The notes under the pieces are model-generated. The model was not told the DNA's origin. It searched no databases and saw only the letters and a program-made list of their open reading frames with translations. A program made the translations under genes and the position numbers. DNA of 64,000 bases from Pyropia haitanensis (taxonomy: Eukaryota; Rhodophyta; Bangiophyceae; Bangiales; Bangiaceae). The stretch is taken from contig SDUX01000005.1 of NCBI GenBank assembly GCA_008729055.1, forward strand, positions 186,001 to 250,000. Reading direction: 5' to 3'. Positions 1-64,000 of this stretch are shown one piece after another. Position 1 is the stretch's first letter; each line of letters begins with the position of its first letter.

Positions 1-1308
1 CCCGACGGTGGCGCCCAGCGCGGACACCAGCGCCCACAGCGTCACGTCGTGCGTCGCGTATAGCTGCAAGGCCGGCGGCGGTGGCACCGCCCGCCCCGTC
101 CCCCCATCCCCTGCCTCGCACCCTTTGGCGGCGCCAACGTCAACAGATGCCGCCGCCGCGGCCGCGGCGGCAGCCTCCCGCGCCAGCTCCGCCACCAGAA
201 CGCCCACCGCCAGACGGCGCCCCACCCCCCCCCCCAGCGCCCGCCGCAGCCACCCGTCCGCCGCGGCCCGCACGGCCGCCGCGTCCGCGGCGGTCACCCC
301 CCGCGGCCGCCGCGCGCCGTGCGCGGCGGCGGCGGACAGGACGTCGGCGATGCCAACCGCGTCCGCGGCGGCGGCCAGCGAGGTGGGCGCCCGCCGCGGG
401 CCGCCGCCGCGGGCCCCGCCGTCGGCGGCGGTGGCGGCCGCCGCGATGGCGGCCAGGCGGGAACGGACGGCGGGGGGGGCGGCGGCGGTGGCGGCGGCGA
501 GGCGGTCGGCCAGCTGGGGGCACGCGGCGGGGTTGGGGAAGAGCGTCTCAGTGGCGGCGGGCGCCACCTGGATGGGTGGCACGTCGGGGACTGGACCGCC
601 GCCGTCGCCGCCGCCGCCGCCCGTGGCGGTGGCCGGGAAGATGCCCGCTAGCACAAACGCCGCGCTATCAACGGTGCGGTGGAGGGGCGTGGAGCGTACC
701 GTCACAGAGCGCGGGTCCATCTGGGTGCCTGGGCCATTGTCGCCGCCGGCAGGACCATACGCCGCCCGCAGCCCCTCCCCCAGCGCCACCGCCGACGCCG
801 CGCCCACCGTCGTCAGCTGGCCCGCCGCGCACTCATCGTCGCCGCCGCCGCCGCGTCCGGCCCCCGTCGGCAGGGGCACGCCACCAATGGGTGGCGGCGG
901 CGGCGGCGGCGTCGTGCCGCCGCCGCCGCCACCAATGCCCTCGACCACCGCGGGGCGGGCGCGGGGGTAGGCGCCCGCGGCGCACCATGGCCACGTCTCG
1001 GAGCGCGTGAGGGGCGCCACCGGCGCGCGTGCGCCGTGGCGGAAGAGCAGTAGGACGGTGTGGGGGGGTGGAGGGGGCGGGGGGGTGGGGGGGGGGGGAG
1101 AAGGGGGGAGGGCGGGGGATCCGCGAGGGCACGATTTGGAAAGAGGGGGAGGGGGGGCGGCGGGGCAGCCGCAGGAAGAGGCGGTGGCACCAGCCACGGT
1201 TGTGACAGCCGCGACGGCGGCAACGGCCGCGGTGACGGTGGCTACGGCGACGGCGGTGGTGACGTGGGGGGCGGTGGCCACCGCCAGCCGAGAGCGACGG
1301 CCGCCCAT
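1..1308 (-). CDS. Histidine-acid phosphatase, ACP6-like (3' end outside window)
   Basis: Branch-2 histidine phosphatase, the family that removes phosphate from lysophosphatidic acid (ACP6) and related esters through a phosphohistidine. The frame is open from an ATG at 1308 to the window edge (436 residues), so the C-terminus is missing. Residues 8-40 are hydrophobic and Ala/Val-rich (signal peptide, membrane anchor or transit peptide), followed by a Pro-rich linker up to about residue 82. The catalytic RHGARAP is at residues 90-96, CAAGQLTTVG lies near the middle, the VRST phosphate-binding motif is at 204-207, and the HD proton-donor motif (YATHDVT) is at 417-423. The phrase ETLFPNPAAC resembles the same region of ACP6. 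This frame explains the whole interval; the overlapping plus-strand ORFs are GC-rich shadows. No homopolymer frameshift is needed. The exact substrate is inferred. Confidence 0.85.
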   Translation of the reverse strand, partial: MGGRRSRLAVATAPHVTTAVAVATVTAAVAAVAAVTTVAGATASSCGCPAAPPPPLSKSCPRGSPALPPSPPPPTPPPPPPPHTVLLLFRHGARAPVAPLTRSETWPWCAAGAYPRARPAVVEGIGGGGGGTTPPPPPPPIGGVPLPTGAGRGGGGDDECAAGQLTTVGAASAVALGEGLRAAYGPAGGDNGPGTQMDPRSVTVRSTPLHRTVDSAAFVLAGIFPATATGGGGGDGGGPVPDVPPIQVAPAATETLFPNPAACPQLADRLAAATAAAPPAVRSRLAAIAAAATAADGGARGGGPRRAPTSLAAAADAVGIADVLSAAAAHGARRPRGVTAADAAAVRAAADGWLRRALGGGVGRRLAVGVLVAELAREAAAAAAAAASVDVGAAKGCEAGDGGTGRAVPPPPALQLYATHDVTLWALVSALGATVG

Positions 1309-3207
1309 GGTAAAGGACGCGTGGCAGCCGCGGGCGTACGAGACGGTTCGCAGCGGCCGCATGCCACACGGCGCTTCCGAGACGCGCTCGCGCATTCACA
1401 CGGAGGACGGATGCCAGCAGGTCCAGGCAGGTCGCCACGACCGCGGCGTCGCTTTTACCGTACCGTGGCCGACGGCGGGGACGTTGGGGACGCGGTCCGC
1501 CCGCCGCGGGGGGGGGAGGTGCTGCGCTCGTGGCGTGAGGGCGGCGACGCGGCCACCCGCTTCGCGCGCTCTTGTACCCGGTGGTAGAGCCAGCCGGCCC
1601 CGCGCGGTGTATCCTGCCATCGCCACCGGCAAGGACGGGCCTGTTGCGGGACACGCGGGCGGCGAGGCGGCCATTGTCAAATCCAGGCGACAGGGGGGGG
1701 GGTGGCCCGCGCAAAGAGCACCGACCTGGGGGGGTGGCGGCGGGCGCAGCCGCGCCATCATGCTGGGGCGTGACGAGGACGGCGGACAGCGCCATCAGGT
1801 GGAGATGGGTGTCTGGTGCTGACGACGGCGTCGCCCGCCCCGTGGGGGGAGGAGACGGGGGAGGTGGCCCCACCACAGAGGGCGTCCCCCCCCTGGCACG
1901 CGCCAGCGGGAGTGGGCACGTGCGGGCACGTGCCACCCTCCGCGGTAAAAAAAAAAACGGCGGTGTGCACGCGCGCGCTCGTGGTACACGGCGAAGGGTG
2001 GCCGACTGCTCTGCGCTGTCCCGATTTCCGTGCGGCTCGTTCATTGGCCAACCGGAGTGTCTCTGTTGGAACCAAGAAAAACATGGTGCCACCAAGACCA
2101 AGGACCAATGAAGTCGCAGACACGAGGCCGCTCGAAACGCCCCTCCCTGTATACGGCCCATCTCCGTGCCTGGTCAGCACGCCCACTTTGCACGGGTGAT
2201 GTGTTGCGTCACAGGTGCTCCCTCCTCGTGCTCCGTCATCCCCACCTTGCGAAGGCTCCAGACCTGACTCACCATGACCGGTGACACAGTCAATGCTGAT
2301 CGGGCAGGACGGTGCGTGGCTGTGCCGATTGTCCCCACCCACCGTCTGTAGCAACCGGCGCGTGGCCTCGTCCCCCGTGCGCACCAGCTTTTGTGTGTTG
2401 TCCCGTTTGAGTGGTGTGGGTGCTGGCCATATGCGCTGCGCGGGGCCCCCTGCGGCTCCAGCGGACGTGCCGATGGGCACCGCCGGGGCGTTCCGTGGCG
2501 CCCCGTGCCCGGCGTGGCCGCCCGCATCAGACGCGCCATCCAGCGGGGCTGACAACGGCAGTCGCGGCCTGTTGTCCAGGTCTCTGTTTTCGTAGCGCTT
2601 CCCAATCCACCCTTTGTTTGGTCGAGGCCGACCCACGGGCCGGCCAGACCAGCTGGGCGCTGGTGGCCGCCGTTGTTGCTTGGGCAGCTGCGACGCTCGC
2701 CGCTGACTCCGTCAGTACCGTGGGTGCGCTCCTCAGACGGCCGGCGAGACCGTTGAGACGGTGCGGACGTCGCCGTACGAGCCGGTCAACCCGTGCGTCG
2801 ACGCGTACACGTGGGTGTGTGACGCCCACCGGGCGGCGCACCCGTCCGTCGGCGACGGCTGCGCTGACTGGCACGGGCGCAGTGGTGGCGGCGGGCAAGG
2901 GGGCGGCGGGCGCGATGGCGGACGGCGGGGCGCGGCCCAAAGACTGGCGGAGCGGTCAAAGTTGTACACAAAAAAACGGGGTGTTGTTGACATCTACAGA
3001 AGCATGGCTACAAAGTACGGTGACAATGGAGAGCCTGGCCGTCAGAGAGCAAAGCGGAGTCGGCCTTTGGATCCCCAGTACGTTGCGCCGGGCGACCGTC
3101 CCGCAGCGGAGGACAACTCGGCAGGCGTCCGCGCCCACGGTGCCGCGCCTCGGCGGACGCCTCCATGTGCGCCACGGCAGCGGTGGCCGCCTTTGCCCGC
3201 ACGGCGC
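1309..3207. other. Intergenic, no supported gene
   Basis: Sequence between the phosphatase start and the PAN gene stop, both on the minus strand. Several 100-270 residue ORFs exist in every frame, but none shows a recognisable motif or consistent composition. The best-looking is a 137-codon minus ORF at 2527-2940, Ala/Arg-rich, which I do not accept. The part next to 1308 presumably holds the phosphatase promoter. Confidence 0.5.
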
Positions 3208-3531
3208 TCAGATCATGGCGCCGCACGCATAGTGGCCGCTGCGGTAAAACGCGTCGGAGAGCGGCCGCCTGCCAGTCTTGAGGTAGCACCGGTTGGCGCC
3301 GCGCTCCCACGCCCACGTCCAGTGGGAGCAGCCGAGCACCAGCTGGCACACCCGCGCGCACTCGGTCGTCGACAGCCAGGCCAGGTCATGCCCGCGCCAG
3401 TCGCACTTGGGCGACGACACGCCCGGCCGGGAGCTGCGCGAAAAGTGGACGGCCGCCGCGGCCGGCGCCGCCGTTGAGGCGGCCACAAGCGCCAGCAGCA
3501 GCACCAGCAGGGCGGGGCGGGTGGCGGCCAT
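3208..3531 (-). CDS. Small secreted PAN/Apple-domain protein
   Basis: A 107-residue protein. Residues 1 to about 27 form a signal peptide with a Leu/Ala-rich core. The rest is one cysteine-rich module with Cys at 43, 58, 62, 68, 82 and 103. The spacing and the phrases ECARVCQLVLGCSHWTW and NRCYLK match PAN/Apple modules, which bind proteins or carbohydrates outside the cell. Start chosen at the ATG giving a complete signal peptide; the stop is at 3208-3210. A single-exon gene on the same strand as the upstream phosphatase and divergent from the ING gene. No catalytic domain is present; an adhesive or cell-wall role is inferred only from the fold. Confidence 0.75.
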   Translation of the reverse strand: MAATRPALLVLLLALVAASTAAPAAAAVHFSRSSRPGVSSPKCDWRGHDLAWLSTTECARVCQLVLGCSHWTWAWERGANRCYLKTGRRPLSDAFYRSGHYACGAMI

Positions 3532-4586
3532 CGGGGAGGTGAGAGCACCAGGAGGGGGAACGCCGCCACGCAGGAGGTCAACGTCGCGGGGAAGCCGGTG
3601 GGGGTGGCAGCAAAGAGGGGAGGGACGTGGGCGGGGCTGGTGGGCGGGGGAGGGTGGCCGCTAGCGGCAGCTGCGGATAATCTCGGTGTAGCGGCGCTGC
3701 TGCTGCCGCCGGGGGCGGCGTCTTGTAGCCCGCGGGCAGGGGGGCGGCAGGCGGCGCCCGGCCGCGCCGGCGGGACGGCCGAGCAGCACGTGCGGCGGGC
3801 GGGCGTCCCATGGCGGAGAGGGGGCGGCCGCCCACGCCGCCCCTCCCCCGCCTCCCCGCCCGCTGCCATCGAGGACAATCGTCCGCGTCGGCCAGTCCCC
3901 ACAGGCAAAACGCGCGTCCGGGCGAGGCGTCCTCGCGCCAGCCGCGCTTGGCCGGCCGCCAAAGCGCGCTCCGACACGCGGACGGGGCGCACAGATGGGC
4001 AGTCGCCGCCGGCGCCGCTACTTTGAGCTTTTTATGTGGCCAACGTTTGGAAGGCTGCAGCGTGCTGAAAAGTGGGGGAAATCCGTCCTTTGCACCGCTC
4101 AGTACGGGGACCACCATTTGACTTTTTGGGCGCGACCCGATGTCAACGCACTCTGCGCTGGCGCCGTCGTGGACACGTGCCCGCCCACCGCGCTCGCCGT
4201 TGCCCGCGCGCTCGCCCGGTCGCGCGGCGTCTGCTGGCTTTACCCGGTGGGCGCCGACGCCCGGCGGGCGGCTTGGCGCCCCCACCGTGGCCCTGCGCTG
4301 CGCTTCAGCCCGCTCCCCCCCCCGTCTGTCTCCGACTTTCTGGGTTCCCACTGGCGTCCCGCGCCAGACCTGCCCCGGCTCTGTGACGTGGGCCTCCGCC
4401 TTGCGCCGTGTCACAGTTGGTGTTCTGTCCCCTCCCCTCTGGCGGCGGCAGTCCCCTCCCCTTACCCCCCCCCCGTCTCTTGCGTCGCCCCTCCCCCCCC
4501 CCCCCCTTATTGCACCCCGTACGCCCACTTTGCGCCGCCCTTCTGTCCGCACCGCTTGCCTTTTTCGTTTCTGTTTTCCTCCCACC
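3532..4586. other. Divergent intergenic region between PAN and ING genes
   Basis: Holds the starts of two divergent genes. The last about 200 bases before the ING start are pyrimidine-rich with long C runs. Long ORFs cross it on both strands, but they are out of frame with both genes and have no domains. No TATA box stands out. Confidence 0.4.
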
Positions 4587-5423
4587 ATGGCGTATCGCCA
4601 GATGCACCCCCCCCCCCCTCCTACCTCGAGGACTTCCTCTCCACCCTCGACACGCTCCCGCCCGCCCTCAAAGCCACCCTCGCCGACCTCCGCGACGCCG
4701 ACGACGCGGCACGCCGCGCCGCCGCGGCGGGCGCGTCCGCCTCGGCCGCCGCCCTCCGCGGCGCGACCGCCGACGACCTCGGCCGCGGGGTGCGGGAGGT
4801 GGCGGCGGCCGCCGCCGCCGCGGCGGCCGCGTCGGCGCGGCGGGTGGCGGCGGCGGAAAAGGCGTACAGCCTCATCGACGGGGCGGTGGTGGCGCTGGAT
4901 AAGAAGCTCGCCGACTTTGAGGCGGTCCTCCGCCGGGAGGGGCGCTGGCCGCTGGGGGAGGCCGCCGCCGGTGCTGGGGCGGCGGGGGGGGGGGGGGTGC
5001 TGCCGCCGCTGGGGGGGGGGGGGGGGTGGGGGGGGTGCTGCCAGCGGCCGCCGCGGAGGGGGGGATGCCGCCGCCGCGGCGGCGGCCGCCGCTGGTGGCA
5101 GCGGGGGGGGAGCGGCGGCCGCCGCCGCTGCTGGCGCGGGCAGCACGCCCGCGGGCGGTGGTGGCGGCGGGGGGGGCGCCGCGGCGGGGGACGGGCGCAA
5201 GGCCGGCCGCGCGGCGGCGGCGGCGGAGCGGGAGCGGGACCGCGGGGAGCGGTGGGAGCGGGACCGCCCCGCCGCTGAGGGGGGGGGGGACGTCAAGGAG
5301 CGGGGCCGGGGGGGGGGCGCAAGGCGGGGCGCTCGGGCGGAGGCGGGGGGGGAGGGGGGCGTGCCGCTGGTGGCACCGGCCGGGGGGGGGGCGGCTCGTC
5401 TGTCAAGGCCGAAGGCCACGGCC

Positions 5424-5493
<70 letters not shown>

Positions 5494-5701
5494 CGCCGCC
5501 GCCGACGCGCCGCCGCCCGACGACATGCCCGTGGACCCCAACGAGCCGCTCTACTGCGTCTGCCAGCAGGTGTCGTACGGCAACATGGTCGCGTGTGACA
5601 ACAACGGCTGCCCGTACGAGTGGTTCCACTATGCGTGTGTCGGGCTGCGCGAGGAGCCGCGGGGGATCTGGCGCTGTCCAGACTGCCGGGCGGGGGGGTA
5701 G
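4587..5701 (+). CDS. ING-family PHD-finger protein (frame broken in homopolymers)
   Basis: Inhibitor-of-growth family: readers of H3K4me3 that recruit histone acetyltransferase or deacetylase complexes in the nucleus. The N-terminal ING domain is clear right after the start ([18 protein letters not shown], later [18 protein letters not shown] and ADFEAVL), then a long Gly/Ala/Arg linker. The C-terminal PHD finger is complete (5522-5698) with the C4-H-C3 ligands in CVCQ, ACDN, NNGC, WFHYAC, WRC and PDC. The ATG at 4587 (MAYRQMH) lies in another frame and joins the ING domain only if the C run at 4607-4618 changes by one base. The linker reads most naturally in a third frame between G runs near 4985-5035 and 5381-5392. 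I read these as homopolymer length errors. Convergent with NAA25. Confidence 0.8.
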
Positions 5702-6106
5702 GTGGCTGGGGGGGGGGGCGCGGGCGGGGGGGGGGGGGGCTGCTCAATCCCAAACAAACAACAACCGTGGGGATCTGTGGGCGCGGCACCCGCGGCAGCT
5801 CTGACGTGTCGACACACGCGCCGCGTCCCGTAGTTTGGGGGGCATGACCGCGACGCGGGCAGAGCCGCAGCCACAGACTGCACGACAAAAGGAGACACCG
5901 CCGCAGCGTCGAGCACGCCAGACCGAGCACGCCGTGCGCTCGCCGTTTGGGTGTCCACAGTTTGACTGCCGCCAGCAGCACGCGTCCTCCAGTCCGCCCT
6001 CCAACCAGCCCCTACCCCCCCCCCGCCCAACCGCCACTCCCCATCCCCCCCCCCACAACCACCTCCGGCTCGCCTCACGCACCCCAACCCCCCGGCGCGA
6101 CCCCCC
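5702..6106. other. Convergent intergenic region, no gene seen
   Basis: Separates the stop codons of the ING gene and NAA25. It contains poly-G just after the ING stop and poly-C/CA-rich stretches towards NAA25. I see no coding or RNA feature; it should hold both 3' ends. Confidence 0.5.
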
Positions 6107-9100
6107 TCAGAGGTCGACCAGCGCCAGCCGCGAGCGCGCCCCCTCTGCCAGCGCCCGTATCCGCGCGGCCGTCCCCGCGTGGCCCGCCGACACGGCCGCG
6201 CCCACCTCTGCCGCGACCGCGGCGACGCGGTCGGCGTGCAACCCCCCCCCCTCCCCCCCCACCAGCCACGGCGCGAGCCCCGCCGGCCCCGCCGCCGCGA
6301 CCGCGTCGCCAACCCAGTCGGCCGCCGCGAGCGCGTCGGCGGCGGCAACGACCGCCGCGGCCGCGGCGGCGGCGACCGCCGCGGCGGCGGCGAGCGCCCG
6401 CCGCCGCGGCGGGTGGCGGCCCGCCATGGCGGCGGCGGCGGGGAGGGCGGCGGCGGCGAGGAGCAGGTCGTGCGTCGCGACGGTGACCAGGGGGGGGGCG
6501 CCGAGGGGGTCGACCGACCGGGGGGGGGGGGGGGGAGGGAGCGCCCCGCCGCCGCTGCCGCCACTGTCGCCGCTGCCGCCGTTGCCGCTGTCGACGTCGG
6601 TGCCAGTGTCGTTGCCGCTGCGAGCTGGTCGCGCAGGCGTGGGCGCGGCGGCCGCCGCGTCTGTCCGCGTGGTGTAGAGGGCGCGGATGGCCGCCGCGGT
6701 GGCGGCGGTAAGGTCATCCGCCGCGGCCGCCGCGGCGGCCACCACCGGGTCCGTCGTCACCCCGGCGGCCGCGTCGGCGGCCGCGGCGGCGCCCCCCCCC
6801 CTCCCCCCCGCGCGCGCCCGCCGCCGCCGCCAGCCGCCGGCGGTGCCACCCGCGCCGCGAGCAGCAGCCGCACCCACGCGGCGACCGACCGGAGCGCCGC
6901 GGCCTCCGCCGCCCCCCCCCCCGCGACCGCCACCGACGCGCCGACCGCGGCGGCCGCCGCGGCCGTCGGCGGCCACGCCGCCCCCGGCGCCGGCAGCCGC
7001 GACAGGGCCGCGTCGAGGGCGGCCGCGGCGGCCGCCGCGACGGGCGCACTGCCGGGCGGGCCGGGGGGGGAGAGGGCGGCAAAGAAGGCGCGGCTGGCGT
7101 GGAGGCGGGCGGCGATGAGGGTGACCGCGTGGGGGTGGGCGGCGGTGCCGCCGTCGGGGAGGGGGCGGATGTGCAGGTAGGGGGGGCGCTCGGGGGGGGG
7201 CGCCGCCGCCGCCGCCGCCGCCGCTGCCGCCGCCGCTGCCGCCGCCGCCGCCGCCGCGTCAGGGCCGTCGGACGCCGCGCCGCCGTCGCCATTCGCGGCA
7301 GCCGCTGCCGGCTCCTCGCCTGCGGCCGGCGAGGCGGCGGCGGCGGCGGCGGCGGCCGCAGCAGCAGCGGCAGCGGCAGCGGACGCGCGCCCACCCCCGC
7401 CCGGCACGTCGTCCCAAAAGCTCATCGTCTCGCGGTCATCGTCATCGACGAGGCCCGCCGCGACGCCGTCGGCCGTCACCCACACCGCGCACTCGGCATA
7501 GTCCTCGGCGGCGGCGAGGGCGCGCGCCCAGCCCAGCGGGTCCCCCCCCCCCTTCCCCCCCCCCCCCCCCCGGGCACCCCCCCCCGCTCCCCCACGGCCG
7601 CCGCCGCCGACGGCGGCGGCGAGGAGCCACCACGGCGCCGCCGCCTCCACCGCCGCCAGCCGCGCGGACCGGCCGAGGCGGCGGCCAAACGCGGCCACCT
7701 CGACGCCCGCGTTGAGCGCCGCGACCGTGCCGCCGCCACCCGCCCCACCGCCGGCGGCGCCGCCCCCAAACAGGTCGTCCGCGGGGTCCCCCGCGGGGGG
7801 CACCCCAAACGCGTGCGCCAGCCCGTCCGCGCCGTCGCTCGACGCCTCGGCGCGGAACTGGCGGACGCCCGTCGCGACGGTCGACAGCTGGTCGACCGCG
7901 CCCGCGGCGGCCAGGCCGGGGAGGATGGTGTGGGAGAGCGTCGCCACCTGCACGTGCTTCACGTCCAGCGACCGGTACGCCGACCACGCGCGCTGCGCGG
8001 CGCCCGCCGCGCCGTACAGGCGCACCAGGAGGAGCGTCACGGCCGGGGAGACGGCCGCCGGGGGGGGTGGGGGGGTGCCGCCACCGCCGCTGCCGCCGCC
8101 GCTGCCGGCCGCCGCCGCCGGCCGGCCGAGCGCCTCGAGGGTGATGAGCGCACCCAGCAGCGCCGCGGGCGGCGTCGGCCGGTGGGGCGCCGTCGGCCCC
8201 GGCCCCGCGCCGAGGCGCCCCCCCCCTCCCCCCCCCCTCCTACCCCCCGCCGACCCCGGCGGGCGGCAGCAGCGCCGCCGCGGCGAGCGCCAGCCACCCG
8301 TCCGCGCCGACAGCCCCCGCCGCGGCGGCCGCCGCGTACGCGCGGACCGCCTCGGCCACGCCCGGCGGGCGGGTGGACAGGTGCGCGCGGAGCCAGGCGA
8401 GCGTCACCGCCGCGCCGGCGGCGGCGCGCGGCGGTGCCGTCGGCGCCGCCGCCGCCAGCGCATCGACCAGCGCGGCGGGCGTCAGCGCCGAGGACGACGC
8501 GGCGGCGGGGCAGCCGTCCCCACCACCGCCGCTGTCACCGTCGCGGTTGCGGTCGCGGTCGCGGTCGCGGTCGCGGTCGCGGTCATCCCCCCCGGTGGCG
8601 TCGGCGGCACCCGCCGCGGCGACCACGTACGGTCGCAGGTCGGCGGCGGCGACGGCGGTGGCGCCAAAGCGGGTGAAGTAGCGCACCAGGTCGGCCACGC
8701 GCGGCGGCCGGCCGGTGCGGGCGGCCAGCTCCAGCCGCGCCAGCGCCGGCCCCCGCCGCACGATGCGGACCGGACGGTCCGCGCCGGCGGGGGCGCTCTC
8801 CGTCGCGGCCGCCTTGGCCGCGGCCGCCTCGGCGGCGGCGTCCACCGGCGTCGTGACGCCATCCGCAACCACCGCCCAGTCGCCAACGTCGAGCTCCTCC
8901 ACGAGCGCCGCGGCGGCGGCGGCGGCCGCCGGCAGAGGCGCCCCCCCCCCCGCCCCGCCCCCGAGGGTGGCGTCAAAGTAGGCAGCCCAGTAGGCCCAGT
9001 TGTTGCCATCCACCCGCCGGAGGAGCGCCTCCGCAGCCGCCGCCGCGCGCACGCCATCGCCCGCCGCCCACGCGACGGCCGCGGCCGCCTCGTCCCGCTC

Positions 9101-9873
9101 GGGCCCGCCCAGCGCACACCCGTCGGCGAGGAGCGTGACCGCCGCCGCGGCGGCGGCCGCCTCCCCGCGCCCCGCCGCGTCGACCAGCACCCGCACACAA
9201 AACCGCACCGCGTCGGCGGGCAGGGAGGGTGTGCCGCCGCCGAAGCCGCCGCCGCCGCCGCCGGCACCCGCCGACGCCGCCACCGCCTTGGCCACAAACG
9301 CCGCGGCGAGGCGGCGGTGGCGGAGGCCACTGGTGGCAGCGGCCGGCCCCGCCGCGGCCACCGCGTCGGCGGCAGCAAGCCACGACGCCGCGGCAGACCA
9401 CAGCGGGTACACCACCGCCGCTTCTGTCGCTCCCGCGCCGCCCCCCCCCCCCGCCGCGCGCGCCAGCCGCAGCGCCAGCCGCCCCGCCGCGGCGGCGTCT
9501 GCACCCCCCAGGTGCGCCACGTACGCGGCGGCGGCGAGCCCCCCATGGACCCCCCCCGCTCCTCCCCCCCCCCCCCAAACGCGCCCTCGGCCAGCACCGC
9601 CGCCGCGTCCGCCGGCAGGTCGAGCCCGTCATACAGCCCCGCCAGCCGCCGTGCCGTCGCCGCGTCGAGGCCGCCCGCGGTGCGGACGCGGCCAGCGACG
9701 CGCACCGCCTCGGCGGTGCGGCCCAGCCGAGCTAGTGCGGTCGCCTGGAGGGAGAGCGCGGCGGGCCAGCCGGGGTGGCGGCCGGCGGCGGCGGTGGCCA
9801 GCTTGAGCGCCTGGCGCGCCGAGCCGGCGGCGAGGGCGGCCACGACGGGGCGGAGGCGGCGTTCCGTTTCCAT
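6107..9873 (-). CDS. NAA25: NAA25/MDM20, NatB auxiliary subunit (three homopolymer frame breaks)
   Basis: Auxiliary, ribosome-binding subunit of N-terminal acetyltransferase B, which with NAA20 acetylates nascent proteins starting Met-Asp/Glu/Asn/Gln. The start METERRLRPVVAAL and the TPR-like repeats after it match NAA25 N-termini. Further family landmarks are VDGNNWAYWAAYF, VRIVRRGPALARLEL, DLVRYFTRFG and SLDVKHVQVATLSHTILPG, in the order found in NAA25. About 1250 codons compared with about 970 in human, the excess being Ala/Gly insertions and an Asp-Arg repeat. The frame must change at C/G runs near 9545-9575, 8218-8245 and 6790-6830; all three lie in homopolymers and domain order is preserved, so I treat it as one intact gene with sequence errors. 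Stop at 6107-6109. Confidence 0.85.
8543..8584 (+). repeat. Hexanucleotide repeat inside NAA25
   Basis: About six perfect tandem copies of GCGGTC, encoding alternating Asp-Arg on the minus strand. Its length is a multiple of three, so variation would keep the frame. Confidence 0.85.
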
Positions 9874-11111
9874 GGCGGGGACGGCTGGGGGGGGGGGGGG
9901 TTTGCAGAAGGGGGGGGGGTCGCAGCGGCCGCTGCCCCACGCCGTTGCGGTGCCATGGGAGAAGGCGGGGGGGGGGGGGGGGGGGGGAAGGGCACACCCA
10001 CAGAGAGAGGTGCGGCAGCGCTCGTGGTCGGCGGCGGGGACCAGACGGGGCGGGACCGGCGGCGACCACGTCAGCAGACCTTGCACGGCGTCGGCGGTGG
10101 TTGCAGAAAGCCCGTGTCCTCACCGTCGATCCGCTGGCCAAGGCCGCTCGGCACTGGCGCCGCGTGCTGCCGCCGGGCGGCGGTGGATGCGGCGGGGGTG
10201 AGGACGCGCAGCGGCAACCGCGGCGGTCACGGCGGCGGAGGCTACCGGCGAGCCATCGATCGCCGCAGTGAACTCCCTGGTGGTACTTGAAAGAGGCCTC
10301 TGGTGGGACTGAAACGATGTTTGTGAAATGCTGGGTTGGTTTACCACCCGGTACTTTGGGGAGGTGGGGGGGGTGTGGGGGGGGAGGAGGGGTTGCACTT
10401 CGCACAACCGTCGTAAATGGTATTGCATCCGTTTAAGATGTTTCACCACGTGTGCGCGAGAAACCTCACCGGCTGCGGCCGCATCGGCGGTCGGCCGCCG
10501 CAGGCATCGCCAGGAGGGGGTCGTTTCGTGCCCAAGAGTCGTCTCGGCACGACGTTCGGCATGGACGGGGAGCTGGGAAGCCTCGGGGGGACGGCCGATG
10601 CATGCGATCTGTGTTAGGATTCTTTTGGAGCTTGGCGAGGGACGTGCAGCAACATGACGGTCCTCATTTATTGATACCGGGCCTGCGGGGGCGTCGTGCG
10701 CCCGCAAAGTCCCGGCATTTTCAAGCGTTCTTGCTTGGCCAAGGGCTAGCGGGCGCACTAGGCGCCCGCCACGCCCCGGCTTTTTTTTGTTGAACAAAAA
10801 TCGCCCAAAGGGGCAAGGGCGAAGGGTGCCCCCGGCATCAAAGTCGGAGGGGACCCCCCCGCTCCAGCGCACAAGCGCTTTTATTTCAGGGGGGCGGGGG
10901 GGAGCGTGGTGCAACAAAGCGCGTCAGCGAAGACAAAAAAAAAGGAGCAGCACACCGAGCAAAAAGAAAAGCGTGCAGCAAGCAGCGGAGAGCGTGCAGA
11001 GAGGGGAGGGGAACGAACATAGACAAAGGCAAAGAAAATGGCGGTCAATTCACGAAGGGGGGCGCCAAAGCAAGGAGAAACAGGGGTGGGGGAGAGTGTA
11101 GGCAGGGGGAA
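9874..11111. other. Intergenic, upstream of NAA25; no gene seen
   Basis: GC-rich with G runs next to the NAA25 start, then a mixed region. From about 10920 the plus strand becomes strongly purine-rich and leads into the minisatellite. Open frames here have no domains. A GC-rich block at 10680-10790 has imperfect inverted repeats. Confidence 0.4.
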
Positions 11112-11303
11112 GGCAGAGCCAGGGGAGGAACACGCAGAGGTGAGCCAGAGCGAGGGGAAGAGCCCGCAGAAAGGAAGCAGAGCGAGGGGAGGAGCACGCA
11201 GAGGGGAGGCAGAGCGAGAGGAACAGCACGCAGAAGGGAGACAGAGCGAGGGGAAGAGCATTCAGAGGGGAGGCAGAGCGAGGGGAGAAGCAGGTAGAAT
11301 AGA
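11112..11303 (+). repeat. 32-bp purine-rich minisatellite, about six copies
   Basis: Units begin at 11112, 11144, 11176, 11208, 11240 and 11272, each close to GGCAGAGCGAGGGGAAGAGC plus 12 more bases. The plus strand is nearly pure A/G apart from one or two C per unit. Because 32 is not a multiple of three, the 125-codon ORF across it is not a repeated peptide and is unlikely to be a gene. Confidence 0.85.
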
Positions 11304-12225
11304 AGGTGAAGGAGGGGAGCCACGAAAAGCATGCAGATCAGAGCAGCGACAATACGTACTCCATTGGACAAACTACAGACAAGGCATACACATGAGCTGT
11401 AGAAAAATGCATTAACCGTTGTCAGAAGCAGTTCGGTGCACGCGAGGAACAAGCACCGCACGCACGGGCCGCTACACCCGCCCCTAACTCGCCAGAAGAG
11501 CGGGGAAGAGACGAACGTGTACGCGAGATCGACGATGATAGCGACACGGCCGCACTGGTCGCGGCGACCGCCACGGACAACGCCGGCACGGCCGCCCCCC
11601 ACACCCTGGCGCCCGTGCAACGGGCCAGGCGCATTAGCCACTCTCTTGGAGAGTGGCTGCGTGGTGGTGCTGGGCCCCCCCCGGCCATCAGTAAACGTTC
11701 ACAGCCGTCAAATGGGGCGCGGGGGACCCAGCCGGGGGACGTCGTGAGGACGATGGCCGCGGCGGCAGCTGAACGAGCTCGGCCGCGTCGACGACGGAAG
11801 ACTCCACACAGCACGCCGCAGCAACGACCACCGCAACCTGCCTCACCGCCCCTAACCGCAACCAACCGCCGAAGCGGCGCGCCACCTCGGCCCCCGACCC
11901 ACCCGCCGCAGCGGGCAACGCCGCCGGTCTTTCGACCATTGGCAGCGTCGGGTGGTGCCGGCGGGCCCAGCCCGCCGGCGTGGGGGGAGGAGATGCGCCG
12001 CCACGAGCGGCAGCAGCGGGTGGCGGCGACGGCGACAGCGGCAGCGACGGCTCCGGCGGCGGACGCGGCAACGGCATGATGCGCCTAGGTGTGTCACCAA
12101 AGGGAACGCTGGCCGCCAACACGGGGACGAGCGGCGGGCAGGCGGGCTGTGGGGGCCGTTTCATGTTGTTCTGGTGGCACAGGCGGCGGCCCGCAGGGAG
12201 GGCGTGTGACGGCGGGGGGACGTGC

Positions 12226-12280
12226 GAGACACCGCTGCGTGAGTCACCGCTGCGCGAGACACCGCTGCGCGAGTCACCGC
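12226..12280 (+). repeat. 15-bp tandem repeat, 3.7 copies
   Basis: Alternating GAGACACCGCTGCGT and GAGTCACCGCTGCGC units starting at 12226, 12241, 12256 and 12271. Located in otherwise featureless intergenic DNA. Confidence 0.8.
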
Positions 12281-13698
12281 GTGAATTTAAGTTATGCTAA
12301 AAGCGAGGGGGGCCCGGCGCATAGATTATTGGAGCAAATGAACGCACGTGAACGCATGGTACCCGCTGCAACAACACCGAGACGACTCGAGCGAGGTTAC
12401 ATGCAGAAGGCTGTTGTCGCATGAGCGAGCCCGTAGCGCGCGCTGGATTAGCCTCACCACCCACCAATCCGCCGCCACCACTACCTACCGCCGTGGCCGG
12501 CGACGACGCCCACGGCACACCGCACCGTGGCGAATCGTGCATACCAAACGGATTGACAGCTGGCGGCGGCGGCACGAGAGCGGTGACGAGGATCAAGCCA
12601 CGTCCCACACCGTTCCGGAAGGTTGTTACGATCAGGACTTGAGAAGATGCTGAACTTTGCTTGCCTTTGTAATGCACTGCTCCAACCCAGTGATCTCCGG
12701 TTTCACCGCAGTAGATAGATCGGGAGCTTTAGAACGTCAGATCCCGGCAAGGACCCGTTAAAATTTCTTGCACGCGTGCCACGTATGCTCCCCGCATAGG
12801 AAAGCTTGATCAGCAAGCAAAGTAGCGGGTAGCGATAGAAGTCTCTTTAGTAGGCAGCAATGTCAAACTGAGATATGGACCCTCAAAGAATGTGGACTTG
12901 AAAGGCACACAAATCGACAGGCGCCCGTGGCGCAACAGAAGGGTGCTTCTCAAGAGCTTCTGCACAGTCTTGGGTCTGCTTGATCCCCCCCGCCAACGAG
13001 CCCCTCTACTGATGGCAAGCTTCCGGTACAGCAAGATGAACACTCGCCCAGGCATGTATGGCGCCAATCATACTATGGCGTGTCGTCCAGATGGCAAACC
13101 TCAAACTTGGGTTTGAATATTCGGAGCAAGTGGCTTCGAATCGAGATTGGATTTTACCTGACTCATTAATGAAGGATACCAACTTCGGCTCGTCATTCCG
13201 ACCTGGACTTTTGACACCCCATTTATGGACTACTGCAACGACTCGTATCTTGGCGACTTTTGCGCTGGAACCAGACAGAATTCCACGCTTTGCTTGCTTT
13301 GTTTGAAGAGCCTCTTTTTTAGGTGGTTTGAGTGCTCATTTTTTAGTGTTTTGCGAGAGGTGAGCGCGCGGGTGCGCGCACTCGAGTGTTTATATGCGCG
13401 GGACTGAACGGCGGGAAGAGCCCACCTTGGCTTCCAAGTAAACACCGTCTGGCTGCGACACATCTTGTTCGTGCCTTGACGAGTGGGCCACTCGCCACAC
13501 GCAAGTCGCGTGTTGCTGTATGACGTGTTGATTCCGGTGTTCCAAGTTGGGACCCTCAGCAAACGTACCTCGAACCAACGAGTTGTGGCTTGGCCCGGGC
13601 GTACTGCTACAGTCGTGTTGCGCAAACCTCACTGCAGCAGTGCTTCACCGCGGACCTCACGCAGCCGAGCGCTCGGGGTCGTGCTCACTAGGGCAACT
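12281..13698. other. Intergenic, no gene seen
   Basis: Lower GC than the host-gene block. Only short unrelated ORFs. It ends where the sequence shared with 55949 onward begins. Confidence 0.4.
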
Positions 13699-15253
13699 GT
13701 TGGCGTGGGCGACCCCGTATTGTTCATCGTGGGAGCCAGATTGCCTGCCGACGTAGGGGCCACGGCAGCAGCTGACATATTCTGGGAGTGGGCCAGCCCG
13801 CGCATCGACGCAGGCAGCTGGGTGCCGGCCGGCGTGGGCGGCAGGACGCCTGTAGGAGTCGCCGTCGGGTGCCTGACAAGGTGAGCGGCACGGCCTGGGG
13901 TCTTAACGCCGGGGAACCGAGTTATTCCCTGCCTCGAGGCCTAAAGTTTGAGCACATTTGTTCTTCTCGGCTTTAACGAAACAAAATAAAGCACGTTGAC
14001 CTGTTTTGGACCTAACTCGGTGAGCGTCTACGGGAGAGACCTGAAAACCAGTGCAATCGAGAGCTATCCGCGCGGGTTTCGTGGCTGCAATGTCAGCCTA
14101 GAATTTTTTAAATCCGCAAAACCCGAGAGTGCTATTGTCACCCGCCATACCAGCCCATTCACCCGTTCTTCAAATTTTTATGCACTCAGAAGACCCGGCA
14201 ATAAGACGCCAGGAAGACGCTTCCGAAATAAGCCTCTTTTTTCGGAGCCATTTGACAATGACATAGTTTCCATGACGAAAAATGTCAACCAGGCTGTCTG
14301 GAGACCTTCCAGTACGGCGCCAAACGAGCTGTCGTATGTGTCGGACACGAGTGCAAAATCAGACCAAATGATTTCACTTGTCTATGGTGGACAAGTGTCG
14401 ACGCGATGGAGGAAACTGTTCCCGACTTGGCACTCTCGCTTGCAATCTTGGCGCAATTCTTTTGCGAGAAGGCCCCTCATGTGAGTGGGAAGCCCACGTG
14501 TCTAGCGTCTTTCTTTCTCGAGCGCAACACGACGCCGAGAAGGACGAGCGCTCGGACGCTTCAACAGCTCCTCAACGGTCGAAGGTCAGATAAAACTCAC
14601 ATGTGATCACCGTGTCACCGACAAAGCATCGTAGGCACCACTTCCAAGCATTTGCCGCGGCAGCAACACGCCACTGACAAAAACATGTTCAAAACCACGC
14701 AGAAACAAAGCGTAGATTGCAGCGTTCGCTACGACATTTACCGGCAAGCTCCGAATCGTGGCAACTCGCGCTGCAGACAAAATTCGCGCTACAGACGAAA
14801 TTGAACTCGCTCATCGCACCATCTATCGCAATGCTGTTCCAGTCCGAAACGCCGTCAACCGCCACGACGTGCGGGTTCTCACACCTCGGTTGGTCCAAGT
14901 CTCAACCAATGCTCGCCGGTCACGCATCGAGTGCGTTGTCGACTTGCGGGTGGACTCCCAGATCATCTCCCCTGTAGCTGGAAAGGTCCCCATGCACGAA
15001 CGCACAGCACCGCGCCCCAGGGAGCCCCACCCGAAAGCAGAGCGCGCACTGGAGCAGCGTAACAGCTTGGGTGCGCGGCGCGCACGCCAGACAGAGAGCT
15101 CCTGGAGCACCCTAAGAGAGGGGGGCGGCGGGGAGGGGGGGGGACAGGGGGGGCAGGGAAGGGTCTGTTACGAGAACGGCCCCCGGGGAATCATTCCTCG
15201 ACGTACAATCTATGCTTTCTTGCAACGTACAGTATTTTCCGTGGGTGACGTAG
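13699..15253 (+). repeat. Duplicated segment, part X, copy 1
   Basis: Collinear with 55949-57503, exactly the same length (1555 bases), about 97 percent identical by eye. Both start at GTTGGCGTGGGCGACCCC. Ends with CGTAG (15249-15253), the left target duplication of LTR-A. ORFs on both strands (for example 13996-14484 plus) show no domain and are not accepted as genes. Confidence 0.9.
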
Positions 15254-15487
15254 TGTAAGGATATGCCCCCTTAAATCCCCAAGACTGGAGCCTAGAGGAT
15301 AAGGACTGGGGCCTCTCCTTCCCTGTCCTTCTCAGCCAACTCCTTTCAAGACGCATCAACTCCAAAGTAATCTGGGGCATGCCGCGGTGTCCGTCCGATA
15401 ATGTACTACTAACGGACGGTCAGCACGGGAGCCGCGGATTGGCTAACCGTCACTGCCCTGACTCATCTGCCGACGGGTACAGTCTCC

Positions 15488-15511
15488 AACGGATCAACGG
15501 ACTAACGGACC
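15488..15511 (+). promoter_or_regulatory. Triple AACGGAYY octamer array in U3
   Basis: Three AACGGA(T/C)(T/C) units spaced exactly 8 bp, with another AACGGAC at 15411. AACGG matches the core of MYB recognition elements. Present in every LTR of LTR-A and LTR-C. A binding function is inferred. Confidence 0.4.
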
Positions 15512-15867
15512 AAAAGACGAGCCACATCTCTGACGCGTCAGCAAGCCGGAACAATCTCCCCGTGGACCAATGGGAGCGACAGGACTTGCTGACCCACGGG
15601 AGATATTCGACCCGCAGACTGGCGTCTGCTTACACGCCTCTGAGGCTCTTCGGGTCAAATGGCGCGTGACGCCAGCCGCGCGGCGCTACGAGCGCCGCAC
15701 ACCGTCCCCCCCCCCGTTTGGGGCTCTCTGGTGGGGCGCCTTGGGGCGCACACGCCCACCCTTGCTTTGTTCTGAGAGCCCATGCTTTGTTTTGAGAGCT
15801 TTGGTGCCGTCCACCGGCACGACGGGCAATCGCATGCTTTGGGGCACCCTGGGTGCCCCCCTGGGGG

Positions 15868-15874
15868 TATATAA
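15868..15874 (+). promoter_or_regulatory. TATA box of LTR-A 5' LTR
   Basis: TATATAA in a GC-rich LTR, preceded by the palindrome GGGCACCCTGGGTGCCC. Conserved in all four LTRs of this family (22377-22383; 45758-45764 and 52264-52270 on the minus strand). Transcription would start about 25-30 bases downstream. Confidence 0.75.
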
Positions 15875-16309
15875 TGCGTGAGTGTGGGCGCCACCGGGAG
15901 AGACCTCGGGGGAACAACCACAGACAGAGACACAAAGACCTCCTGTACCTTCGACCCCCTCGACCCTCACCGACGTCACGCCCATCCTCTTCCCCACCCC
16001 CATCACCGTCATCCCACCCGTCACCTTCCCCGCGCCCGGCATCCTCATTGGCTTGCACGGGTTGCTGACACCGGCACCAGTACGTTGAGGGCTGCCCGTG
16101 TGTGGGTGGTGCCTCACATGTGGTTGCTTCAGATACTTTGACTTCCTCTTGGCGTTGACGTTGCGATTCCGTCCTGGATTTGGCCCTCTCTGTGTTTGTG
16201 CACTCGTGCTGCCCCCTGTGTTCGGCGTGCCTCGGGCATTGTAATACGAACGCAGCGGGTTCCACGAATCACACCGAAAGAACACTGCCCTGACACTGCC
16301 CTCGTGGCC

Positions 16310-16354
16310 CCTGTCACGGTTTTTTTCCTTTGGTCGACTGATTGTTGAAACCCA
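16310..16354 (+). promoter_or_regulatory. Candidate 3' splice site before the zinc-finger ORF
   Basis: A T-rich pyrimidine stretch (TTTTTTCCTTT) followed about 30 bases later by CCCAG directly before the first codon of the ATG-less zinc-finger frame. The same arrangement occurs in LTR-C. The donor is not identified. Confidence 0.35.
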
Positions 16355-16993
16355 GTGAGTGCCAAATCAGGTTCGGAATTTTCTTCCTCGGCGTTGGCGG
16401 ACGCCCCGACTTCCTCGGCGGCGACGGCGCGCCCCCCGACGGCGCGCGGCACCCCGGCGGCGCGCGGCACCGCGGCGGCGCGCGACACCGCGGCGGCACA
16501 TGGCACCCCGGCGAGCGCATCCACGTCATCCTCTGTCGCGGCGACGGCCGCCTCGGCGGCGTCAGCCGCATCCAAGCCCCCCCTCTCGCGCAAGGGTAAG
16601 GGCCCGGCCACGTCAGGCCCGGCGGTCCCAACCAACCGGCGCCTGCTGCTGCCCGCGCAGGATCCGGCCCGGCGCTACATCGCGCCGCCGGCCCCACGAA
16701 TCGGCCACATCCGACCGACGACCGCGCGCGCAGCAGAGCAGCGGGAGCAGCGCCGGATCGCCAAGACCATCCCCAAGGGCAAATACGTTTGCAAGCCGTG
16801 CGGTGTGCGTTGCAACAGCCTGACAGTGCTGCGCGACCATCGGTGGTCGCGGCGCCACCGCAATACGGTCAACCGTCCAGAGACCCGCCCTCGGTGCGAC
16901 CTGTGCGATCGCGAATTTGAGACGGTCGAGCACTTCGAACGCCACCAGCGTGGCAAAGATCACCACCGCACACTGGCGCGCCGCATCGACTGA
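16355..16993 (+). CDS. Accessory zinc-finger ORF of LTR-A (two U1-type C2H2 fingers)
   Basis: 212 codons between the 5' LTR and gag, an extra gene not found in standard Ty3/gypsy elements. The N-terminal half is Ala/Ser/Thr-rich with four 6-residue repeats (ARGTPA type) and a Lys/Arg patch. The C-terminal half has two fingers of the C-x2-C-x12-H-x5-H type: CKPC...H-WSRR-H near residue 145 and CDLC...H-QRGKD-H near 185. This spacing is that of U1-like fingers, which often bind RNA or double-stranded RNA. The frame has no ATG: it opens after a TGA at 16346-16348 and is preceded by a splice-acceptor-like CAG, so a spliced leader may supply the start. The sister element keeps the ORF and all zinc ligands. 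Possible roles: RNA packaging, nuclear import, or antagonism of host silencing; none is shown. Confidence 0.7.
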   Translation: MSAKSGSEFSSSALADAPTSSAATARPPTARGTPAARGTAAARDTAAAHGTPASASTSSSVAATAASAASAASKPPLSRKGKGPATSGPAVPTNRRLLLPAQDPARRYIAPPAPRIGHIRPTTARAAEQREQRRIAKTIPKGKYVCKPCGVRCNSLTVLRDHRWSRRHRNTVNRPETRPRCDLCDREFETVEHFERHQRGKDHHRTLARRID

Positions 16994-17357
16994 CACCTCG
17001 CAACACCCCCCAGGATCTTTGCAAGAGACGCGATTTTCGCCTTTTGATCCCCCCGCGTGGAAATCCGGCACGACCCGACTCGGGCACGTGCGCGGCGGCC
17101 GGCGGGAAAATCCGATTGCGTCATTTGAGTCTTCGAATTCTGCTTCATTGCATCGCTTGTGACCCATCAAATAGTGTTGTCCATCTTTGGAAACGTGGTA
17201 GCCACGACGGCCGCGCTTGTCCAGAGCTAGTGCAGCACTATTTTGCTTGGTCAAATTAACTTGCACATCTTGTAAGACTTGCCCCGTGCTCTGCCGGAGT
17301 AAGTCAAACCGGATCTGTTGAGTTAGTTTGATTATTCCGGACCTCACCCAGGACGCA
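16994..17357 (+). other. LTR-A leader between zinc-finger ORF and gag
   Basis: 364 bases with no gene. Near-identical in LTR-C. May hold the packaging signal and the leader of gag. Confidence 0.4.
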
Positions 17358-18236
17358 ATGGACCCCCCGAATCCTGCAGCTGTAAGCCCGATTAATCCGG
17401 GAACGGCCTCAACCGCACCCTCCGCGGAGTCATGGAATCAACTTACAGCGTTCGTCTCGCAGATGAGCGCCGAGCTCGAGGCTCATAAGGTTGAATTGGC
17501 GGACGCCAAGAAACAGCTGTCCGACGCCAAGGCTAAGGCCACTAGTGGAGTCGCGACGACTGCGAGGCCGAATAAGCCCGCGCTGTTCTCCGGCAAGCCC
17601 GGGACAATTGAAGCATGGTGCTCGCACATGGACACTTGTGTGCGGCTGACTGACCCTGACGAAGCGTGCCGGATCGCCTGCACCTACCTGGACGGTGAAG
17701 CGTTCACCTGGTGGCATACCTACAGTCGGACGACGGAGGTTCCCGACTGGGCTACCTTTTGGGCTGCGCTCATCCGTCGCTTCAGCCCTCTGAACAAGAC
17801 GCAGGCGGCGCGGGACAAGCTGCACTTATGGCGCCAAATCAAAGACGTCGGGACGTTCAACAGGACTTTCCTGAGCGTCCTCTTGGACATCCCGGACATC
17901 ACTGAAGCGGAAAAAATCGACCGCTATAGCCGAGGCTTGAAGCGCGACATCTGGCAGGCACTGTGCCTCAAGACGTACACCGATCTTGAATCACTGATGA
18001 CGGACGCCCTGCGCGTGGAAGCGGCCAAGGCTGGAGTGTCCCGTATCACCAGTAATGTTAACAGCACTTCTGGGAAGCCACCGACGACGGGCGTTGTCCC
18101 GATGGACATTTCCAGCATCAAGATCGAAAAGCTGACGCCAGACGAACGCCAGCGCTGCATGCGCGAGGGTCTCTGCCTTCGCTGTCGCGAGAAAGGACAC
18201 ATGGCTAAGGACTGCCCAAAAAGCCAGCGGAACTGA
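17358..18236 (+). CDS. gag: LTR-A Gag (capsid-nucleocapsid)
   Basis: About 292 residues from the first ATG (MDPPNPAAVSP). The frame extends 30 bases further upstream but only from a non-ATG codon. N-terminal heptad-like stretch ([20 protein letters not shown]) followed by the retrotransposon capsid domain ([41 protein letters not shown]). It ends with one CCHC zinc knuckle, [14 protein letters not shown], which binds the genomic RNA. The stop overlaps the frameshift region and pol follows in the -1 frame. Confidence 0.9.
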   Translation: MDPPNPAAVSPINPGTASTAPSAESWNQLTAFVSQMSAELEAHKVELADAKKQLSDAKAKATSGVATTARPNKPALFSGKPGTIEAWCSHMDTCVRLTDPDEACRIACTYLDGEAFTWWHTYSRTTEVPDWATFWAALIRRFSPLNKTQAARDKLHLWRQIKDVGTFNRTFLSVLLDIPDITEAEKIDRYSRGLKRDIWQALCLKTYTDLESLMTDALRVEAAKAGVSRITSNVNSTSGKPPTTGVVPMDISSIKIEKLTPDERQRCMREGLCLRCREKGHMAKDCPKSQRN

Positions 18237-18252
18237 AGCAGCAACAGTCCGC
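18215..18252 (+). promoter_or_regulatory. Candidate -1 ribosomal frameshift signal, LTR-A gag-pol
   Basis: Heptamer C CCA AAA (18215-18221) in the gag frame fits X XXY YYZ. The -1 frame is open from there into pol without a stop. Five bases downstream a hairpin can form between GCGGAACTG (18227-18235) and CAGTCCGC (18245-18252): 8 pairs with one bulged A and a 9-base loop. The heptamer is kept in LTR-C but its hairpin is weakened by two substitutions. Confidence 0.6.
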
Positions 18253-18259
18253 AACATCT

Positions 18260-21200
18260 GTGACATACGCTCGTTCGGTTCCTGAAAACATGTCGTCACC
18301 ATTTGAAGGCCCGCGACTCGGGCTTCTGCTTTCTACTGCTTCTGTCAATGGAAAAGTTGTTAAGGTGCTGTTCGACGACAAATCTCCCATCAACGTCGTC
18401 TCAAGGCGCCTCGTTTCCTCCCTGCATGTGAAAACGAAAGGAACGGACTTCGCGGCAAGCATGCCGGATGGCCGCTCCCATGTCCTCGCTGAAACCGTTG
18501 ACCCTCTTGAGATTCACATCGGACCGTACCAAGAGCGACTTCGGTTCGCTGTTTGTGACTTGAGTGCGTACGACCTCATCCTGGGAAAGAAGTGGCGCGA
18601 TGACAAGGACGCCAAAATCAACAACAAGAAAAACAAGATCTTTTTTAAGTTTAACCACAAGAACATTTCTATCACTGCGTCCCTCAAGAAGCCCAAGGCT
18701 CTGATCAGTCGGCAACGCCTTGCTCGGGACCTCGTTCAAAGATGCCCTGTTTTTGCCATCTACCTGCAGTCGGAAGATCCCTCTAGCACCTTCGACATTA
18801 ACGCCATTACGATGGGACAAGGCGAAGACAAGAAAGAAGTTCAAGAGATTCTCAAAGAGTATGCTGACGTCTTCCCAGACGAGCTCCCCGACGGACTCCC
18901 TCCTGAGCGCAGTCACAAATTTAGCATCAAGCTGACCGATGACGCCCAACCGCGTCGTAGCGGAATTTACCGACTAGCCGAATGGGAGCTCGAAGAACTC
19001 AAGACTCAACTGGCCGGCCTCATAAGGAAGGGATTCATCCAACCAAGCACCTCACCGTGGGGCTCTTCCCTCCTCTTTGCGGCGAAGAAGGACGGTGGCT
19101 GGCGAATGTGCATCGACTACAGGGCCCTGAACAAGGCTACTATCAAGAACGCGTACCCACTACCACGCATCGACGACATCTTTGACCAACTGCGAAAAGC
19201 CAAGTACTTTACAAAGATCGACCTCCGCTCTGGCTATCACCAGATTCGCCTTGACCCAGAAACAATACCTTTGACGGCGTTTCAAACCAAGTACGGATTC
19301 TATGAGTTCACCGTCGTACCCTTTGGTCTGACAAATGCACCCGCGGTCTTCATGAACCTAATGAACGATGTCTTCCGACCCTATCTGTACGACTTCATCT
19401 GTGTCTACCTCGACGACATCCTAGTCTACAGCGAAACTTATGGCGATCACCTCAAGCACCTACGATTAGCACTCGAGAAGTTACGAGAACACAAGCTCTA
19501 CGCCAAGCTGAGCAAGTGCCAGTTCGCTCGAGCTACTGTGGACTACCTTGGCCACGTCATTTCCGAGAAAGGCTTCTCTATGAAAGACTACGAGGTCCAA
19601 GCCATCCGTACGTGGGCAACACCGAGGAGCAAAAAGGATGTACAATCTTTCCTCGGTATGGTCAACTTCTATCGAAGATTAATCAAGGGAATGGCTGCCG
19701 TAGCTACGCCGCTAACGAGGCTGACTGGGAATGTCGACTTCGAGTGGACACCCGACGCCCAGAAAGCCTTTGAGCAGCTGCAGGACTTAACGACAAGCGC
19801 ACCGGTGCTAAGGCCTTTCGACAAGAGATACCCAATCTACGTGTCTACAGATGCCAGCGGGTATGCTGTGGGCGCAGTCCTCGAGCAAGATGATGGACGC
19901 GGACGGCGTCCAGTGGCGTACTTCTCGTTAACTCTCAACATCCACGAGCAGCGCTACACCATTCGTGAAAGAGAACTGCTTGCAGTTGTACAAGCTATCC
20001 GGCATTGGCGCTGCTACCTCTACGGAAGACCCTTTGAGGTCTACACCGACCATGAGTCCCTGAGATACCTAAGCACCCAAGAGAAGCTGAACGATTGCCA
20101 AGTCAAGTGGCTGGAGTTTCTGGACCAGTTCCAGTTCAAGATTGTCCCAATCAAGGGCACTTCGAACCCCGTGGCTGATGCCCTTTCCAGGCAGCCACAA
20201 GATGCTCCCGACAAGCACGCCCCCAATCAAGACCTTCTTAGTCGCGTGCTGACCAAGACCATTGAAGAACTCCCCCAGAAAACTGAAATCAACAACCTCA
20301 TGACCATCAACCAAAGTGATCAAGACCTTGCCACCTTAAGACAAGAGTACGACGCGGACCCCGAGTTTGCCGACCTAGTCAAAGACCCGGTATCTCCCTA
20401 CCGGCTACACATGAGGTTGTTGAAACGAGGTGACCGTACGTGTATCCCCGTCGGTACTCTACGCCAAAGACTACTCCACGACTACCATGATGTCCCGTGC
20501 CAAGGGCACATGGGAGTCAAGAAAACAACCAAGGTTATCTCTTCCAAGTACTACTGGAAGAGAATGCGGAAAGACATCCAAAGATACGTACAAACATGTG
20601 ATTTGTGCCAGCGGAACAAGGCTAGCACTCATTCACCTCTGGGTCACCTCAAGCCCCTGGACCCCCCGAGCCAACGATGGGCAAGTGTCTCCATGGACTT
20701 TATCACGCCTCTTCCTCTGACTCCAAGAGGTCACAACGGGATTTACGTCGTTGTCGACCGCCTCTCCAAGATGATTCGCCTCGCCCCTATGAAGCCAGAC
20801 TGTACGGCGCCAGTTGCAGCTCAGCTCTATCACGATCACGTCTATCGACACCACGGACTCCCAGCTGATGTTGTCTGCGACAGGGACCGCATTTTCTTTT
20901 CCGACTTCTGGCAGTCGCTCACGGAGATTTTCAAGGTCAAGATCAAGGCCTCTTCAGCGTACCACCCGCAAACCGACGGACAAACTGAGATCATAAACAA
21001 GAAGATCGAAGAAATCCTGCGAAACTTTCTCAACCATCACCAAAGCGATTGGGACCTCTTTCTGGTTGCTGCCGAAGTAGCTTACAACCGGTCGCCAAAT
21101 GCTGTTACAACGTACTCCCCTTTCTTCCTGAACTACGGATTCGAACCTAAGACGGTACGAATGGACATCCTCGAAAACTCAGAGCCAAGCATGCCTGCAG

Positions 21201-21751
21201 TGTCTGACTGGCTAAGCGGTCTCCAACATGCTCAAGAGACTGCCATCTCAGCCATCAAGAGTGCAAATGAGGCGCGCTCGGCGTACGCAAATTGCCATCG
21301 AAGACCTTGCAAGATCGCCGTGGACGATCTGGTGCTACTAAGTACCAAACACCTTTTGCCAGATGCTTTCCAAAGCGCTCGCAAGCTGATACCCAAGTAC
21401 TCGGGACCGTACCGCGTCACTGAGAGCATCAGCGATGTGACGTTCCGCCTGGATCTTCCCCAAGCGGTGCTCGATCGCAAGGTTCACAACGTCTTTCATG
21501 CGAGCATGCTGAAGCCGTACCGCGCTGATCCGTATGGCCGACTTCCTCCCGTTCCGCCTCCGGTGGCATTTCCGGACGGTTCTGTTGAGTACGAAGTCGA
21601 CTCCATCATAAGGTCACAAAAGCGCCGTGGACGACTACAGTACCTGGTCAAGTGGAAAGGCTGTGACGTCAGCGAGAACTCCTGGCTGACCAAGCAAGAC
21701 CTTGCGGACGCACCTGAAGTGTTGGACGCTTTCCTGCGCCGCGCGTCCTAA
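18260..21751 (+). CDS. pol: LTR-A Pol: protease, RT, RNase H, integrase, chromodomain
   Basis: About 1163 residues in the -1 frame relative to gag; probably made as Gag-Pol. Domains in order: aspartic protease (about 18340-18600), reverse transcriptase with the YLDD active site (about 19040-19450), RNase H ([13 protein letters not shown], about 19850-20070), integrase zinc-binding H-H-C-C ([22 protein letters not shown]), integrase DDE core ([24 protein letters not shown]), and a C-terminal chromodomain ([16 protein letters not shown], about 21580-21740). The chromodomain defines it as a chromovirus and should direct insertion to modified chromatin. Oddity: the protease motif reads DDKS where the sister element has DDGS, a Gly to Lys change at the active-site turn that probably inactivates it. 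Confidence 0.95.
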   Translation: MTYARSVPENMSSPFEGPRLGLLLSTASVNGKVVKVLFDDKSPINVVSRRLVSSLHVKTKGTDFAASMPDGRSHVLAETVDPLEIHIGPYQERLRFAVCDLSAYDLILGKKWRDDKDAKINNKKNKIFFKFNHKNISITASLKKPKALISRQRLARDLVQRCPVFAIYLQSEDPSSTFDINAITMGQGEDKKEVQEILKEYADVFPDELPDGLPPERSHKFSIKLTDDAQPRRSGIYRLAEWELEELKTQLAGLIRKGFIQPSTSPWGSSLLFAAKKDGGWRMCIDYRALNKATIKNAYPLPRIDDIFDQLRKAKYFTKIDLRSGYHQIRLDPETIPLTAFQTKYGFYEFTVVPFGLTNAPAVFMNLMNDVFRPYLYDFICVYLDDILVYSETYGDHLKHLRLALEKLREHKLYAKLSKCQFARATVDYLGHVISEKGFSMKDYEVQAIRTWATPRSKKDVQSFLGMVNFYRRLIKGMAAVATPLTRLTGNVDFEWTPDAQKAFEQLQDLTTSAPVLRPFDKRYPIYVSTDASGYAVGAVLEQDDGRGRRPVAYFSLTLNIHEQRYTIRERELLAVVQAIRHWRCYLYGRPFEVYTDHESLRYLSTQEKLNDCQVKWLEFLDQFQFKIVPIKGTSNPVADALSRQPQDAPDKHAPNQDLLSRVLTKTIEELPQKTEINNLMTINQSDQDLATLRQEYDADPEFADLVKDPVSPYRLHMRLLKRGDRTCIPVGTLRQRLLHDYHDVPCQGHMGVKKTTKVISSKYYWKRMRKDIQRYVQTCDLCQRNKASTHSPLGHLKPLDPPSQRWASVSMDFITPLPLTPRGHNGIYVVVDRLSKMIRLAPMKPDCTAPVAAQLYHDHVYRHHGLPADVVCDRDRIFFSDFWQSLTEIFKVKIKASSAYHPQTDGQTEIINKKIEEILRNFLNHHQSDWDLFLVAAEVAYNRSPNAVTTYSPFFLNYGFEPKTVRMDILENSEPSMPAVSDWLSGLQHAQETAISAIKSANEARSAYANCHRRPCKIAVDDLVLLSTKHLLPDAFQSARKLIPKYSGPYRVTESISDVTFRLDLPQAVLDRKVHNVFHASMLKPYRADPYGRLPPVPPPVAFPDGSVEYEVDSIIRSQKRRGRLQYLVKWKGCDVSENSWLTKQDLADAPEVLDAFLRRAS

Positions 21752-21762
21752 GGGGGGGGAGG
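21750..21762 (+). promoter_or_regulatory. Polypurine tract of LTR-A
   Basis: AAGGGGGGGGAGG immediately before the 3' LTR; primes plus-strand DNA synthesis. Its first two A belong to the pol stop codon. Confidence 0.85.
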
Positions 21763-22627
21763 TGTAAGGATATGCCGTCTTAAATCCCCAAGACTGGAGC
21801 CTAGAGGATAACGACTGGGGCCTTTCCTTCCCTGTCCTTCTCAGCCAACTCCTTTCAAGACGCATCAACTCCAAAGTAATCTGGGGCATGCCGCGGTGTC
21901 CGTCCGATAATGTACTACTAACGGACGGTCAGCACGGGAGCCGCGGATTGACTAACCGTCACTACCCTGACTCATCTGCCGACGGGTACAGTCTCCAACG
22001 GATCAACGGACTAACGGACCAAAAGACGAGCCATATCTCTGACGCGTCAGCAAGCCGGAACAATCTCCCCGTGGACCAATGGGAGCGACAGGACTTGCTG
22101 ACCCACGGGAGATATTCGACCCGAAGACTGGCGTCTGCTTACACGCCTCTGAGGCTCTTCGGGTCAAATGGCGCGTGACGCCAGCCGCGCGGCGCTACGA
22201 GCGCCGCACACCGTCCCCCCCCCCGTTTGGGGCTCTCTGGTGGGGCGCCTTGGGGCGCACACGCCCACCCTTGCTTTGTTCTGAGAGCCCATGCTTTGTT
22301 TTGAGAGCTTTGGTGCCGTCCACCGGCACGACGGGCAATCGCATGCTTTGGGGCACCCTGGGTGCCCCCCTGGGGGTATATAATGCGTGAGTGTGGGCGC
22401 CACCGGGAGAGACCTCGGGGGAACAACCACAGACAGAGACACAAAGACCTCCTGTACCTTCGACCCCCTCGACCCTCACCGACGTCACGCCCATCCTCTT
22501 CCCCACCCCCATCACCGTCATCCCACCCGTCACCTTCCCCGCGCCCGGCATCCTCATTGGCTTGCACGGGTTGCTGACGCCGGCACCAGTACGTTGAGGG
22601 CTGCCCGTGTGTGGGTGGTGCCTCACA
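21763..22627 (+). repeat. 3' LTR of LTR-A
   Basis: 865 bp, same length as the 5' LTR with about nine substitutions. Followed by the target duplication CGTAG. Confidence 0.95.
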
Positions 22628-22632
22628 CGTAG

Positions 22633-23056
22633 CCACCACAGATACCGCCGCGTGGTCTGTTGACAGGCGCTCTCAGCGCTGTTCGTAGCGCATTGCGCGT
22701 GGTCAACGTAGTGATCGGTGGGCCAGACCCGCAGCGTGACATGACAATGGTACGCGAGGGCTCTCAGGTCGCGATAAATAGCTCTCCACAACTTCTTCTC
22801 AGGTATACTGGCGACCGTGACATGTCCGCACACCGCCTCGCAGAGGCGTCGTGGAGGGGGGTTCAGGAGCATACTGGTCAGACGACGTATCCCCAATTGG
22901 AAGAATGGCCTCTGAGAGGGTCTAGTACACGCCGTTCTCGAGGTACGCGTCCGCGAAGTTTTGTACTGCGCCTTTTTTAGACCATTTCAGCCCAATCTGG
23001 GGTGCTGTGTGGTACCAACCACGAGTATCCCCCAGTATACCCCAGTAACAGTGGTA
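22633..23056 (+). repeat. Duplicated segment, part Y, copy 1
   Basis: Continues part X once LTR-A is removed; matches 57504-57930 at roughly 95 percent. Ends with the TA target of pogo-1. A minus-strand frame is open in both copies, but most differences change the amino acid, so it is not under selection. Confidence 0.88.
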
Positions 23057-23077
23057 CAGTCATTATTCGGTTATATG
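23057..23077 (+). repeat. Left terminal inverted repeat of pogo-1
   Basis: CAGTCATTATTCGGTTATAT plus G; the inverted partner is at 25382-25402. Confidence 0.9.
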
Positions 23078-23083
23078 CGGCTC

Positions 23084-23108
23084 GATTATGTGACAGGGCC
23101 ACATAATC
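23084..23108 (+). repeat. Subterminal hairpin of pogo-1
   Basis: Perfect 9-bp inverted repeat GATTATGTG / CACATAATC with a 7-base loop, seven bases inside the left TIR. Possibly a transposase-binding site; not present near the pogo-2 left end. Confidence 0.6.
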
Positions 23109-23548
23109 AAGCTTCCTCGCCCGAGGGCGATTCCTGTTTTCCAGAGAGTTGCTCCATAATTTTGTGCGTTGCGCAGGACTGACCGTGGGTGCGCCTCACC
23201 GATTCGGCTCATCCCTCTCGCAGACGCAGCCACCGACCAACACCATCCGGTCTCGCGACCACGCGCTTCCTGGCGATTAGAACGACGGCGCTTCATGTTG
23301 GCCGACCCCGCAGCCAGTATTCCCTGTCTACACTTTCGACCTCCGTTATTGGCTGCTCGCGCCACTGCCGACGCCCGGGCGCGATCGCCCGGTTTGTGGC
23401 CGCATCCGCGGCCACAGATACTTGCTTTACGGCCAACCGCACACGCCGCCTCCACTCCTTTCCTCCGTGGCTATCGATGCCATCCCTTCCCCCCTGTCGG
23501 TGGTTCCGTGGCAGCAACTATGCACTGTTACAAGACTCTGGCGGAAGC

Positions 23549-25162
23549 ATGGGTCTGTCGACTGCGGTTGATGCCGCGACGGCCGCGGCCGAGGCCACTC
23601 TGGCCCAACGAAATCCTGCGGCGGCGGCGGATCTAACTGGAAATATCCGAGCGGCAGCCCGAGCCGCTGGCGTCGCAGCCAACGTCGTTCTTGCATTGCC
23701 GGCACGGACCCGGCAGGGGACGACGGAGCGCCGGCAGAGGACCAGCATGAGTCTAGCTACCAAACTTCAAGTCATCACGTGGAAAGAGCAGGGGAGATCG
23801 TGGGAATGGATGGAGCACCAGCTGAACGACGCGTACGGCAGGTCGACTCTACGCAGCGCCTACCGCAACCGGGCCACAGTGCGAGCGCGGCTGGCCGCTG
23901 GCACTCCCGATACCGTGCGGTCCTCAAAGCGTAGCTCTTTTCCCGATGTGGACTCGAGACTGTACGAGTGGTTCCTCTCCGTTCGCACCCACGGACGCAA
24001 GCGCGTGCCGCTATCGCTGGGGGTGCTCCGGGCGAAGGCTGAGCAGATTGCGACATCTCTGGGCATCTCCGCTTTTTGTGCGTCCAACGGGTTTCTCAAG
24101 AATTGGGCCCGTCGTCACAACCTAGTCAACGTAGCGCTTCACGGGTCTGGTGCGTCCGCGAACGTCCAAGAGGCAGCCGCCCGGATGGCCGACATCCGAC
24201 GTCAACTGGCGGGCGTGGACCCGGATTTGATTTACAACGTCGATGAAACCGGGCTTCTTTACCGCTGTCTACCGTCCCGGTCCTACGTGCCGTCAGCTGA
24301 CCGGCGCCAGGCGAGAGGCAGCAAAGTCATGCACTCAAAGAACCGCGTGACGCTCACTCTATGCTGCAACGCGAACGGCTCTCACAAGCTGCCAATAACT
24401 ATGATTGGCAAAGCTGTGCAGCCGCTGTGCTTCAATGGGGCGGGCAACCGGTGCCCACTGCCGTACTTTTCCCAAAAGTCAGCATGGACGGACGGGAAGA
24501 TCTTCAAACGGTGGTTCTTTGAGGTCTTCGTGCCTTTCTTGCGGTTTCGTACGGCCAGCCACGTGTTCCTTATCCTAGAAAACCTCAGCTGTCACGCCGA
24601 GATTCAACAACCACAAGTAACTGTGATTGAGCTAGCACCAAACACGACGGCTGTGTACCAACCGCTGGACAAGGGGGCAATCGCCCAGGTGAAGCGTCGT
24701 TACAAGACGCGGATGCTTCAACGTGCTGTCAACAATTTAGGCACGGTGATTACTTCTGGTGCTCCAGCCCCACGAGTGCCGCGCGGCGGGGGCCTCGACC
24801 AAGGAGGGCAAGCGCACTGGAAAGACGCCGCCAAGATTATCGCTGAAGAGTGGGAGAAGGTCACTCCGGTGCAGCTGGCTAACTGCTGGCTCTCTGCAGA
24901 GGTCTTGCCGGACGAGGCAACCGCTGAAGTGCGCCGGCAGCTGCACGGGGTCGTATCTGTGGCGGATAACGTCCACACTGACGTTTCTGAGGTGGTAGCT
25001 TTGATGGCTAACAGCCGCTTGTGGGACGATTTTGAGGGTGTGTCTGACAGTGAGCGCTCCGTTGCTGTTGAGCAGTGGTTTGCTGCGGAGGATGAAGTGG
25101 AGGCGTTGGATGAGACGGTCGACATGGCGCTGAGAGAGGAGGAGGACGAGTGCGAAGAGTAG
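23549..25162 (+). CDS. pogo-1 transposase (CENP-B/Tigger type)
   Basis: 537 residues from the ATG at 23549; an in-frame ATG at 23477 is an alternative and the frame is open from 23189. Order: N-terminal helix-turn-helix region (SLATKLQVITWKEQGRSWEW), CENP-B-type second DNA-binding domain (about 23950-24130, FLKNWARRHNLVNVALHG), then the DDE_1 catalytic domain with YNVDETGL, LILENLSCH and YQPLDKGAI. Acidic C-terminus (REEEDECEE). The spacing between the second and third acidic residues is 29, as in Tigger-like DD29D enzymes. The second catalytic residue is Glu instead of Asp; pogo-2 keeps Asp. This copy may be catalytically dead. The C-terminal phrase RSVAVEQWFAAEDE helps recognise the split pogo-2 gene. 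Confidence 0.9.
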   Translation: MGLSTAVDAATAAAEATLAQRNPAAAADLTGNIRAAARAAGVAANVVLALPARTRQGTTERRQRTSMSLATKLQVITWKEQGRSWEWMEHQLNDAYGRSTLRSAYRNRATVRARLAAGTPDTVRSSKRSSFPDVDSRLYEWFLSVRTHGRKRVPLSLGVLRAKAEQIATSLGISAFCASNGFLKNWARRHNLVNVALHGSGASANVQEAAARMADIRRQLAGVDPDLIYNVDETGLLYRCLPSRSYVPSADRRQARGSKVMHSKNRVTLTLCCNANGSHKLPITMIGKAVQPLCFNGAGNRCPLPYFSQKSAWTDGKIFKRWFFEVFVPFLRFRTASHVFLILENLSCHAEIQQPQVTVIELAPNTTAVYQPLDKGAIAQVKRRYKTRMLQRAVNNLGTVITSGAPAPRVPRGGGLDQGGQAHWKDAAKIIAEEWEKVTPVQLANCWLSAEVLPDEATAEVRRQLHGVVSVADNVHTDVSEVVALMANSRLWDDFEGVSDSERSVAVEQWFAAEDEVEALDETVDMALREEEDECEE

Positions 25163-25381
25163 ATGCCGTCGTGCTATTATGGTTTCGATTGGTCGTGCGT
25201 CGGAAGCAACTTGAGCGCCTGACTGGTGCGCCCTGCTCGCCTCACCCGATGACGCGGATTTCTTGCGAGTGTGTAATTTGATCGGTCGACACTGCTGCGA
25301 CGCCCGGCGGTGTTTGTCAGTCCACGCCCTCGTTGCGAATCCGCTGTAAATGATATTCCGATTTAACCCCTAGCACCCCTT

Positions 25382-25402
25382 CATATAGTCGAATAATGAC
25401 TG
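25382..25402 (-). repeat. Right terminal inverted repeat of pogo-1
   Basis: On the minus strand begins CAGTCATTATTCGACTATAT; followed by the TA duplication. Confidence 0.9.
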
Positions 25403-25404
25403 TA

Positions 25405-25694
25405 CGTTTTCGCGACGATACGGGGCACTCATGAAGTTCAGTATTAAGTGTGAATCGAGCGACGACGACGGTGACGACGACGGTATTCTCGAATCGCGAG
25501 ATCGCAAAATCAAATGGACGAGCGGAGTTGACCAGCGAAGAGTGTGCACCCCCAATTGGATTGAGATTGCCAAAGCTGAATTGAGTGAAAAGCGACCATT
25601 TCAGATCCCCACCGCCCGGCGGTGTGTGGCTGTCGCGACCCTCTCCCACCGCCGCAGCCACCCCTCCGCCCCGGCTACCGCGTACAGCCACGCT
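25405..25694 (+). repeat. Duplicated segment, part Z, copy 1
   Basis: 290 bases, same length as 57931-58220. Its right half is a diverged unit of the 135-bp repeat found at 36726. Ends with ACGCT (25690-25694), the left target duplication of LTR-B. Confidence 0.9.
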
Positions 25695-25894
25695 TGTGGC
25701 AAGTCGGGTGTCCACAGGGTACCGTAGTCAGGGGGGAGGGTTGACGCACAAACCCGTAACCGCAGTGCCAAGACTATGGCAAGTAAGCGGGACAAAGAAG
25801 GATACGTTTAGACCTGACGAGCAGGGAGGAGCGGGGCGAGAACGCCGTCGCGTGCCCAGAAGAGGCACGCGCGCGCCCGCCGCAACCCTCGATC

Positions 25895-25926
25895 GGACAG
25901 GTCGACCGGGCAGGGTCGACCTGTCC
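25895..25926. repeat. 13-bp perfect hairpin in LTR-B LTR
   Basis: GGACAGGTCGACC and its exact inverse GGTCGACCTGTCC with a 6-base loop. Repeated in the other LTR at 36282-36313. Confidence 0.85.
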
Positions 25927-26005
25927 TAAGAAATAGAAGCGAAATCCCTCCAAGACGATAATTGCATGCGAAATTGGTGAGTACCCCCCGAAAGGGCGTA
26001 CCACA

Positions 26006-26028
26006 ATCGATAGGTCGATCCTATCGAT
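26006..26028. repeat. 9-bp perfect hairpin in LTR-B LTR
   Basis: ATCGATAGG / CCTATCGAT with a 5-base loop. Repeated at 36393-36415. Confidence 0.85.
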
Positions 26029-26093
26029 CGTCACAGGGAGTACTCGATCCAGCTCCCGCGGCCGTCCTCCCCCGGCCCGGGAGCTGTCCCTCA

Positions 26094-26129
26094 GATCGAA
26101 GGATCGCCCGCCGGCGCACGCCTTCGATC
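26094..26129. repeat. 9-bp perfect hairpin in LTR-B LTR (18-base loop)
   Basis: GATCGAAGG / CCTTCGATC. Just before it, AGCTCCCG (26051-26058) pairs with CGGGAGCT (26078-26085). Repeated at 36481-36516. Confidence 0.8.
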
Positions 26130-26324
26130 CAATCACAAGCGACCTAGGGGGGGGGGGCTAGCCCCACCCGTGACGCGACCGTTCGGGCCCGGTGCGCCGC
26201 CCGACCCTTTTACAGGGGTCGGGGAGAGGGGTTGCAACGACGCCCTCGGCGGGTGTGGCCGCCCGTGGGGCTGCGGCGCGTGCCGTCCACTTAGCCGTGG
26301 ACGGCCCCTGCGCGCCCCCCAGGC

Positions 26325-26331
26325 GTATATA
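26325..26331 (+). promoter_or_regulatory. Candidate TATA box for the plus-strand gene of LTR-B
   Basis: TATATAT, the only A/T island at the LTR edge, about 75 bases before the ATG at 26406. TATATA reads the same on both strands, so it could direct transcription outward into the antisense gene. Inference; no transcript data. Confidence 0.4.
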
Positions 26332-26405
26332 TGCCACATACCCCCCGTGTTAGCTTGTCGCCGTCCCTCGGCGACCAAGTTGCTTCGTCCGTCGTGAGAC
26401 GGACG

Positions 26406-29362
26406 ATGCCGGTACCGCATCGGTGGCGCAGCGGCATGGCGGGGGAGATCGTCTTCCGCCCCTTGTCGGAGTGGGTGCCCCGACCGGGGTTCATGTCGCC
26501 GGCGTTCATCAACGCGGAGCTGCTGCGCGTGGCCCGCGAGCATCATCGTGCGTGCCTCCGCCGTGTGGCCGAGGCCGGGTGGGCGCTCCCGGACCGGTTC
26601 GTCGACGTGACGATTTCGGGTCACGTCGCCACGTACGACAGCGTGCGCCTGCATGACGTGCACGGCATTCCGTCCACGGGGCAGCCGGGCGTGCAGGCGG
26701 TCACATTCGTGGCGTTGGCGTTTGCCAACGAGGTGCTCCGTCAAGAGACGCGCGAGGAGGGGCTGCAGCCGTGGGTGCGCAACCTCTTCCTCGTAGCGTG
26801 CAAGCACTACGAGCGGCAGCACTCCTCCCCGGTGCACGCGGCCGCGCTGGCGTTCGACCGCATGCGGCGGGAGTGGCCTCGGGCCCGCTTCGTAGAGGGG
26901 GATCTCTACGAGGGGTTCGACATGATGTACACCCCGACATCCGCCACGCGGGCCGCCCTCGTCGGGTTGAGTGCCCTCCTACAACACCACGCCACGGTGT
27001 CGTACTCGGAGAGCTGCCCGGTCGACATGGACATGTCGGTGCGCGGCGGGGGCTACCTAGCCGGCCGCCGCCGTCCGTCCAGCGTCATCAGCCGTCGCCA
27101 AGTGGCGGCGACGGCCTGCGGGTTCCTCTGCCCCTTGTGGGCTGGGTGGTTAGACGCCACCCGACCCGCGGCGGCTGAGGAACTCGTGCCCCTGCCCGAG
27201 TTGTTCGTGGACGCGGGCTTGAGCTCCCCTCCGGCCATGCCCTTGTTGGCGGAGTACGTGTACTCCTACCTCGAGGACGCAAGCCACGTCGCGTGGACCA
27301 TAGTGTCCACGGAGATGGTGCTCGACTACGCCGCCGTCTGGTTCCAAGCCCTCCGGGAGCGGGGAGTGCTGGTGCGCTTGAAGCGCACCCTGCTTGAGCA
27401 CTTCTCCCGGTTGCCGTTGGACGATCTCCAAGAGGGGTCACCTCCTGGGTCCGCCTTGGCCTTCGGTCGGTGCGTCACGGGGGCCTTGGCGTTCCCCTGG
27501 TCGCACGTCACCGCGTGGGTGGACGTTGGGGGAGTGGGGGACGCCGCCCGGGAGGTGCTGGTCCAGTACACGCCGGACCAGGAGTACGGGTTCGCGGCCC
27601 TGGAATCCCTCCCGGGCTTCCCCAAGGCCGACGAGTTGGAAGGCGACGGTCCCCTACGTCGCCCGGACCTCAACGCGTCAGGGGGCGCGGAGGCGCCCAT
27701 CGACGTGGATGGCGGCGACGCCCCCCCTTCGGCGGGTGCGAAGGAAACGGGTGGCCCGACGTCGGCGCGGGCGCCGACGACGAGGTTCGCGCACTCCTTG
27801 AGCATCTCCCGTGGTCGGCGACAAGAGGCGTTGCGCGAAAGCGCGATGCGGGCGGAGGAGCGGTTGGAGGCGGCAAGGGCGGCGGAGCAGGAGGAGCGGG
27901 ACGGCGGCAGCGCGCGCGCGCTGCCAACCGCGCAGCGCAGGCAGCGGCCCGCGCACGCGCCCAGCGTGGGTCGTCCGCGGGTCCCTCTCGCGACGCCGCC
28001 GCAGGTCGGCGGGACGCCGACCGGCTTAACGCGGGCCGCTTCGGTCGGCGGCCGGCATCCGTGCCTCCTTCCCCCCGTCGGGAGGATCCACTTGGGGGGC
28101 CCATCGGGGCCGGGGCGGCGGCGGGCCCATCGCCCGGGCCGAGGGCGGGCGGGCCTACCGCCGCGTCACCGTCAGGGGCCGCGGGCGTCCCGGTAGCGGA
28201 CGCGGATCGTCGTCGACAAGACGACGATGCGGCGGCGCATGCTGCGGCGGCTCAGGCGGCTGCTGCGGCGGCGGCCGCCGAGAAGGCGGCCGAGGCAGCG
28301 GCAGCGGAGCACGCCTCCGAGGCTGCCAGCGCGGCCCGCGAGCGCGCTACGGCGTTCGCGGCGCAGCAAGAGGCGGCGGCGGAGGCACAACGTCGTTGGG
28401 CCACCAGCGGGGACGAAAACGCCCCGGGGTCTTCCCGGCACAAAGGGTCCGCGCGTAGCCGCGGACGCGGTCGGGGCGGACGGGGTGGCGGCCGGGCGCC
28501 ACACACGTCGGGTCGGGGTCGGCCTCCCCCATCGGGCACGGCAGGGGGGCCGGGCGAGCGTCCTCCGGCTGGGGACGCTGCCGGGGCGGGGGACTTTGGC
28601 AGCCCCGTCCGCGGGAAGAGGGGTCGCCGCGGCAACGCCTCGGGCCCGGGCGCTTCCGAGAGCCGCCGATCCCGTCCGCGCCGCCGGCACAGCCGTTCCG
28701 AGGACACGGCTAGCGCATGCCGCGGTCGACGTGAGCGGTCGCCGTCCCCGGCGACCCCGAGCCGTGCGCGGGGGCGATCTTCACGCCGCCGTCGTCATTC
28801 TCGCCGTCCCGGCCGACGGCAGGACGGGTCGGAGTCGACGGCGGAGACGCGGTCGACTCACCGACGGCGGCATTCGTCGTCGTCGTCGTCGCGCTCGGCG
28901 TCCCGGCGTCGGCGCGAGCGCGGGTCTCGCCACGCCTCGCGGTCGCTCTCTCCCACGGGGTCCCGGTATCGGTCGTGTACCCCGGAGGGGTACAGGGCTG
29001 GCCCCGGGAAGGTGCCGTTGGTCGCGTCGCCGGCGGACGAGTCGGCGTTCCGCCGACTCTTCCGCTCGGAGGACCTGCGCGAGTTGAAGCGCATGCACCT
29101 CCCGGCGCGTCTGATCAACCGTGCCTGGTGCGAGACGGTACGCGTGATGCAGCAGGCATTACGCTTGGAGGTGGACCGGCTGGATGGCGCCACCTTCGAG
29201 GTGGCGTCGCGGTCCCTGGCAGACGCCGCGCTGGACGCGGCGTCGCGGTCGTTGTTGTACGACCGGTTCCGCACCGCCTTGGATGAGGTGATGAATGACC
29301 CCGGCGAGGGGTCATCGGGCCGCTTCAACGTGGCTGACATCTGGGGCGAGGGGGGCGAGTAA
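26406..29362 (+). CDS. Antisense accessory gene of LTR-B: Ala-rich helix plus RS domain (one frame break)
   Basis: Runs opposite to gag-pol, from just inside the left LTR to 106 bases short of the pol stop. The first frame is open from 26331; I choose the ATG at 26406 (MPVPHRWRSGMAGEIVF), after the putative TATA box. Residues 1 to about 480 look globular with no family I recognise (landmarks VRLHDVHGIPSTGQPGVQA, LLAEYVYSYLEDASHVAW). The first frame runs on to 28196; the second, open to 29362, continues the same composition from about 27905, so I infer one frame change at the GC dinucleotide run near 27911 (or an intron). The rest has an Ala/Glu-rich helix (28230-28400), an Arg/Ser-rich stretch like SR splicing factors (about 28660-28980), and a helical C-terminus with LPARLINRAWCETVRV. 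About 985 residues in all. Antisense ORFs in this position are known from plant Tat-lineage elements; homology to them is not claimed. Nuclear RNA-binding or regulatory role is a guess from the RS domain. Confidence 0.7.
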
Positions 29363-29468
29363 AGGGTGTAGGAGGCTCCCGCGTGTCGGGTGCAGTTGGT
29401 GGGGAAGAAGGGGGAGGGGCTAGCCATATAGGGACGCCCAGGTACCCATGAATCGTCTTGTTACTCTG

Positions 29469-32400
29469 CTACTCGCCGGCATGATTTCGCTCAAAGCGAA
29501 ATACTATCGTGGTCCAGACCGGTGGGTGCTCAGCCACCCATAGGTCGGGACTCGCGAGCGAGCGGGGGAAGCACTCCAAGAGTAACTCCTCGTACTCGAA
29601 GCATCGGTTCATGAAGATACTGAACCATTCTTGCGCTTCCCACCGGGGAGCGAGGAGGGTGAGGGCCAATGGAGGGCCACTTGCCAGTCGCTCGGCAATC
29701 TCCGGGAGGAGCGAGGTCGGTGGGTTCGCCCACGCGTTGTGGGGCGTCCAGTCGTGACTCATTGAGTCACGCCACTCGGCCCCGGGCTTGCACTCCTTGG
29801 AGCCGAACCGCTCGAACCTCTTGTTCGCCCGAGTGGCGAACAAGTCGATGGTGTGAGGCCCGTGGAGCTTCTCCAACCGGTTCACGATTGCTCGGGGAGC
29901 CGTCCAGTCTGCCCGCTCCGGTATGTTACGGGGGAAGTTCGTGGGGAATGTACTGCGTAGGTAGTACAGGGGGATGACCTCGCCCACCTGCCCGCGCGGG
30001 TGGGTCCAGATGAGTCGCGCTTGGACGTGACCGTCGGGCGATTGGTGGAAGGCGATGATGGTTGGCACCCACCTGATGCTGGGGGTCACCGCGTTCACGC
30101 GGGCGTCCGGGTGTGGGAGGCCTTGGCTCTGCGACCTGAGTGTCATCTTAGTTGGTGACCACTCGTACCCCGGCACTTGCTTGTTCTGGTTCCGCAGGTA
30201 CCGCAGGACCAAGTGCTTCGGCAGGTCGCCGAGCGGCGTCCACACGTCGTCGTTGCTCTCGTACCCCCACCACCGCACCTTGGCTTGGTGCTCCTCATCG
30301 ACGCATCGTAACCCGACGAGCTTGTCGATGAGGTAGTCGTCCATCACGGATGGACGGTCGGACAAGTTCACCTTGTCCTTGAGCAGGGCATGAGGGGTGG
30401 CGTCGGCTTCGCCGGCTGCATCGGGTCGTGGGGCTGGCGTCGCTTGGTCCCACGACACTCTGCTCTCCTCGTCCCCCACCTGGACAACGAACGTCTTGTC
30501 GTCCAGGTCGACGACAAGGAACGGCCCGTTCGTGGGGCTGGACAACTTGTGCTCGCGTTGGTGTGCCTTCAGGTACACGTAGTCGCCGATCTTGACATCC
30601 TTGTTCCGGGTGGCAAGGTTCTTGTCGTACGTCTTCTTGTAGCGCTGCTGCGTCTTGCGCAGAGCCTCGGCCACCTTGGGTATGGTCTTGCGGAGCCGGG
30701 CCATGAAGGAGCGCTTGACCGACAAGGGCGAGCCGTCCTTGGTGGTGCCGTGTGCCTGGATAGACACACCGGGTGGCGGGCTGTGCACCGTGAGGTTCGG
30801 GATCCGTCTGGGGATGACCAGCTCGAACGGTGCCACGCCCGTCGATCGATGCGGCTGCGTGTTGTACGCGTACGTGAGGATGGGTAGGAGCTCATCCCAC
30901 CGTTGCGGGTTATCCGCAACGTAGTGCCGGAGCTGCTTGACGATGGTGCGGTTGTACCGCTCCACCTGCCCGTTTGTCTGCGGGTGGTACGGCGTCGACT
31001 CCCTTGTCTCAATGCCAAGGGTCCGGCACACGGCGATGAAGAACTTCGACATGAACTGGCTTCCTTGATCCGACAGGAGCACGTCGGGTGGCCCGTAGCT
31101 GGCCACCCATACCTCGACCAACGCCGAGGCCACCGTGACAGCGGTCACCTTCTTCAGGGCGACGCAACGGACGACCTTGGAGAAGCGGTCGGTGAATGCC
31201 AACACGTACTTGTTGCGCGTCAACGAGACAGGCAGCGGCCCGAGGATGTCGACGTTGACTTCCGTCAACGGCTCGGTCGCCGGGAACAGCCTCATTGGCG
31301 CCGTGTGGCGTCGCAATGCAAGCCGGCTCTGTGCACATGCGGCGCACCGCGTGACCACTCCGTAGGCGTCGGTGGCCATCGACGGCCAGTAGAACCGGCG
31401 CCGCATGGAGTAGTACATCCGGTTCGATCCCGGATGTCCCTCCGTGGTCGGGAAGTGGGCCAAGTGGAGCAACCTCGCCCGATGCTTGTGCGGGACCACA
31501 AGCTGGTCCGCGTCGAGGCCCTCTCGGTAGAGCGCGCCGTCCTTCACCGAGAAGTTGGGGGCCTTGCCTGCGGCCATCTTCTTGCGGATGACCTTGCACA
31601 AGGCGTCGGTCGCCTGGTCCGCTACTAGGTCCTCAAACGCGACCGGCGTCAGCCGTACCGCGTGGGTGTACCGCCCCCTCTGCAAGCTTCTGGCCGTCTC
31701 GGCCAGAGCCAAGCATGGGATCTCGTCGTCGAGATCCGAGTCGTCAAGGGCGCCGGTGCGCGTCCGTGACAAGAAGTCGGGTGCATGATGACTTGCACCA
31801 GGCTTGTACAAGACGTCGAAGGTGAACTCGGCCAAGCGGAGGCGCCATCGCATCAACCGGCTGCTTGGGTCGGTGGTATTGTAGATCCACCTTAGTGCCT
31901 GATGGTCCGTCCGCACCGTGAACTTGTTGCCGTCCAAGAAGTGCCGCAAGGTCAGCACTCCCCACACAAGTCCAAGGCATTCGCGTTCCGTCGTGCAGTA
32001 GTTCTGCTCGGCCGGCTTCAGCGTGCGGCTGTAGTAGCCCACCTGTTGCAGCTGGCCATCTTCTTGTTCTTGCAACAAGGCGCACCCGAGCTGGTCCGCG
32101 CACGCGTCGACGTCGACCACGAATCGACGGGTGGGGTGCGGGATGGTGAGCACCGGCGGTGTCACCAAGGCTTGTTTGAGGTCTTCAAACGCCGCGAGTT
32201 GTTCTGCCGTTGGTTCAGGAAGATCCGGGCCGACGTCGTTCTTGGTCAGCTCGGTTAATGGTCTCGCTCTTTTGGCGAAGTCCTTGACGAAGCGTCGGTA
32301 GACGTTGCAGGCACCGAAGAAGCTCTTCATATGGGTCTTCGTCTTGGGGAAGGTGGCCCGTTTGAGGGCCTCGGTGTTCTTGTTGTGCACCTTGAGTTGG

Positions 32401-34145
32401 CCGGGGCAGACCAAGTGACCGAGGTACTCGACTTCTTTCTGGAAGAAGGCACACTTCTCAAGGTTGAGTGTGACGCCTGCTTTACGTAGGCGTGTCAAGA
32501 CTACGTCCAGATGGCGGACGTGTTCCTCGGCGGACTTGGAGAACACGATGACGTCGTCAAGGTAGACAAGACATATCTGCCACTTGAGGCCAGACAAGAT
32601 GATGTCCAGGGCTCGCTGGAACGTTGCCGGGGCATTCGTCAGCCCGAACGGCATGACGACCCATTCGAAGAGTCCGTCGTGACAGGCGAAGGCGGTCTTC
32701 TCTTGGTCCTCCTTTCGGAGTGGCACTTTCCAGTAACCGGCTGTGCAATCAAGTGTCGAGAAGAACTGCGCCTCGCCCAACGAGTCGAGGCAATCATCCA
32801 TCCTAGGAATGGGATAGGTATCCTTATTAGTGACGGCGTTCAGCCGTCGGTAGTCGATGCAGAACCTCGGCTTGCCGTTCTACTTGGGCACGACCACGAC
32901 TGGGCTCGACCAGTCGCTGTGGCTTGGCCGTATCACTTCCTGCTTGAGCATGGCGTTGATGCAGTCCGTGATGATCTCCCTCTTGCGCAGGCCCGTCCGG
33001 TAGGGGGCCTGGTGGATCGGGATGACTTTGTCATCGGTTCCAATCCGATGAACGGTGGCGTGGATCGTCCCCAGCTTGCCGCTCCACATGACCTGATGCT
33101 GCTCGAGCATCCTCCGGATACGCTTGTGGAGGTGCTTCGGAGCGTCCGCGAGGTCGACTGAGTCGACCGACGGCGCGGGCTTATCTTGCGGAGGTTGGGG
33201 CTTCTCATCGACCGTGGCGATGACTGGCCCCTCGTTCATCTCCGCTGACCCGAGGACGGTACGTTTCTTGAGGTACCTGGTTGTCGCGCCGACGTTGCAC
33301 AACCGTACCTGGAAGGGCACGGCGGGCAAGGTGCAGGCGACCCCATTCGCCAAGATGACTTGGTGACCTTGGTGCAGCCTTGAGTTGGTGGTCACATGGA
33401 TCAACCCGGTGATGTCGCTGTTGGCTGCCGCGAACACTTCGGTGAACGGCGGCAAGGTCGTCCGCTTAGCCAGACGGACCTTGCCCTGTTGCCGTTGAAC
33501 GCAGTGCGTGTCCAAGATGGGCATGCAAACCGAGACAGGTGAACTGGGGTCGGACCAGTACACCTTGTTGAGACGTGGGTAGATAGCCTCCACGTGCTGG
33601 TTGATGAACCGGGTACCCAAGATGGCCGGGACGGCCAACTCCTTGACGACGTGGAACGTTGAGACCATCTTAACGTGCCCGGAGTCGACGATGATGTTGA
33701 TCGCCGCCAGGATGGGAAGGGGGTTGCCACGGGCGTCAACCACTTTGGGCGTCCGTCGATTCTTGGACGCGAACGAGGTCCAGTTTGCCGGAAGTTGGTC
33801 AACCCGAATGAGGTTGAGACCCGCCCCGGTATCCAGCGTAGGTCGCATCGCACGCATGTGTTCTGGGGCAGGCCCCAGACACAGGGGAACCGTGTACTGA
33901 CGGTACGCCTTGTTGAGGATCGACGTCCAACACCGAGGTGTTGGTTGGGGTTTGCCGCGGTCAGGGGGAAGGTCGGCCGCGCCGGGCTCACGCGACCGAC
34001 CGCTCAGTTTCCCTGAGCGTGGGCAGGGTGGTCGTCGGTGTCGACGAAGGCCGTTACGGCACGATCCGTTGACAAACGTCGGCGTTCCCGTCGAGGTTCG
34101 GGGCAGTCGCTGGAGAAGTGCCCGAACCGGTGACAGTTGTAGCAT
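29469..34145 (-). CDS. pol: LTR-B Pol: protease, RT, RNase H, integrase, chromodomain-like, Dam-like (in-frame TAG)
   Basis: Frame open from 34145 to 29469 except for one TAG at 32880-32882; overlaps gag by 142 bases in the -1 frame. Order: protease with DTGAGLN (about 33810-33840), RT (SDWSSPVVVVPK, then TAG, then NGKPRFCIDYRRLN; active site VYLDDVIVF), RNase H (VDVDACADQLGCALL), integrase H-H-C-C (CAACAQSRL) and DDE core (VNVDILGPLP, LLSDQGSQF, QTNGQVERYN), then a chromodomain-like segment (KVRWWGYESNDDVW, about 30193-30345). An extra C-terminal region (about 29472-29849) has IDLFATRAN, WANPPTS and LLAPRW, the pattern of phage/DIRS Dam-type methyltransferases. The TAG interrupts RT just before CIDYR and looks disabling; CAG to TAG is one likely origin. 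Confidence 0.9.
33971..34013 (-). promoter_or_regulatory. -1 ribosomal frameshift signal of LTR-B (GGGAAAC plus hairpin)
   Basis: On the minus strand the last gag codons are CAG GGA AAC TGA. G GGA AAC (34013-34007) is a classical retroviral slippery heptamer in the correct phase. After a 5-base spacer, GGTCGGTCGCG (34001-33991) pairs with CGCGGCCGACC (33981-33971) over 11 consecutive pairs (one G-U) around a 9-base loop. The -1 frame leads directly into pol. Confidence 0.8.
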
Positions 34146-35815
34146 TCGTCCGTCGAAGTTGCAGTTCGACGCGGGGACGGGGACCTCGATGCCGGTGTGG
34201 CGTTGCGTTCCGTTCGCGCGAAACGTGGTGGTTGCGGCGGGGTGACCGCGACATTCGCTACGACGGCTTCCGAGACGGCTCCAACACGGATTGGAGAGGT
34301 AGTGTTCCGGATGTGTCGACGCAGGTCCACCTTGACCTTCTGGACGCCCGTCCAGTAGATCTGCGCGGTGGTGATCGCTTCCGGCAGCGACACGCGGCCC
34401 TTGGTCATCTGGAACATGACAACCTGAGCCTTGATCGCGTCGTGAAGTCCGTTGATGAACGTATCAACGAGATCGCTGCTGTTGAACAAGCCAACGAGGC
34501 GGTCGCACATACGCTCGAGTCGTTTGCCGAACGCTCGAGGTGCTTCTTCTTGTTCTTGACGAGCAGAAATGACCTCGGTGTAGGCCTCGTTCAACTTGTC
34601 CGGTGTTGCAAACTTCTGCAACAGCCAGTTCACTCCGTCCCCGTACGTCTTGATGGCGTGCGCGTCCCGTGTCCCACTGTTGGACACGGCGGAGGTGAAG
34701 GACAGCTTGGCCGACCCCGACAGGCGAAAGCCGAGGAGAGGCAGTGCTTGTCCGTGTGACGCTCCGGCGGCGTCACAAGCTTTCTTGAACGTAGACAAAA
34801 ACCCGAAGATGGCGAGAGGGTCCTTCCCAGTGAAGGGTGCCTGACCCTGGAACGGCCCGTCCAAGCTTTTGTTCAGCTTATGTGCTTTCCTGACAAGACG
34901 GGGTGGGTACGCCAGGCGCGTATCCTCCAGGAAGTACGTCTTGTAGCACAACAGACGTCGGTAACGACGGTTGGGTGCATGGATGGCCATCCGACGGTCG
35001 AACACCTTGTGTTCGTTCTTCTTTAATCGCTTGGACTCGAGCCCGCGTCGGCGTCGCGTAGCTTCCTCCTCGTCCGTGGTGCTTTCGTAGGAAGATTCCG
35101 ACGGGGAAGACGGCGGAGAAGGAGGGGTCGGGGGCCCCGATGTCGACGGTGACGACGATGACCGATCGGACGAAGTAGATCGGTCCGTCGCCGTCGATGA
35201 CCGGGACTTGGAAGGGGCGTCGTCACGTCGAGTGTGACGAGGGCCGTTGCGTGTACGGCGGCCGCGCTCGGGGGTACCTTGAGCGGGGCGCTCACCGTAC
35301 ACTTGAAGGAGAGCCTGGAGTCCCGCAAGTAGCTCCGCCGTGTCATGTTGTTCCTTGACAGGCTCAGATGTCGGCTGCTTGCGATCCTTGGGCTGACCCT
35401 TCTTGGTGGGTCGGGGCTTCTTCATGGAGCCACTGGCGGATCTGCTCTCTTGAGCAGACTTCTGCATCTCAACCAGCAGATCTTGTTGCTGCTGCAGACG
35501 TCGCGTCAGTTCGGCTACCGTGGTCTGCTCGTCATTCAAAGCTTGCTCCGCTTGAGCAAGGGCAGCTTCATAGGCGGCAGTCCGGCCGTCGTCTTCTGCC
35601 TCTGCGGTAGGCGTCGGCCCAGCCGCCGACGCCGAGGCCGCTGGGAACGTCAGCGGGTCGTCCTTTGGGTCCACGTCGGCGTGCGCCGACGGGGCCCGAC
35701 GAGGAGGCGGAGGGGGGTCGTTGCGGGCTTAAGTGGTAGAGGAAGACCTCGTGGAGACGCCCTTTCGGCGCGTCCCATCGGCGGGCACGTAGTCCTTCGG
35801 GAGATGAGGATCCAT
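34004..35815 (-). CDS. gag: LTR-B Gag (in-frame TAA near N-terminus)
   Basis: The only upstream ATG in frame is at 35815 (MDPHLPKDYVPADG), but a TAA at 35731-35729 follows after 28 codons. The remaining 556 codons are open to the TGA at 34004. Features: heptad-rich N-terminal segment (AALAQAEQALNDEQTTVAEL), a Ser/Arg/Pro-rich region, a capsid-like central domain (GKDPLAIFGFLSTFKKACD, FATPDKLNEAYTEVIS) and one CCHC knuckle CYNCHRFGHFSSDC. Either the TAA is a nonsense mutation (CAA to TAA would fit) or translation starts internally. The end of the gene carries the frameshift signal. Confidence 0.85.
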
Positions 35816-36061
35816 GTTGCCCGTCCGATCAGGTCCTCCCCTGTCGAGGACCGGCGATCGCTGTCGTCCACGGGGCTACGGCCCGTGGCGACCCCTTGAC
35901 GTGATGAGCCCCGCTCACCACCACCTTGACCCGGGTCCGTTTGCGCCCTGCGCTCCGGCCGCCCAAGTCGAAGTCCACGATGACACCGCTACCCGTCTTA
36001 GCCGTAAAAGATAAGGAGATACACGTCCACCTCACGGCCGAGGGCCGTGAGTTTCTGCGTA

Positions 36062-36079
36062 TCCCCTGCTGCTCCACCA
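36062..36079 (-). promoter_or_regulatory. Primer binding site of LTR-B
   Basis: On the minus strand TGGTGGAGCAGCAGGGGA starts two bases after the 5' LTR. The plus strand reads like a tRNA 3' end (...CCCTG CTGCTCC A CCA), i.e. T-stem, acceptor strand, discriminator and CCA. I cannot name the tRNA. Confidence 0.7.
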
Positions 36080-36081
36080 AA

Positions 36082-36725
36082 TGTGGCAAGTCGGGTGTCC
36101 ACAGGGTACCGTAGTCAGGGGGGAGGGTTGACGCACAAACCCGTAACCGCAGTGCCAAGACTATGGCAAGTAAGCGGGACAAAGAAGGATACGTTTAGAC
36201 CTGACGAGCAGGGAGGAGCGGGGCAAGAACGCCGTCGCGTGCCCAGAAGAGGCACGCGCGCGCCCGCCGCAACCCTCGATCGGACAGGTCGACCGGGCAG
36301 GGTCGACCTGTCCTAAGAAATAGAAGCGAAATCCCTCCAAGACGATAATTGCATGCGAAATTGGTGAGTACCCCCCGAAAGGGCGTACCACAATCGATAG
36401 GTCGATCCTATCGATCGTCACAGGGAGTACTCGATCCAGCTCCCGCGGCCGTCCTCCCCCGGCCCGGGAGCTGTCCCTCAGATCGAAGGATCGCCCGCCG
36501 GCGCACGCCTTCGATCCAATCACAAGCGACCTAGGGGGGGGGGGCTAGCCCCACCCGTGACGCGACCGTTCGGGCCCGGTGCGCCGCCCGACCCTTTTAC
36601 AGGGGTCGGGGAGAGGGGTTGCAACGACGCCCTCGGCGGATGTGGCCGCCCGTGGGGCTGCGGCGCGTGCCGTCCACTTAGCCGTGGACGGCCCCTGCGC
36701 GCCCCCCAGGCGTATATATGCCACA
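36082..36725 (-). repeat. 5' LTR of LTR-B (right copy)
   Basis: 644 bp, drives gag-pol on the minus strand. Same hairpins as the left LTR at +10387. Differences seen: 25831/36218 region (G/A) and 26248/36640 region (G/A). Confidence 0.95.
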
Positions 36726-37265
36726 ACGCTGTCTAGACCACCAGGATGTGCGCCGGCGCCACCCATGCCAGCGCCTTGCCCCGTGGCCCCCAAAGCGCCA
36801 CCACCGCGACGCCCTCTCACCGCCCCAGCCACCCCTCCGCCCCGGCCACCGCGTACACCGACGCTGCCTAGACCACCAGGATGTGCGCCGGCGCCACCCA
36901 TGCCAGCGCCTTGCCCCGTGGCCCCCAAAGCCCCACCACCGCGACCCGCTCTCACCGCCCCAGCCACACCTCCGCCCCGGCCACCGCGTACACCGACGCT
37001 GCGTAGACCACCGGGATGTGCGCCGGCGCCACCCATGCCAGCGCCTTGCCCCGTGGCCCCCAAAGCCCCACCACCGCGACCCCCTCCCACCGCCCCAGCC
37101 ACCCCTCCGCCCCGGCCACCGCGTACACGGACGCTGCCTAGACCACCAGGACTTGCGCCGGCGCCACCTATGCCAGCGCCTTGCCCCGTGGCCCCCAAAG
37201 CCCCACCACCGCAGCCTCCACCCATCGCGCTGGCCGCCCCTCCACAACGGGCACCAGCGGTTCCC
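36726..37265 (+). repeat. 135-bp tandem repeat, four copies (copy 1)
   Basis: Units start at 36726, 36861, 36996 and 37131 (ACGCTG(T/C/C/C)...). The period of 45 codons keeps frames open on both strands: a Pro-rich peptide on plus and a Gly/Ala-rich peptide on minus (frame 36545-37537). Copy 2 has only two units (58216, 58351). Whether either strand is translated cannot be decided. Confidence 0.85.
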
Positions 37266-37615
37266 AAATCGCGGACTCCATGACCTGGTTGTGTCTCAAC
37301 AACGTCAAAAACAGCACCGGTCCGCATGCCCTCAGGGAGACCACCCTCGTCCACTCCGACCGCGCCGGCAACACAGGCCGCACCGGCCCCACTACCAGGG
37401 CCGACCCCACCTTGAACTTGGTGACCTTCGCCGAGGCGCCCCCAGTCGCCAAAGGCCCCCCCAGTGTTGGCTGTTGAGCCCGGCGGGCACACTGTAGTCC
37501 GTTCTTCTGCATGGGCCAAAAAAAAAACAGCCAGCACAGCAATCGGAGCGCAATAGACAAAACAGAAACGGGTCGCGTCAGTACGTCAAAGTTGGAGGAA
37601 AGCCAAGAGACGTGG

Positions 37616-38740
37616 TCAAAGCAAGAAAGAAAACAGAGGAAACGGACGCGTACTTGGTTGAGCGCCGTGCTTCTCCACGCGTCGGTAAGACACAGTCAAA
37701 TTGTACAGAATGGCCACACAAGTGCCAACGTCCTTGAAGGAAGCGACGTGATGCAGCCTCGCTGGGCGCTGCAGAATCTGTCACTCATTGAACAGCACAG
37801 CATACACGCGCTCGGCGTCCTTGCGTCGCCCCTCCTGGCGACTCGCAAAGTACTTCGACTTTTTGTCGTCAACGTCTGACGTGCATATTAACACCGCGTG
37901 ATGCGGATAGATGCTGTCACAAAGGAAGTAGGGCATAGTACGTTCCACACCATGAACGGTGTAGGGAACAGGGGAAGGGAAGTCACCGGCGCTAATGGAC
38001 TGAAAGAGCGGAGAAAAAGACATAACATTGAGGTCCTTCGTAGCGCTAGGGAGACTAATGTAAAAATGCTACAAGTGAAGGTCAACGTCAGCTACAGTTT
38101 CCATGACAATCGTCGGTCTTATCGACTTTCCCTGGTACTGCCCATGCAGTCGCACGGGGCAGTTCTTCCATGTCCAATGCGAGCAGTCCACACAGCCCAT
38201 GTACCCAGGAAAACCAGCCTCCTCATACATGCCCGTGACGTGCACCAAGTCAGAGGGAGTGGGCGCGCACATGTAGACAAGACCAAAAGTATCAATAACA
38301 AAGCGACCAAAGCGGAGAAGGGTCTCATTCATTGTTGTCTCAGACAGGCAAGCACATTCATCAACACGATCATACGCCTCTCCATAAGCAAGCACTCTGA
38401 GAGCTGCGACCACCTTCTGCAGAGTGGAGGACTGCAAGTTGCCAGTGACATTCGGGCGCTGCTGGAAGTTGGGAACGTCACATAGGCCACGATACAAACG
38501 GTCAAACACAACGCGAGGGAGAAGAAAGCGACGCTCAAAGTCGGTCTCGTTATACGTCGGGGGGCGCCCATTAACGCCGAAGTAATCGCGGTTAATGGCA
38601 TAGTCCGCCCATGCAAAGTCTTTTAGTTGCTGCTCGGGTGCAACCGACGCAGCGGCGATGTCATCGTCATCCGCGTCGCAGAACGCCGACAGGACACCGA
38701 CAACAGCAGCGTCAACGCAATCAGAGTCGCTCTCGTCCAT
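37616..38740 (-). pseudogene. PIF/Harbinger transposase with two nonsense codons (copy 1)
   Basis: Plant-type Harbinger DDE transposase. From ATG 38740 (MDESDSD) it reads RFLLPRVVFDRLYRGLCD, LRVLAYGEAYDRVDE, GCVDCSHWTWKNCPV, GQYQGKSIRPTIVMETVAD, then a TAG (38069-38071) where the family has Trp, and continues in the same frame (SLPSATKDLNV, YFLCDSIYPHH, RRKDAERVYAVL) to a TGA at 37781-37783 and on to 37616. The catalytic residues (D of CVDC, D of CDSIYP, E of DAER) are all present. TGG to TAG and CGA to TGA would explain both stops. The same stops occur in copy 2. No MYB-like partner gene is visible. Confidence 0.85.
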
Positions 38741-41302
38741 CGTGGAGAGTATGGCAGAACACGCACAAAGAGGTTGACTTGAGGGGGGGGGAAGGATGGT
38801 TGTACTTGGGAAGCAGACGGTCCTGGTCGACCGGTTCCTCGACGAGGGCAAGCCTGTCGATCCTCCACATGAATTTCGCAATCGATCGGTCTCGAGTTCG
38901 GTGCATTGACTCATTCAAGGATGACGATCGACACGTTTATGTCGTCTTGACTGAATGCGGCCGTCACAGGAGGACACAGACGCGTGCTCTGCAGGAAAGT
39001 GAGACGGGCACGCGAGGCAGAAAGAGGATATCCGTCAATCGCTCGGGCTCTTCATCCGAGGACACAAATGCTGTATTCAGCGGTCTACTGCGGTCAGCGG
39101 CTGTGTTAGTGGCTTACTTGAGTTGTGACGTTGGCTGGGTTGGCTTCTCGGTTGGAGTAGCCATCCAGAGTCGCCCACGTGGCGCCACGTGTCTCGTTTG
39201 GGTTGGCTTTTGGCTCCATTGGTGGAGATGCTCTTACAGCACGGCGCCCAACACAGGCGGACTTTCCCCTCTGATCTTCGCCCGCGACGCTGGCCCCTTA
39301 TGAAGTTCTGGACCCGTGGCAATTCGACTTAGCTCGCCGTACAACGTGGCAGGTTCAGTTGTGCCTGGCTGCTTACGCAGCCGGACGGGAAGATATGATT
39401 ATTGTGAGATCGTGGCGTGGCCAGACACGCGGGGCGTTTGCCGCCCCGCTCGTGCGGCAGGGAGGGAGAGCCTTGGACGCCCGCCTACGGCACGCCACTG
39501 CTGGTGTCTCGAGGGACCGGTCGACGGTCGAGCCCAACGCAGAAAAATACTTCACGTAGCCTGGCATGGGGAACAACTCTGGTTTTGGGAGATCCCGCCG
39601 TATTACTCAGAGAGCACCCTGTCGAGACAGAGGGGCTATCTTTACATTTAATTCCATGGTCTGCAGCAGGGCCCGGCCTCCGACGCTACAGCTGATTTCG
39701 GCTGTGGGAAGAGGGGTCAATACAGCCTGCCGTCCGGACACGCGACTCGCATACGAGCAGCGCAGCCTGGTTGGGCCGAAATCGCTGCGGCCTCGGATGG
39801 GGCCTGGTTCGGAACTGCGGCGGCGCGGCCGACATGCACTTGTTCACCTGATACTTGTTTCAGATAAATTGCCGGTCTCAAAGAACTTTTTCTAGGTCGC
39901 CAGAATACGTGCCGATCGGCCATGGCTACCAGCCACCCTATCGGCTGCCTCCAGGAAGCATTTAGCCTATCAGAACCGCCCATTACCGCATCGATTACGG
40001 CGGTGCGGCCGCCCCGCACGCGCGGGCGCGCGCTGCCGCCAGCGCGCCACCCGCCGCGGGGGATCGCTCGCGGCGCGTGCTGCCACCTGGCGTTGCTCTG
40101 CGATGCACGGACGTCCTCGGGCACGCCGCGCGTCGGCTGAGACCGGCCGCGGATGGTCCGGGCGCCGCCGGCACGGCACGCGCCCCGGCCGCTCCTGCGC
40201 GGCCCGCGCCGCCGGCGCTCCGTGCGCTGGCCGCGCGGCCCGCGCCGCCAGCGCCACCGCGGCGTCCGGGCCCCCAGTGTTGCTTGTGCCAATGGCAAGG
40301 CCGCCGCCAGCCGTCGGTTGGCGCGAGCCGTACCGCTGTTTATCCGACGTACGTGCCTGCAATCTTTTGTGGGCGTGCACATGCGGTCGTCTGGTGCCGC
40401 CGGCGCCTGCGGGCGTCTGTGCCCGGGGCTGCACGCCCGAGCATGCTCCATGTGCATTGGCGAAGGCGGACCGCTTAGGTGCCGCCGCGTGAGCGGCTCT
40501 CCCGATACTCCTCTTCTGGGCGCTGCTTGACCGCCCGTCTTGCGCCATTTATCAAGAGAAATTCAGCAGCAATTAAAACAGATGTGTACAAATTCTGGTT
40601 CCGTATTGTGCGAAAAGAGGAACACTTATCTGAACAGAATGCAAGTCGTTGCAAAGCCGCTCGCCCCGGGAATATCAATGAATTCGTGTGAATTATGTCA
40701 GTTATCCCTAATTAGCCTACGTGTTTCGTCTGCATTGAAAATGCTCAATTTATTATCACATGAAGTGGACCCCGTTACGGCTTCAGTCGTCAACCCGTCC
40801 TGCGTGCGCTGGCACGGTCTGCGATCCCTGCGGGTTGGCACTCAGCGACTCATGGGGCACACGACTGTCATGGCGCACTGCACTACCGGCGCAATGCAAT
40901 GCGCTGTTTGGTATCGTCGCGGGCCGTCTGCCGGGCGACCATCGCTGAGCGGTCAGGTTTGTCTCGGCCATCATCCCCAAGAACGGCGACCTTCATAGGC
41001 TCCAGCATCTCCCCGTCGGTCCGCGTACGTGCCTGGCGGCTGCTTCCATATTATTGCTTCAGAGGTGTAGCATCCGGCGAGCGCCCGAACGGTCCCGGCT
41101 GCCCAGGGGCGAGCGGGCGCAGGACACACCCGTACGGGAGGGTGACGGGCGCGGGCTGCCGGTCGCAGGACGAAACGGGTCCAAGGCGGGGGGCCGGATC
41201 CGGTCTCGCGCCCGTCCCGTGATCGAATCATGAGGGATTGCTTCTTTGTACTTGTGAGGGATACTTTGGAGGGAAATTATGAGAAATAGCTGTAGGGGGG
41301 AT
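38741..41302. other. Non-coding part of segment V
   Basis: No supported gene. 39140-39233 is an end of a Harbinger-type element (CATTGGTGGAGATGCTC then TTA). 39960-40480 is a very GC-rich block with overlapping ORFs; the 246-codon minus ORF (39717-40457) differs from copy 2 mostly at amino-acid-changing sites. 40540-41290 is AT-richer with short ORFs only. Confidence 0.45.
39140..39233 (-). repeat. Right end of a Harbinger-type element
   Basis: Shares about 95 bases with the right end of the MITE at 44091-44574 and ends GGTGGAGATGCTC before TTA. Probably the right end of the element that carried the transposase at 37616-38740; the left end was not found. Confidence 0.6.
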
Positions 41303-41345
41303 ATTGGGGGACACCGACGAGGTTAGACTCGGTCTCCCCCCCAAT
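41303..41345. repeat. Hairpin next to the 41323 ORF end
   Basis: ATTGGGGGACACCGA (41303-41317) pairs imperfectly with TCGGTCTCCCCCCCAAT (41329-41345) around an 11-base loop. Repeated in copy 2 near 62523-62565. Confidence 0.55.
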
Positions 41346-42522
41346 AATTCCCGAGGGGTTTGATAGGGGGGCTACCGGGCCAAAGGCCGGTACGCCCTTC
41401 TGTTTCTTTTAGATGAGACAGCAGGGCGCCCGTGGCCCGCGTCCCCGGGAAAAACAACTGCGCGTTTGCGACCCTCTTTCCCGTGTGCACGACCGTGCAT
41501 CTCTGGCGATCCTGCCGCCAGGCGCGTGAGGCAGCAGTTAACCCCCAACTCGTAGTTCCCTCTTCCCATTTACCTCCCCCTTTCCCCGGAGGGTATTCCT
41601 GGTCCCGGTTGAGATCGATTATATACCACATATTTGGTGGAACAGCAGGGGATTCTGTTGGTTGTGTCTTCTGAGAAGAGAGGTTCAGGAGCAGCGGTTT
41701 GAGTCTGGACTGCTCTTCTTCTTTTCTTTTCTCTGTCTGGATTTGGGATTTTTTCTTCACCCGTTCACGGGCATCCCCTTTCCTGGACTCAACCCCCCCC
41801 TCTCTTGTGGTTGGCGACAACGGGACCGGGGTGACAAGGAAGCGATCAAGCCAGGGGCCAACATGGCCGTCATCGGGGGGGGGACCGCCAAAAGGGGGGC
41901 AGATACGTTGCACCCCGCCGACAAGGGGCTGCGTGTCAGTGACCAAGTCCAACATCTTGGACGCATCACCAAAGCCCATTTGCCAGGACTTGCTCTGCGC
42001 GGTCACACGCTCGTTGACCTTGTCCTGCACATAGTCCGCCGACCTGCCCATGTTGTGCTGCCGGATAATGTTCGTCGCGTTGTACAGCGTCACTTCTTTA
42101 GTGATTATGCGGGTCACCGCAGCCTTGTCTATGGGCTTCCCGCCAACGCGCCAGCGATGCACCCACGCACTTGTCGTCACCAGGTGGACAGAGATGGACG
42201 CCACCTGCAGACGCTTGGACACGCCTCGATTCTTGTCCCGTCGGGCGCGCGAATGCAAAGTATCATGCCACAACTTCACAATGCCAACACGAACAAAAGG
42301 GTAATAGCACGTCGAGGAGCTCTTGGCATTGATACAGGTCTCCGTCCCTCTACCACGCGCCTCTCCACCACCCTCCGACACCTCCCGCGTACTGCCAGAA
42401 GCACCATTCGCCCCCCCCCCCCCCCCCCCCCCAGGCCTGCCGCCACGTCTTGGGAAGGAGCAGCATCTGTCGGTGGGCTCCGGTCGGCCGGCGCGCTCGA
42501 CTCCATCACAGCCAACAAGCAA
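41323..42522 (-). CDS. Unrecognised ORF, about 330-400 residues (copy 1)
   Basis: Open frame with balanced composition in its middle (LQVASISVHLVTTSAWVHRW, GKPIDKAAVTRIITKEVTLY, NMGRSADYVQDKVNERVTA, KMLDLVTDTQPLV) and a charged Lys/Glu stretch (KKKSQIQTEKRKEEEQSRL). I recognise no family. The start is uncertain because a run of 22 C at 42411-42432 (21 in copy 2) switches frames: the N-terminal 40 residues differ between the copies while the rest is the same. Could be a decayed transposon gene. Confidence 0.35.
   Translation of the reverse strand: MLVGCDGVERAGRPEPTDRCCSFPRRGGRPGGGGGGGANGASGSTREVSEGGGEARGRGTETCINAKSSSTCYYPFVRVGIVKLWHDTLHSRARRDKNRGVSKRLQVASISVHLVTTSAWVHRWRVGGKPIDKAAVTRIITKEVTLYNATNIIRQHNMGRSADYVQDKVNERVTAQSKSWQMGFGDASKMLDLVTDTQPLVGGVQRICPPFGGPPPDDGHVGPWLDRFLVTPVPLSPTTREGGVESRKGDARERVKKKSQIQTEKRKEEEQSRLKPLLLNLSSQKTQPTESPAVPPNMWYIIDLNRDQEYPPGKGGGKWEEGTTSWGLTAASRAWRQDRQRCTVVHTGKRVANAQLFFPGTRATGALLSHLKETEGRTGLWPGSPPIKPLGNYWGGDRV
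42411..42432 (+). repeat. Poly-C run of 22
   Basis: 21 C in copy 2 (63631-63651); the single-base difference accounts for the offset change between the copies. Confidence 0.8.
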
Positions 42523-44090
42523 CAGACGTGGCGAGGCGGGGTGAGGGGGGGAACGATATTGTGGGACGTAGGTGTGCTAACCACTGCGCCCGTGCATGCG
42601 GGAGGGGGTGCGGGGTGAAAGGGGGGAAGAAAATGTAGGAGGTAGGAGTGCCAGCCACAGCGTTCGCGCATGCGGGGGAGGGGGGGAAGGAAGGCAGACG
42701 CGAGGCAGATCGGGCAGGAATGGGGGGACGCGGATGCAGATGCACAACGCTGAACGGAACGCTGCCGGGGCTGACCACACGCGCGCGCACGCGCCTCTAT
42801 GCACCTCGGCGCTTGTGGTGGTGCGGCGGCCAGCCGCTGGTGTGTGGTGTGGCACGGTCCCTGCGTGCTGTTCGCCGTGCACCTGCGTTGGGGGCCCCTC
42901 CGGCGCGCCCCGGGTCAGCTTCCGGAAGCTGCTCCATCAGTCCACACGGGACTTGCGACACGAGGATTTACAATTCTTGGTCGGGCATCCTCCTGGCCCA
43001 GAATCGCCACCGGTACTGATATGTGAGTCAACCTATTGCGTCCTGGTCTGAGTGGCCGGCAGCCTCTGTGCAAGAGCGTTGCCAACAAGCAAGGAAATTG
43101 CCATTTGCGCAACTTTCCCCAACAAACGATGCCTCGTGTCGGGGAGCCGGGCTGACACGCATGATCACCTTCCCACGCCTCCCGTCACATACGTATAATG
43201 TAACGGGAGGGGGCGACGGATTGCATATCTGGCTCGCGCCTACCGAGATATCGGTGGGCGTAGCCGGCCGCTGGGGGCGCGGCGGCCCGTCGGCCGCACC
43301 GGGACGCGGCGGAGCGACCGAGCGCCGCGGCGTCCTCGAGTAAGGCACCCACGGTGGCAGATTCCCCCCTTGGCCCCTCCCGGGAAGTGGACCGGGATGG
43401 GGGGCGCCAGCGCGTGGCCGCACAGCCACGCGCGTGAGATCGGCTCGCGTGCTGTGTGTGACAGGAGGGTCTCAAGGGAGCGCGGCGCCGTCCAGGTGAG
43501 TCGGCCTTGCTCCCGCTCGGTGCCTTTGTTTTCTCCAGTGAAAGAGAGCTTCAGCAGGAAGGTTTTTGGGAAGAGATCCGGGTAATTTTTTGGAAGCGTG
43601 GCAGCAGAATATTCTTACTACAACTGAGGCTGCGGGACCTTCACCAGGTACCAGATCTCGTTATGGAAAACTGCACGTTGCGTGGATGTAGTTGACACGA
43701 AACGTGGAGCGAACAGCACGTCTCTGCCCGAGGGGAGCCGCCCCAGATCGGTCGCCCGCAGAGGGATGCATTGCGTGGCCCAGAAGGACAGGTCCTGCAG
43801 CGGGAGACAGGCGTGGTGCGGAGGCGTTGGACGGGCACACTGGCGGAAGAGGCAGCGTGAGGCGATTGTGTCTCGTCGGACCTCGCCAATTCGATCTACC
43901 GCGCGTAGCTGGACTGGGCGCGAGGCAGCGCCGTTCGCAGCCGACGATTGCTGCTCAGCACAACACGTGTCCTGCTCCCCGTACAGAGATCCACTTTGTT
44001 ATTCGGAGCCACATAAAGGTTTTTTCCTTATCAGATCTCGTTAAGTGGAGATCACGCGGCAAACATGTCAAGCGTATAACGAAATCTTAA
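42523..44090. other. No supported gene
   Basis: Short ORFs only. CAGATCTCGTTA-like motifs recur near 43650 and 44030 and, inverted, at 44577-44588, and GAGAGCTTCAGCAGG (43548) has an inverted partner near 44590, suggesting an older element around the MITE. Confidence 0.35.
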
Positions 44091-44574
44091 TAGCATCTCC
44101 ACCAATGCCGCCAAAAGCGAAAAGCCAACCACGTGGCAGCTGTTTCACCGGTTTTGCCTTTGGCTCTGACTGGTGGGCCGTGTGCCGGTCCAAAACTAAG
44201 GCCGTATCACAATTTTTAATCGCTCTGGAGATCACCTTCATGTGCCTCGAGTGCACTCGAGTTTTTGGCTCTCAACGGCAGCGGAGCCAACCCCCGCGCC
44301 AAGCGAGCCTTTTTGGCGCGGTGTTTTGGCTTTTGTCCAAACGCGGAGCCAACCTGCGCCAATAGGAAGCGTGACCCGCGGCTTGCAGACAGTCCCACAG
44401 GAGGCTATTACCGCGTGAAATCGGCTACTCTCTCCAGGCGCCCCATCAGATGCTTTGCTTGAGACGTGACGTGCGCGGCGTTGGCTTCTCGGTCAGAGTG
44501 GCCATTCACAGTCGCCCACGTCGCGCCACGTGTCTCGTTTGGGTTGGCTTTTGGCTCCATTGGTGGAGATGCGC
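44091..44574. mobile_element. PIF/Harbinger-type MITE, 484 bp
   Basis: TAA duplications at 44088-44090 and 44575-44577; inverted ends GCATCTCCACCAATG and CATTGGTGGAGATGC, continuing as imperfect GCCAAAAG-type inverted repeats. No transposase. Its right about 95 bases match the element end at 39140-39233, so it is probably a deletion derivative of the same family. Confidence 0.8.
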
Positions 44575-44577
44575 TAA

Positions 44578-44902
44578 CGAGATCTGTACCTGCTGAAGCT
44601 CTCAAAACTGCTTTTTAGAAGTGGTTTGCACGGTCGCCTGGGCGACCGGGAGGAACAAGGCCGTTGCGCTTCACCGTTGACGCCTCACTTCCCCATACCT
44701 GTCACAGGCGGGGGGCCGTTGGAGGGGCGTGCGCGGTGGTGTGGGGAAGCGGCAGTAGCTAGTCTGGTTCTGATGTTGACCACTGCCCCAAATGTCGACC
44801 ATTACTGTAAATCAAGGGAGGCACAAGTGACTGCAAGAAAGCCCGATTGACATGGCGGCGGCTGTTTCGTCGGCACCAGAGCTACGGGAGCTCGGTTCCA
44901 AG
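44578..44902. other. No gene seen
   Basis: Sequence between the MITE and the left end of pogo-2; no ORF with a recognisable domain. Confidence 0.4.
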
Positions 44903-44904
44903 TA

Positions 44905-44925
44905 CAGTCATGACCCGGTTATATG
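44905..44925 (+). repeat. Left terminal inverted repeat of pogo-2
   Basis: CAGTCATG...GGTTATATG; first 8 and last 9 bases closely match the pogo-1 end. Confidence 0.75.
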
Positions 44926-45379
44926 GCACCCTTGCGCACTTTGTAGCCCCCGTTCCAGCGATGCAGTGGTGCGGCGTCCGCTTCCAGACGTCGCCGGCTC
45001 GCCGGCGATCGTGTCCCCTTCGACAGCTGATCAAGGTCCAAAATCACTGTCGATCGCGTGAATCTGAGGCAGAGCTGGACAGTGTGCATTCGGTCGACCG
45101 CTGTGCAGCCGCACAATTCCGTATTTCGTGTGTTTCTGGATGACGTCACGTCAGCTGCCCCGCAACAGTTGCGACTGCAAGGCTCGATGCAGATCCGTGC
45201 TGCGAGCCATTCGACTTGGCGGTGCAGGTCTAGGGACGACCCTCCCCTCCAGCCCCCGCCTCCCTTCCCCCCGGCACTGTCGCCCCTACCTCTACTCCCT
45301 CCCCCACCCGCAAGGACTTTTCGCGGCTGGAACTGGCGCGCACAGGGAGCACGATGGCAAACAAAGAAAAAAAAGCCGG

Positions 45380-45515
45380 TCATTCACTGTCGCTGGTGGA
45401 CGACGCACCCTCGTCAATGCCGTCCACGGCGTCTGCCCCCCCCTCCTCGAACACGATAGCGTCTACCGTAGCCGCCCTGACGCCCTTATCGTCTTCCCGT
45501 GTCAGCCAGTCCTCC
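45380..45515 (-). CDS. 3' end of the split pogo-2 transposase gene
   Basis: Minus-strand frame beginning at the LTR-C insertion point and ending at TGA 45380-45382. It encodes an acidic tail (EDWLTREDDKGVRAATVD ... STSDSE). With one target duplication removed it continues in frame from the main part at 52883 (RDIAVE). Compare RSVAVEQWFAAEDE in pogo-1. Confidence 0.8.
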
Positions 45516-46376
45516 TGTGAGGCACCACCCACACACGGGCAGCCCTCAACGTACTGGCGCCGGTGTCAGCAACCCGTGCACCAATGAGGATGCCGGGCGC
45601 GGGGAAGGTGACGGGTGGGATGACGGTGATGGGGGTGGGGAAGAGGATGGGCGTGACGTCGGTGAGGGTCGAGGGGGTCGAAGGTAAAGGAGGTCTTTGT
45701 GTCTCTGTCTGTGGTTGTTCCCCCGAGGTCTCTCCCGGTGGCGCCCACACTCACGCATTATATACCCCCAGGGGGGCACCCAGGGTGCCCCAAAGCATGC
45801 AATTGCCCGTCGTGCCGGTGGACGGCACCAAAGCTCTCAAAACAAAGCATGGGCTCTCAGAACAAAGCAAGGGTGGGCGTGTGCGCCCCAAGGCGCCCCA
45901 CCAGAAAGCCCCAAACGGGGGGGGGACGGTGTGCGGCGCTCGTAGCGCCGCGCGGCTGGCCCCACGCGCCATTCGACCCGAAAAGCCTCAGAGGCGTGTA
46001 AGCAGACGCCAGTCTTCGGGTCGAATATCTCCCGTGGGTCAGCAAGTCTTGTCGCTCCCATTGGTCCACGGGGAGATTGTTCCGGCTTGCTGACGCGTCA
46101 GAGATGTGGCTCGTCTTTTGGTCCGTTAGTCCGTTGATCCGTTGGAGACTGTACCCGTCGGCAGATGAGTCAGGGTAGTGTCGGTTAGCCAATCCGCGGC
46201 TCCCGTGCTGACCGTCCGTTAGTAGTAGATTATCGGACGGACACCGCGGCATGCCCCAGATTACTTTGGAGTTGATGCGTCTTGGAAGGAGTTGGCTGAG
46301 AAGGACAGGGAAGGAGAGGCCCCAGTCCTTATCCCCTAGGCTCCAGTCTTGGGGATTTAAGGGGCATATCCTTACA
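45516..46376 (-). repeat. 3' LTR of LTR-C (left copy)
   Basis: 861 bp; four bases shorter than LTR-A LTRs because of a small deletion near the U5 end. TATA box at 45758-45764 on the minus strand. Confidence 0.95.
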
Positions 46377-46389
46377 CCTCCCCCCCCTT
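46377..46389 (-). promoter_or_regulatory. Polypurine tract of LTR-C
   Basis: AAGGGGGGGGAGG on the minus strand directly before the 3' LTR, identical to that of LTR-A. Confidence 0.85.
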
Positions 46390-49300
46390 AGGACGCGCGG
46401 CGCAGGAAAGCGTCCAACACCTCAGGTGCGTTCGCAAGGTCTTGCTTGGTCAGCCAGGAGTTCTCGCTGACGTCACAGCCTTTCCACTTGACCAGGTACT
46501 GTAGTCGTCCACGGCGCTTTCGTGACCTTATGATGGAGTCGACTTCGTACTCGACAGAACCGTCCGGAAATGCCACCGGAGGCGGAACGGGAGGAAGTCG
46601 GCCATAAGGATCAGCGCGGTACGGCTTCAGCAAGCTCGCATGAAAGACGTTGTGAACCTTGCGATCGAGCACCGCTTGGGGAAGATCCAGGCGGAACGTC
46701 ACATCGTTGATACTCTCAGTGACGCGGTACGGTCCTGAGTACTTGGGCATCAGCTTGCGAGCGCCTTGGAAAGCATCTGGCATAAGGTGTTTGGTACTTA
46801 GTAGCACCAGATCGTCCACGGCGATCTTGCAAGGTCGGCGATGGCGATTTGCGTACGCCGAGCGCGCCTCATTTGCACTCTTGATGGCTGAGATGGCAGT
46901 CTCTTGAGCATGTTGGAGACCGCTTAGCCAGTCAGACACTGCAGGCATGCTTGACTCTGAGTTTTCGAGGATGTCCATTGGTACCGTCTTAGGTTCGAAT
47001 CCGTAGTTCAGGAAGAAAGGGGAGTACGTTGTAACAGCATTTGGCGACCGGTTGTAGGCTACTTCGGCAGCAACCAGAAAGAGGTCCCAATCGCCTTGAA
47101 GATGGTTGACAAAGTTTCGCAGGATTTCTTCGATCTTCTTGTTCATGATCTCAGTTTGTCCGTCGGTTTGCGGGTGGTACGCTGAAGAGGCCTTGATCTT
47201 GACCTTGAGAATCTCCGTGAGCGACTGCCAGAAGTTGGAGAAGAAAATGCGGTCCCTGTCGCAGACAACATCAGCTGGGAGTCCGTGGTGTCGATAGACG
47301 TGATCATGGTAGAGCTGAGCTACGACTGGCGCCGTACAGTCTGGCTTCATAGGGGCGAGGCGAATCATCTTGGAGAGGCGGTCGACAACGACGTAAATCC
47401 CGTTGTGGCCTCTTGGAGTCAGAGGAAGAGGCGTGATAAAGTCCATGGAGACACTTGCCCATCGTTGGCTCGGGGGGTCCAAGGGTTTGAGGTGACCCAG
47501 AGGTGAATGGGTGCTAGCCTTGTTCCGCTGGCACAAATCACATGTTTGTACGTATCTTTGGATGTCTTTCCGCATTGTCTTCCAGTAGTACTTGGAAGAG
47601 ATAACCTTGGTTGTTTTCTTGACTCCCATGTGCCCTTGGCACGGGACATCATGGTAGTCGTGGAGTAGTCTTTGGCGTAGAGTACCGACGGGGATACACG
47701 TACGGTCACCTCGTTTCAACAACCTCATGTGTAGCCGGTAGGGAGATACCGGGTCTTTGACTAGGTCGGCAAACTCGGGGTCCGCGTCGTACTCTTGTCT
47801 TAAGGTGGCAAGGTCTTGGTCACTTTGGTTGATGGTCATGAGGTTGTTGATTTCAGTTTTCTTGGGGAGTTCTTCAATGGTCTTGGTCAGCACGCGACTA
47901 AGAAGGTCTTGATTGGGGGCGTGCTTGTCGGGAGCATCTTGTGGCTGCCTGGAAAGGGCATCAGCTACGGGGTTCGAAGTGCCCTTGATTGGGACAATCT
48001 TGAACTGGAACTGGTCCAGAAACTCCAGCCACTTGACTTGGCGATCGTTCAGCTTCTCTTGGGTGCTTAGGTATCTCAGGGACTCATGGTCGGTGTGGAC
48101 CTCAAAGGGTCTTCCGTAGAGGTAGCAGCGCCAATGCCGGATAGCTTGTACGACTGCAAGCAGTTCTCTTTCACGAATGCTGTAGCGCTGCTCGTGGATG
48201 TTGAGGGTTAACGAGAAGTACGCCACTGGACGCCGTCCGCGTCCATCATCTTGCTCAAGGACTGCGCCCACAGCATACCCGCTGGCATCTGTAGACACGT
48301 AGATTGGGTATCTCTTGTCGAAAGGCCTTAGCACCGGTGCGCTTGTCGTTAGGTCCTGCAGCTGCTCAAAGGCTTTCTGGGCGTCGGGTGTCCACTCGAA
48401 GTCGACATTCCCAGTCAGCCTCGTTAGCGGCGTAGCTACGGCAGCCATTCCCTTGATGAATCTTCGATAGAAGTTGACCATACCGAGGAAAGATTGTACA
48501 TCCTTTTTGCTCCTCGGTGTTGCCCACGTACGGATGGCTTGGACCTTGTAGTCTTCCATAGAGAAGCCTTTCTCGGAGATGACGTGGCCAAGGTAGTCCA
48601 CAGTAGTTCGAGCGAACTGGCACTTGCTCAGCTTGGCGTAGAGCTTGTGTTCTCGTAATTTCTCGAGTGCTAATCGTAGGTGCTTGAGGTGATCGTCGTA
48701 AGTTTCGCTGTAGACTAGGATGTCGTCGAGGTAGACACAGATGAAGTCGTACAGATAGGGTCGGAAGACATCGTTCATTAGGTTCATGAAGACCGCGGGT
48801 GCATTTGTCAGACCAAAGGGTACGACGGTGAACTCATAGAATCCGTACTTGGTTCGAAACGCCGTCAAAGGTATTGTTTCTGGGTCAAGGCGAATCTGGT
48901 GATAGCCAGAGCGGAGGTCGATCTTTGTAAAGTACTTGGCCTTTCGCAGTTGGTCAAAGATGTCGTCGATGCGTGGTAGTGGGTACGCGTTCTTGATAGT
49001 AGCCTTGTTCAGGGCCCTGTAGTCGATGCACATTCGCCAGCCACCGTCCTTCTTCGCCGCAAAGAGGACGGAAGAGCCCCACGGTGAGGTGCTTGGTTGG
49101 ATGAATCCCTTCCTTATGAGGCCGGCCAGTTGAGTCTTGAGTTCTTCGAGCTCCCATTCGGCTAGTCGGTAAATTCCGCTACGACGCGGTTGGGCGTCAT
49201 CGGTCAGCTTGATGCTAAATTTGTGACTGCGCTCAGGAGGGAGTCCGTCGGGGAGCTCGTCTGGGAAGACGTCAGCGTACTCTTTGAGAATCTCTTGAAC

Positions 49301-49879
49301 TTCTTTCTTGTCTTCGCCTTGTCCCATCGTAATGGCGTTAATGTCGAAGGTGCTAGAGGGATCTTCCGACTGCAGGTAGATGGCAAAAACAGGGCACCTT
49401 TGAACGAGGTCCCGAGCAAGGCGTTGCCGACTGATCAGAGCTTCGGGCTTCTTGAGGGAGGCAGTGATAGAAATGTTCTTGTGGTTGAACTTGAAGGAGA
49501 TCTTGTTTTTCTTGTTGTTGATTTTGGCGTCCTTGTCATCGCGCCACTTCTTTCCCAGGATGAGGTCGTACGCGCTCAATTCACAAACAGCCAACCGAAG
49601 TCGCTCTTGGTACGGTCCGATGTGAATCTCAAGAGGGTCAACGGTTTCAGCGAGGACATGGGAGCGGCCATCGGGCATGCTTGCCGCGAAGTCCGTTCCT
49701 TTCGTTTTCACATGCAAGGAGGTAACGAGGCGCCTTGAGGCGACGTTGATGGGAGATCCGTCGTCGAACAGCACCTTAACAACTTTTCCATTGACAGAAG
49801 CAGTAGAAAGCAGAAGCCCGAGTCGCGGGCCTTCAAATGGTGACGACATATTTTCAGGAACCGAAGGAGCGTCTTTCAC
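46388..49879 (-). CDS. pol: LTR-C Pol: protease, RT, RNase H, integrase, chromodomain
   Basis: 1163 residues, the same domain order as LTR-A Pol. The protease motif is [12 protein letters not shown], intact here. RT active site VYLDDILVY, RNase [14 protein letters not shown], integrase H-H-C-C and DDE ([24 protein letters not shown]), C-terminal chromodomain [16 protein letters not shown]. No stop or frame break. Expressed in the -1 frame after gag. Confidence 0.95.
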
Positions 49880-49902
49880 AGATGTTGAGGATTGTTGCTG
49901 CT

Positions 49903-50781
49903 TCAGTTCCGCTGGCCTTTTGGGCAGTCCTTAGCCATGTGTCCCTTCTCGCGACAGCGAAGGCAGAGACCCTCGCGCATGCAGCGCTGGCGTTCGTCTG
50001 GCGTCAGCTTTTCGATCTTGATGCTGGAAATGTCCATCGGGACAACGCCCATCGTCGGTGGCTTCCCAGAAGTGCTGTTAACATTGCTGGTGATACGGGA
50101 CACTCCAGCCTTGGCCGCTTCCACGCGCAGGGCGTCCGTCATCAGTGATTCAAGATCGGTGTACGTCTTGAGGCACAGTGCCTGCCAGATGTCGCGCTTC
50201 AGGCCTCGGCTATAGCGGTCGATCTTTTCCGCTTCGGTGATGTCCGGGATGTCCAAGAGGACGCTCAGGAAAGTCCTGTTGAACGTCCCGACGTCCTTGA
50301 TTTGGCGCCATGAGTGCAGCTTGTCCCGCGCCGCCTGCGTCTTGTTCAGAGGGCTGAAGCGACGGATGAGCGCAGCCCGAAAGGTAGCCCAGTCGGGGAC
50401 CGCCGTCGTCCGACTGTAGGTATGCCACCAGGTGAACGCTTCACCGTCCAGGTAGGTGCAGGCGATCCGACACGCTTCGTCAGGGTCAGTCAGTCGCACA
50501 TATGAGTCCATGTGCGAGCACCATGCTTCAATTGTCCCGGGCTTGCCAGAGAACAGCGCGGGCTTATTCGGCCTCGCAGTCGTCGCGCCTCCACTCGAGG
50601 CCTTAGCCTTGGCGTCGGACAGCTGTTTCTTGGCGTCCGCCAATTCAACCTTATGAGCCTCGAGCTCGGCGCTCATCTGCGAGACGAACGCTGTAAGTTG
50701 ATTCCATGACTCCGCGGAGGGTGCGGTTGAGGCCGTTCCCGGATTAATCGGGCTTACAGTCGCAGGATTCGGGGGGTCCAT
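49903..50781 (-). CDS. gag: LTR-C Gag
   Basis: 292 residues from ATG 50781 ([11 protein letters not shown]); the frame is open further upstream to 50922, but the composition changes and LTR-A supports this start. Capsid domain ([22 protein letters not shown]) and CCHC knuckle [14 protein letters not shown]. The end of the gene holds the slippery heptamer CCCAAAA in the gag phase (C CCA AAA), leading to pol in the -1 frame without a stop. Confidence 0.9.
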
Positions 50782-51145
50782 TGCGTCCTGGGTGAGGTCC
50801 GCAACAATCAAATTAACCCAACAGATCCGGTTTGACTTACTCCGGCAGAGCACGGGGCAAGTCTTACAAGATGTGCAAGTTAATTTGACCAAGCAAAATA
50901 GTGCTGCACTAGCTCTGGACAAGCGTGGCCGTCGTGGCTACCACGTTTCCAAAGATGGACAACACTATTTGATGGGTCACAAGCGATGCGATGAAGCAGA
51001 ATTCGAAGACTCAAATCACGCAATCGGATTTTCCCGCCGGCCGCCGCGCACGGGCCCGAGTCGGGTCGTGCCGGATTTCCACGCGGGGGGATCAAAGGGG
51101 GAAAATCGCGTCTCTTGCACAGATCCTGGGGGGTGTTGCGAGGTG

Positions 51146-51784
51146 TCAGTCGGTGCGGCGCGCCAGCGTGCGGTGGTGATCCTTGCCACGCTGGTGGCGT
51201 TCGAAGTGCTCGACCGTCTCAAATTCGCGATCGCACACGTCGCAACGAGGGCGGGTCGCTGGACGGTTGACCGTATTGCGGTGGCGCCGCGACCAGCGAT
51301 GGTCGCGCAGCACTGTCAGGCTGTTGCAACGCACACCGCACGGCTTGCAAACGTATTTGCCCTTGGGGATGGTCTTGGCAATCCGGCGCTGCTCTCGCTG
51401 CTCTGCTGCGCGCGCGGTCGTCGGTCGGATGTGGCCGATTCGTGGGGCCGGCGGCGCGATGTAGCGCCGGGCCGGATCCTGCGCGGGCAGCAGCAGGCGC
51501 CGGTTGGCTGGGACCGCCGGTCCTGACGTGGCCGGGCCCTTACCCTTGCGCGAGAGGGGGGGCTTGGATGCGGCTGGCGTCGCCGATGCGACCGTCGCCG
51601 CCACAGAGGATGACGTGGATGCGCCCGCCGGGGTGCCACGTGCCGCCGCGGTGTCGCGTGCCGCCGCGGTGCCGCGCGCCGCCGGGGTGCCGCGCGCCGT
51701 CGGGGGGCGCGCCGTCGCCGCCGAGGAAGTCGGGGCGTCCGCCAACGCCGAGGAAGAAAATTCCGAACCTGATTTGGCACTCAC
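51146..51784 (-). CDS. Accessory zinc-finger ORF of LTR-C
   Basis: 212 codons, about 95 percent identical to the LTR-A ORF, with both C-x2-C-x12-H-x5-H fingers intact (CKPC, CDVC). Again no ATG in frame; the first codon is GTG after a CCCAG and a T-rich stretch (TTTTTTTTCTTTT on the minus strand). The amino-acid changes lie mainly in the Ala/Ser-rich half, the finger half being almost unchanged. Confidence 0.7.
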   Translation of the reverse strand: MSAKSGSEFSSSALADAPTSSAATARPPTARGTPAARGTAAARDTAAARGTPAGASTSSSVAATVASATPAASKPPLSRKGKGPATSGPAVPANRRLLLPAQDPARRYIAPPAPRIGHIRPTTARAAEQREQRRIAKTIPKGKYVCKPCGVRCNSLTVLRDHRWSRRHRNTVNRPATRPRCDVCDREFETVEHFERHQRGKDHHRTLARRTD

Positions 51785-52021
51785 TGGGTTTCGACAATCA
51801 GTCGACCAAAAGAAAAAAAACCGTGACAGGGGCCACCAGGGCTGTGTCAGGGCAGTGTTCTTTCGGTGTGATTCGTGGAACCCGCTGCGTTCGTATTACA
51901 ATGCCCGAGGCACGCCGAACACAGGGGGCAGCACGAGTGCACAAACACAGGGAGGGCCAAATCCAGGACGGAATCGCAACGTCACCGCCAAGAGGAAGTC
52001 AAACTATCTGAAGCTACCACA

Positions 52022-52882
52022 TGTGAGGCACCACCCACACACGGGCAGCCCTCAACGTACTGGCGCCGGTGTCAGCAACCCGTGCACCAATGAGGATGCC
52101 GGGCGCGGGGAAGGTGACGGGTGGGATGACGGTGATGGGGGTGGGGAAGAGGATGGGCGTGACGTCGGTGAGGGTCGAGGGGGTCGAAGGTAAAGGAGGT
52201 CTTTGTGTCTCTGTCTGTGGTTGTTCCCCCGAGGTCTCTCCCGGTGGCGCCCACACTCACGCATTATATACCCCCAGGGGGGCACCCAGGGTGCCCCAAA
52301 GCATGCAATTGCCCGTCGTGCCGGTGGACGGCACCAAAGCTCTCAAAACAAAGCATGGGCTCTCAGAACAAAGCAAGGGTGGGCGTGTGCGCCCCAAGGC
52401 GCCCCACCAGAAAGCCCCAAACGGGGGGGGGACGGTGTGCGGCGCTCGTAGCGCCGCGCGGCTGGCCCCACGCGCCATTCGACCCGAAAAGCCTCAGAGG
52501 CGTGTAAGCAGACGCCAGTCTTCGGGTCGAATATCTCCCGTGGGTCAGCAAGTCTTGTCGCTCCCATTGGTCCACGGGGAGATTGTTCCGGCTTGCTGAC
52601 GCGTCAGAGATGTGGCTCGTCTTTTGGTCCGTTAGTCCGTTGATCCGTTGGAGACTGTACCCGTCGGCAGATGAGTCAGGGTAGTGTCGGTTAGCCAATC
52701 CGCGGCTCCCGTGCTGACCGTCCGTTAGTAGTAGATTATCGGACGGACACCGCGGCATGCCCCAGATTACTTTGGAGTTGATGCGTCTTGGAAGGAGTTG
52801 GCTGAGAAGGACAGGGAAGGAGAGGCCCCAGTCCTTATCCCCTAGGCTCCAGTCTTGGGGATTTAAGGGGCATATCCTTACA
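52022..52882 (-). repeat. 5' LTR of LTR-C (right copy)
   Basis: 861 bp; TATA box at 52264-52270 (minus). The transposase reading frame of pogo-2 runs five codons into it and stops at a TAA made by the LTR end. Confidence 0.95.
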
Positions 52883-55682
52883 CCTCCACAGCGATGTCCC
52901 TCTTAGGCGCGCGGGTGTCCCCAATGGCTCGCTCCCCGAAGCGACACCCGGCCATCAGAGACACGACCGACTCGACGTCAGAGCCTGGTGATCGCGAGGA
53001 GGAGCGGTACTCACTGTGCAACGCGGCGACATCCATCGCAACTGCGGCTGGCAAAATCGTCGACTTCAGCCAGCAGTGCGCGATTGTGCAGGGCTCCACG
53101 GCATTCCACTGCTCAAGCACAATCTCGGACGCGTCTTGTAGATGCGCAACAGCCCCGTCTCTGACACCCCGAATCTCGGCGGGTGGGGCCCGAGGGCGAG
53201 AGCGCCGGCCACTTGGCAGGTCGGAATTCACGGCAGTGGCGGGGGGCCAGTCAGACGGAAAGCCCCAAATTCCCGGGCCTGCCTCGACGGCACCAGATCG
53301 TGAAGCGCCATCAATCTCAGTGGCCCCGCCGGAAATGTGATCTGCATGCGGCGGCCCTCCGGCCACCGTGTCCTGGCCGTCCCTGGCAGACGCTGCCGAA
53401 ATGGTGGCACCGGCGCTCACGTGTACCAGCGGCGTAGAATTGGAAGCGGCGAGCGCCCGGCCACGATCTCCGTCAGCGGCTCCTCGTATCGCGCCGCGCG
53501 CCGCACGCCGAGCAGACAGCCGCGCAGCACGTTGGACCGTGGCGCGCAGCGCGTTCACAACCGCCGCCGTGATCGGCGGGCGCGCCGGTTCGTCGCTTAG
53601 TGTCTCTTCAATCGCCTGCCACGAACCGTTTGCCGTGAGCCAAGAACTGTGTCGCGAGACCGCTTGGGGTTCCATTGACGGGCACGTTCCTGCCACTGTG
53701 GCTCCATCAAACCCCGCCACAGCCCCGCCGGACACACCCGTCCCCGCCACAGGTGGACCGCTTGGCCGCGCCACGCCAGCAATGCCCAGGCCCGCCGCTG
53801 CCACTGGGGGGCCGTTTCGACCCGCCGCGGCTGCGCCAGCCACGTCGGCCACACCCGTTTCCGCCACTGGGGGGCCGATTGGGCTTGCCGCGCGAGCATG
53901 GGCCACGCGTTCTCTCGCCACTGGGCGGGCGGTTCGCCCCGCCGCGCCTTCGATCAATGCGCACGACCCCGCCTCAGATAGCACGCACGCTCGTTGCGCC
54001 TGGACGCCCACAGCGGGTGGCCGGTCACGTGTGTGGTCAGCCGCCGGCGCCGCCGAATCCGACCCCGTCACCGGTGGCGCTTCGTTGGTGGCGGTTGAGC
54101 CGAACGCAGCGACGACCAGGTCCAACAACTGTCGCTTGTATTGTCTTTTCAGACAGGCGATGATGCCCAGGTCCAGTAGTTGGTAGACCGATGTGCAGTT
54201 TGGAGGGCGAGCAATGAACTTGACCTGCTCGCTCTCGATACCGTCATGAGCCCCGCAACTGTCGGACAGTAACGCCACCGGAAGATTATTGCGCGCCCGA
54301 ACAGCGGGGAAGAAGACCTTCTCGAACCAAGACTTGAAAATAGCGGCGTCCATCCATGCACTCTTCTGAGAGAAGTACGGAAGAGGGCATTGACGACGAG
54401 GGGGCTCAAAGCACAGAGGCTGTTTTGCTTTGCCGATCATGGCGACCGGGATCTTGTGGCTCCCCGTTGCGTTGCAGGCCAAAACGAGAGTGACGCGGTC
54501 CTTCGCCTTCATCGCCTTGGTGCCACGTGCCTGCAGCCGCCCGCCTGCCTCCACGTAGGATTGGTTGGGGATGCACCTGCAGAAAAGCCCGGTCTCGTCC
54601 ATGTTGTATATCCGCTTCGCCGGGTAGGCGTCGAGTTCTGCCCGAATCTCAGTGATGCGCTCGGCCGCCCCTTCCGTATCCGCTGACCCGCCCTGCCCCC
54701 ACAGCGCAATGTTGCGGAGGTGGTTGCGCTTCGCCCAGTTTTGCACGAAGTGGCGGGAACCCTTAAAATCTGCCACCCCTTGCTCTCTCGCGATGCGCTT
54801 CGCTCTGGCCTCTAGAAGAGCGCCCGACACCGGCACGTGCAGCGCGCCCAGGCGCTGGAGGGTCGAGTACCACTCCCATAGACCCTGGGATATCTGCTCA
54901 ACATATGAGCGTCTCCGACGAAACGACGACGGGTCCTCAGCCATCGCTGCCCGGCGCTTGTAGTCGACCCGCTTTTCGTAGATGCCTCTAGCGGCCGACC
55001 GACTGATGTCAAGCAGAAAGATGGCTAGCGTCTCGGTCCATGAGTGACCTTCATCCTTGAGAGCGATGAGCAAGAGCTTGTCGCTCAAAGAAATGGGCGT
55101 CCGCCGTTTTCGGATAGCACCCGACCGCGGACGCTCAATACGTCGTCCTAGCCCTTGCCCGCCTCGCCCCAGTGCCTGGCCGCCAAGCCGGTCCCCTCCG
55201 CTGCCGCCCCGCCCGGCGGCGCTCCCGCCGTCCCGCCCACCATGCGCGCTGGCCTGCTCGTCGCCGGTACTGGCTAGACCGCGCGGGACCGCGCCCGCCG
55301 CACCCGCCATGCACTGCTCCCTGCGGGGGGATGCCCCCCAGGATACGTCTGAGAGGTGCATGGGGTCCCCCCCGATTGCCGTCGCCGTGGCTGCTGTTGC
55401 TGCACGAGCGGCTATCCTGATGACCTGCACCGTCTCACGGGACGGGCTGGGGCAGACCTCCTCCGCCGCGGCCGCCGCGGCCGCGGTGGCTAGGTCGCCC
55501 ACACGTTGCCATTCTGGTAGGATTCGGGAGGGGTCGGGGGGAAAGGGGTCCACTACGACAGAGGCGCACAGGCTAGCACAAGCACACAAGAGAACAAGCT
55601 CAAAAATAAACGCAAACCGACCAACATTCATTGGGAAGAAGAACCCAGCCAACAAAAAAATAGACGGGAATGGGATACGCAC
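52883..55682 (-). CDS. pogo-2 transposase, main part (split by LTR-C)
   Basis: About 930 residues in this part. Start uncertain: the first ATG (55682) gives a hydrophobic leader unlike pogo-1, and later ATGs are possible. Conserved region: TPISLSDKLLLIALKDEGHS, CENP-B-type domain (HFVQNWAKRNHLRNIALWG), DDE_1 domain with YNMDETGLF, ALLSDSCGAH and YQLLDLGII; the second and third Asp are 29 residues apart (DD29D). After the catalytic domain comes a long Ala/Gly insert with degenerate GPPVA-TGVA repeats (about 53690-53960), absent from pogo-1, then the shared C-terminal region (EIVLEQWNAVEPCTIAHCWL). The reading frame ends at the LTR-C junction; the last about 45 codons are at 45380-45515. Confidence 0.85.
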
Positions 55683-55948
55683 ATATGGTAGGCTACCCTA
55701 GCCCACAACGAACAACCCATGCAGGTGAGGCACACGAGAGATCCCACCGCAATGAACCCCAAGCATATATCCTGCCTCAAGAGATCCACGACCGTCGAAC
55801 GCCGCCCGTGCGTGCGAAGTAAGCACGAGGAGGAGCGCTAGAATGAGGACGGCTGGGGTGGGGTGGATGACGCTGGAATCGACGACGCTGGCGTCCTCGA
55901 CGGCGGGTGCACCAATGGTCCCCAATTTCGTGCCCCCTTGCTCTCCAG
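55683..55948. other. pogo-2 5' leader up to the duplication junction
   Basis: No gene. No inverted copy of the pogo-2 left end is found here. The sequence changes to part X at 55949 (GTTGGCG). Confidence 0.5.
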
Positions 55949-57503
55949 GTTGGCGTGGGCGACCCCGCATTGTTCATCGTGGGAGCCAGATTGCCTGCCG
56001 ACGTAGGGGCCACGGCAGCAGTTGACATATTTTGGGTAAGGGCCAGCCCGTGCATCGACGCAGGCAGCTGGGTGCCGGCCGGCGTGGGCGGCAGGACGTC
56101 TGTAGGAGTCGCCGGCGGGTGCCTGACAAAGTGAGCGGCACGGCCTGGGGTCTTCACGCCGGGGAACCGAGTTATTTCCTGCCTCGAGGCCTAAAGTGTG
56201 AGCAGATCTGTTCTTCTCGGCTTTAACGAAACAAAATAAAGCACGTTGACCTGTTTTGGACCTAACTCGGTGAGTGTCTTCCGGAGAGACCCGAAAACCA
56301 GTGCAATCGAGAGCTATCCGCGCGGGTTTCGTGGCTGCAATGTCAGCCTAGAATTTTTTAAATCCGCAAAACCCGAGAGTGCTATTGTCACCCGCCATAC
56401 CAGCCCATTCACCCGTTCTTCAAATTTTTGTGCACTCAGAAGACCCGGCAACAAGACGCCAGGAAGACGCTTCCGAAATAAGCCTCTTTTTTCGGGGCCA
56501 TTTGACAATGACATAGTTTCCATGACGAAAAATGTCAACCAGGCTGTCTGGAGACCCTCCAGTACGGCGCCAAACGAGCTGTCGTATGTGTCGGACACGA
56601 GTGCAAAATCAGACCCAATGATTTCACTTGTCTTAGGTGGACGAGTGTCGACGTGATGGAGGAAACTGTTCCCGACGTGGCACTCTCGCTTGCAATCTTG
56701 GCGCAATTCTTTTGCGAGAAGGCGCCTCATGTGAGTGGGAAGCCCACGTGTCTAGCGTCTTTCTTTCTCGAGCGCAACACGACGCCGACAAGGACGAGCG
56801 CTCCGGTGCTTCAACAGCTCCTCAACTGTCGAAGGTCAGATAAAACTCACATGTGATCAACGTGTCACCGAGAAAGCATCGTAGGCACCACTTCCAAGCC
56901 ATTGCTGCGGCAGCAACACGCCACTGACAAAAAGATGTTCGAAACCACGCAGAAACAAAGCGTAGATTGCAGCGTTCGCTACGACATTTACCGGCAAGCT
57001 CCGAATCGTGGCAACTCGCGCTGCAGACAAAATTCGCGCTACAGACAAAATTGAACTCGCTCATCGCACCATCTATCGCAATGCTGTTCCAGTCCGAAAC
57101 GCCGTCAACCGCCACGACGTGCGGGTTCTCACACCTCGGTTGGTCCAAGTCTCAACCAATGCTCGCCGGTCACGCATCGAGTGCGTTGTCGACTTGCGGG
57201 TGGACTCCCAGATCATCTCCCCTGTAGCTGGAAAGGTCCCCATGCACGAACGCACAGCACCGCGCCCCAGGGAGCCCCACCCGAAAGCAGAGCGCGCACT
57301 GGAGCAGCGTAACAGCTTGGGTGCGCGGCGCGCACGCCCGACAGAGAGCTCCTGGAGCACCCTAAGAAAGGGGTGCGGCGGGGAGGGGGGGGGACAGGGG
57401 GGGCAGGGAGGGGTCTGGTACGAGAACGGCCCCCGGGGAATCATTCCTCGACGTACAATCTATGCTTTCTGGCAACGTACAGTATTTTCCGTGGGTGACG
57501 TAG
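55949..57503 (+). repeat. Duplicated segment, part X, copy 2
   Basis: 1555 bases, same length as 13699-15253. Holds the single uninterrupted CGTAG (57499-57503) where LTR-A inserted in copy 1. Confidence 0.9.
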
Positions 57504-57930
57504 CCACCACAGATACCGCCGCGTGGTCTGTTGACAGGCGCTCTCAGCGCTGTTCGTAGCGCAGTGCGCGTGGTCAACGTAGTGATCGGTGGGCCAGACA
57601 CGCAGCGTGACATGACAATGGTACTCGAGGGCTCTTAGGTCGCGATAAGTAGCTCTCCACAACTCCTTCTCAGGTATACTGGCGTCCGTGACATGTCCGA
57701 ACACCCCCTCCCAGAGGCGTCGTGGAGGGGGGTTCACGAGTATACTGGTCAGACGACGTATCCCCAATTGGAAGAATGGCCTCTGTGAGAGGGTCTAGTA
57801 CACGCCGTTCTCGAGATACGCGTCCGCGAATATTTGTACTAGGCCCGTTTTTTGACCATTTCAGCCCAATCTGGGGTGCTCTGTGGTACCAACCACGAGT
57901 ATCCCCCAGTATACCCCAGTAACAGTGGTA
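57504..57930 (+). repeat. Duplicated segment, part Y, copy 2
   Basis: Matches 22633-23056. Ends with the uninterrupted TA where pogo-1 inserted in copy 1. Confidence 0.88.
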
Positions 57931-58220
57931 CGTTTTCGCGACGATACGGGGCACTCATGAAGTTCAGTATTAAGTGTGAATCGAGCGACGACGACGGTGG
58001 CGACGACGGTATTCTCGAATCGCGAGATCGCAAAATCAAATGGACGAGCGGAGTTGACCAGCGAGGGGTGTGCACCCCCAATTGGAATGAGATTGCCAAA
58101 GTTGAATTGAGTGAAAAGCGACCATTTCAGATCCCCACAGCTCGGCGGTGCGTGGCTGTCGCGACCCTCTCCCACCGCCGCAGCCACCCGTCCGCCCCGG
58201 CTACTGCGTACAGCCACGCT
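57931..58220 (+). repeat. Duplicated segment, part Z, copy 2
   Basis: 290 bases matching 25405-25694. Its last five bases (58216-58220) are the uninterrupted ACGCT target of LTR-B. Confidence 0.9.
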
Positions 58221-58485
58221 GTCTAGACCACCAGGATGTGCGCCGGCGCCACCCATGCCAGCGCCTTGCCCCGTGGCCCCCAAAGCCCCACCACCGCGAC
58301 CCCCTCTCACCGCCTCAGCCACCCCTCCGCCCCGGCCACCGCGTACACCGACGCTGCCTAGACCACCAGGATGTGCGCCGGCGCCACCCATGCCAGCGCC
58401 TTGCCCCGTGGCCCCCAAAGCCCCACCACCGCAGCCTCCACCCATCGCGCTGGCCGCCCGTCCACAACGGGCACCAGCGGTTCCC
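58216..58485 (+). repeat. 135-bp tandem repeat, two copies (copy 2)
   Basis: Units at 58216 and 58351; copy 1 has four. Frames remain open on both strands. Confidence 0.85.
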
Positions 58486-58835
58486 AAATCGCGGACTCCA
58501 TGACCTGGTTGTGTCTCAACAACGTCAAAAACAGCACCGGTCCGCATGCCCTCAGGGAGACCACCCTCGTCCACTCCGACCGCGCCGGCAACACAGGCCG
58601 CACCGGCCCCACTACCAGGGCCGACCCCACCTTGAACTTGGTGACCTTCGCCGAGGCGCCCCCAGTCGCCAAAGGCCCCCCCAGTGTTGGCTGTTGAGCC
58701 CGGCGGGCACACTGTAGTCCGTTCTTCTGCATGGGCCAAAAAAAAAACAGCCAGCACAGCAATCGGAGCGCAATAGACAAAACAGAAACGGGTCGCGTCA
58801 GTACGTCAAAGTTGGAGGAAAGCCAAGAGACGTGG

Positions 58836-59960
58836 TCAAAGCAAGAAAGAAAACAGAGGAAACGGACGCGTACTTGGTTGAGCGCCGTGCTTCTCCACGC
58901 GTCGGTAAGACACAGTCAAATTGTACAGAATGGCCACACAAGTGCCAACGTCCTTGAAGGAAGCGACGTGATGCAGCCTCGCTGGGCGCTGCAGAATCTG
59001 TCACTCATTGAACAGCACAGCATACACGCGCTCGGCGTCCTTGCGTCGCCCCTCCTGGCGACTCGCAAAGTACTTCGACTTTTTGTCGTCAACGTCTGAC
59101 GTGCATATTAACACCGCGTGATGCGGATAGATGCTGTCACAAAGGAAGTAGGGCATAGTACGTTCCACACCATGAACGGTGTAGGGAACAGGGGAAGGGA
59201 AGTCACCGGCGCTGATGGACTGAAAGAGCGGAGAAAAAGACATAACATTGAGGTCCTTCGTAGCGCTAGGGAGACTAATGTAAAAATGCTACAAGTGAAG
59301 GTCAACGTCAGCTACAGTTCCCATGACAATCGTCGGTCTTATCGACTTTCCCTGGTACTGCCCATGCAGTCGCACGGGGCAGTTCTTCCATGTCCAATGC
59401 GAGCAGTCCACACAGCCCATGTACCCAGGAAAACCAGCCTCCTCATACATGCCCGTGACGTGCACCAAGTCAGAGGGAGTGGGCGCGCACATGTAGACAA
59501 GACCAAAAGTATCAATAACAAAGCGACCAAAGCGGAGAAGGGTCTCATTCATTGTTGTCTCAGACAGGCAAGCACATTCATCAACACGATCATACGCCTC
59601 TCCATAAGCAAGCACTCTGAGAGCTGCGACCACCTTCTGCAGAGTGGAGGACTGCAAGTTGCCAGTGACATTCGGGCGCTGCTGGAAGTTGGGAACGTCA
59701 CATAGGCCACGATACAAACGGTCAAACACAACGCGAGGGAGAAGAAAGCGACGCTCAAAGTCGGTCTCGTTATACGTCGGGGGGCGCCCATTAACGCCGA
59801 AGTAATCGCGGTTAATGGCATAGTCCGCCCATGCAAAGTCTTTTAGTTGCTGCTCGGGTGCAACCGACGCAGCGGCGATGTCATCGTCATCCGCGTCGCA
59901 GAACGCCGACAGGACACCGACAACAGCAGCGTCAACGCAATCAGAGTCGCTCTCGTCCAT
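58836..59960 (-). pseudogene. PIF/Harbinger transposase with two nonsense codons (copy 2)
   Basis: Equivalent of 37616-38740 with the same TAG (59289-59291) and TGA (59001-59003) and one visible amino-acid difference (VMGTVAD versus VMETVAD). The stops predate the duplication or were copied by conversion. Confidence 0.85.
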
Positions 59961-62522
59961 CGTGGAGAGTATGGCAGAACACGCACAAAGAGGTTGACTT
60001 GAGGGGGGGGGAAGGATGGTTGTACTTGGGAAGCAGACGGTCCTGGTCGACCGGTTCCTCGACGAGGGCAAGCCTGTCGATCCTCCACATGAATTTCGCA
60101 ATCGATCGGTCTCGAGTTCGGTGCATTGACTCATTCAAGGATGACGATCGACACGTTTATGTCGTCTTGACTGAATGCGGCCGTCACAGGAGGACACAGA
60201 CGCGTGCTCTGCAGGAAAGTGAGACGGGCACGCGAGGCAGAAAGAGGATATCCGTCAATCGCTCGGGCTCTTCATCCGAGGACACAAATGCTGTATTCAG
60301 CGGTCTACTGCGGTCAGCGGCTGTGTTAGTGGCTTACTTGAGTTGTGACGTTGGCTGGGTTGGCTTCTCGGTTGGAGTAGCCATCCAGAGTCGCCCACGT
60401 GGCGCCACGTGTCTCGTTTGGGTTGGCTTTTGGCTCCATTGGTGGAGATGCTCTTACAGCACGGCGCCCAACACAGGCGGACTTTCCCCTCTGATCTTCG
60501 CCCGCGACGCTGGCCCCTTATGAAGTTCTGGACCCGTGGCAATTCGACTTAGCTCGCCGTACAACGTGGCAGGTTCAGTTGTGCCTGGCTGCTTACGCAG
60601 CCGGACGGGAAGATATGATTATTGTGAGATCGTGGCGTGGCCAGACACGCGGGGCGTTTGCCGCCCCGCTCGTGCGGCAGGGAGGGAGAGCCTTGGACGC
60701 CCGCCTACGGCACGCCACTGCTGGTGTCTCGAGGGACCGGTCGACGGTCGAGCCCAACGCAGAAAAATACTTCACGTAGCCTGGCATGGGGAACAACTCT
60801 GGTTTTGGGAGATCCCGCCGTATTACTCAGAGAGCACCCTGTCGAGACAGAGGGGCTATCTTTACATTTAATTCCATGGTCTGCAGCAGGGCCCGGCCTC
60901 CGACGCTACAGCTGATTTCGGCTGTGGGAAGAGGGGTCAATACAGCATGCCGTCCCGACACGCGACTCGCATACGAGCAGCGCAGCCTGGTTGGGCCAAA
61001 ATCGCTGCGGCCTCGGATGGGGCCTGGTTCGGAGCTGCGGCGGCGCGGCCGACATGCACTTGTTCACCTGATACTTGTTTCAGATAAATTGCCGGTCTCA
61101 AAGAACTTTTTCTAGATCGCCAGAATACGTGCCAATCGGCCATGGCTACCAGCCACCCTATTGGCTGCCTCCAGGAAGCATTTAGCCTATCAGAACCGCC
61201 CATTACCGCATCGATTACGGCGGTGCGGCCGCCCCGCACGCGCGGGCGCGCGCTGCCGCCAGCGCGCCACCCGCCGCGGGGGATCGCTCGCGGCGCGTGC
61301 TGCCACCTGGCGTTGCTCTGCGATGCACGGACGTCCTCGGGCACGCCGCGCGTCGGCTGAGACCGGCCGCGGATGGTCCGGGCGCCGCCGGCACGGCACG
61401 CGCCCCGGCCGCTCCTGCGCGGCCCGCGCCGCCGGCGCTCCGTGCGCTGGCCGCGCGGCCCGCGCCGCCAGCGCCACCGCGGCGTCCGGGCCCCCAGTGT
61501 TGCTTGTGCCAATGGCAAGGCCGCCGCCAGCCGTCGGTTGGCGCGAGCCGTACCGCTGTTTATCCGACGTACGTGCCTGCAATCTTTTGTGGGCGTGCAC
61601 ATGCGGTCGTCTGGTGCCGCCGGCGCCTGCGGGCGTCTGTGCCCGGGGCTGCACGCCCGAGCATGCTCCATGTGCATTGGCGAAGGCGGACCGCTTAGGT
61701 GCCGCCGCGTGAGCGGCTCTCCCGATACTCCTCTTCTGGGCGCTGCTTGACCGCCCGTCTTGCGCCATTTATCAAGAGAAATTCAGCAGCAATTAAAACA
61801 GATGTGTACAAATTCTGGTTCCGTATTGTGCGAAAAGAGGAACACTTATCTGAACAGAATGCAAGTCGTTGCAAAGCCGCTCGCCCCGGGAATATCAATG
61901 AATTCGTGTGAATTATGTCAGTTATCCCTAATTAGCCTACGTGTTTCGTCTGCATTGAAAATGCTCAATTTATTATCACATGAAGTGGACCCCGTTACGG
62001 CTTCAGTCGTCAACCCGTCCTGCGTGCGCTGGCACGGTCTGCGATCCCTGCGGGTTGGCACTCAGCGACTCATGGGGCACACGACTGTCATGGCGCACTG
62101 CACTACCGGCGCAATGCAATGCGCTGTTTGGTATCGTCGCGGGCCGTCTGCCGGGCGACCATCGCTGAGCGGTCAGGTTTGTCTCGGCCATCATCCCCAA
62201 GAACGGCGACCTTCATAGGCTCCAGCATCTCCCCGTCGGTCCGCGTACGTGCCTGGCGGCTGCTTCCATATTATTGCTTCAGAGGTGTAGCATCCGGCGA
62301 GCGCCCGAACGGTCCCGGCTGCCCAGGGGCGAGCGGGCGCAGGACACACCCGTACGGGAGGGTGACGGGCGCGGGCTGCCGGTCGCAGGACGAAACGGGT
62401 CCAAGGCGGGGGGCCGGATCCGGTCTCGCGCCCGTCCCGTGATCGAATCATGAGGGATTGCTTCTTTGTACTTGTGAGGGATACTTTGGAGGGAAATTAT
62501 GAGAAATAGCTGTAGGGGGGAT
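59961..62522. other. Non-coding part of segment V, copy 2
   Basis: As in copy 1 (38741-41302), including the Harbinger-type end at about 60360-60453 and the GC-rich block at about 61180-61700. No supported gene. Confidence 0.45.
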
Positions 62523-62542
62523 ATTGGGGGACACCGACGAGG

Positions 62543-63685
62543 TTAGACTCGGTCTCCCCCCCAATAATTCCCGAGGGGTTTGATAGGGGGGCTACCGGGC
62601 CAAAGGCCGGTACGCCCTTCTGTTTCTTTTAGATGAGACAGCAGGGCGCCCGTGGCCCGCGTCCCCGGGAAAAACAACTGCGCGTTTGCGACCCTCTTTC
62701 CCGTGTGCACGACCGTGCATCTCTGGCGATCCTGCCGCCAGGCGCGTGAGGCAGCAGTTAACCCCCAACTCGTAGTTCCCTCTTCCCATTTACCTCCCCC
62801 TTTCCCCGGAGGGTATTCCTGGTCCCGGTTGAGATCGATTATATACCACATATTTGGTGGAACAGCAGGGGATTCTGTTGGTTGTGTCTTCTGAGAAGAG
62901 AGGTTCAGGAGCAGCGGTTTGAGTCTGGACTGCTCTTCTTCTTTTCTTTTCTCTGTCTGGATTTGGGATTTTTTCTTCACCCGTTCACGGGCATCCCCTT
63001 TCCTGGACTCAACCCCCCCCTCTCTTGTGGTTGGCGACAACGGGACCGGGGTGACAAGGAAGCGATCAAGCCAGGGGCCAACATGGCCGTCATCGGGGGG
63101 GGGACCGCCAAAAGGGGGGCAGATACGTTGCACCCCGCCGACAAGGGGCTGCGTGTCAGTGACCAAGTCCAACATCTTGGACGCATCACCAAAGCCCATT
63201 TGCCAGGACTTGCTCTGCGCGGTCACACGCTCGTTGACCTTGTCCTGCACATAGTCCGCCGACCTGCCCATGTTGTGCTGCCGGATAATGTTCGTCGCGT
63301 TGTACAGCGTCACTTCTTTAGTGATTATGCGGGTCACCGCAGCCTTGTCTATGGGCTTCCCGCCAACGCGCCAGCGATGCACCCACGCACTTGTCGTCAC
63401 CAGGTGGACAGAGATGGACGCCACCTGCAGACGCTTGGACACGCCTCGATTCTTGTCCCGTCGGGCGCGCGAATGCAAAGTATCATGCCACAACTTCACA
63501 ATGCCAACACGAACAAAAGGGTAATAGCACGTCGAGGAGCTCTTGGCATTGATACAGGTCTCCGTCCCTCTACCACGCGCCTCTCCACCACCCTCCGACA
63601 CCTCCCGCGTACTGCCAGAAGCACCATTCGCCCCCCCCCCCCCCCCCCCCCAGGCCTGCCGCCACGTCTTGGGAAGGAGCAGCAT
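62543..63685 (-). CDS. Unrecognised ORF (copy 2)
   Basis: Same as the ORF at 41323-42522 except that the N-terminus is in another frame because the poly-C run is one base shorter (63631-63651). The start is therefore not reliable in either copy. Confidence 0.35.
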   Translation of the reverse strand: MLLLPKTWRQAWGGGGGGANGASGSTREVSEGGGEARGRGTETCINAKSSSTCYYPFVRVGIVKLWHDTLHSRARRDKNRGVSKRLQVASISVHLVTTSAWVHRWRVGGKPIDKAAVTRIITKEVTLYNATNIIRQHNMGRSADYVQDKVNERVTAQSKSWQMGFGDASKMLDLVTDTQPLVGGVQRICPPFGGPPPDDGHVGPWLDRFLVTPVPLSPTTREGGVESRKGDARERVKKKSQIQTEKRKEEEQSRLKPLLLNLSSQKTQPTESPAVPPNMWYIIDLNRDQEYPPGKGGGKWEEGTTSWGLTAASRAWRQDRQRCTVVHTGKRVANAQLFFPGTRATGALLSHLKETEGRTGLWPGSPPIKPLGNYWGGDRV

Positions 63686-63763
63686 CTGTCGGTGGGCTCC
63701 GGTCGGCCGGCGCGCTCGGCTCCATCACAGCCAACAAGCAACAGACGTGGCGAGGCGGGGTGA

Positions 63764-64000
63764 GGGGGGGAACGATATTGTGGGACGTAGGTGTGCTAAC
63801 CACTGCGCCCGTGCATGCGGGAGGGGGTGCGGGGTGAAAGGGGGGAAGAAAATGTAGGAGGTAGGAGTGCCAGCCACAGCGTTCGCGCATGCGGGGGAGG
63901 GGGGGGAGGAAGGCAGACGCGGGGCAGATCGGGCAGGAATGGGGGGACGCGGATGCAGATGCACAACGCTGAACGGAACGCTGCCGGGGCAGACCGCACG
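63764..64000. other. Window end inside segment V
   Basis: GC-rich, no gene seen. Still aligned with 42545-42781 at the last base. Confidence 0.5.

Follow-up and report, generated by a model that had tools for sequence, protein, structure and literature searches.

The presence of a long gene running against gag-pol inside a single LTR retrotransposon of a red alga raises the question as to whether such a frame encodes a protein that the element uses and, if so, what that protein might do. The locus lies in a 64,000-nucleotide stretch of Pyropia haitanensis DNA (the window, meaning the whole stretch analysed) on contig C6 of the source assembly searched (52.9 Mb, 136 contigs), where a Ty3-type LTR element of 11,031 bp occupies positions 25695-36725; its family is here called family A. 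The two 644-bp LTRs (25695-26338 and 36082-36725) show 2 mismatches, the termini read TGTGGC..GCCACA and an ACGCT target duplication is present on both sides. Within the element a plus-strand gene (26406-29362) opposes the minus-strand gag-pol tail to tail, starting 67 bp from the LTR edge and stopping 106 bp from the pol stop. An antisense gene of about 985 codons in this arrangement, inside an LTR element with target duplications, was what the first-pass annotation had described, and our analysis bears it out. The features are as follows.

25690-25694, unstranded: target-site duplication ACGCT, left
25695-26338, minus strand: LTR, 3' relative to gag-pol
26326-26332, plus strand: TATATAT at the LTR edge, an outward promoter proposed from sequence
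26341-26346, minus strand: polypurine tract GGGGGG, adjoining the 3' LTR
26406-27910, plus strand: antisense gene, part 1, with the start codon, an N-terminal domain of about 440 residues and the start of the Ala/Glu region
27911-29362, plus strand: antisense gene, part 2, with the Ala/Glu helix, Gly/Arg and Arg/Ser stretches and the C-terminal domain (break boundary approximate)
28655-28975, plus strand: Arg/Ser-rich stretch (limits approximate)
28976-29362, plus strand: C-terminal domain, common to the P. yezoensis homologue P0001 and family B (start approximate)
29469-32801, minus strand: pol, with RT, RNase H, integrase, a weak chromodomain and a Dam-like tail
29712-29918, minus strand: Dam-like domain PF05869, residues 962-1030 of a 1110-residue frame (27.4 bits, cut-off 28.1)
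30210-30332, minus strand: chromodomain, under the cut-off in the window copy
32880-34145, minus strand: upstream part of pol, protease to RT start
34004-35674, minus strand: gag with a CCHC zinc knuckle
36060-36079, minus strand: primer-binding-site candidate, adjoining the 5' LTR
36082-36725, minus strand: LTR, 5' relative to gag-pol
36726-36730, unstranded: target-site duplication ACGCT, right

The order of RT, RNase H and integrase in pol together with the flanking LTRs is that of Ty3/gypsy elements; the protease match in the minus-strand pol is weak. The chromodomain scores 13.7-14.3 bits in family A, under the cut-off of 25.1, and 32.0 bits, above it, in the related family B described below. 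In the window copy an in-frame stop at 32880-32882 separates the part of pol from protease to the RT start from the rest, while two further copies (L038 and L040, or E1 and E3) have gag open over 623 codons and pol over 1,664; in the third extra copy read (L039) pol is broken. Where both frames are open (L038; L040 1180-7583) there is an overlap of 457 bases between gag and pol in the -1 frame, an arrangement suggestive of programmed -1 frameshifting. The LTR pairs of three further elements differ at 0 or 1 sites each and the insertion of these elements is therefore recent. The Dam-like domain PF05869 matches 68 places genome-wide, 66 of which pass the cut-off and many of which lie in other open frames of 650-1000 codons; among 14 control genomes it was matched in E. 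coli only. The primer-site candidate is common to families A and B, and ARAGORN found no tRNA gene for it at the four matches tested.

Matches to the flanks of the element occur elsewhere in the window, the left flank (25402-25694) matching 57928-58220 and the right flank (36726-36985) matching 58216-58475 with an overlap of 5 bp. The region 57928-58475 is probably the empty site, although the flank is a 135-bp tandem repeat of which other registers match too. An array of 135-bp units (36591-37390) lies beside the right end of the element and the insertion site falls within the repeat. The window further holds a 5.8-kb direct duplication (36940-42781 and 58160-64000, 99.4%), and a further LTR element is present as two inverted copies of 7.4 kb (15253-22627 and 45516-52883, 97.5%).

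In the window copy the antisense gene is split over two overlapping frames (26331-28196 and 27470-29362), and we looked at its state in other copies of the genome using the first 502 residues as a query. This search gave 50 matches, among them 18 near-full copies (L001-L018, L001 being the window copy) that cover at least residues 1-499 (residues 2-501 in L002). The antisense frame is open over 985-986 codons in 13 of the 18 (L002-L005, L007-L014 and L016, L002 being without the first ATG) and interrupted in the window copy and in L006, L015, L017 and L018. The first-pass annotation had asked whether the frame is conserved and whether the break near 27911 is fixed among copies; the frame is conserved to this extent and the break is private to the window copy, being present in 0 of the 17 other near-full copies. 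The 18 copies are not all to be read as independent insertions, since some may be segmental duplicates.

Selection on the frame was assessed with Nei-Gojobori counts, uncorrected for base composition, for the 13 open copies (78 pairs). Mean dN/dS in the frame of the antisense gene is 0.293, with values of 0.17 to 0.47 among the 42 of 78 pairs given singly, against means of 1.31 and 1.54 for the two remaining plus frames and 1.29 and 1.43 for two of the minus frames. The minus frame that mirrors the gene, sharing its third positions, gives 0.38 and has 11-12 stops in every copy, and in these copies the other five frames have 11-19 stops each. Variable sites fall mostly at third codon positions (69, 55 and 136 at positions 1, 2 and 3). 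For the pair E1 and E3 dN/dS is 0.185 in the antisense gene, 0.192 in pol and 0.169 in gag, near-equal values which indicate that selection maintains the antisense gene about as strictly as it does the core genes. When two groups of copies are compared by part, the N-terminal domain gives 0.25, the linker 0.36 and the RGG/RS stretch 0.21; the C-terminal domain gives 0.52 within family A, based on few changes. A plus frame full of stops in other copies, or a dN/dS near one with no plus-strand transcript, had been named beforehand as grounds for giving up the gene; the frame is conserved across copies and its mean dN/dS of 0.29 is well below one. These substitution patterns identify the plus frame as a protein-coding accessory gene, carried by a Ty3-type LTR retrotransposon and showing the signature of purifying selection.

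Four further places in the genome match the antisense protein at 26-29% protein identity. Family B (L032 together with L035, C7:3787794-3798468) is an element with 392-bp LTRs that are 99.2% alike, the same polypurine tract and primer-site candidate as family A and a pol of 56% identity. Its antisense gene has the same place and orientation (L032 4162-5934) and the C-terminal domain follows just downstream in another frame. Family C (L031) has a pol of 57% identity and a degenerate antisense gene laid out as in family A; no LTR pair was found for it. At L033 a B-type fragment of the gene is cut by a nested, different LTR element, and a degenerate pol (55%, C7:3740946-3744197) beyond the nested element faces the fragment; together they fit the antisense layout, as deduced from coordinates alone. 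The nested element itself (L033 3596-4116 with L037 4451-4971, C7:3745450-3754115) has LTRs 99.8% alike and a pol with 41% identity to that of the window. L034 holds a fragment of the gene with no pol in the piece viewed and was left out of the count.

Three protein searches, each scoring the 7,987-7,997 candidates sharing most words with the query so that distant relatives may be missed, returned at least 9 homologues, 3 of them with an organism name; precomputed annotation gives a Pfam domain for none of them. Pyropia yezoensis and P. vietnamensis (Bangiales) both have annotated homologues, which are known here as proteins alone. The P. yezoensis protein P0001 (978 aa) has the full family A architecture including the RS stretch and C-terminal domain. 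The P. vietnamensis protein P0012 (619 aa, in a cluster of 74 sequences) shares 46% identity with family C over residues 8-606 and 27-29% with family A over the longer matches (best E 1.5e-20). On the evidence of these alignments no fewer than three families of elements in bangialean red algae have the gene. Among the families examined it is confined to A, B and C. The other LTR family of the window (15253-22630, inverted copy 45516-52887) has a pol of 28% identity whose frame ends at 21751, with the 3' LTR starting from 21762, leaving no room for an antisense gene. A family with a pol of 48-49% identity accounts for 7 of the 41 places scored out of 426 candidates, and in the one copy of it examined (L043) the approximately 1.35 kb between the end of pol and the presumed LTR gave no homologue (best E 0.62).

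Copies that have lost the gene bear on the question as to whether each element needs its own. L042 (C7:3868102-3877341) measures 9,240 bp from LTR to LTR and lacks about residues 16-435 of the antisense gene, nearly all of the N-terminal domain, as well as everything beyond residue 858. Over the 1,625 bp of pol that come next, DNA identity to family A is 98.95%, and protein identity is 99.8% over 537 residues. The element is 1,791 bp shorter than that of the window, exactly the shortfall within the gene region, and gag-pol is therefore without net loss. Six loci including L042 (on C7, C8, C99, C9, C1 and C6) share a remnant that is 99-100% identical to the one in L042; longer remnant matches elsewhere are 77-85% identical. 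Across the matched part pol is free of stops at three of these six loci; at two others it has a single stop, and at the remaining one it is split. Elements whose antisense gene no longer works thus seem to have multiplied, segmental duplication being a possible alternative, and because this subfamily, present at six places, lost nearly all of the conserved domains and kept pol, the gene seems not to be needed in cis. Differences between the remnant and family A lie mostly at third positions (54, 52 and 119 at codon positions 1, 2 and 3), so most of the divergence arose while the gene worked, and we rejected a long-dead gene as the source of the remnant. The pattern points to a once functional, diverged gene that was joined to a current pol, probably in a recombination event. 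The spread of the subfamily fits dispensability and action in trans equally well. With nearly the same pol in copies with and without the gene, this natural comparison makes the choice between cis and trans, and between need and dispensability, directly testable.

The spread of gene-less copies would also be expected if the gene were a host sequence captured by transduction and useless to the element, and capture of genes by LTR elements is known (PMC7264820). We regard such a passenger as rather unlikely given that three diverged families and three species have the gene, that it lies antisense and in the same place wherever the adjoining pol is visible, and that it is under selection as in gag and pol. 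The matches to the gene that were examined, a part of the 50, all traced to copies of the element, and no separate host gene was recognised among them.

The promoter of the gene was proposed to lie at the TATATAT of the LTR edge. The 21-base LTR edge with this motif is identical in all 18 near-full copies; it is part of the LTR end and is kept in L042, which lost the gene. Family B has another sequence at the LTR edge, and its start codon is 975 bp further inside. A putative outward promoter at TATATAT is possible, and the gene would form an antisense transcription unit of its own that begins close to the edge of the 3' LTR. If long enough, a transcript of a gene placed between pol and the 3' LTR would overlap pol, and antisense transcripts of LTR elements can limit or silence them (PMC7264820 and PMC12786077). 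The antisense RNA might then be what matters, pairing with gag-pol RNA with the frame itself incidental. This is unlikely in view of the selection on the protein (dN/dS 0.29 in the sole open frame) and the protein similarity across families and species, as an RNA role alone would not keep 985 codons.

The protein family itself is without recognisable relatives. The 986-residue product of an open copy (L005) matched 0 Pfam families at E <= 10, a search of PDB sequences gave 0 matches, viral contigs showed no relative, and Foldseek searches of PDB with both structure models gave nothing at E <= 0.001. These models are of low confidence (mean pLDDT 46.7 and 51.3), with about residues 30-160 only predicted helical with fair confidence. 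The earlier view of the N-terminus as belonging to no known family is in agreement with this. An RS domain had also been described, and it holds for part of the family. RS/SR dipeptides reach 10 in 60 residues in family A (tested on an uninterrupted copy), 11 in the P. yezoensis homologue and 14 in family B, densities reached by 0 of 300 shuffles, with the total number of dipeptides exceeding that of the shuffles in family B only. The P. vietnamensis homologue lacks such a cluster, with 3 in 60 residues, a value that 237 of 300 shuffles reach. We rejected identity as an SR protein, which calls for an RRM together with an RS domain, as no Pfam domain was found in the proteins of L005, P0001 or family B. 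A Transposase_28 or PMD protein was likewise rejected on the Pfam result for L005.

The large N-terminal half, helical in the models, and the basic Arg-rich stretch would suit a structural or virion-like protein on the antisense strand, either a second Gag or an analogue of an envelope protein. We consider this very unlikely as the element has a separate gag with a zinc knuckle, and no Gag or Env domain was found in the antisense protein by Pfam at E <= 10. That the frame is open merely by chance in DNA rich in G+C (63% over the window, which has 110 frames of at least 150 codons) has a practically negligible probability and was rejected, given 0 stops in 13 copies against 11-19 in each other frame, the third-position bias and homologous proteins in other species.

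With RS clusters recurring in family A, the P. yezoensis homologue and family B, we infer a nuclear factor that binds nucleic acids, and a predicted accessory factor of this kind acting in trans is the most likely product. It would consist of a helical N-terminal domain, an Ala/Glu helix, a Gly/Arg and Arg/Ser stretch and a C-terminal domain, would bind RNA or DNA in the nucleus and may help the element in ways such as shielding its RNA, exporting it or counteracting silencing. The gene-less subfamily suggests that it might act in trans or be needed only under some conditions. The joint explanation, a selected antisense accessory gene in at least three bangialean families with its own transcription unit and a product that is a nuclear RNA- or DNA-binding helper, has in our estimate a probability of roughly 55%. 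The failure of domain and fold searches to find a match, the poor models, the dN/dS of 0.52 in the C-terminal domain (few changes), the TATATAT edge not kept in family B and the RS cluster missing from the P. vietnamensis homologue count against it. More tentatively, red-algal Ty3 elements may have their own ancient class of antisense gene, trans-acting in anti-silencing or RNA handling and unrelated to that of land plants, in which case the ambisense layout would have arisen independently and the gene-less subfamily would be a natural parasite living on the factor.

The locus had been put forward as an undescribed system. Elements with an antisense gene between pol and the 3' LTR have already been seen in land plants and in a fungus, so the layout is not an undescribed kind; for an antisense protein family of this sort in chromodomain-bearing red-algal elements we did not find a description in the open-licence literature, where no title or abstract start among the papers found names a red-algal antisense or ambisense LTR element. 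The available part of PMC6317226, which treats plant Ty3 lineages, contains neither the word antisense nor Porphyra nor red algae. Additional ORFs are on record from plants, fungi and animals alike (PMC12786077).

Comparison with known systems places the gene as follows. HBZ of HTLV-1, an antisense gene whose reading starts on the side of the 3' LTR, encodes a small bZIP protein and nuclear regulator. The gene described here is likewise antisense and on the 3' LTR side, and its proposed product would likewise be a nuclear regulator, with no similarity to HBZ shown and with a promoter that is putative. HBZ is named as an antisense gene in PMC7264820 and PMC11963269. SR splicing proteins share the Arg/Ser-rich stretch but have an RRM, for which there is no Pfam match here, and the P. 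vietnamensis homologue has no such RS stretch.

The closest likeness is to the antisense-aORF Ty3/gypsy elements including Grande, in which as here (in family B too) the frame is antisense to gag-pol, lies between pol and the 3' LTR and is present in most copies and several species. For gene23 of Grande an own promoter and a nuclear product are reported (PMC7264820); for the red-algal gene both are predicted. Retand, of the Tat group, is described from eudicots and Liliopsida as a lineage outside the chromoviruses, with an antisense gene in a long region between pol and the 3' LTR and Transposase_28 in 97% of clusters (PMC11963269). The long region with its antisense gene is shared, and the Retand product is thought to bind DNA; unlike it the L005 protein has no Transposase_28 (PF04195; Pfam E <= 10), and the chromodomain of family B speaks against a Tat placement. 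The red-algal elements thus differ from antisense-aORF elements in their antisense protein, which has neither Transposase_28 nor any other Pfam domain, in their host, in a chromodomain (over the cut-off in family B) and in a Dam-like tail. Antisense genes of LTR elements have been described mainly in land plants, and the elements studied here add a large, selected red-algal case, with a protein family without known relative and many recent copies.
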